Shown here one piece after another: positions 1 through 37,890 of a stretch of DNA of 37,890 bases. Source of the stretch: Chrysiogenia bacterium (GTDB lineage: Bacteria > JAGRBM01); NCBI GenBank assembly GCA_020434085.1, contig JAGRBM010000343.1:1-37890 (forward strand), read 5' to 3'. The first letter of the stretch is position 1. Each line of letters begins with the position of its first letter. Under the pieces are notes generated by a model, which made no database searches, was not told the DNA's origin, and was given only the letters and a program-made list of their open reading frames with translations. The translations under genes and the position numbers were made by a program.

Positions 1-23
1 CGCGCCGGGCGCGTCCGGGTTAA
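1..23 (+). CDS. 3' end of an upstream CDS, possibly nuoL (partial)
   Basis: Reading from base 3, the codons give RRARPG and then a TAA stop at 21-23, 18 bp before the first nuoM start. A gene ending this close to nuoM in a nuo cluster is most often nuoL, but six residues cannot identify it. The reading frame is inferred only from the stop and the spacing. Confidence 0.3.
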
Positions 24-41
24 AGAAGAGGTCATCCAAAG

Positions 42-1577
42 ATGGGATTCATTGACGGGCACCTGCTCACCTTGATCACCTTCCTCCCCCTGATGGGCGC
101 GGTCGTCGTGCTGTGCATGCCGAACGAGAAGGAAGACGCCATTCGCTACGTCTCGCTGGCTTTCGCCGGCGTGACCCTGGTGCTGGCGACATACCTGACG
201 TTCTTTGCGTTCGATGGATCGGTCGTGGCCATCGCGCCGGGCGCCATCAATCCCGAGAACATGCAGTTCGTCGAGCGCGGAAGCTGGATCAGCGCCTTCA
301 ACATCGAATACTACATCGGTGTGGACGGCCTCTCGATCACGATGGTCTTCCTCTCGGCGCTGGTGAGCTTCTTCGCGCTCATCGCCAGCTTCGGCATCAA
401 GAAGGCGATCAAGGCCTACTTCGCCCTCTTCCTCATTCTCGAGACCGGCATGACGGGCGTGTTCGTCTCGCTCGACTTCTTCCTGTTCTACGTGTTCTGG
501 GAAGTGATGCTGCTGCCGATGTATTTCCTCATCGGCGTGTGGGGCGGCCCGCGCAAGGAATACGCGGCCATCAAGTTCTTCCTGTATACCCTGGCCGGCT
601 CGGTGCTGATGCTGCTGGCCATGCTGGCGCTCTACTTCGCCAACGATCACAGCTTCGACCTGCTGAAGATGATGGCCAACGCCGAGAGCTACAACCGCTC
701 GGTCGAGATCATGGGTCACGTCTTCAACTTCGGCAGGGTCCTCTTCATCGGCCTGTTCATCGGTTTTGCCATCAAGGTGCCGGTCTTCCCGTTCCACACC
801 TGGCTTCCCGATGCGCACGTCGAGGCCCCGACGCCGATCTCCGTCATCCTGGCCGGCGTGCTGCTCAAGATGGGCACCTACGGCATCATGCGCATCAACT
901 TCCCGATCTTCCCCGACGCGGCCAACTGGTTCGCAGGTTTCCTGGCCATTCTCGGCGTGATCAACATCGTCTACGGCGCGCTGTGCGCAATGGCCCAGAC
1001 CGACATGAAGAAGCTTGTCGCTTACTCCTCGGTCTCCCACATGGGTTACTGCCTGCTGGGCATCGCCGCGCTCACCCCCGAGGGCTGGACCGGCGCGCTC
1101 TTCCAGATGTTCAACCACGGCACCATCTCCGCCATGCTCTTCCTGCTGGTGGGCGTCATCTATGACCGCGCCCATCATCGCCAGATCGAGGGCTTCGGCG
1201 GACTGGCGCAGCAGATGCCGATCTTCGCCGCATTCGCCGGGTTCGCATTCTTCGCCAACCTGGGCCTGCCGGGCCTCTCGGGCTTTGTGAGCGAGGTCCT
1301 CTGCTTCATGGGCGCCTTCGGCCCCTACCAGACGCTGACCATGATTGCGGTGACCGGCGTGGTGCTGACCGCGGCCTACTGCCTGTGGATGGTGCAGCGC
1401 GTGTTCCTTGGTCCCAAGAATCCCAAGTACGACACGCTTCCCGAGATCAACCGCCGCGAAGTCCTGACGCTGGTCCCCTTCGCGGCTCTGACGCTGCTCT
1501 TTGGTGTCTATCCCGCCCCGATTCTCAACCTGATCAACGGTTCGATGGAAGCCGTGGTCAAGCTGGTGGGCGGTTGA
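42..1577 (+). CDS. nuoM: NADH-quinone oxidoreductase subunit M, first copy (NuoM1)
   Basis: Antiporter-like membrane subunit of complex I, which carries one of the proton channels of the membrane arm. The 511-aa length is normal for NuoM, and the protein is hydrophobic throughout, consistent with about 14 membrane helices. Diagnostic motifs are FWEVMLLPMYFLIGVWGG (conserved Glu of helix 5), AIKVPVFPFHTWLPDAH, EAPTPISVILAGVLLKMGTYG (channel lysine) and a later GLPGLSGFVSE with the C-terminal Glu. All expected channel charges are present, so it should be functional. The ATG at 42 follows GAAGAGG at 25-31. nuoN (first copy) starts 28 bp after its stop. A second, clearly different NuoM is encoded at 13750-15363, so this copy belongs either to an upstream second complex I gene set or to a variant complex with extra pump subunits. 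Confidence 0.95.
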   Translation: MGFIDGHLLTLITFLPLMGAVVVLCMPNEKEDAIRYVSLAFAGVTLVLATYLTFFAFDGSVVAIAPGAINPENMQFVERGSWISAFNIEYYIGVDGLSITMVFLSALVSFFALIASFGIKKAIKAYFALFLILETGMTGVFVSLDFFLFYVFWEVMLLPMYFLIGVWGGPRKEYAAIKFFLYTLAGSVLMLLAMLALYFANDHSFDLLKMMANAESYNRSVEIMGHVFNFGRVLFIGLFIGFAIKVPVFPFHTWLPDAHVEAPTPISVILAGVLLKMGTYGIMRINFPIFPDAANWFAGFLAILGVINIVYGALCAMAQTDMKKLVAYSSVSHMGYCLLGIAALTPEGWTGALFQMFNHGTISAMLFLLVGVIYDRAHHRQIEGFGGLAQQMPIFAAFAGFAFFANLGLPGLSGFVSEVLCFMGAFGPYQTLTMIAVTGVVLTAAYCLWMVQRVFLGPKNPKYDTLPEINRREVLTLVPFAALTLLFGVYPAPILNLINGSMEAVVKLVGG

Positions 1578-1605
1578 GCCGGAAACACCAAGGACGGAGA
1601 GCAAG

Positions 1606-3186
1606 ATGAATCCCGTACCCGTAACCGAATTCGCCGCTGTCGTTCGGGCGCTGAGCGCCGAGCTCATGTTGGCTATCGGAGTCGTCGCACTGGTGCTGAT
1701 GTCGCTGAAGTTCTCCAAGAACGAGCAGCGTGAGCAGGCCGGTTGGGCCGCCGCCGCGTTCATCGTTGCGGCCGGCATTGCACTCTATATGTTCACCCTG
1801 CGCCCCTTCCTCGACGAGGGCGCGGGCCCGAGCTTCGTGGGCCTTGGCATCGGCAACCGGATGCTCGTCATCGACAAGCTCGCCATCCTCTTCAAGTTCC
1901 TTTTCCTGGGGATCGGCCTTCTTTCGATCCTGATCGCCCAACGCAGCAAGGAAATCATGCAGGACCACCTGCTGGAGTTCTACGCCCTGATGCTGGCGGT
2001 GATCTTCGGCATGATGTTCATGGCCACCTCGGCCGATTTCCTGATGATCTATCTCTCCATTGAGATGGTTTCGATTCTCTCGTACATCCTGGCCGGGTTC
2101 GTGCGCGGCTCGCTGCGCTCATCGGAAGCCTCGCTCAAGTATCTGCTCTACGGGGCCATGAGCTCGGGCATCATGATCTACGGCATGAGCCTCATCTACG
2201 GCTTTGCCGGCACGACCAACATCATGGAGATCGCCTACAAGTTCCGGGGCGCCGATTACTCCAACAACGTGCTGATGATGATGGCGATGCTCTTCGTCTT
2301 CGCGGGCATCGGCTACAAGATCGCCTCGGTCCCCTTCCACTTCTGGTGCCCGGACGTCTACCAGGGCGCGCCGCTGCCGGTGACCGCGTTCTTCAGCGTG
2401 GGTCCCAAGGCAGCGGGCTTTGCCCTGGCGATGCGCTTCTTCGTCTTCGGCCTGTCCGCCCCGACGGAGACGAACCTGGCCGGCCATGCCACCATGGAGA
2501 TCCTGGGCCACATCGACTGGCGCACTCCCATTTATATTCTCTCGATCGCAACCATGACGCTGGGCAACCTGGCGGCGTTGCGCCAGAGCAACGTCAAGCG
2601 CCTGCTGGCCTACTCGTCCATCGCCCACGCGGGCTACCTGATGATGGGCCTTGTAGCGCTCACCCCGCGCGCGATGGCCTCGATTCCGCTCTACCTGGTG
2701 ATCTATGCGGTGATGAACCTGGGCGCCTTCTATGTGGTGCAGGTCATTGCCGAGCAGCGCGGCAGCGACGATCTCGAATCCTTCCGCGGCTCCTTCAAGG
2801 AGGCCCCGTGGCTTGGAATCGCGATGTGCGTGTTCATGTTCTCGCTGACGGGCCTGCCGCCGCTGGCGGGCTTTGCCGGCAAGTTCTACCTGTTCGGCGC
2901 AGTCGTTGAGCAGGCCGCCCGCGCCGGCGAATCGCGCCTGTGGATTCTTCTGGTCATCGGCGTTCTCAACAGCGCGATCAGCCTGTTCTACTACGTGCGG
3001 GTCATCCGCGCGATGATGGCCGGTTCCTTCGACAGCGCCGAGGAAGCCGAACCGGCCAAGGCATTGCCGGTCCTGAGCGTCTCGTGGGCCACTATGACCG
3101 TGCTCATGATCTTCGTGATCCCGACCGTGGTAATGGGTGTGTCCTTCGGGTGGCTCATCGACGCCGCCGAGTGGGCGTTCAGTTGA
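1606..3186 (+). CDS. nuoN: NADH-quinone oxidoreductase subunit N, first copy (NuoN1)
   Basis: Antiporter-like proton-pumping membrane subunit of complex I. 526 aa, polytopic. NuoN-type motifs are YLSIEMVSILSYILAGF (conserved Glu), VPFHFWCPDVYQGAP followed by LPVTAFFSVGPKAAGFA (channel lysine), VKRLLAYSSIAHAGY and GLPPLAGFAGKFYLFGA. The Trp-Cys-Pro-Asp form differs from the Trp-Val-Pro-Asp of the second NuoN (15377-16873), so the two are diverged paralogues, not a recent duplication. The ATG at 1606 has an AAGGACGGAG stretch upstream. The stop at 3184-3186 is followed by the only large gap (82 bp) inside the nuo locus, which suggests that nuoM1-nuoN1 end one transcription unit and nuoA starts another. 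Confidence 0.95.
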   Translation: MNPVPVTEFAAVVRALSAELMLAIGVVALVLMSLKFSKNEQREQAGWAAAAFIVAAGIALYMFTLRPFLDEGAGPSFVGLGIGNRMLVIDKLAILFKFLFLGIGLLSILIAQRSKEIMQDHLLEFYALMLAVIFGMMFMATSADFLMIYLSIEMVSILSYILAGFVRGSLRSSEASLKYLLYGAMSSGIMIYGMSLIYGFAGTTNIMEIAYKFRGADYSNNVLMMMAMLFVFAGIGYKIASVPFHFWCPDVYQGAPLPVTAFFSVGPKAAGFALAMRFFVFGLSAPTETNLAGHATMEILGHIDWRTPIYILSIATMTLGNLAALRQSNVKRLLAYSSIAHAGYLMMGLVALTPRAMASIPLYLVIYAVMNLGAFYVVQVIAEQRGSDDLESFRGSFKEAPWLGIAMCVFMFSLTGLPPLAGFAGKFYLFGAVVEQAARAGESRLWILLVIGVLNSAISLFYYVRVIRAMMAGSFDSAEEAEPAKALPVLSVSWATMTVLMIFVIPTVVMGVSFGWLIDAAEWAFS

Positions 3187-3220
3187 CCTGATCCGGCCCT
3201 GGTTTGTTTTGAGTAGAGTC

Positions 3221-3244
3221 CCGCGCGCCGCCGACGGCGCGCGG
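3221..3244 (+). promoter_or_regulatory. Perfect 10-bp GC hairpin in the nuoN1-nuoA gap
   Basis: Bases 3221-3230 pair perfectly with 3235-3244 around a CCGA loop, all G-C pairs. No T-run follows on the plus strand, so it is not a standard intrinsic terminator. It lies 11 bp before the nuoA ribosome site (AAGGAGG at 3256-3262). It may stall or attenuate read-through, or protect the 5' end of a processed nuoA mRNA. That role is inferred. Confidence 0.5.
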
Positions 3245-3268
3245 ACGGGTGATTGAAGGAGGCAAAAC

Positions 3269-3697
3269 GTGAATCCCTACATTCCGATTCTGATCCTCTT
3301 TGCCATTGCGCCCGTCTTCGCAGGGGCCTTCATCCTGCTCTCGCGCTTTGTCGGACCGCGCAACCCGACCGCCGAAAAAGTCTCCACCTACGAGTGCGGC
3401 ATCGAACCCGAGGGCACCGCCCGCGGACGCTACAGTGTGCACTTCTACCTGGTGGCCATCGAATTCATCATCTTCGACGTCGAAGCCGCCCTGCTCTATC
3501 CCTGGGCGGTGACCTATCGCGACCAGATCAAGGCCGAGGGCTTTGGTCCGCTCGCCATGGTGATCGTGTTCATCGCGATCCTCTTCCTGGGCCTCGCCTA
3601 CACGGCCGGGCGCGGCGTGCTCGACTGGTCGAAGAACGAAACACGCAAGCAGATGCTCGCTCACTACGAGAGCGAAGAGCTCAAGGAAGCGGCGTAA
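3269..3697 (+). CDS. nuoA: NADH-quinone oxidoreductase subunit A (NuoA)
   Basis: Small membrane subunit of complex I at the junction of the peripheral and membrane arms, near the quinone site. 142 aa with three hydrophobic segments, at about residues 5-25, 66-90 and 97-117. The loop after helix 1 carries the family signature STYECGIEPEG with Cys43, which lies in the loop that responds to the active/deactive transition in better studied complexes. The second signature, FYLVAIEFIIFDVEAALLYP, is intact. The start is GTG at 3269, chosen because a near-perfect AAGGAGG lies 6 bp upstream. It is the first gene of the nuoA-N block, and nuoB begins 12 bp after its stop. Confidence 0.96.
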   Translation: MNPYIPILILFAIAPVFAGAFILLSRFVGPRNPTAEKVSTYECGIEPEGTARGRYSVHFYLVAIEFIIFDVEAALLYPWAVTYRDQIKAEGFGPLAMVIVFIAILFLGLAYTAGRGVLDWSKNETRKQMLAHYESEELKEAA

Positions 3698-3709
3698 GGA
3701 GCCCTGGCC

Positions 3710-4330
3710 ATGGCGCGGAACATTCCCGACATCTCCAAGCTCCCGGGCGTCACCATCGGTGACGAGCCCGCCGAGAAGAGCTTCGTGCTGACCAAGCTCG
3801 AAGCCGTCGCCAACTGGGGCCGCAAGTATTCGCTCTGGCCCTATCCCTTCGGCACCGCCTGCTGCGGCATCGAGATGATGGCCATGCTGGGCCCGCGCTA
3901 CGACATCGCCCGCTACGGCGCCGAGCTCGTGCGCTTCAGCCCACGCCAGGCGGACATGATGATCGTCGCCGGCACCATCACCATGAAGATGGCGCCCATC
4001 ATCAAGAAGATCTACGACCAGATGGCAGAGCCCAAGTGGGTCATCTCCATGGGCGTGTGCGCTTCCTCGGGCGGCTTCTACACCAACTACTGCACCCTTC
4101 AGGGCGTCGATCAGGTCATTCCCGTCGACGTCTACGTGCCCGGCTGCCCGCCCCACCCCGAGGCCGTGCTGCGCAGCGTGCTGCTGCTGCAGGAAAAGAT
4201 CGCCCAGGGCTCGAACTTCGAGCGCGGCCGCTCGCACGTCTTCGCCGAAGAGCTCAAGGACCTGCTGCAGGCCCCGCAGGGCAACCCGGCCGAGAAGCTC
4301 CACCAGATCGAGAAAGGCGGGCGCTCATGA
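3710..4330 (+). CDS. nuoB: NADH-quinone oxidoreductase subunit B (NuoB)
   Basis: Peripheral-arm subunit that holds [4Fe-4S] cluster N2, the last electron carrier before quinone. The 206 aa show the family pattern with all four cluster ligands: tandem Cys51-Cys52 in [13 protein letters not shown], Cys117 in [10 protein letters not shown] and Cys146 in [12 protein letters not shown]. The conserved [21 protein letters not shown] segment is also present. Its last four bases overlap the nuoC start as ATGA, implying translational coupling. The C-terminal tail after about residue 165 is charged and more variable, as is common in this family. Confidence 0.97.
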
Positions 4331-4809
4331 GTCTTGTCGAGAAGATTCAGGAGCGCTTTGGCGCGAAGGTTCTCTCCGTGAGTGACCTGCGCGGCGATGC
4401 CATGCTCACACTGAGCGCCGATGCCCTGGTAGAGATCGCCACCTGGCTGCGCGACGAGGCGGGCCTGAAGATGCTCAGCGACGTGGCCGGCGTGGACCTG
4501 CTTCACATGGGACGCACGCCGCGCTTCGAAGTGGTCTACAACCTCTTCGGTTATTCAAGCGAGGGGATTTCCCGCCTGTTGCTCAAGGTGCAGGTCGGCG
4601 AGGATCACCCGAAGGTCCCCACGCTCACTGGCGTATTCAAGTCGGCCGACTGGCTTGAGCGCGAATGCTGGGACCAGTTCGGAATCGTGTTCGAGGGTCA
4701 CCACAATCTCGAGCGCATCCTCAATCATCATGAATTCGTGGGCCATCCCCTGCGCAAGGACTACCCCGTCGATGGACGGCAGATCCTCTCGCGCCCGGAA
4801 GACCTGTAA
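4327..4809 (+). CDS. nuoC: NADH-quinone oxidoreductase subunit C (NuoC)
   Basis: Peripheral-arm subunit of complex I (30-kDa family) without cofactors, which packs against NuoD. 160 aa, encoded separately from nuoD (some bacteria have a NuoCD fusion). The family signature lies near the C-terminus: [19 protein letters not shown], then a [10 protein letters not shown] end motif. The usual signature has Tyr-Asp before Gly-Ile, and here it reads Trp-Asp-Gln-Phe-Gly-Ile, a mild variation. The start chosen is ATG 4327, which overlaps the nuoB stop. The open frame extends further upstream but would run through nuoB, so those codons are not used. Confidence 0.94.
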
Positions 4810-4827
4810 GGAAACACACCACGCACC

Positions 4828-6069
4828 ATGGCAGCCGAGCAGGAAAAGCTGGACCTCTCCCCGGAGAACCTCCCCGATCACGAAGAGCGTGAGTCGGTCG
4901 AGCATCCGGTTACGGTCAACATCGGCCCGGCCCACCCGGCCACGCACGGGACGCTGCGCCTCAAAGCCGTTCTCGACGGCGAAGTGATCGTCAGTGCCAA
5001 GGCCGAGATCGGTTACCTGCACCGCGGCTTCGAGATCCAGTGCGAGCAGGTCAACTACCAGCAGGTTATCCCCTACACCGATCGCCTGAACTACCTCTCG
5101 GCCTGCATGAACAATACGTGCTGGACCAAGGCTGTCGAGAAGCTGCTGGGCATAGAAGATCAGGTTCCCGAGCGCGCGATCTACATCCGCGTCATCGTGG
5201 ACGAGCTCTCTCGCATTGCCGACCACCTTGTCTGCAACGGCATCGGCGCGCTGGACCTCGGAGGTCTGACCAACTTCTGGTACACCTTCTACCCGCGCGA
5301 GAAGATCTACGACATTCTCGAAAAGCTCTCGGGCGCGCGGCTTACCAACGCCTATACCCGCATCGGCGGCGTCGTCTACGACATCTATCCTGGCTTTGAA
5401 GACGACCTCAAAGACGCCTTCAAGGAACTCGACCGCGGCCTTGGCGGCATGCTCAAGCTGCTGCAGAAGAACCGCATCTTCAACGACCGCGTGCGCGATG
5501 TGGGCGTTGTCTCGGCAGAGGACGCACTGGCCTGGGGCTGGACCGGCCCGTGCCTTCGCGCCTCGGGTGTGGCCTACGACGTGCGCAAGGACCAGCCCTA
5601 CTACCACTACGACGAGTTCGACTGGGAAGTCGTCGTGGGCGAGAAGGGCGATTGCTGGGACCGCTTCTTCGTGCGGGTCGAGGAGATCCGCCAGAGCATG
5701 CGCATCATCGAGCAGGCCGTCGCGCGCATTCCCGACGGCCCGGTCATGATCAGCGATCCCAAGATCGCGCTGCCCCCGAAGGAGGAGGTCTACAACTCCA
5801 TCGAGGGACTGATCAATCACTTCAAGCTGATCTTCGAGGGCGTGCGCCCTCCGGCCGGCGAAGTGTACTCGTGCACCGAGGCCGCCAACGGCGAGCTCGG
5901 CTTCTACATCGTCTCCGACGGCAGCGCCAACCCCTACCGGGTGAAGGTGCGCGCGCCGAGCTTCATGCACTTCCAGGCAATTGAACAGATCGCGAAGGGT
6001 CACTATATCGCCGATGCAATCGCGATCCTGGGCAGCCTGAACATCATCGCGGGTGAGTTGGACCGGTAA
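4828..6069 (+). CDS. nuoD: NADH-quinone oxidoreductase subunit D (NuoD)
   Basis: 49-kDa subunit that forms the quinone-binding cavity together with NuoB; it is related to the large subunit of NiFe hydrogenases. 413 aa. After a charged N-terminal extension of about 25 residues come GPAHPATHGTLRLK and EIGYLHRGFE, with the quinone-head histidine, then YTDRLNYLSACMNN with the conserved tyrosine. The protein ends in the typical GELDR. No hydrogenase metal-binding cysteines are expected or seen. It starts 18 bp after nuoC behind an AAGGAAA site, and nuoE starts 9 bp after it. Confidence 0.97.
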   Translation: MAAEQEKLDLSPENLPDHEERESVEHPVTVNIGPAHPATHGTLRLKAVLDGEVIVSAKAEIGYLHRGFEIQCEQVNYQQVIPYTDRLNYLSACMNNTCWTKAVEKLLGIEDQVPERAIYIRVIVDELSRIADHLVCNGIGALDLGGLTNFWYTFYPREKIYDILEKLSGARLTNAYTRIGGVVYDIYPGFEDDLKDAFKELDRGLGGMLKLLQKNRIFNDRVRDVGVVSAEDALAWGWTGPCLRASGVAYDVRKDQPYYHYDEFDWEVVVGEKGDCWDRFFVRVEEIRQSMRIIEQAVARIPDGPVMISDPKIALPPKEEVYNSIEGLINHFKLIFEGVRPPAGEVYSCTEAANGELGFYIVSDGSANPYRVKVRAPSFMHFQAIEQIAKGHYIADAIAILGSLNIIAGELDR

Positions 6070-6078
6070 GGAACAGGC

Positions 6079-6576
6079 ATGGGCGAACCGATCAAATTCA
6101 GCGAAGAGACACTTGCCGTCATGAAGACGGCAGTGGCCGAGTATCCCGATCGCGCCAGCGCTACGCTCCCGGTGTTGCAGGCCATCCAGAAGGAAAAGGG
6201 CTGGGTCAGCCCCGAGGCCATGGAATACGCCGCCGAGCTGGTGGGCGTGTCCATTGCGCGCATCCGCGAAGTGGCGACCTTCTACACGATGTTCCACCTC
6301 AAGCCGGTCGGGAAGTATCACTTCCAGGTCTGCACGAACATCTCCTGCTGCCTGCGCGGCGGCGAGGCGATCTACGCCCACTGCCAGAAGCGTCTTGGCA
6401 TCAAGGGCGGCAAGGAAGTTACCGAGGACGGCCTGTTCAGCCTCGAACACGTCGAGTGCCTGGCTGCCTGTGAGAAGGCGCCGGCCATGCTGCTGGGTGA
6501 GAACTACGTCATGGAGCTCGACGAAGAGAAGATCGACGAGCTTATCGCGAAGTGCCGCGAAGAGGGAGGGAACTGA
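6079..6576 (+). CDS. nuoE: NADH-quinone oxidoreductase subunit E (NuoE)
   Basis: 24-kDa-type subunit of the NADH-oxidising module, carrying the [2Fe-2S] cluster N1a in a thioredoxin-like fold. The 165 aa match the family length. The four ligands follow the expected spacing: Cys85 and Cys90 in VCTNISCCLRGG (Cys-x4-Cys), and Cys127 and Cys131 in VECLAACEKAP (Cys-x3-Cys). The N-terminal helical region includes VLQAIQKEKGWVSPEAMEY and VREVATFYTMF-like sequence, typical of the family. nuoF begins on the base after its TGA. Confidence 0.96.
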   Translation: MGEPIKFSEETLAVMKTAVAEYPDRASATLPVLQAIQKEKGWVSPEAMEYAAELVGVSIARIREVATFYTMFHLKPVGKYHFQVCTNISCCLRGGEAIYAHCQKRLGIKGGKEVTEDGLFSLEHVECLAACEKAPAMLLGENYVMELDEEKIDELIAKCREEGGN

Positions 6577-7857
6577 GTGGAAAAGGTTCTGACATCCCTC
6601 TGGGGAGTGGAAAACTCCCACAAGCTCGACGTCTACAAGAGCCACGGCGGCTACGAGATGGCCAAGCAGGTTCTTTCCGACTGGGATTCGCCCAAACTCA
6701 TCGAGCACGTCAAGGCCACCGGCCTTCGCGGCCGCGGCGGCGCAGGTTTCCCCACGGGTCTCAAATGGAGCTTCGTGCCCATCGACTCGGAAAAGCCCAA
6801 GTATCTTTGCGTCAACGCCGACGAGAGCGAGCCGGGCACCGCCAAGGACCGCTACGTCCTCGAGCGCACACCGCACCTGCTCATCGAAGGTGTGCTCATC
6901 GCGGCCAAGGCGCTCAAGTGTCACCACGCCTTCATCTACTGCCGCGGCGAGTTCTACGACCAGCTCGCCATCGTGCGTGCCGCCGTTGAAGAGGCCAAGG
7001 CCGCCGGCATCGTGGGCAAGAATGCGCTCGGCACGGGCTACGACATTCAGGTCACTGTGCACTCGGGTTTTGGTGCCTACATCTGCGGCGAAGAGACCGG
7101 CCTGATCGAATCCCTCGAGGGCAAGAAGGGCCAGCCGCGCATCAAGCCGCCCTTCCCCGCCGTGCACGGCCTCTATGGCTGCCCCACGGTGGTCAACAAC
7201 GTCGAGACCATTGCGGCGCTTCCCTGGCTCATCAAGAACGGCCCCGAGGCCTACAAGAAGATGGGAACCGAGAAGAGCCCCGGCTCCAAGCTGATGAGCA
7301 TCTCCGGTCACGTGGAGCGCCCGGGCACCTACGAGATCGAGCTGGGCATGCCGCTTAAGGACTTCATCAACGAAACCGCCGGCGGTATCTGGAAGGGTCG
7401 CAAGCTCAAGGCCTGCATCCCCGGTGGCAGCTCGGTCCCGGTGCTCACCGCCGAAGAGGTGGAGAAGGTCAATCTCGACTACGAATCCTGCGCCGCCAAC
7501 GGCACCATGCTGGGATCGGGCGGCTGCATCGTGATGGACGAGACCGTGGACATGGTGCACATGCTCCGCGTGCTCGGCCACTTCTATTCGCACGAGAGCT
7601 GCGGGCAGTGCACGCCGTGCCGCCGCGGGACGAGCTGGGCACACCGCACCCTCTGCCGCATCGACGACGGTGAAGGAAAGCCCGAGGACGTGGAGACGCT
7701 GCTCCACATCGCCAACAACATGACCGGTCGGACCATTTGTCCGCTGGCCGACGCGCTGGCGATGCCCATCAAGAGTTTCCTGACAAAGTTCCGTGAAGAG
7801 TTCGATTACAAGGCGCGCACCGGCAAGAGCCTGGTGCAGCCCGGAAAGGCCGCCTGA
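6577..7857 (+). CDS. nuoF: NADH-quinone oxidoreductase subunit F (NuoF)
   Basis: 51-kDa subunit that binds NADH and FMN and carries [4Fe-4S] cluster N3. It takes hydride from NADH and passes electrons to NuoE and NuoG. 426 aa. The nucleotide/FMN site is seen in GLRGRGGAGFPTGLKW and VNADESEPGTAKDR, followed by GAYICGEETGLIESLEG and the PTVVNNVET segment. N3 ligands are Cys342, Cys345 and Cys348 (ESCGQCTPCRRG) and Cys388 (TICPLADA). The start is GTG directly abutting the nuoE stop, with the ribosome site (GAGGGAGG) inside the end of nuoE. Presence of E, F and G shows this is an NADH-linked complex, not the ferredoxin- or F420-linked truncated form. Confidence 0.97.
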   Translation: MEKVLTSLWGVENSHKLDVYKSHGGYEMAKQVLSDWDSPKLIEHVKATGLRGRGGAGFPTGLKWSFVPIDSEKPKYLCVNADESEPGTAKDRYVLERTPHLLIEGVLIAAKALKCHHAFIYCRGEFYDQLAIVRAAVEEAKAAGIVGKNALGTGYDIQVTVHSGFGAYICGEETGLIESLEGKKGQPRIKPPFPAVHGLYGCPTVVNNVETIAALPWLIKNGPEAYKKMGTEKSPGSKLMSISGHVERPGTYEIELGMPLKDFINETAGGIWKGRKLKACIPGGSSVPVLTAEEVEKVNLDYESCAANGTMLGSGGCIVMDETVDMVHMLRVLGHFYSHESCGQCTPCRRGTSWAHRTLCRIDDGEGKPEDVETLLHIANNMTGRTICPLADALAMPIKSFLTKFREEFDYKARTGKSLVQPGKAA

Positions 7858-7884
7858 GGCTTCGAAGGAAGCCGGATAAGACCA

Positions 7885-9480
7885 ATGCCGAAGATCACCA
7901 TCGACGGGACAGAATTCGAAGCCAAGGACGGCGCCACGGTCATCCAGACCTGCGCCGACAATGGCATCGACATTGGTCACTACTGCTGGCACCCGGGCCT
8001 CTCGCCCGAGGGCAACTGCCGCATGTGTCTGGTGGAGGTCGAGAAGGCCCCCAAGCTCATGCCCTCGTGTATGACGACCGTGGGCGACGGCATGGTGGTC
8101 AAGACCCAGCACACCAGCGAAAAGGTGCGCGAAGCGCAGCGCGACGTCATGGAGTTCCTGCTGGTCGATCATCCCATCGACTGCCCCATCTGCGACCAGG
8201 CCGGTGAGTGCAAGCTGCAGGACTACTACATGCAGTACGACCGGCAGCCCTCGCAGGTCCCGCTCGACTCCAAGGTTCACAAGCCCAAGCGCCAGAAGTT
8301 CTCCGAGCAGGTCACCTACGACGCCGAGCGCTGCATTCTCTGCACGCGCTGCGTTCGTTTCTGCCGCGAGATCGAGGGCAAGGAAGAGCTGGGCATGATC
8401 AACCGCGGCGCGGTGAGCCTGATCAGCCTCTACAACGATGAGGCCAAGCTCAGCGGCGACTACCAGGTCAACATCGTCGACATCTGCCCGGTGGGCGCGC
8501 TCACCCACAGCGATTTCCGCTTCAAGAAGCGCGTGTGGTTCATGGACTACACTCCGAGCATCTGCGCCGGTTGTTCGCGCGGCTGCAACGTGACGGTCGG
8601 CTCGCACAACGCGAAGGTCTACCGCTACAAGCCGCGCGAGAACCAGGACGTCAACCAGTGGTGGATGTGCGACGAGGGCCGGCTCACCTACAAGCAGGTG
8701 CACGCCGAGGGCCGCCTTCTCAAGCCGCGCCTTCGCAGCGGCGGTGACAACTCCGAATACACAGACTGGCGCCGCGTGCTCGATCGCAGCGCGGACGTCA
8801 TCAAGCTCCTTGAGAAGAAGGAAGGCCCGCAGGCCATTGCCGCCATCGGCAGCCCGCTGGCCTCCACCGAAGAGAACTACCTGCTCAAGAAGCTCTTTGC
8901 CGCGCGCTTCCCCGGCGCAAAGGTCGCCTTCCCGGCCGCCGATCTCTACAAGGAGGGCGGCCCCGACAAGCTGCTCAAGACCGGGGACAAGGCGCCCAAC
9001 GCCCGCGCCGGCGCCGCGCTGGGGCTGACCGACACAATCGAGTCCGTGATCGAGGGCATCGAGGCCGGCACCATCAAGGCGCTCTACATGCTCGGCGACG
9101 ATCTGGCCGCTACCGGCCCTCTGGCCGAGCGCTTTGCCAAGGCCGCGGAGAAGCTTTCGTGGCTCATGGTGCAGAGCCCCTACTATCACGCCACCGCGCA
9201 GCGCGCGCACGCCGTGCTGGCAGCGACCCATCACCTGGAGAGCCAGGGAACCTTCATCAACTTCGAGGGGCGCGTGCAGCGCTTTGCACCGGCCATCAAG
9301 CCGCAGGTCGAGGCGCGCACCGGCGTGCAGATTCTCCAGGACATGGCCGCCGCCCTGGGCGCGGACATTCCCGGCGGAGAGGGCGCGCAGGTATTCGACG
9401 CGCTGGCCGCCGAAGAAAAGCAGTTTTCGGGCCTGAGCTGGAACGCACTGGGAGACCAGGGCGCAAAGCTCGGGCAGTAA
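7885..9480 (+). CDS. nuoG: NADH-quinone oxidoreductase subunit G (NuoG), short form with N7 ligands
   Basis: 75-kDa-type subunit that wires electrons from NuoE/F towards NuoI and NuoB. The N-terminal ferredoxin domain has Cys34, Cys45, Cys48 and Cys62 for N1b. Next comes the His-Cys box DHPIDCPICDQAGECKLQ for N5, then CILCTRCVRFC with DICPVGAL for N4. A further set, Cys227, Cys230, Cys234 and Cys262 (SICAGCSRGCNV and WWMCDEGR), matches the optional N7 cluster known from E. coli and Thermus NuoG. The C-terminal molybdopterin-oxidoreductase-like domain is much reduced: the total is 531 aa against about 780-910 in those species. It begins 27 bp after nuoF. Confidence 0.95.
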   Translation: MPKITIDGTEFEAKDGATVIQTCADNGIDIGHYCWHPGLSPEGNCRMCLVEVEKAPKLMPSCMTTVGDGMVVKTQHTSEKVREAQRDVMEFLLVDHPIDCPICDQAGECKLQDYYMQYDRQPSQVPLDSKVHKPKRQKFSEQVTYDAERCILCTRCVRFCREIEGKEELGMINRGAVSLISLYNDEAKLSGDYQVNIVDICPVGALTHSDFRFKKRVWFMDYTPSICAGCSRGCNVTVGSHNAKVYRYKPRENQDVNQWWMCDEGRLTYKQVHAEGRLLKPRLRSGGDNSEYTDWRRVLDRSADVIKLLEKKEGPQAIAAIGSPLASTEENYLLKKLFAARFPGAKVAFPAADLYKEGGPDKLLKTGDKAPNARAGAALGLTDTIESVIEGIEAGTIKALYMLGDDLAATGPLAERFAKAAEKLSWLMVQSPYYHATAQRAHAVLAATHHLESQGTFINFEGRVQRFAPAIKPQVEARTGVQILQDMAAALGADIPGGEGAQVFDALAAEEKQFSGLSWNALGDQGAKLGQ

Positions 9481-9492
9481 GTGGAGACCGGG

Positions 9493-10770
9493 ATGGATTT
9501 GCTTGATATCGGCATGATGGTACTGCGCATCGCACTGATGCTGCTCATCGTGCTTCAAACACTGCCCCTCCTGATCTGGATGGAGCGCAAGGCGAGTGCC
9601 TACATGCAGGACCGCCGCGGGCCGACCTACGCCCATGCCGGTCCGGTGCGCATGTTCGGCATGGTCCACACGCTCACCGACGTGGTGAAGCTCATCGGCA
9701 AGGAAGACGTCACCCCGCAGGCCGCTTACAAGCCCTTCCACTTCCTGGCGCCGGCCATTGCGATGTCCGTGGCGCTGGTCACTTTCGCAGTCATCCCCTA
9801 CGCAGGCACGGTGCAGATCGGCGAGCGCGCCTTCCCCATGCAGGTCGCCCAGCTCGACGTCGGTATCCTCTACATTCTGGCGATCGCTTCGCTGGGGGTC
9901 TACGCGGTGATCCTCGCCTCGTGGGCTTCGAACAACAAGTACACCATGTTCGGCGGGCTTCGCGCCTCGGCCCAGATCATCAGCTACGAGCTCGTCATGG
10001 CGCTGTGTCTGCTGGCGCTCATCATGGTCAACGGCTCGCTGCGCCTCGATCAGATCGTCACCCATCAGGGCTCGGCGCCCTGGAACTGGGGCGTCGTCGT
10101 GCAGCCCATCGCCGCAATCCTGTTCGTGGTCTGCGCCTTTGCCGAGACCAACCGCAACCCCTTCGACCTTCCCGAGGGCGAGAGTGAGATCGTTGCCGGT
10201 TTCCACATCGAGTATTCGAGCCTGCGCTTCGCCCTGTTCTTCATGGCCGAGTACGCGCACATGATCGTGGCCTCTGCCATCATCACGAGCCTGTTCTTCG
10301 GCGGCTACAAGATTCCCTTTGTCGAATCGGCGACACTGGTATCGAGTGCCTCGCCCATCCTCACCGGACTGCTGTGGGTCACGCTCATCGGCGGCTCGCT
10401 CATGGGCGCTTTCTTCAGCTTCCTGTTCGTGCGCGGCAACGAGCGCGGCGGCAAGGATATCGACGCGGCCGTGCTTGCCGTGGTGGCGGGCTTTGGCCCC
10501 GCTGCCGCCGCGGCGCTGGTGCTGTTGCTGACGGGCTTCTCGCCCGAGCTTGGCGCCACAGGGGCGAGCATCTTCGCCTCCGTGCTCCAGCTTCTCGCCT
10601 TCATGGCCAAGACGATTTTCTTCTGCTTCCTCTTCATCTGGGTGCGCTGGACCCTGCCGCGCTTCCGCTATGACCAGCTCATGACCGTTGGCTGGAAGTA
10701 CATGCTGCCGCTGGCGCTGCTCAACGTGTTGGTGACGGGCCTGATTCTCTACGGAAAGGACGTGGGCTAA
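9493..10770 (+). CDS. nuoH: NADH-quinone oxidoreductase subunit H (NuoH) with a ~90-residue insertion
   Basis: Membrane subunit that closes the quinone chamber and links it to the proton channels. Motifs are MERKASAYMQDRRGPTYAHA, HTLTDVVKLIGKEDVTP, AETNRNPFDLPEGESEIVAG and, at the end, LPRFRYDQLMTVGWK. The protein is 425 aa, about 100 longer than E. coli NuoH. The extra sequence lies at bases about 10321-10590, between FFGGYKIPF and FMAKTIFF, and is hydrophobic enough for two additional membrane helices around an Arg/Lys-rich loop (RGNERGGKD). The start is ATG 9493 because GGAG lies 6 bp before it; an in-frame GTG at 9481 has no good ribosome site. nuoJ, not nuoI, follows without any gap. Confidence 0.94.
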   Translation: MDLLDIGMMVLRIALMLLIVLQTLPLLIWMERKASAYMQDRRGPTYAHAGPVRMFGMVHTLTDVVKLIGKEDVTPQAAYKPFHFLAPAIAMSVALVTFAVIPYAGTVQIGERAFPMQVAQLDVGILYILAIASLGVYAVILASWASNNKYTMFGGLRASAQIISYELVMALCLLALIMVNGSLRLDQIVTHQGSAPWNWGVVVQPIAAILFVVCAFAETNRNPFDLPEGESEIVAGFHIEYSSLRFALFFMAEYAHMIVASAIITSLFFGGYKIPFVESATLVSSASPILTGLLWVTLIGGSLMGAFFSFLFVRGNERGGKDIDAAVLAVVAGFGPAAAAALVLLLTGFSPELGATGASIFASVLQLLAFMAKTIFFCFLFIWVRWTLPRFRYDQLMTVGWKYMLPLALLNVLVTGLILYGKDVG

Positions 10771-11283
10771 ATGGACGGCGCAACGATCCTTTTCTACCTC
10801 TTTGCGGCCATGGCCGTTGGAAGCGCGGTGCTCGTCGTGACGAGCGACCACGCCATCCGCTGCGCCATGTACCTCGTGGTCACGTTCTTCAACCTGGCCG
10901 CGCTCTACATCCTGCTCGACGCCCACTTCCTGGGGGCTGCGCAGATTCTGATCTATGCCGGCGCCATCACGGTGCTGATCCTGTTCGTCATCATGCTGCT
11001 CGACATCACGAGCCTCGGATCCTTCGCTGCGAGCCGCAACGACGCCGCGCGGGCCATCGGCCTTGTCGCCACGGCCACGCTGCTGCTCATTCTCGCCCCG
11101 AAGATCATCGGCATGGGAAATGTCGGCTTTGCCGCGGAGATCCCCGCCGACTTCGGCAGCGCGAAGGAGCTGGGCGTCCTGCTCTACAAGCGCTACCTGC
11201 TGGCCTTCGAGATGGTCGCGGTCCTGCTGCTCGCAGCGGTCGTGGCCGCCGTGGCCATCGCCCACAAAGAGGAGGAGGCCTGA
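10771..11283 (+). CDS. nuoJ: NADH-quinone oxidoreductase subunit J (NuoJ)
   Basis: Membrane subunit of complex I whose helix 3 takes part in coupling quinone reduction to pumping. 170 aa with about five hydrophobic segments. The signature HFLGAAQILIYAGAITVLILFVIMLLD carries the conserved Tyr-Ala-Gly-Ala in helix 3 (the motif runs from about residue 51). The ATG directly follows the nuoH stop, and its ribosome site (GGAAAGGA) lies inside nuoH. Only one base separates its stop from nuoK. The usual gene order would place nuoI before it; that gene is absent. Confidence 0.94.
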   Translation: MDGATILFYLFAAMAVGSAVLVVTSDHAIRCAMYLVVTFFNLAALYILLDAHFLGAAQILIYAGAITVLILFVIMLLDITSLGSFAASRNDAARAIGLVATATLLLILAPKIIGMGNVGFAAEIPADFGSAKELGVLLYKRYLLAFEMVAVLLLAAVVAAVAIAHKEEEA

Positions 11284-11284
11284 T

Positions 11285-11590
11285 ATGGAAATCACGCTCG
11301 GCCACTACCTCATTGTCTCGGCGCTCTTGTTCTGTACCGGCATCTTCGGCGTGGTCACGCGCCGCAATGTCATCATGATTCTCATGAGCATCGAGCTCAT
11401 GCTCAATGGCGTGAACCTCTCGTTCGCCGCCTTCGCCCGCCACTGGGGTGATGGATCGGGACACGTGATGGTGGTGCTGTCCATCGCCGTTGCCGCAGCC
11501 GAGGCCGCCGTGGGTCTGGCGCTGCTCATTGCCATTTTCCGTAACCGCGAGAGCGTGAACGTCGAAGACCTCGACCTGCTGAAGGGTTAA
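11285..11590 (+). CDS. nuoK: NADH-quinone oxidoreductase subunit K (NuoK)
   Basis: Small MrpC-like membrane subunit of complex I. 101 aa, the standard length, with three hydrophobic helices. The two key buried carboxylates are present, Glu37 in SIELMLNGVNL and Glu73 in VAAAEAAVGLAL, at the usual spacing of 36 residues. The ATG at 11285 is chosen because it is preceded by GAGGAGG inside the end of nuoJ; the reading frame stays open further upstream but runs through nuoJ. nuoL follows after 5 bp. Confidence 0.95.
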   Translation: MEITLGHYLIVSALLFCTGIFGVVTRRNVIMILMSIELMLNGVNLSFAAFARHWGDGSGHVMVVLSIAVAAAEAAVGLALLIAIFRNRESVNVEDLDLLKG

Positions 11591-11595
11591 GAGAA

Positions 11596-13734
<2,139 letters not shown>

Positions 13735-13749
13735 GCGAAAGGAACGAAC

Positions 13750-15363
<1,614 letters not shown>

Positions 15364-15376
15364 GGAAACGAGCGCC

Positions 15377-16873
15377 GTGCCTGAGCTCAACATCAATTTT
15401 CACTACGTCCTGCCGCCGCTGCTGATGGCGCTGGGCGGCTGCGTGGTCCTGACCGAGGGCCTCGTTCTGGGCGCCCGCAAGCACACCCTGTTCTTCGTTA
15501 CGACGCTCATCACCGCGGCGGCCTCGCTGGGCGCTTCGCTCTGCCTGCGCGGCGAGGTGGGCGCGGGCTTCTCCGATGCCGTCATCATCGACGGCACGGT
15601 GGTGTTGCTGCTCAGCCTCGTCGCCATTTGCGTCATCCTGGGCGCGCTCGTATCGCCTGCCTATCTCAACCGCTACAAAATGAAGGGCGCCGATTACTAC
15701 ACGCTCATGCTCTTCGCCGCCTGCGGAATGCAGGTGCTGGTGAGCGCCGGCGATCTCTCCACCCTGTTCATCGGTCTCGAAACCATGTCGGTGAGCGTCT
15801 ACGCGCTCACCGGTTATCGCATCCGCCAGGACGCCTCCACCGAGGGGGCGATGAAGTATTTCCTGCTGGGCGCCTTTGCCACGGGATTTCTGCTCTACGG
15901 CATGGCTTTCCTCTATGGCGCGACCGGCACGACCAATCTGGCCGAAATGGGCCTGCGCCTTGGCGACATCACCGAGGGATCGCACACGGCGCTCTTTGCC
16001 ATGCTGGGCCTTGGCCTGCTGCTCGTCGGCATGGCCTTCAAGGTCGGCGCCTTCCCCTTCCACATGTGGGTTCCCGATGCCTACCAGGGCGCGCCCACGC
16101 CGGTAACCGCCTTCATGTCCGTGGCGGTCAAGGCCGCCGCCTTCGGCATCCTGCTGCGCACCCTCTCGGTCGCACTCTTCCCGCTCGCCTACCTGTGGCA
16201 GCCGCTCATCTCGTGGCTGGCGGTGGGCACGATGCTGGCCGGCAACGTGCTGGCGCTGCGTCAGGACAATGTAAAGCGCATGCTCGCCTATTCGAGCGTC
16301 TCCCACGCGGGCTACCTCCTGCTGGGCGTCGCCGCTTCGGGCACGCTTCCCACCGAGGCCGGCGCCGCAGTGATCCACTACCTGATGGTCTACGCCTTCA
16401 TGAACGTCGGCGCCTTTGCCGTGCTGCTCTCGCTCTCGCGCGAGGGATATGAGCGCACCCGCTACAGCGACCTCACGGGCCTCTCGCAGGAGCGCCCGCT
16501 CATCGCCGCCGTGCTGGCCTTTTTCATGATTGCGCTCGCCGGCATTCCGCCCACCGGCGGCTTTACCGCGAAGTTCTACCTCTTTGCCGCGGCCATCAAG
16601 TCCGGTCTGGCCGGCCCGGCCATCCTGGGCATCCTGAGCTCGGTCATCGGCGTCGTCTATTACCTGCGCGTCGTGGTCGTCTCCTACATGAATCCCCGCG
16701 ATGAGAGCGCGCCCATCCCGGCCGTTGCGCCGCGCGGCATCGCCCTCTCGGCCGTCATCGTCATCGCCCTGCTGGTCACCCTGGAAATGGGCCTCAACCT
16801 CCTGCCGGGCCTTGGCTGGTTCATTCCCGGCTACCTCGAAGAATTCAGCCACGCCATCGCCGCCGCCTTCTGA
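15377..16873 (+). CDS. nuoN: NADH-quinone oxidoreductase subunit N, second copy (NuoN2)
   Basis: Last gene of the complex I block, an antiporter-like proton-pumping subunit. 498 aa. Motifs are FIGLETMSVSVYALTGYR (Glu), FKVGAFPFHMWVPDAYQGAP, TPVTAFMSVAVKAAAFG (Lys), VKRMLAYSSVSHAGYLLLG and GIPPTGGFTAKFYLFAAA. The start is GTG 15377, eight bases after AAGGAAA and 13 bp after the nuoM2 stop; an earlier in-frame ATG at 15272 would overlap nuoM2 by about 90 bases and add a non-homologous, non-hydrophobic extension. The protein begins PELNINFHYVLPPLL, as expected of NuoN. Confidence 0.94.
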   Translation: MPELNINFHYVLPPLLMALGGCVVLTEGLVLGARKHTLFFVTTLITAAASLGASLCLRGEVGAGFSDAVIIDGTVVLLLSLVAICVILGALVSPAYLNRYKMKGADYYTLMLFAACGMQVLVSAGDLSTLFIGLETMSVSVYALTGYRIRQDASTEGAMKYFLLGAFATGFLLYGMAFLYGATGTTNLAEMGLRLGDITEGSHTALFAMLGLGLLLVGMAFKVGAFPFHMWVPDAYQGAPTPVTAFMSVAVKAAAFGILLRTLSVALFPLAYLWQPLISWLAVGTMLAGNVLALRQDNVKRMLAYSSVSHAGYLLLGVAASGTLPTEAGAAVIHYLMVYAFMNVGAFAVLLSLSREGYERTRYSDLTGLSQERPLIAAVLAFFMIALAGIPPTGGFTAKFYLFAAAIKSGLAGPAILGILSSVIGVVYYLRVVVVSYMNPRDESAPIPAVAPRGIALSAVIVIALLVTLEMGLNLLPGLGWFIPGYLEEFSHAIAAAF

Positions 16874-17025
16874 GGCTTCGCCTCCTTCATTCGCGGTCAA
16901 ATTTCGCATTCACTCGTGCTGGCATCCGCGCGCCCGTTACTGCGTAGACCCGACTTCGCTGAGGCTTCGCCGCTTTCATTCGCGTCCGAACATCGCAATC
17001 ACACGCGCTGGTATCTCCGTGCCCG
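16871..17025 (+). repeat. Two diverged 66-bp direct repeats, 89-bp period
   Basis: Unit 1 is 16871-16936 and unit 2 is 16960-17025. Aligned without gaps they agree at 52 of 66 positions, both starting TGAGGCTTCGCC and both ending in GCCCG. The shared GGCTTCGCC core can form a small hairpin. The first unit includes the nuoN2 stop codon. It looks like a decayed tandem duplication or two copies of a dispersed repeat; no coding potential is seen. Confidence 0.65.
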
Positions 17026-17189
17026 CACCCGTGAACGTGGACGAAACGGTCCCTGCGACCACGCGCACGCCAGCCTCGATCCGACTTTCATCCCTTGCCT
17101 GAATCACTCCATCACCAGTTGTCTTCTCTCCCGATCGCCGTTCCTCCTTTCCTTGAGCGTTTTTCGAAATCCGGTTTCCGTGATTTTTT
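16874..17189. other. Gene-free stretch after nuoN2
   Basis: About 316 bases with no convincing gene on either strand. The left part holds a diverged direct repeat that begins within the nuoN2 stop codon. The right part is of slightly lower GC and has T-rich patches (TGATTTTTTC at 17181-17190) just beyond the stop of the convergent minus-strand gene. I do not see a clear U-tailed terminator for the nuo operon. Confidence 0.6.
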
Positions 17190-18068
17190 CTACGGCGGCC
17201 CGGCGCCGCTGCACTCGTAGCCCCCGCTCCAGGCGGGCTCGCCCCCGGTGGGAGCGGGCCGCTCCTCAGCTCCGCCGCGCGAAGGCGCCCCGCCCGCCCG
17301 CTCCGCGCGGGCATCCGCAATCACCTGGCAGGCCTCGGGGTCTTTCTCGATGGGCCGCTCGTAACCGACCTTGCGGGCCTCGCTTCGCGTGCGCGAGAGC
17401 AGCGTGCGCGCCGCGCGCAGGCAGAGCGCGTCGTCACCGGTGAGAAAAATCGCCGCCAGCAGCTCGCCCCAGGCGTAGTGGCGCATGTGTTCGATCTCGC
17501 CGAGTTTTCCGCAATGGCGCGCGAAAATCTCCACGAAAGTGCCGGGCAGGTCTTGCCCCTCGTGCCAGCCGCGCACCGCGCGCGAGACATCCACCAGCGC
17601 GGCGCTCGCGCGGGCAAAGGCCTCCCCCGTGGCAGGGCGGTTGGAGTCGGGCACCTCGGCGAGCGCCTCATCGAGCACGCGGGCCGCGCGAACCCGAAGA
17701 CTGCGCTCGGTGCCGGCGCGGCAGAGCCGGCTCACGGCGCTCAGCGCAATCACCCGGCACACCACCGCGCGCGGATTCTCAAAGAGCGGGCCGCGAATCC
17801 GGCCGTAGATCTCCAGGTAATGGCGCTCGAGCCCCCTGGGCGATTCCTTGCCCTCCCCGGCCGAATCTGGGCTGGTCTCTGGCGGCTGCGTTTGGCGCGG
17901 CTGCGTCTGGGTGGACTGCGCTTCATGGAGCGGCGGCGCTGCAGGGCCCTCCCGCCCGATGGGCCCCGGATCGTCTGGAGCGGAACGCGCCCCCGACGCG
18001 CGGGCGCGGCGGGCCGCGCTCTCGGCGGCGCGACGTTCGTGTCGGTTCCTGGGAATCTGCTGGTCCAT
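17190..18068 (-). CDS. Hypothetical protein, unrecognised family
   Basis: I do not recognise this 292-aa protein. It begins MDQQIPRNRHERRAAESAAR, a basic helical start of the NRHERRAA type sometimes seen in small bacterial proteins. A low-complexity linker rich in Pro, Gln, Thr and Ser follows (about residues 25-75). Residues about 80-250 form a soluble, mostly helical domain with many Arg, Ala and Glu residues. The last 45 residues are Gly/Pro/Ala-rich and again look disordered. No signal peptide or membrane span is seen. The start at 18068 is chosen because AGGAGGG lies just upstream; the frame stays open to 18119. It is convergent with the nuo operon and divergent from the COQ4-like gene. 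An overlapping plus-strand frame lacks such support. Confidence 0.6.
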   Translation of the reverse strand: MDQQIPRNRHERRAAESAARRARASGARSAPDDPGPIGREGPAAPPLHEAQSTQTQPRQTQPPETSPDSAGEGKESPRGLERHYLEIYGRIRGPLFENPRAVVCRVIALSAVSRLCRAGTERSLRVRAARVLDEALAEVPDSNRPATGEAFARASAALVDVSRAVRGWHEGQDLPGTFVEIFARHCGKLGEIEHMRHYAWGELLAAIFLTGDDALCLRAARTLLSRTRSEARKVGYERPIEKDPEACQVIADARAERAGGAPSRGGAEERPAPTGGEPAWSGGYECSGAGPP

Positions 18069-18101
18069 GGCAGCCCTCCTGCCTCCAGCTTTGCACAGCA
18101 C

Positions 18102-18120
18102 TGTGACGAGCGGCGTCACA
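18102..18120. promoter_or_regulatory. Perfect 7-5-7 palindrome, candidate operator
   Basis: TGTGACG at 18102-18108 and CGTCACA at 18114-18120 are perfect inverted arms around AGCGG. The site lies in the 172-bp divergent region between the hypothetical gene (start 18068) and the COQ4-like gene (start 18241), 34 bp before the former start. It resembles a dimeric regulator site. The half-sites look like CRP/FNR half-sites but the spacing is 9 rather than 6 between TGTGA and TCACA. Confidence 0.4.
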
Positions 18121-18240
18121 TGAAAGCGCGGAGTTGATCACGGCGCGCGGGCGCGTCATGCTGGACTGGTCAGGCCAGAGCCCGGGCAATCCGGCCCGGC
18201 GGCCCGCCGCGTGCGGCGCGGCAAGAGGAGCGCGAGCCCC

Positions 18241-18975
18241 ATGGCTTCACCCTTCAGAATCCGCCCCGGAGAGGGACTTCGGGCGCTGCGACGTTCGATG
18301 CGCGATCCCGACGATACCGGGCAGGTGGGAGTGGTCGTGCGCGCGTTTCAGGGCAAATCCCCCCAGCGGATTGCCCGCCGGGCCCGCCGCACCAGAGAGG
18401 GCCGGCGCCTGCTGCGCGAAAAGCCGGACCTGCTGGCTGCCCTGCGCAACCGCGAGTGGCTCGCCTCCCTTCCGGAAAAGAGCCTGGGCCGCGCCTATCT
18501 CGACTTCGTGGTGCGGTACAAGATCTCGGCGGACGGGCTGATGGACGCGTTGGCAGAGCCGGGCGCCCGGAGCGACTACGAGCGTCACCTCTCCGAAGAC
18601 GAGCTCTTCCTCAACCAGTGGGCGGGCCTGACGCACGACCTGTTCCACGTGGTCACCGGTTACGAAACCGATCTCATCGGCGAGGTGGCCGTGCTGAACT
18701 TTACCCTCGCCCAGAGCAGAAACCCCGGCCTGGGCGTGCTGCTCATACCACCCAACGTGCTCACGCCGATCTTCGCCCCCCGACACGCGGCAATCATCTG
18801 GAAAGCCGCGCTCCGCGGCCTGCGTGCCAGGTGGTTCCTCGTGCAGAACTGGGTGGAGTTGCTCGAAGAGCCCCTTGAGGAGGTGCGCCGCAAACTGGGG
18901 GTCGGCCCGCCGCCCGGCTACGACCAGTTTTTCAGCCCGAAGTTCCGAAGAGGATTCGAGAGTGCGGCCTCCTAG
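18241..18975 (+). CDS. COQ4-family quinone biosynthesis protein
   Basis: Member of the COQ4 family, which acts in ubiquinone synthesis in mitochondria and has bacterial homologues. 244 aa with no signal peptide or clear membrane span. The family metal-binding motif His-Asp-x2-His-x11-Glu is intact as HDLFHVVTGYETDLIGE, with His132, Asp133, His136 and Glu148. The conserved downstream NFTLAQSRNPGLGVLLI and WVELLEEPLEEVRRKLG segments also fit the family. ATG 18241 is chosen because AGAGGAG lies 10 bp before it; a GTG at 18211 is in frame but less likely. Its place beside complex I suggests a role with the quinone pool. The family call is strong; its exact reaction here, and whether the quinone is ubiquinone, are inferred. 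Confidence 0.85.
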   Translation: MASPFRIRPGEGLRALRRSMRDPDDTGQVGVVVRAFQGKSPQRIARRARRTREGRRLLREKPDLLAALRNREWLASLPEKSLGRAYLDFVVRYKISADGLMDALAEPGARSDYERHLSEDELFLNQWAGLTHDLFHVVTGYETDLIGEVAVLNFTLAQSRNPGLGVLLIPPNVLTPIFAPRHAAIIWKAALRGLRARWFLVQNWVELLEEPLEEVRRKLGVGPPPGYDQFFSPKFRRGFESAAS

Positions 18976-19022
18976 GATTCCCGACCGCCACTCCGTCTGA
19001 CTCGTTTCAAACGCGCAAAAAC

Positions 19023-19052
19023 AAAGGGCCCTCCCGATCGGGAGGGCCCTTT
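19023..19052. terminator. Strong bidirectional intrinsic terminator
   Basis: Bases 19023-19035 pair perfectly with 19040-19052 (13 bp) around a GATC loop. The stem has A's at its left foot and T's at its right foot, so it can terminate from both sides. It separates the convergent COQ4-like gene (ends 18975) and pilY1 (ends 19072). Confidence 0.9.
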
Positions 19053-19071
19053 GGCTGTGGGACAGGAATGA

Positions 19072-22000
19072 TCAGTTACAGGCAGCCGTCGGCGAAGCGC
19101 AGGGCTTGATGCCGCCCACACCGAAGATGTTCTGCCAGTGCAGGATGCGGCGGTCGCGCTCGAGTTCGAGGAACTGGGCCTGCGGCGCTCCGGTGTCCTG
19201 AACCGCGCGCACCGAGGTGGGCTGGCCATCGGGGCCGATGATCAGCGGCGGCGCGGCATCGCCCCACTCGCTGACATTGAGCACCTCGAAGGAGTTGGCT
19301 CCCGGCTCAGGCTGCAGGCGGCAGCAGATGGCCGGGCCCGAAATCACGCGCCCGCGTCCGATGCTGCAGCCACTGCCCTGGGGCTGGAAGGTGGAGACGA
19401 AGAAGCGCCCGTTGACGATCAGCGGCGAGGAAAGGATCTTCTCGCCCGGTTCCATCACGAACGGGAAGGCATCCTCGATGTCCTGCTTGAGCTGGTCGTC
19501 CTCGATCTCGTCACAGGTGAAATCGCGTGCGGCGGCATCGGGGCTGGACTCACCGCAGGAACTGCCGTCGGGATCGTTGATCGCGAACAGGAAGTCACGC
19601 GACTGCGTGTCGTTGGGGTCGGTCAGGTCGCCGGTGCCCCAGACGAGGTTCACAAAGCCATTGCAGTCGAAGGTCGCCGCGGGCGCGTAGAAGATCGGAC
19701 GGCGGGCCTCGGCCTCCGAGATGCCCAGGTCGGCAGCCAGCGAACCCTGGTCGAACATCACGCAGGGCGACTTGCCCGGGTCCAGGCCGAGCTGGGGATC
19801 GGCCGCGGGAATGCTGTCGGTCCACCAGTCCTCGGGATTGGTCTTGTAGGTCAGGATCTTCCAGAGGCGGCCTTCGAGATCGCCGAAGATCAGGTTGTCC
19901 ACCGTGCCGTTGAGGTCGCGGTCGAGAGCCAGCAGGTCGCCCGCCACGGAGTTGTAGCGGTTGATGGCCGGATCGTCGGAAATCGGAACGTTCTGTACCA
20001 GACGCCCGGTCTCCAGATCCCAGAAGAGAACCCAGTTGCCCACGCCCGGAAGGCCCGGGTCGAAGTCATCGGGATCGGCCGGCTCCGGCGGCTCATAGGG
20101 ATCACCGCTCTCATCGATGCACAGGCCGTCGATGATGTCGGCACACTCAATCGGGTTGACGACGATCGGGTCACCATCGGGACGGGTCGGGTTGAAACCG
20201 GCGCCCATGGCCACCATCCAACGACGCATGAGCTGACCGCCGTCCCATTCGATGCCGTACTCGGCGATGTTGGGCTTGGAGAACGTGCGGCCCATGGCAA
20301 TGTGCGTGTTCTGCCAGAGCAGCCGCGGCGTTGTGGGGTCGGTGATGTCGAGCGCAATGGTGGAGAAACCGCCGCCGCGCAGGGAGAAGACCAGCACCGT
20401 GTGGAAGCTGTCGTCCACGTCGCTGCTCGGATCATTGTGGAAACGCACCACACTGGCCGAGGGCGTGCCGTCGACCGTGAAAATCACACCGGCATCCATC
20501 GCCGGCATGCGCAGGATCGCCTCATAAGGCATAAAGCCCCAGAGTTCGCCGCCGGGGTTCAGCCCCGTCTTCTTGGCTTCATCGCTGAGAACGAAACCGT
20601 GCATGAAGCCGTCCTGGGCGCCCACGTAGATCATGGTCGGATCCTCGGCGTGGGCACGGACGAAGTCGGCGTAGGTCGTGCCGGCGCCGACGCGGAAGTC
20701 GAAGACCGGCGGATTCACGATGATCGGGCTCGAGTTGACGATCGGGCCCAGCGACCAGGGCTTGGGCGAGCCATCGGAGAAGGTCAGCGTGTTGGCCGGA
20801 CCATCCTCATCGCGCAGGAAGGTAATGAGCTGCGACATGCGCGAGGTGGTCACGCCCACGATGTCCGCCAGAGCCGAAGACGCGGTCGGCTTGAATTCAC
20901 GCACCTGCGAGCTGGTCACCGGCGGCGGATCGAGCGAGGGAGCCGTGGCCCCCAGCGTGGCATCGCCAAGCGAGACCGGCTCGGGATTCCAGGGCTCACG
21001 CGTGGTCACGTAGAGATTGCGCGGGTTGCTGGCCGTGCGGGCGTTGAGCTGCTTGCCGGCGTCCCACAGGGGGGTTTCGAGGTCGCCGGCATTGATCTGC
21101 TCGAAGCTGAAGGCCTGCAACTCACCGCGCCACCAGCGCTCACCGGGCTGGATGGAGAAGTAACCGTCGATCTCGGAGTTCTTGGCAAAGTTTGTCGACG
21201 TGGCAACGAAGGTCGGCTGCGCGCGGGTGTGGCTGCCCTCGAGCACGCAGGCAAGCGCGCGACGCAGGCCGTCTGAGAGGGCTTCGGCGCTCGTGCCAAG
21301 GAAGGATTCCCCACCGTCGTTGTTGGGCTTGGTGCAATCATCTGGATCGGGCGTGGCGTCCGTGCCGCCGTAGCGCGCCCAGGTATCGCCTTCCTCAACG
21401 AGATTGTTGTTGTTGGCCTGGCAGTCATCGGGAATGCCGTTGCCGTCGTTGTCATTGCTGTTGATGTTACAGGGCGCCATCAGGGCCACATAGGTGGGGA
21501 TGCCACCCTCGCCGCCGGTCAGGTAGGTCGAGCGACGCAGCGCCGAGGCAATCGTCTTGCGCCCGCGCGGCTGGTTGTAACTTCCCGGCCAGCCCGAGGT
21601 TTCCTCACCGTCGGTGATCAGAATGATAAAGGTGCGCCGGCAACCGAAGGCCGGGTCGCAACCGGCGTTGCCCGGACAGGGCACGATCGAGGGATTGTTC
21701 ATCGAGTTGGGACAGATGTTCTGGTAAATGACCGTCGTCACCTGCTCGCCGCCGTTGGGGAACGGGATGTCGGGGTCCGGGCTGGTCGCCACGCGCAGCA
21801 GCGCGTCGTTCATGTTGTCTTCGCCCATGATCCAGCAACCGGCATCACGCATCGCCTGGGTGGTGGGCGTGTTGCCGCTGGCGCTCTGGGAGAGAATCGT
21901 CGCTTTCAGGCCCGGGTTGTCGTCATTGGAGAACGTCGTGGTGCCCTGGCCGTTGGGGAAGTGAATCGCCGCACTGGTGCTCGATGAGCTGTAACTGCCG

Positions 22001-22665
22001 CTGTAGGTTGAGAACGCGAAGTTAATCAGCGATCCGAAGGCATCGATGATCGAGACCTGCGCCGTGGGCGGCGGCGGGGGAAGCTCGGGAACCTCCGCGT
22101 AGCGATTGCCCCCGCGTCTGAAGGTGCTGCTCTGCGGCCAGGGATCGTGGCAGTAGCCGTGAACCATGACCGGGTCATTGGGCGAGAAGCTGTCGGGACA
22201 GTTGCTGGTGTTGCCGCGGTTGTCGAGCCACCAGTTGCAATCGTTGTAGGGCGGAGGCGCACAGTAGTAGCCGCCGCCGCAGCCGCAGTGCTGGTGAACG
22301 CTGCGCGCGCACTTGCCGCTGACCACGCTGGTGCCATCGGGGCAGTTCGGACCGGTGCTGCCGCCACCGCCGCCGCCGTGACCATATTCACCGGTGAGGA
22401 TCTTCTTGGCCGCTTCGAGGCGGGTGCGCATGGCGCCGTCCATGACCTGGAAGCTCCAGGCCATGGAACCCGAAGTATCCAGCACGAAGAGGACGTTGGG
22501 TTCCACTTCGGTGTTCGCGTAGAAGGGAACGTCCGCCTGCGCGTGTGCACGCGAGGGCAGTGCGAGCTGCCCCACGAGCATCAGTGCCAGTGCGAGCATC
22601 CCCATGCCTGCCCACCTGAGCGGGCCGCTGCCATAAAATTTCTGGCTGGTTTCCTTGGTCTCCAT
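19072..22665 (-). CDS. pilY1: PilY1-like type IV pilus tip adhesin / assembly protein
   Basis: Large exported protein of the type IV pilus, where PilY1 caps or primes the fibre, mediates adhesion and opposes retraction. 1197 aa. A signal peptide ends near residue 42 (PSRAHA|QAD). A von Willebrand A domain starts at NVLFVLDTSGSM (MIDAS Asp63-Ser65-Ser67) and continues with FIILITDGEE. The C-terminal half has the PilY1 beta-propeller, with PTMIYVGAQDGFMHGF and a calcium loop DRDLNGTVD (Asp915, Asp917, Asn919, Asp923) before GDLEGRLWKI. A second Asp-rich loop, DNDGNGIPDDC, lies in the vWA region. A Gly/Pro-bounded, cysteine-rich insert interrupts the vWA domain. ATG 22665 is chosen for its AAGGAG site and signal peptide. 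It is the last gene of the minor pilin operon. Confidence 0.93.
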   Translation of the reverse strand: METKETSQKFYGSGPLRWAGMGMLALALMLVGQLALPSRAHAQADVPFYANTEVEPNVLFVLDTSGSMAWSFQVMDGAMRTRLEAAKKILTGEYGHGGGGGGSTGPNCPDGTSVVSGKCARSVHQHCGCGGGYYCAPPPYNDCNWWLDNRGNTSNCPDSFSPNDPVMVHGYCHDPWPQSSTFRRGGNRYAEVPELPPPPPTAQVSIIDAFGSLINFAFSTYSGSYSSSSTSAAIHFPNGQGTTTFSNDDNPGLKATILSQSASGNTPTTQAMRDAGCWIMGEDNMNDALLRVATSPDPDIPFPNGGEQVTTVIYQNICPNSMNNPSIVPCPGNAGCDPAFGCRRTFIILITDGEETSGWPGSYNQPRGRKTIASALRRSTYLTGGEGGIPTYVALMAPCNINSNDNDGNGIPDDCQANNNNLVEEGDTWARYGGTDATPDPDDCTKPNNDGGESFLGTSAEALSDGLRRALACVLEGSHTRAQPTFVATSTNFAKNSEIDGYFSIQPGERWWRGELQAFSFEQINAGDLETPLWDAGKQLNARTASNPRNLYVTTREPWNPEPVSLGDATLGATAPSLDPPPVTSSQVREFKPTASSALADIVGVTTSRMSQLITFLRDEDGPANTLTFSDGSPKPWSLGPIVNSSPIIVNPPVFDFRVGAGTTYADFVRAHAEDPTMIYVGAQDGFMHGFVLSDEAKKTGLNPGGELWGFMPYEAILRMPAMDAGVIFTVDGTPSASVVRFHNDPSSDVDDSFHTVLVFSLRGGGFSTIALDITDPTTPRLLWQNTHIAMGRTFSKPNIAEYGIEWDGGQLMRRWMVAMGAGFNPTRPDGDPIVVNPIECADIIDGLCIDESGDPYEPPEPADPDDFDPGLPGVGNWVLFWDLETGRLVQNVPISDDPAINRYNSVAGDLLALDRDLNGTVDNLIFGDLEGRLWKILTYKTNPEDWWTDSIPAADPQLGLDPGKSPCVMFDQGSLAADLGISEAEARRPIFYAPAATFDCNGFVNLVWGTGDLTDPNDTQSRDFLFAINDPDGSSCGESSPDAAARDFTCDEIEDDQLKQDIEDAFPFVMEPGEKILSSPLIVNGRFFVSTFQPQGSGCSIGRGRVISGPAICCRLQPEPGANSFEVLNVSEWGDAAPPLIIGPDGQPTSVRAVQDTGAPQAQFLELERDRRILHWQNIFGVGGIKPCASPTAACN

Positions 22666-22744
22666 GACCGGACTCCTTCGCTGTCTACCCCTCGAATTCA
22701 TGTTCCTGTTCCTTGCGCGGCCCGGAGGCGGCCGCTTCACTTTC

Positions 22745-23374
22745 CTAGTAATCGACCTGCCCGCAGTTCGAGCAGGTGAAGGTGGCGATGTAGGCAATGT
22801 CGAGATACGAATCGAGCGCACCCGCATCGCACTTGGGCAGGTCGCTCACCACGATCCGCACCGGAATGCGGTTGGAGTTGCGGTTCTTTCCATCGCCCAC
22901 GGACTGGCCGACGACTTCGCCGCCGGGGGTGTAGGGCGTGGGAGCCACCAGCGCGATCGCCCGCGTGTCGGGGCACGGGTCGTAGGTATATTGCGTCGAG
23001 AGAATGCCGATGTCGGGATTGCACGAAGGCGTGGGCGTCAGGCACGTGGTGCCGTCGTCGCCGGCGGGAATGCCGGCGCCGAAATTGACCCAGCCCACCG
23101 CCGCCGAAGCGCAGGTGCCGGCGTTGATCATGCGGCTCACGCGGTCGAGCTGGTCGCGATCGAGCTGTTCGATGATGTAGCGCGCCACCTGGTCCTGGCA
23201 GCTCGAACGCCCGAGGGTGCCGGCCACGGCGCGGGCCTCGGTGTAACCGATGCCCGAACTCTGGATGGTTGCCATGGCCAGACCGGTCAGGCCGACAAGC
23301 ATGAAGACGGCGATGATCAGTGCAATGCCGCGTTCGGCCGGCGATTGCTTGCGATGTAGTTTTTCTCGAATCAC
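22745..23374 (-). CDS. pilX: PilX-like minor pilin
   Basis: Minor pilin that joins the priming complex at the pilus tip. 209 aa. The N-terminus has a short basic leader, then RGIALIIAVFMLVGLTGLAM, the PilX N-terminal hydrophobic helix, which unlike most pilins lacks the Glu at +5 of the mature protein. The rest is a soluble domain with eight or more cysteines, including TCSNCG at the end, suggesting disulfide bonds outside the cell. The start is GTG 23374, with GAGGAG 7 bp before it. It starts 20 bp after pilW and lies 79 bp before pilY1, the conserved order of this operon. Confidence 0.85.
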   Translation of the reverse strand: MIREKLHRKQSPAERGIALIIAVFMLVGLTGLAMATIQSSGIGYTEARAVAGTLGRSSCQDQVARYIIEQLDRDQLDRVSRMINAGTCASAAVGWVNFGAGIPAGDDGTTCLTPTPSCNPDIGILSTQYTYDPCPDTRAIALVAPTPYTPGGEVVGQSVGDGKNRNSNRIPVRIVVSDLPKCDAGALDSYLDIAYIATFTCSNCGQVDY

Positions 23375-23394
23375 GTTTCTGCTCCTCGCCTGAC

Positions 23395-24927
23395 TCAGCT
23401 TCCCGAAATGACGATCGGGTTGGCGTCCTTGGGCCGATACGGGGTATCGACGTTGCGGAAGGACATGAAGACCCGCGTAATGCGCGCCAGTTTGGGATGG
23501 GCCGGATCCTCCACGCTGGAGTAATCGGTCCGGTTGGCCAGCGGCTCGTAGGGCGTGCGCAGGACGCCGTCCACATACTTGCCGGCGCGAATCGACATGC
23601 GCACGCCGGTCAGGTTCGCCAGGCGCGGCACGCGCATCGCCGGATCCCAGTATCCCTGGTAACCGACGGCGCCATCGGCCACGAGCGGGTCGTGCACGCC
23701 CTGGTTGAGCTGCGGGTCAGTGGTTGCCAGGCCGATGCCCGGGCCGTTTCGGCTGAAGAAGTATTCGATCTGCATGTCCTCAACGCCATCGACCAGAACG
23801 ATCGCATGGTCGCCGAGCGAGCCGGACTTGGGCGCCTGGGTGTAGGGAATCATCGCCAGCGCGGGCTCGGTCCCCAGCGGGTTGGCCGGGTGTCCGGGCG
23901 GCGCGATGAAGAAGGTGCGCATCTGGATGAGCATCGCCGTGTAGCAGGCCGAGTAGGGATCGCTCTGGCTCTGGCGCGGCGCGCAGCCAAGCAGGGTGCC
24001 ACCGCCGGCCGTAATGCGGTCGAGGTAGTGCTGGTTCTTGGTCGCGTCAGCGAGTCCATCGCGCATGTTCAGGATTTCGGTGCCGCCGTTGATATCGGCA
24101 ATGGTCTGGAACCAGCGGTTGAGCGGGTTCTCGGGCTCTTCGACGTAATTCACATTGGCGAGGAAACCCGCCCCCGGGGTCACCACGGGCTCGACGCCGG
24201 TCACCCGAACCACGCGGTACTGGGCGCGCTGGCCGCTCTGGCCCGAGACGCCCAGTGCCGCCGATCCGGCGCCGGCCGCCGTCTTGATCAGCAGCATGCT
24301 GTTGACCCAGGTCTGATCCTGGGGATTGTCGTATCCGAAATGCCCCGGCGAGAACGGACTCGGCTTGGCCGGGTTGAAGTAACCGGTGAAGAATGGATAG
24401 GGGTTGGGGTTCGTGTTGGGGTTCGTGCTGACCGACGCATCCTGGGTGTCGTCGCGAAGCTGGAAATCCAGCTGGATCAGCCCGCCCAGGTCATCGGATT
24501 CAACGCGGGCCACGCGGCCCTGCACGCCGTAGACCACTGTGATCTCATCGGGCCCGTCCGGGCCGCCATCGGAAGTCACCAACGGGAGCGGGCCGCTCTG
24601 ACCGTAAATGGAGTCGTCGGAAATCTTGATCGGGATGATCGCATAGCCCGGCGAGCTGTGCGGAGGCTGCGGCGTAAAGAGCTGCCCGGCACCGGTCTGC
24701 TTGAGTTCGCCGCCCATGAAATCAAGCGCAATGCGCGAGGTCTGCTGCAGGTCGGCAATGAATTCCTGGTTGTGGAACGGGCCGTTGATCATCGTGCCCC
24801 AGAAACCCGAAGAGGCATAAAGGAAGATCGAGAACACCCCGAGGGCAACCATGAGTTCGATCATGGTGAAACCCGAACGCCGGCGGCGCGAGATCAGCTC
24901 TGTCTTCTTTTTCTCAAAAATGCTCAT
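23395..24927 (-). CDS. pilW: PilW-like minor pilin, unusually long
   Basis: Minor pilin of the type IV pilus priming complex. The prepilin cleavage and helix motif is SGFTMIELMVALGVFSIFLY (cut after Gly, then Phe, with Glu at +5), behind an 18-residue basic leader. At 510 aa it is well above the usual 270-370 of PilW. The extra length lies in the C-terminal globular part, which is rich in Pro, Gly and Asn (for example NPNTNPNPYPF) and probably extracellular. The start has AGGAAGG about 10 bp upstream. pilV ends 15 bp before it. Assignment to PilW rests on the motif and the gene order between pilV and pilX. Confidence 0.85.
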   Translation of the reverse strand: MSIFEKKKTELISRRRRSGFTMIELMVALGVFSIFLYASSGFWGTMINGPFHNQEFIADLQQTSRIALDFMGGELKQTGAGQLFTPQPPHSSPGYAIIPIKISDDSIYGQSGPLPLVTSDGGPDGPDEITVVYGVQGRVARVESDDLGGLIQLDFQLRDDTQDASVSTNPNTNPNPYPFFTGYFNPAKPSPFSPGHFGYDNPQDQTWVNSMLLIKTAAGAGSAALGVSGQSGQRAQYRVVRVTGVEPVVTPGAGFLANVNYVEEPENPLNRWFQTIADINGGTEILNMRDGLADATKNQHYLDRITAGGGTLLGCAPRQSQSDPYSACYTAMLIQMRTFFIAPPGHPANPLGTEPALAMIPYTQAPKSGSLGDHAIVLVDGVEDMQIEYFFSRNGPGIGLATTDPQLNQGVHDPLVADGAVGYQGYWDPAMRVPRLANLTGVRMSIRAGKYVDGVLRTPYEPLANRTDYSSVEDPAHPKLARITRVFMSFRNVDTPYRPKDANPIVISGS

Positions 24928-24942
24928 CGACGAAAAACCTTC

Positions 24943-25545
24943 CTATTGCAGCGGCCGGTCGGAGAAAATCAGGCTCAGGTCCTGGGAGGAAATGATGCTG
25001 TAGGGATTGCCGCCCGGGTCGACGTCCTCGACCAGAAACGCGCGTCCCACCAGGCGATAGGTGTTCGAGATCTCGGGGGATGCCGCCTTCCCGCGACGGG
25101 CGGGCGGGCAATAGGCGTCCAGGTCGTAGGCAACGACCACGCCCGTGCCATCGAGCACGCCGCCACCGGCAAAATCACTCACCAGTGTCGTGTAGCCCGT
25201 GCCCGTGTTGGGTGTATCCAGCGGCGTGCCGTTGATGATCGAGACATAGTCGGAGCCGCCCGCCGCAATGCAGCCGGGCCAGGCCGGGAAAACAATCCCT
25301 GCCTCGGTGCGCGGAATGCCCTGCAGGCGCTCGGTCCAGTCATTGATCAGTGCAACCATGATCGAATACGCGTTGGCCACCCGGTTGGATTTGATCGACT
25401 GCACCAGCGCCAGGGACACGGTCAGGGTGCCGATGGCGATGACGGCCATGGCGACCATCACCTCCATCAGGGTGAAGCCCGCCCGCGCATGCGTGCCGCG
25501 CTGCTTGAGCGAGTTGCGAATCCGATTGTTCGTGCCCTGTCGCAT
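24943..25545 (-). CDS. pilV: PilV-like minor pilin
   Basis: Minor pilin or pseudopilin. The 200 aa start with a 23-residue leader rich in Arg, then AGFTLMEVMVAMAVIAIGTL, the type III signal of prepilins, with Glu at +5 of the mature protein. Then comes the usual amphipathic helix, including SIMVALINDWTERLQGIPR, and a soluble domain. ATG 25545 is chosen because it lies just before the prepilin leader and has TGGAG upstream; the frame is open for 69 further codons that look unlike a leader. It is the second gene of the fimU-pilV-pilW-pilX-pilY1 series, 31 bp after the fimU-like gene. Confidence 0.87.
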   Translation of the reverse strand: MRQGTNNRIRNSLKQRGTHARAGFTLMEVMVAMAVIAIGTLTVSLALVQSIKSNRVANAYSIMVALINDWTERLQGIPRTEAGIVFPAWPGCIAAGGSDYVSIINGTPLDTPNTGTGYTTLVSDFAGGGVLDGTGVVVAYDLDAYCPPARRGKAASPEISNTYRLVGRAFLVEDVDPGGNPYSIISSQDLSLIFSDRPLQ

Positions 25546-25576
25546 GAGCGTCTCCAGATGGCTGTGACCGGCGTCT

Positions 25577-26215
25577 CTAGCGCCGGTCGATTCGGTCCCA
25601 TTCGTTGCCGTCAATGTCCCACTTGTAGAGCGAAGGCCGGCCAAGCAGGCTGACGGTAATGGCCCGCGCAAAACGCGGGTCGCCGCCCGTGCCTTCCTCG
25701 CGGAAATACACGTAGATGGCATCCTGATCGGTCGAAAGCGGAACGGTAACAAAACCCTGCGCGTTGAAGGTCACGCTATTGCCGGGTAATGCGATTCCGT
25801 CGCCATCGCCCTGCCCGTGTTCACCGGCGGCGGAAATCGGACCGGATCCAATGCCCGTGGAATTGCCGAAGTAGATGTTCTTGGGCAACTCGACGCTGGT
25901 GCAGACACTTCCGTGTTCGTAGGAATAGTATTTTTCTGAAATACCGCCGGCGGTGCAGTCGCTCGAGCCCAGGTAGACGCTCACCAGCGTCCCGTGGGAA
26001 CGTGCCTCCGCCGCCGCCAGCACCAGGGTGTTGCGAATGCCGCGGGCGCCGTCACGGACCGCCCACTCCCGGCGCACAAGCAGCCCGAAGCGCGAGGCCG
26101 CCACGGTGCTCATCACACCGATCAGGGCCACCACCACCATCACTTCGATCATGGTGAATCCGCCCCTGGCGCGCCGCCTGTGGCTGCGAGAGTCTATTTT
26201 CGCCTGAATCTGCAT
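25577..26215 (-). CDS. FimU/FimT/GspH-family minor pilin
   Basis: First gene of the minor pilin operon. 212 aa with a basic leader and the prepilin motif GGFTMIEVMVVVALIGVMST (cleavage before Phe, Glu at +5). The following region, WAVRDGARGIRNTLVLAAAE, is the typical FimT/GspH helix, and the C-terminal domain with VTFNAQGFV is the family's beta-rich part. The ATG at 26215 has AAGGGTAGG upstream. By position it corresponds to FimU; GspH of a type II secretion system is the main alternative, but PilX and PilY1 downstream argue for the pilus. A sigma-54 type promoter sequence lies 32-45 bp before the start. Confidence 0.87.
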   Translation of the reverse strand: MQIQAKIDSRSHRRRARGGFTMIEVMVVVALIGVMSTVAASRFGLLVRREWAVRDGARGIRNTLVLAAAEARSHGTLVSVYLGSSDCTAGGISEKYYSYEHGSVCTSVELPKNIYFGNSTGIGSGPISAAGEHGQGDGDGIALPGNSVTFNAQGFVTVPLSTDQDAIYVYFREEGTGGDPRFARAITVSLLGRPSLYKWDIDGNEWDRIDRR

Positions 26216-26245
26216 ACGCCTACCCTTTTGTTGCCCCAGTTCTTA

Positions 26246-26261
26246 CGCAAGGATCATTCCG
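26246..26261 (-). promoter_or_regulatory. Candidate sigma-54 (-24/-12) promoter of the minor pilin operon
   Basis: On the minus strand the sequence reads CGGAATGATCCTTGCG. The GG and GC pairs are exactly 10 bases apart, and 8 of the 11 core positions match the sigma-54 consensus TGGCACG-N4-TTGC. Transcription would start about 20 bases before the fimU-like ATG (26215). An NtrC-family activator is encoded next door, which makes the call more plausible. It has not been tested. Confidence 0.45.
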
Positions 26262-26295
26262 TCAGCCCCACAAATTACAACTAACTGATATTACA

Positions 26296-26313
26296 GGGTT
26301 TTCTTAAAAACCC
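26296..26313. terminator. Weak A/T-containing hairpin after the response regulator gene
   Basis: GGGTTTT at 26296-26302 pairs with AAAACCC at 26307-26313 around CTTA. It lies about 85 bp beyond the stop of the NtrC-family gene on the minus strand, so it may end that transcription unit before the minor pilin operon. The stem is only 7 bp and lacks a clear external U-run. Confidence 0.35.
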
Positions 26314-26397
26314 GCCCCTAAACGCGTCGCGTCAATGAACAAATCTACACATTTCAGGTTGCCGCTACACGTCCGGGATACGCAAACTTTTCGCACA

Positions 26398-27804
26398 TCA
26401 GCTCAAACCATACTCTTTGATCTTGTAAAGCAAGGCCCTGTGGGAGATTTCGAGCAGTTTTGCGGCCCTTGTGCGGTTGCCACCGGTCTGCTCCAGCGCC
26501 CGGGCGATGAGTTCGCGCTCGATCCGGGCCGTCCACTTCTTGATCGAGAGCCCCTCGCGCTCGCTGTTCGGGAAATCACCAGCAATTCCAGTGCCTTGTG
26601 TCGGCGAGAACGGCAGATCCGAAACGCCGATGCTCTCGGAGTCGTTGAGCACGATGGCGCGCTCGATCACGTTCTCCAGCTCGCGCACATTGCCGGGCCA
26701 CTCGTAGTGGCGAAGGGCGTTGCGGGCCTCGCTGGTCAGGGTCATGGCCTCCCGCCCCAGGCGCTCGGCGAAGCGGCCCACAAAGAAGTCGGCCAGCATC
26801 AGGATGTCTTCGGGGCGCTCGCGAAGCGGCGGGATCTTCAACGGCAGGACGTTGAGCCGGTAGAACAGGTCGCGGCGGAAACGTCCGTCCTCGACGTCCT
26901 TTTCCAGGTCCCGCAGCGTCGCCGCCACGATGCGCACGTCCACCTTGCGCGGGCGATTCTCGCCGACGCGCCGGATCTCTTCTTCCTGCAGGACGCGCAG
27001 CAGCTTGACCTGCAACGCCAGCGGCAGCTCGCCGATTTCGTCCAGGAAGAGCGTGCCGCCCTGGGCTTCCTCGAACAGGCCGGCCTTGTCGTGGGAGGCA
27101 TCGGTGAAGGCGCCCTTGGCGTAGCCGAAGAGCTCGCTCTCAAGCAGGTTCTCGGGAATGGCGCCGCAATTGACGGCGACGAAGGGCTTGCCCGCGCGCT
27201 CGCCGCTCGTGTGAATCGCCTTGGCAATGAGTTCCTTGCCCGTACCGCTCTCACCGGAGATCAGGACGGTCGTCTTGTAGTTGGCGATCTTGCGAACGGT
27301 ATCGAGTATCGCGCACATCGGCGCGCTCTCGGCCAGCACGTCGTCGATGCTGAAGTCATTGCCCTCGCGGTTGGAGGGCGACTCCACGCGGGTGGCCGCG
27401 CCCTTCTTCCGGCGCTCGCGCAGTTTCTCCAAAACCAGAAGGATTTCACTGCTTTTGAAGGGTTTGGAGATGTAGTCGTCGGCCCCAAGGCGCAGCGCCT
27501 CGACCGCTTGATCGTAAGTGCCGTAGGCGCTCATCATCACCACGCCGGGCTTCAAGCCGCGGGCGCGAAATTCCTTGAGAAAGCTCAGCCCGTCCATGCG
27601 GGGCATCCGGATGTCGCAGAGGATGATGTCGAGCGGCGTGGTCTCGAGCGTGTCGAGCGCGCTCTTGCCGTCGGGGACCGTGACAACTTCGTAGCCCTCG
27701 CGATGCAGCATCACCGAGAGCATGTGGCGCATGTTCTCCTCGTCGTCGACGACAAGGATCCGCTCATTGTTGCGGTCGGTCTCTGTGTGTTGCGCCCTGG
27801 CCAT
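26398..27804 (-). CDS. NtrC-family sigma-54-dependent response regulator (PilR-like by context)
   Basis: Transcription activator that works with sigma-54 RNA polymerase. 468 aa. The receiver domain (about 14-130) has the acidic pair Asp20-Asp21, the phosphorylation site Asp64 and Lys114. The AAA+ domain (about 150-385) has Walker A GESGTGKE (184-191), the sigma-54 contact loop reading GAFTDA (231-236) instead of the common GAFTGA, Walker [14 protein letters not shown] and [14 protein letters not shown] Fis-type helix-turn-helix closes the protein ([20 protein letters not shown]). Its start overlaps the kinase stop by one base. Its place just upstream of the minor pilin operon suggests it controls pilus genes, but NtrC, ZraR or AtoC-type roles cannot be excluded. 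Confidence 0.9.
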
Positions 27805-29399
27805 TACGTGCTGCTTTCGGCTCCCTCGTTGGCGGGTAGCCAGATTTCAAAAGTTGCCCCGCCCGCTCCGGGTCCGCCGGCGCTTGCCAGCCGAAGGATT
27901 CCGCCGTGGCGGATGAGCATCTGCGAGCTGACCGAGAGCCCCAGGCCGGTGCCGCGTCCGGGTTCCTTGGTCGTAAAGAACGGCTCGAACAGATGCGCGG
28001 CCGCCTCGGCCGCGATGCCCGGGCCGCTGTCGCTCACGGCGATCCGCACCGCCTCTTCACCCCGCCGGAGGGAGCTTCCCTCGCCGGGGATCAGCAGGAC
28101 TTCCTCGGGCACGCGCTCGCGCGCGACCTCGACGCGAATCTGCCCCTCGCCGCCCATGGCATCGGCGGCGTTGAGGAAGAGATTGACCAGTACCTGCTCA
28201 ATCAACCCCGGGTCGGCCAGCACCCGCACGGGCCGGGAAGAGTCGTGCTCAATGGAAATATTATGAAAGATTTTCCTACCCTTGACCAGCGAGACAATTC
28301 CTTCAATCAGCGCCTGAAGTTCGAGGTCTACCGGCTTGAAATCACGGGGTTTTGAAAGATCGAGAAGCCCCCGCACAATGTCCCCGGCGCGCTCAATTTC
28401 CCGGGCTGCGCGGGCCGCAAGATCCTTGCGGGTCTCGGGGTCGAGCGTGGGATCTTCAAGCAGTTCCAGGTAACCCGAAACAGCGCTCAGGGGGTTGCCG
28501 ACCTCGTGGGCGACGCCCGAGGCAAGCTTGCCTACGGTGGCCAGTTTCTCCGACTGGATCAGCTCATTTTGAGCCAGTTCCAGTTGGGCCAGCCGGGCCT
28601 CCAATTGCTGCTCTCGCTCGAAGAGCTGGGTGGTCATCTCCTCAAAATGCCCTTCGAGTTCGAGCATCTCGCTGGTCTTCGGCTCGGTCAGCTCGTAGTG
28701 GCGCTCGCCCTCGGTCACGCTGCGCGAGGCGGCGACCAGTTCCTTAAGTGGTTCAATAACAAGCTTGCGAACTCGGTCGGCGCCCAGCCACAGCAGGGTC
28801 ACCAGCAGGATCGCCACGTAGGCGGCCAGCAGCCACTGCCCGGCGATGGAATCCCAGAGCGGGGTGGTCGGCACGCCGACCAGCACCGCCCCCTGCGGCG
28901 GGGTGTTGGGATTAAGCCCCATCGGCACGGCCGCCCAGACCCAGGGAGGCTCGTCGAAGCCAAAGACCGGCCGGGGCTCCAGGCTGCCCGGGCGCAGGGT
29001 CTGACGCGCCAGGTGGGCTTCCTTGAGAAGCTGGCGCATCCGATCGTTCACTTCTTCTTCGCTCTTGAAACCCGCCAGAAGCTGCAGGCCGCGACCCGGG
29101 TGGTAGACCACCACCCGCAGGCCCTTGCCCCCGTAGCCGGGCGTCTGGGTGGTGAGCCCGGCGGCAAGGCGCGCGTATTCGCGCTCGGTCTTGCCACCGC
29201 TGGCAACGGCGGCGCCCACGGCGTGAGCCACCTGCTCGGCGCGAAGCTGGTGTTCACCAAAGCGCTGGCGACCGATCAGGAAGCTGAGCACCAGGGTGAT
29301 GAGCACGAACTCGATCGCACCCAGCACGGCCATCTCCAGAAAGATCTCCAGCAGCAGCGGCCGGGTCTTTTGGGAGTTCTCCTGGGGATTCTCGCTCAC
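27804..29399 (-). CDS. Membrane sensor histidine kinase paired with the NtrC-family regulator
   Basis: Sensor kinase that should phosphorylate the regulator encoded directly after it. 531 aa. There is a membrane helix at about residues 16-43, a periplasmic domain up to about 190, a second helix near 190-212 and a HAMP-like linker. The coiled-coil segment then leads to the dimerisation domain with phospho-His298 in GVAHEVGNPLSAVSGYLE. ATP-binding boxes are NLFLNAADAMGG, DSGPGI and LFEPFFTTKEPGRGTGLGL. The start is GTG 29399, overlapping the prepilin peptidase stop by 4 bases. Two membrane spans differ from the classic six-span PilS, so it is closer in layout to ZraS/NtrY-like kinases. The signal sensed is unknown. 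Confidence 0.9.
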   Translation of the reverse strand: MSENPQENSQKTRPLLLEIFLEMAVLGAIEFVLITLVLSFLIGRQRFGEHQLRAEQVAHAVGAAVASGGKTEREYARLAAGLTTQTPGYGGKGLRVVVYHPGRGLQLLAGFKSEEEVNDRMRQLLKEAHLARQTLRPGSLEPRPVFGFDEPPWVWAAVPMGLNPNTPPQGAVLVGVPTTPLWDSIAGQWLLAAYVAILLVTLLWLGADRVRKLVIEPLKELVAASRSVTEGERHYELTEPKTSEMLELEGHFEEMTTQLFEREQQLEARLAQLELAQNELIQSEKLATVGKLASGVAHEVGNPLSAVSGYLELLEDPTLDPETRKDLAARAAREIERAGDIVRGLLDLSKPRDFKPVDLELQALIEGIVSLVKGRKIFHNISIEHDSSRPVRVLADPGLIEQVLVNLFLNAADAMGGEGQIRVEVARERVPEEVLLIPGEGSSLRRGEEAVRIAVSDSGPGIAAEAAAHLFEPFFTTKEPGRGTGLGLSVSSQMLIRHGGILRLASAGGPGAGGATFEIWLPANEGAESST

Positions 29400-30196
29400 A
29401 GCAGGCTCCCCACCAGGCGCAGGTAGACCTGCACGATTTCATCGGGAAAAAGCAGGGCCAGAAAGCCGCCGAGCGCCAGAAACGGCCCGAAGGGAATGGG
29501 CGTGCGAGAGCCCGAACGGCTGAGCAGCAGGTAACCGCCGCCGAGCACGCTGCCCACCACCGAGGCCACCATCACCGCCAGCAGCGTGCCCTTGAGCCCC
29601 ACGAAGGCGCCGATCATGGCCAGCAGCTTGAAGTCGCCGGTGCCCATGCCTTCATGGCCGCGCAGTTTCAAATAGGCCGCGGCGACGGCCCACAGGGTTC
29701 CGCCGCCGGCCACTGCGGCGAGCGCCGCCTCCTGGGGGGAGAGCCCGCCGGGCAGGAAGGAGATTCCCAGGGCAATGACGAGTCCGCCGATGGAGAGTTC
29801 ATCGGGAATAATCTGCTCGCGCGCGTCGATCACGGAAATAGGGATGAGCACCCAGGTGAGCAACCAGGCCGGAAAAAGCTCCCAGGTGGGGCCCAGATAG
29901 CGCCAGAGCAACCAGGTGAGCGCCGCCACGTAGAGCTCGATGAAGAAGTGGCCGGGCGAGAAATGCCCGCCGCAACGGCGGCACTTGCCGCCGGCGATCC
30001 AGTAACTAAGTAAGGGCAGGTTGTCGTACCAGGCAATGGGATGACCGCAACGAAAACAGTATGATGGCGGCTGGACGACCGAGAGGTCCTCGGGCAGGCG
30101 CGCAATGAGCACGCCGATGAAGCTTCCGATGGAAGCACCGAGCAGAACGACAAGGATGTCCCAGAACAGGGGTGCGCTTTGGAGCGTCAGTTCCAT
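29396..30196 (-). CDS. pilD: Prepilin peptidase / N-methyltransferase (PilD, A24 family)
   Basis: Inner-membrane aspartyl protease that cuts the leader from prepilins and methylates the new N-terminus. 266 aa, polytopic. The zinc-type cytoplasmic domain is visible as YCFRCGHPIAWYDNLPLLSY and GGKCRRCGG (two Cys-x2-Cys pairs). The catalytic aspartates lie in SVIDAREQIIPDELS and GMGTGDFKLLAMIGAF. The ATG at 30196 is chosen because the family N-terminus begins there (membrane helix with LLGASIGSF); the frame is open a further 66 codons, which look unrelated. No strong ribosome site is seen. It would mature the FimU, PilV and PilW products encoded downstream. Confidence 0.92.
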   Translation of the reverse strand: MELTLQSAPLFWDILVVLLGASIGSFIGVLIARLPEDLSVVQPPSYCFRCGHPIAWYDNLPLLSYWIAGGKCRRCGGHFSPGHFFIELYVAALTWLLWRYLGPTWELFPAWLLTWVLIPISVIDAREQIIPDELSIGGLVIALGISFLPGGLSPQEAALAAVAGGGTLWAVAAAYLKLRGHEGMGTGDFKLLAMIGAFVGLKGTLLAVMVASVVGSVLGGGYLLLSRSGSRTPIPFGPFLALGGFLALLFPDEIVQVYLRLVGSLL

Positions 30197-30299
30197 TGGG
30201 GTGCCAGGGGTTGAAGACCTCGGCAGCAATCTACCCCGCGGGTGCTGATCGCACAAGCCGCGAGCGCTCACCTGGAGAGATTGTAACCAAGAGCAAGAG

Positions 30300-31334
30300 A
30301 TGAGCGAGCGGTACCAGCAACTTCGAAGAGAGCGGGAGCGACGCAGGCCGCGCTGGCCCTTTGTGGTCTCGGCGCTGCTCAACCTGCTGCTCATCGCCCT
30401 GTTCGCGCGCTACGCGGCGCCCTGGCTGGCCTCGCTCCGCGAGCCCACCCCGCGCCCCGATGACCTCCAGTGGGTGGACCTCGCCCCCCTGCCCCCGCAG
30501 AGCGAAGCGTTTCAGCAGCAGTCGCCCGCGCGCGGGCAGATCATCGAGAATTCCCGGGCCAACGACATCGAGCCCGACGAGTCGCGCTACGTGGCCGACC
30601 GGGCCGCCAGTTATGACAAGCAGATGGTCGGCCCGCGCGGCGCGCCGCTTCCCGGTGAGAAGGCCCGGCAGCAGAGCGCCGAGCCCGGCAGTGATTCAGA
30701 AGACGCGCCGGGCACCCACTCGCCCGAACCCGGCAGCGAAGAAGAAGCCTCTGAGGGACAGATCGCCGATGTGCGCGCACTCTTTCCCACCGGGGAGCAA
30801 ATCGCGAAGGTCCTGGCCGAGCAGCGGCGCAAGGCGGCCGAGGCGGCCGCCAATGGCGGCGGCGGGGGCGAAAACGCCCTGCCCCTTCCGGTGGGCGAGA
30901 GTCTCGACGCCCTCGACCCGAACCTGCCCCAGGGCCAGTTCACCCTGCTCAATGCCAAGAGCTTCAAATACGCGGGCTTCATCCGCCGCGTGGGGCAGCG
31001 GGTCTTCGACCAGATGCTCGGCCAGCTCTACTCGCGCGGGTTTGCCGCCTCTATCCCGGTGGGGGCGCAGGGCTATGCCATCGTAGAGACCACCATGAAC
31101 CTGCAGGGCGAGCAGCTCTCGACGCGCATCTACCGCCTGGAGGGAGAGCCCGCCTACGCCGAGGCCGCGCGCGCGGCCATGGTGCGCGGCGCCTGGGATC
31201 TCAACCCGCCCAGCGGCGTCGAAGCCGACGACGGGCTGATCCACTGGGTGCTGATTACGCGGCTGCACCTGGTGCAGAACGACCGCTACTACGGCCCGCA
31301 GTACCGCGGCAACGCGCAGTTCGGAATTCTGTAG
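30300..31334 (+). CDS. TonB-like energy transducer / single-span periplasmic protein
   Basis: 344 aa. A very basic cytoplasmic start (RRERERRRPRWP) is followed by one membrane helix at about residues 20-41, then a long Pro/Ser/Glu-rich periplasmic linker with a Gly run near 180-187. The last 120 residues look like a TonB C-terminal domain: KSFKYAGFIRRVGQRVFDQM, AIVETTMNLQGEQLSTRIYR and an AAMVRGAWDLNPP stretch. The segment SRYVADRAASYDKQM in the linker resembles that of TonB-like proteins of deltaproteobacteria. No exbB or exbD is seen nearby. It is divergent from pilD over a 103-bp region. The TonB-type call is moderately sure; its receptor partner is unknown. Confidence 0.65.
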   Translation: MSERYQQLRRERERRRPRWPFVVSALLNLLLIALFARYAAPWLASLREPTPRPDDLQWVDLAPLPPQSEAFQQQSPARGQIIENSRANDIEPDESRYVADRAASYDKQMVGPRGAPLPGEKARQQSAEPGSDSEDAPGTHSPEPGSEEEASEGQIADVRALFPTGEQIAKVLAEQRRKAAEAAANGGGGGENALPLPVGESLDALDPNLPQGQFTLLNAKSFKYAGFIRRVGQRVFDQMLGQLYSRGFAASIPVGAQGYAIVETTMNLQGEQLSTRIYRLEGEPAYAEAARAAMVRGAWDLNPPSGVEADDGLIHWVLITRLHLVQNDRYYGPQYRGNAQFGIL

Positions 31335-31354
31335 GATCCCCGCACCACCATCTC

Positions 31355-31479
31355 CCGTCATCCCGAGCGAAGCCGAGGGATCTCACAGTCGCGAATAGCG
31401 ATGTTCCTGCTCAAGAGTCAGCGCTGGTTTGAAATTGCGAGATCCCTCCGCTGCGCTTCGCTACGGTCGGGATGACGGG
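31355..31479. repeat. MITE-like inverted-repeat element, about 125 bp
   Basis: The left arm (31355-31385) and right arm (31439-31479) are imperfect inverted copies. Both outer ends match as CCCGTCATCCCGA and its complement, and both inner ends match as GAGGGATCTC and its complement. The middle of the arms varies in length and sequence. The 53-bp core holds no gene. It lies between the convergent TonB-like and DUF2804 genes. The ends resemble the short repeats with GTCATCCCGAGCGAAG found scattered in many genomes; a role as transcription terminator is possible. Confidence 0.75.
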
Positions 31480-31531
31480 TGCGAGTGTACGAGATAAGTG
31501 TAGGGATGCGGCACGCCTCGCCCTTCTTGCA

Positions 31532-32539
31532 TCACCAGACGGCCAGGTGGTCCTCGACCACGCCGAAGACGTTGCCGAGTTCGATGGGGGCTTCGCCCGG
31601 CACTTTGATGGTTCCGGCGAAGGTCCCGTAGGGCTGGATGAAATCGCTGCGAATCACCCCGAGGTTCAGGCGCTGCTTGCGCGCGCCCAGCGGCGTGAAG
31701 TCGAGGCTCAGCCAGTCGCCGCCCACCGAGCGCAGGCGCCAGGGCTCGCGCGAGGGATTCTTCGGCATTTCAAAGCGCACGCCTTCAAGCGCATAGAGCT
31801 TCCCGTCGACAAAGAGCACGTTTTCCTGGGAGACGCCCGCGGCGTTGTCGTAGACATCGGCCGAGAGGTTGAGCCCGACGCGCCGGCCATCGACCGCATG
31901 GCCGGAAAAGGCCGCCCAGTTCCACTTGGTCGTGCGGCGCGCGGCCGAGCGGGTCCAGTCGCTGGCGCCAAGTGCGTTGCCGAGATCCACGTCGCGCCCG
32001 CCGAGCCGGAGCGCGCCGCCCGCGGGGAGGCCCGCGGCCTTGTGCGTGTAGGCGGCGCGGTCCTTTTCAAGCTCAAAGAGCAGGCCCAGGCTCTCGCCCT
32101 CGGGCTTTACGAAAAACTCGCCTTCGAGCCGCTCATCGCCCAGCGGCAGGTCGAGCTCGGCGCGCCACTGCCCGGGCTCCGAAGAGACACGCACCCGCGC
32201 CCCCTTGGCATCCCAGAGGGTGACGCCCTCGGTGGAACTCTTTGCAAAGCTCAAACCCCTGCCCCCCGGAGAGAGGGCCTCGAACTCGCGCTTGTTTGCC
32301 GGATCTTCTCGATCGATCACGTAGGCAAAGATATTGGCGACGTAGCCGAGTTGCACGAGGGCAAAGGCGACGAACCAGCGGTCGGTCGTCGCCGAGAGGT
32401 AGTGCCATTCCTTGAGCCGCATGCGGCCCATGACGCCGGGGACGCTGACATTGGGATCGGCAATGGGGCCCGGGTAGCGGCCGTACTGGTAGGCCCCGGC
32501 CTGCCGCGCAGCAGGCGGGGCGCTGACTTCAATCTTCAC
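31532..32539 (-). CDS. DUF2804 family protein
   Basis: 335 aa, close to the usual length of DUF2804 proteins, whose function is not known. The family-like segment RLKEWHYLSATTDRWFVAFA leads into a hydrophobic stretch LVQLGYVANIFAYV. The remaining two thirds are beta-rich with many Gly and charged residues, including TKWNWAAFSGHAVDGRRVG and an ending GNVFGVVEDHLAVW. No signal peptide is seen. The start is GTG 32539, three bases after the stop of the large exported protein gene, with GGCGGAAA upstream, so the two are probably co-translated. The pairing may point to a shared pathway; nothing in the sequence gives a reaction. Confidence 0.8.
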   Translation of the reverse strand: MKIEVSAPPAARQAGAYQYGRYPGPIADPNVSVPGVMGRMRLKEWHYLSATTDRWFVAFALVQLGYVANIFAYVIDREDPANKREFEALSPGGRGLSFAKSSTEGVTLWDAKGARVRVSSEPGQWRAELDLPLGDERLEGEFFVKPEGESLGLLFELEKDRAAYTHKAAGLPAGGALRLGGRDVDLGNALGASDWTRSAARRTTKWNWAAFSGHAVDGRRVGLNLSADVYDNAAGVSQENVLFVDGKLYALEGVRFEMPKNPSREPWRLRSVGGDWLSLDFTPLGARKQRLNLGVIRSDFIQPYGTFAGTIKVPGEAPIELGNVFGVVEDHLAVW

Positions 32540-32542
32540 TGC

Positions 32543-35500
32543 CTAGTTTCCGCCCGCGGGCGCCTTGCTCGTCTTCTTGTGCGATCCCCACTTGCGAAGC
32601 GATTCGTCGAGCACGTCGGCGAAGGCTTCGAGCAGGTCGGGCTCACGCGCGGGATTGTAGTAACCTAGCTCGTAGGCCTTCTCGTGCGAGTTGGCGAGCG
32701 CGCGGGTCACGTGCTCGCGCAGCAGCACGTGGAAGCCGCGCATGACATCGTTCATGTAGAGTTCGCGCGCGCCTTTGTCCTTGGACTCCATAAAGATGCG
32801 CGCGGCCGGCACCATGCGTTCCATGTAGCTGTTCTTGCCATCGAGCTCCATGGCCTTGAAGGGATAGCCCATCAGCTTTCTGAGCACCGGACGGTTCTTG
32901 TCCGAGAGCACTTCCTTGAACTGGGTGCGCCGCTCGATGATGACCGGCGCCGAGGTTTTCAGAATTCCATAGAGCAGCGGATCGAGCGCAGCCCAGTCAT
33001 TCCGGTTGGGACGAAGCACATTGGCGAGCGATTCCTCGAGTACGAAGTCGTAGCGCTGGTCGAGCTTGGCCCACTGCTGAAGCGTAAAGAGAAGCTCGGT
33101 GGCCAGACCCTTGTCGAGCACGTCGGCAATCATGGCATTGAAGGCGACCGCCAGTTCCGGCGGAGCATCCAGATACGTGCGCGCGTGCTTGAGCAGGTAG
33201 CGGAAGTCGCCGTTCTTGGGATTGTCGTCGAGCATCTTGGCAAAGGCCCGCGTGGCCTTCGCGTTCTTGTCACAGCCGTACATTTCGCCGGCCAGGTTGT
33301 CGAGTTCATGCAGGTCGAGTCCCGGCGGCGGGTTGTTGAGCACGTCGGCAACGAAGTTGAGCTGGGTCTGGATGAGCTGGCGCATTTCGTCCTGCGAGAT
33401 GATGCGGTCGAGCAGCAGGAGGAACGGACGCACCAGCCGGTGGCGGCGGTTGGGCGGCTCGCGCAGGGTGAACGCGACGAAGTCCAGGAACACGCTGAGC
33501 GCCTTGCGCTTGGGATTGGAACTCAGCCGCGCGTCGCGCACGGCGCGGAGCACGGCGATGGAGTTCTCAATCACACCCTGCTCGAACACGGCGTTCATGG
33601 TCGGGTCAAAGAGGCCCGAAGCGCCCGAGAGATAGAGCGAGTGGATCATCTCGACGAGGTAGGGCGCGTCGCCGCGCTTGGCCAGCGCCTGAATCATGGT
33701 GAACGCTTCTTCGAGGGGCGTTTCCTTGAGCAGCGCGCGGATCGGCGCGGGATCGGCCACGAGTTCCGAGAGAATATCGGGCTCGCAGAAGAGGTCGCCG
33801 ATGGCCGCAGTTTTCGCCAGGAAGTCGAACAGGCCCGCCATCTTGGCAGCGGTGCTGGCCTCCAACTCGGCCGAGGCTTCGAAGGCATCGATGGCGATGT
33901 TCTTCGAGGGGAACTTGATGGGCATGCCCGGCATGTTGATGGGCACGACGATGTCGGTGAATGCAATGGGCATACCGCACGAGAGCGGCGAGTAGGCGAT
34001 GTCCATCAGCTTGAGCAGGCGCTGATTGTCCGAGGGGAACTTGCGGCCGCGGGCGAGCACCTTCGTGCCGTCGGCCAGGGTATGGTACTTGAACACTTCA
34101 CCAAAGCGCAGGCGCTGTTCCTGGGTGAGCTTGTCCAGGAAGATGTCGAGGACGATTTCGAGGGAGTTCTCCCCGTTCTTGTCACGCTGGAGAAGACGCT
34201 CCACCCCGTCGAGCATGGTCTCGGCATAGTTCTGCTGGGGATGGATCTCGTCCTTTTCAAAGAACCCGTCGAGGGCGATGAGCAGGCTGTAGGTCACCGG
34301 CCTGCCCTCGTTGTCCTTGGCAGCGAGCACCTTCCCAAGGTCGGTCATCGCCTTGTCGAAGACTTCCTTTTCCGAGAGCACCTGGAAGGCCTCGTGCATC
34401 TGGGGAATCTCTTCGTAGTTCATCAGGATCGAGGCCGAGTCGAGCACGTCGTTCTCAAGGGCGCTCTTGGCAATCTTCAGAATTCCCTGGGTGATCTTGA
34501 AGCGGCGATCGTCCTTGAGATACTCGTGAATGAAGACGGCCCAGCTCTTGAGCAGGCGGTCATAGGGGCGGTCCTTTTGTTCATCGAGGATGCAGGTGAG
34601 CGGCTCATAGGCCGTCTGCACCAGGTTGGATCCGCCGCGGAACTCGATGGCTTCATAGAAACCGCGCGGCCCCAGTTTGTGGGCGCCGGTGCCCACGATC
34701 TTTGCCTGGTAGTTGATGAGTCCCTCGAAATCCTTTTTGGGCTGGTCGAAGAAGGTTTCGAGCAGTTCGAGCGGGATGTCGAAAAAATCTTCCTTGGTCT
34801 TGGGATCGAGATCGAGCTCGAGTTTGGGCAGGTTCACCAGCGCGGCGAACATCTGACGCTGCTTGGGATAGCGCGCGAACACGTCGAGGATCCAGACGAT
34901 GTCGGTGAGCAGGGAGTGCCCGTTCTTGTCGGGCTCGGAAATCACCTCGGCCATGGCGTCGGTCATCTGCCAGGCGCCCAGGCGATTGGCCTCTGAAATC
35001 ACTTCGGCGAAGTCGCGGAACACGCCCTGCCGGGCCAGGTCGCGCGAAGCCTCGTAGAAGGTGCGCAGCTCGTCCATCTCGTAGGGCTCGGGATAGATCG
35101 ACTCGAACGCCTTGAACGCGCGCACGATATCGGGATCGGTCGCGCGCGGGGGCTTGGCGCTCATGTCTTCTGAAATGGCGTCGTAGGTGGCGGTGAGTTC
35201 CTTCCACGCCCCGGCGCGCTTGAGATCCGCGATGAGCGGATCTACCAGGCCGCGGCTTCGCCGGTTGTCGGCGCGCCACTGTTTCTCCAGCTCGGCCATG
35301 TAGCTCTTGAGGTAGTTGCGCTCGAGGTCGAAGTGGATCTCCTCAACCGCCTTGCGGCCGGCCCGGTCGGCGGCCGCCACGCGTAGGGTCATCTTGCCCG
35401 AACCGTGCTTGCGGTAATCCAGGGTTCCCCCGCTCTTGAAACGCTTGCCGTTGATGGTGATCTCCACCGAGTTGCGCACCAGGCTGGGGTCTTCCACGTC

Positions 35501-36796
35501 CACTTTGATCGTGGTGCGCTCGACGCTGATTCCCTCACTGATGCCCTCGATGCGGATCGTCGGTTCGCGCAGATCGGTGACAACCTTGAGCTTCTGGTCG
35601 GCGGTGTTACCGGCATCGTCGTGGATGCGGGCGATAAGCTCATGGGTGCCGTCGGGCACGTCCATGACCTTGACGGGGAACGCAGTCTCACGGGTTGCCA
35701 GATCGCCCTTCGCAATGCTCTCACCATCGAGCAGCACCTCGAGTTTCGCGGGCGTCTTGCTCGCCAGCACCTGCAGATTGAGCGGCAGCTCGCTCACAAC
35801 CACGCCGGACTTGGGCGAGGTCACCGTGATGCCCGGCCTGGTGTTGTCGATCTTCACCACGCGCTGCACGCGCGTTTCGTTGCCGACCTTGTCGACGGCA
35901 TAGAAATCGAAGCGCCCTTCGAGCCCCTCGATGGGCATGTCCATGGCGAACTTGCCTTCGGCATCGACGGTGACGGGTTTGCCGTTGATCTCGAACTTGG
36001 CCGCCGGATCGTCGATGGTTCCCTCCAGCGTGATGAGCGGCTGGTTGGTCACCGTGTCCACAGGCGGATAGGTGATGTCGAGCTTTGGCGCGGTGACGTC
36101 GCGAAGCACCGTGGCCGTGGTGCGCCAGATGCGGTCTTCTTCATCGCGGCCGGTGAGTACCAGGATGTTCTCGCCGTCTTTGAGAATCACGCCTTTGGCG
36201 GAAAAGCGCGGGCTCTCCTCGCCTTCGCGCACGGCGGCGATGCCGTTGATCTGCAGGTTTTCGATATCGAGCGCCGCTTCGCCCTCGACCGTGGCCCAGC
36301 GCTCACGCATATAGTCGCCATCGCTCGGGCTCTTGAGCGTGATCTTGGACGCCTGCTCGGTGCGCGTGATCTCGAAGCGCTCTTCGTTGCTCTTGGTGCC
36401 TTCGGTCGCCGTGATGACGATCTCGTTGACGCCCAGTTTGAGCGGCACCTTCTTCATGTAGAAGTTGCCCGAACGCTCTTCGGGTCCCTCGACCTCGAAG
36501 ATCTCGCCGTTTACGAAGGCGCGCAGCGTCGCATTGCGCGAGCGGATGCGCCCCTGCACTTCCATGCTCTCGTCGGTGGTCAGGATCTCGGGGTCGCTGA
36601 ATTCCCAGGTGCGGCGCTGCAGGTCGGGCTGAATGAGCTCGATGGCGAGCTCTTTCGAATAGCGAATGTCGCGGATGCCCAGGTAAGCGGGTCCCTTGCG
36701 GCTGCCGCCGCAGTTCATCGCGCTGGGAATGAGCACCAGCGCCACCACGGCAATGCGCAACCAACCCCAGACGTATTTGCCAAGGTGTCGTCTCAT
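32543..36796 (-). CDS. Very large exported protein: Ig-like repeats plus a long helical domain (unknown function)
   Basis: I do not recognise the family of this 1417-aa protein. A basic start and hydrophobic segment (residues 9-27) end in IPSAMNCGG; Cys29 suggests a lipoprotein, but Asn at -1 departs from the usual lipobox. Residues about 60-488 hold roughly five Ig-like beta domains, at about 60-150, 153-235, 238-318, 320-408 and 411-488. They repeat phrases such as KLGVNEIVITA, DGENILVLTGRDE, DFYAVDKVGNET and ELIARIHDDAGNT, like glucodextranase-B or cadherin-like modules. Residues 489-1417 are mostly helical, charged and without membrane spans, perhaps a solenoid. ATG 36796 follows AGAGGAA. 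DUF2804 starts 3 bp after its stop. Confidence 0.85.
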   Translation of the reverse strand: MRRHLGKYVWGWLRIAVVALVLIPSAMNCGGSRKGPAYLGIRDIRYSKELAIELIQPDLQRRTWEFSDPEILTTDESMEVQGRIRSRNATLRAFVNGEIFEVEGPEERSGNFYMKKVPLKLGVNEIVITATEGTKSNEERFEITRTEQASKITLKSPSDGDYMRERWATVEGEAALDIENLQINGIAAVREGEESPRFSAKGVILKDGENILVLTGRDEEDRIWRTTATVLRDVTAPKLDITYPPVDTVTNQPLITLEGTIDDPAAKFEINGKPVTVDAEGKFAMDMPIEGLEGRFDFYAVDKVGNETRVQRVVKIDNTRPGITVTSPKSGVVVSELPLNLQVLASKTPAKLEVLLDGESIAKGDLATRETAFPVKVMDVPDGTHELIARIHDDAGNTADQKLKVVTDLREPTIRIEGISEGISVERTTIKVDVEDPSLVRNSVEITINGKRFKSGGTLDYRKHGSGKMTLRVAAADRAGRKAVEEIHFDLERNYLKSYMAELEKQWRADNRRSRGLVDPLIADLKRAGAWKELTATYDAISEDMSAKPPRATDPDIVRAFKAFESIYPEPYEMDELRTFYEASRDLARQGVFRDFAEVISEANRLGAWQMTDAMAEVISEPDKNGHSLLTDIVWILDVFARYPKQRQMFAALVNLPKLELDLDPKTKEDFFDIPLELLETFFDQPKKDFEGLINYQAKIVGTGAHKLGPRGFYEAIEFRGGSNLVQTAYEPLTCILDEQKDRPYDRLLKSWAVFIHEYLKDDRRFKITQGILKIAKSALENDVLDSASILMNYEEIPQMHEAFQVLSEKEVFDKAMTDLGKVLAAKDNEGRPVTYSLLIALDGFFEKDEIHPQQNYAETMLDGVERLLQRDKNGENSLEIVLDIFLDKLTQEQRLRFGEVFKYHTLADGTKVLARGRKFPSDNQRLLKLMDIAYSPLSCGMPIAFTDIVVPINMPGMPIKFPSKNIAIDAFEASAELEASTAAKMAGLFDFLAKTAAIGDLFCEPDILSELVADPAPIRALLKETPLEEAFTMIQALAKRGDAPYLVEMIHSLYLSGASGLFDPTMNAVFEQGVIENSIAVLRAVRDARLSSNPKRKALSVFLDFVAFTLREPPNRRHRLVRPFLLLLDRIISQDEMRQLIQTQLNFVADVLNNPPPGLDLHELDNLAGEMYGCDKNAKATRAFAKMLDDNPKNGDFRYLLKHARTYLDAPPELAVAFNAMIADVLDKGLATELLFTLQQWAKLDQRYDFVLEESLANVLRPNRNDWAALDPLLYGILKTSAPVIIERRTQFKEVLSDKNRPVLRKLMGYPFKAMELDGKNSYMERMVPAARIFMESKDKGARELYMNDVMRGFHVLLREHVTRALANSHEKAYELGYYNPAREPDLLEAFADVLDESLRKWGSHKKTSKAPAGGN

Positions 36797-36936
36797 ATTG
36801 TTCCTCTGACTCGGCTCGTCTTGCATGCATCGCGGCACGCGCCAGCCCAAGCCCCCACGGCCCGCTGCGCGCGCGTTTCTTCCGCGTCACTGATGAGAGG
36901 GACAAACGCCCCCGTATTCAGCTTCTCCGGGGGCAA

Positions 36937-36966
36937 AGTATGCCGGATTGCGCCATTGCGGGTCAA
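36937..36966 (-). promoter_or_regulatory. Candidate sigma-70 promoter of the large exported protein gene
   Basis: On the minus strand TTGACC (36961-36966) and CATACT (36937-36942) are 18 bases apart, matching 5 of 6 and 4 of 6 consensus positions. Transcription would start near 36930, giving a leader of about 130 bases. A 7-bp stem (36908-36914 with 36928-36934) sits at the predicted 5' end. Confidence 0.4.
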
Positions 36967-37045
36967 AGCGACAGCCGGTGTCTGGTGTAACTGCCGCTCA
37001 CTCCAACCCCCTGAAATTCCGGGGAATTTGCGCCCTGCCCCAATG

Positions 37046-37071
37046 AAAAAGCCCGCCGGGGTGCGGCGGGC
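37046..37071 (-). terminator. Intrinsic terminator of the atp operon
   Basis: GCCCGCCG (37051-37058) pairs perfectly with CGGCGGGC (37064-37071) around a 5-base loop. Reading the minus strand, the stem is followed by TTTTT (37050-37046). It lies about 31 bp after the atpC stop, the expected place for the end of the ATP synthase operon. Confidence 0.9.
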
Positions 37072-37102
37072 CTCTTCGTAAAGTCAGCGAAATGTTTGTA
37101 AA

Positions 37103-37519
37103 TCAGTGGGCGTTCATCCGAGCCAGGGTGATCAGACGCGCGCGGGCGTCTCCGACCTCGCGCAGGGCCTTCTCGTAGGCGTCCTTGTCGGAGCCCGCCT
37201 CGGCCAGGCGCGCATTGGCATCGCCAAGGGCTTCCTCGGCCTCGGACTGCGAGAGATCCGAGGCTTTCTCCACGCGGTCGGCCAGCACGACGACCTTGTC
37301 GGCGCGTACTTCGCAAAATCCGCCGTAGACCACGTAGTAGTCCTTCGAGGATCCATCGCTGACGATCATCGGACCGGCATCGAGCGAGCTGAGGAAGCTG
37401 ATGTGACCCGGCAGGATGCCGAACTCACCCAGGGTGCCCGGCGCAATGAGTTCTTCTGCCTGACCGGCGAAGACCTTGCCACCTGGCGTGACGACCTCAA
37501 GATTGAACGTGTTGCTCAT
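37103..37519 (-). CDS. atpC: ATP synthase F1 subunit epsilon (AtpC)
   Basis: Central-stalk subunit of F1Fo ATP synthase, which couples rotation to catalysis and can inhibit ATP hydrolysis. 138 aa. The N-terminal beta-sandwich has FNLEVVTPGGKVFAGQAEEL, then GEFGILPGHISFLSSL, the family signature, and VVYGGFCEVRADKVVVLAD. The C-terminal half forms the helical hairpin (SEAEEALGDANARLAEAG and on), of full length. GGGAA precedes the ATG by about 8 bases. It begins 26 bp after atpD and is the last gene of the operon. Confidence 0.97.
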   Translation of the reverse strand: MSNTFNLEVVTPGGKVFAGQAEELIAPGTLGEFGILPGHISFLSSLDAGPMIVSDGSSKDYYVVYGGFCEVRADKVVVLADRVEKASDLSQSEAEEALGDANARLAEAGSDKDAYEKALREVGDARARLITLARMNAH

Positions 37520-37545
37520 CTGCGTTCCCTACGCTTCGACCAGGA

Positions 37546-37890
<345 letters not shown>

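Follow-up and report, generated by a model that had tools for sequence, protein, structure and literature searches.

A probable envelope lipoprotein with an unplaced helical domain, encoded next to a DUF2804 gene in a Chrysiogenia bacterium

The AttH/CrtC double-calycin fold serves the binding or conversion of hydrophobic molecules; for the DUF2804 family (PF10974) we know of no biochemical function. NE1406, of the AttH-like type, is described as lipocalin-like with two barrels and has been proposed to act in lipid metabolism (PMC2954199), and the only paper naming DUF2804 that was found in our literature search places the P. aeruginosa gene PA3342 in the GliR glycerolipid regulon, with no function assigned (PMC8151288). 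Two further groups of described proteins come close to the locus reported here, namely the bacterial Ig-like surface proteins (with modules of the Glucodextran_B, Big_7, Big_13 or OmpL47 type) and the TPR/PPR alpha-solenoids. The larger of our two proteins carries modules of the first group in about 430 N-terminal residues, but joins them to a 930-aa helical body without known family; the weak matches of this body fall on the second group, but it has no significant single stretch, no detectable repeat and no Pfam TPR/PPR match. The smaller protein is a full member of PF10974, as is PA3342, but its branch has to date been met in this phylum alone (a protein of genome G349 being a distant neighbour, support 91), and it shares its overall fold with the AttH/CrtC/DUF2006 double calycins (Foldseek probability 1.00, E 8e-10 to 1e-6), but with 8-14% identity and a TM of about 0.5, i.e. 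as a fold-level match only.

The window, as we call the whole stretch of 37,890 nucleotides analysed, belongs to a fragmented genome (G000; 4.18 Mb in 628 contigs). Both genes lie on its minus strand exactly where the initial annotation had put them, the larger one upstream: an intact 1417-codon ORF at 32543..36796 and, after a gap of 3 bp (tag-gca-gtg), the intact 335-aa DUF2804 gene with a GTG start at 31532..32539. The ATG at 36796, with a GAGGA ribosome-binding sequence directly upstream, was preferred as the start of the large gene over the alternative opening of the frame, TTG at 36850, because it suits the signal peptide better. The coding status of the two ORFs is secure since the first has a full-length ortholog in a second genome, G001 (38% identical over 1413 residues), and the second matches PF10974 at E=1.8e-60. 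The end of the ATP synthase operon (atpC, PF02823) lies upstream of the large gene, separated from it by a terminator-like hairpin with a T run (37046..37076, minus strand; -21.6 kcal/mol, z = -2.96) that was absent from the pattern-scan listing. Pattern scanning gave, as weak evidence, a possible sigma-70-like promoter (TTGACC-18-CATACT; 36937..36966, minus strand), the number of promoter-like sites being 1 found against 0.9 expected by chance. Given the 3-bp gap and the hairpin after atpC, co-transcription of the pair, as initially proposed, is plausible here, although the second genome arranges the two genes differently, as detailed below. Elsewhere in the window, a Coq4 family gene (18211-18975, plus strand; PF05019, E=1.5e-19) lies close to nuo genes, and 19072-30394 on the minus strand reads as a type IV pilus-like cluster of PilY1-like and prepilin-like proteins, a sigma-54 regulator and a sensor kinase, accompanied by a prepilin peptidase (PF06750/PF01478). 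A plus-strand gene at 30300-31334 encodes a 344-aa protein with a single N-terminal membrane segment and, by eye, a TonB-like layout; Pfam gave no match to it at E 1e-5.

Export of the large protein by a signal peptide is strongly indicated. Residues 1-28 (36713..36796, minus strand) contain a hydrophobic segment that begins at residue 9 (KD15 2.27) and end before Cys29, a cysteine at the lipobox position; a second transmembrane segment is not apparent (maximum KD19 1.36 after residue 45). The lipobox had been called odd, and it is: measured against the consensus used ([LVI][ASTVI][GAS]C) it reads A-M-N-C, with Met at -2 and Asn at -1, so that lipidation of the window protein itself is doubtful. 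The same site is near consensus both in the ortholog (V-G-A-C) and in a distant paralog (L-P-A-C), therefore the family most likely consists of lipoproteins. The lipoboxes of these relatives, along with two invariant cysteines (C940 and C1004) that hint at a disulfide, suggest that the large protein is probably an envelope lipoprotein, in line with the first impression of an envelope protein.

Residues 66-491 (35324..36601, minus strand) make up the tandem Ig-like modules, estimated beforehand at about five. A piecewise Pfam scan, with the modules cut apart, matched four of them: residues 66-147, 148-236 and 234-320 to Glucodextran_B (E 6.5e-4, 5.6e-4 and 1e-10, respectively) and residues 318-410 to Big_13/Big_7 (E 6.5e-5 and 3.3e-4); the fifth, residues 408-491, matched Ig-type models weakly (E 0.08-0.2). 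The estimate thus stands, with a weak fifth member. Leukocidin-like PDB matches of the Ig part (E 0.34) were dismissed as noise. The sole other G000 protein weakly similar to this part is a lipoprotein built of Ig-like repeats (L054; G000:C593:3541-16161, plus strand), whose ORF, of at least 4207 aa, runs off the contig.

The C-terminal half, residues 492-1417 (32546..35323, minus strand), is predicted to be all-helical. Over 900 helical residues had been anticipated, and the near helix-only secondary structure bears this out at the level of prediction: every secondary-structure element listed for the low-confidence AlphaFold model (three sequences) is a helix, the model itself being unreliable (mean pLDDT 35.5, pTM 0.24). 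Profile searches with this half found nothing in Pfam up to E=10 and nothing above noise in NCBIfam; a phage-defence reading was rejected, as PADLOC gave no match worth noting. The statement that the architecture matches no known family therefore stands across Pfam, NCBIfam and PADLOC. The weak PDB matches of the helical half, like its best chance match in other genomes, point mainly to TPR/PPR proteins. Matches of its core to designer PPR proteins in a PDB profile search (best E 1.4e-7) were set aside, since individual stretches all fall short and artificial-repeat targets sum weak matches. Internal repeats scored 12.8 against a mean of 6.9 in column-shuffled controls (sd 4.1, maximum 17.6), which is not significant and counts against a regular solenoid, since such a fold might show a repeat. 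An alpha-solenoid is nonetheless the likeliest guess.

Conservation peaks within this half at residues 920-1060 (33617..34039, minus strand), a core of the form SPLxCGxPxxFT...NxPGxPxxFP...FEAS...FCEP that holds the invariant C940 and C1004. Its identity to the window protein is 58% in the ortholog and 34% in the paralog, with 38 of the 141 columns invariant, and around residues 912-971 the values rise to 60% and 42%. All four cysteines of the mature protein are kept in the ortholog, and the paralog keeps C940 and C1004 only; the counterparts of C735 and C1175 are missing together, which suggests two separate disulfides, putatively C940-C1004 and C735-C1175.

G001 is the only other genome of the phylum in the searched set and belongs with G000 to one order. 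It encodes both relatives, the ortholog at L008:8864-13153 (minus strand) and the paralog at L009:3746-8416 (plus strand), the latter 23% identical and also with Ig modules. Profile searches of about 590 further genomes returned chance matches only, the best of them a TPR protein in G130, and the plasmid collection gave no match. A profile of the core motif run over 386 genomes gave E values above 0.007 for every match outside G000 and G001, and a pattern scan of 84,980 species, a collection from which close relatives of the window genome may be missing, yielded 30 matches with the helical half alone and 344 with the 3-row alignment, none of them confirmed. We conclude that the architecture of the large protein is new and lineage-restricted, its helical domain being unplaced.

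The DUF2804 protein covers profile positions 37-339 of the 339 of PF10974 with 205.4 bits, against a curated cut-off of 26.9, and keeps all residues (K167, D194, W208, E239, W267 and E329) that are invariant in a 30-sequence alignment which includes the protein itself. No export signal was seen in it. Some DUF2804 proteins of other genomes (L029, L030 and L033) start with a twin-arginine-like signal, which means that a cytosolic location does not hold for the whole family. Structure prediction, unreliable for the helical half, was confident here (pLDDT 94.7) and returned an all-beta double calycin, whose best Foldseek match was the AttH-like NE1406 (2ich, E=8e-10); kievitone hydratase (7a0q), decalin-forming pericyclases and a 25-phosphosteroid lyase (9g4c) also matched at probability 1.00, and the 22 best PDB matches all belonged to the AttH/CrtC-like double-calycin superfamily. 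The reaction of these enzymes cannot be transferred to DUF2804 because of the low identity and TM given above and because no significant sequence-profile match to AttH/CrtC/DUF2006 was obtained. The double-calycin matches, the lipid role suggested for NE1406 and the place of PA3342 in the GliR regulon do make a hydrophobic ligand likely, and the modelled protein would likely bind or convert such a molecule, in agreement with the earlier guess of an action on a lipid or small molecule.

Whether the two genes belong together is a separate matter. Their main claim to do so is that they are adjacent in both G000 and G001 with differing outer neighbours, namely atpDC and the prepilin peptidase in the window and polA and Pho-type genes in G001, and that the DUF2804 copies beside the large gene (the one in G001, L008:7895-8902, being 52% identical) group as sisters (SH-aLRT 99), separate from the remaining DUF2804 paralogs of G000 and G001. 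Adjacency that is kept while the outer neighbours changed mildly favours a link. A functional lipid-handling module, in which DUF2804 would make or modify a cytosolic hydrophobic molecule that the lipoprotein would then bind or position in the envelope, could build on this conserved adjacency and this specific paralog, as well as on the hydrophobic ligands of the fold family and the glycerolipid regulon of PA3342 (PMC8151288). However, the pair is convergent in G001, with overlapping 3' ends, which makes a shared transcript impossible there, and neither co-orientation nor an operon is kept between the two genomes. Neighbour conservation between G000 and G001 reached 5 of 35 tests (14%; three distinct gene pairs) in a small sample with simple gene calling, about 0.3 Mb of G000 against about 0.87 Mb of G001, so the retention of one adjacent pair is not remarkable. 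Furthermore, DUF2804 occurs in 31 of the 386 genomes, 29 of them without the large protein; a lack of co-occurrence, named in the initial annotation as refuting, thus holds in this direction. In the reverse direction, both genomes with the large protein (2/386) also have DUF2804, but two genomes are too few for a judgement, and being of one order they are not independent evidence. The two proteins should also differ in predicted compartment, the large one being exported and the DUF2804 protein having no export signal. The coupling into one system put forward in the initial annotation is not supported, given the tail-to-tail order, the baseline, the distribution and this mismatch in export; the two genes may form such a system, but the support is weak, and we regard the lipid-handling module as unlikely.

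The Ig modules invite another comparison, with adhesin-like surface proteins, in which function would lie with them and the helical half would serve assembly or anchoring. The Big_7 and Big_13 models matched are frequent in adhesin-type proteins, and the very long Ig-repeat lipoprotein is encoded by the same genome; nevertheless, the peak of conservation in the helical core suggests that function resides in the helical body, and there are only about five modules, so that this role appears improbable. The Glucodextran_B module type was first named from a glycosidase. Improbable, too, is a SusD-like nutrient-binding lipoprotein of the surface or periplasm, with an Ig spacer and a helical body binding polysaccharide or peptide for uptake, since the combination of a probable lipoprotein, Glucodextran_B modules and a helical body that would suit it is set against the lack of a recognised TonB-dependent transporter, glycosidase or matching ABC permease alongside in the window or G001, where the pst-like genes sit beyond DUF2804 on the other strand. 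Neither SusD nor any binding-protein family was matched either.

On the same strand in G001, DUF2804 is preceded by a Pho-type response regulator and histidine kinase and pst-like ABC genes (L008:46-8902, plus strand). Its position, about 40 bp behind these phoB/phoR-like and pst-like genes, hints at phosphate-linked expression of DUF2804. That a phylum-specific new domain family in the helical half and a dedicated DUF2804 paralog would form a module for remodelling envelope lipids, perhaps one controlled by phosphate, is very unlikely.

The account that we tentatively prefer, and which may well hold, is that the large protein is a scaffold lipoprotein of the envelope, restricted to this lineage, that the DUF2804 protein is a cytosolic double calycin for a hydrophobic ligand, and that the two are neighbours rather than a dedicated two-protein system. 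By this account, the large protein would be exported through its signal peptide and anchored through Cys29 or the corresponding residue, as the ortholog and paralog suggest, and its Ig-like stalk would span the periplasm or project from the surface. The stalk would display the helical body of about 930 residues, probably an alpha-solenoid held by the C940-C1004 and C735-C1175 disulfides, which could act as a binding scaffold for an envelope partner; the scaffold role is proposed by analogy with architecture. In the cytosol, the AttH/CrtC-type DUF2804 double calycin, with a confidently predicted fold, would bind or convert a hydrophobic molecule, and the two genes would be co-transcribed at most in the window genome.

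If both proteins did work together they would represent a new envelope lipid pathway, which the present evidence does not favour. The DUF2804 model assigns an uncharacterised but widespread family to the AttH/CrtC double-calycin superfamily and thereby offers a concrete biochemical hypothesis, the binding or conversion of hydrophobic molecules, for genes like PA3342. The helical half of the large protein, with its ortholog, its paralog and its conserved core, appears to be an undescribed domain family of one poorly sampled phylum, which can be named and then sought as genomes of the phylum accumulate.
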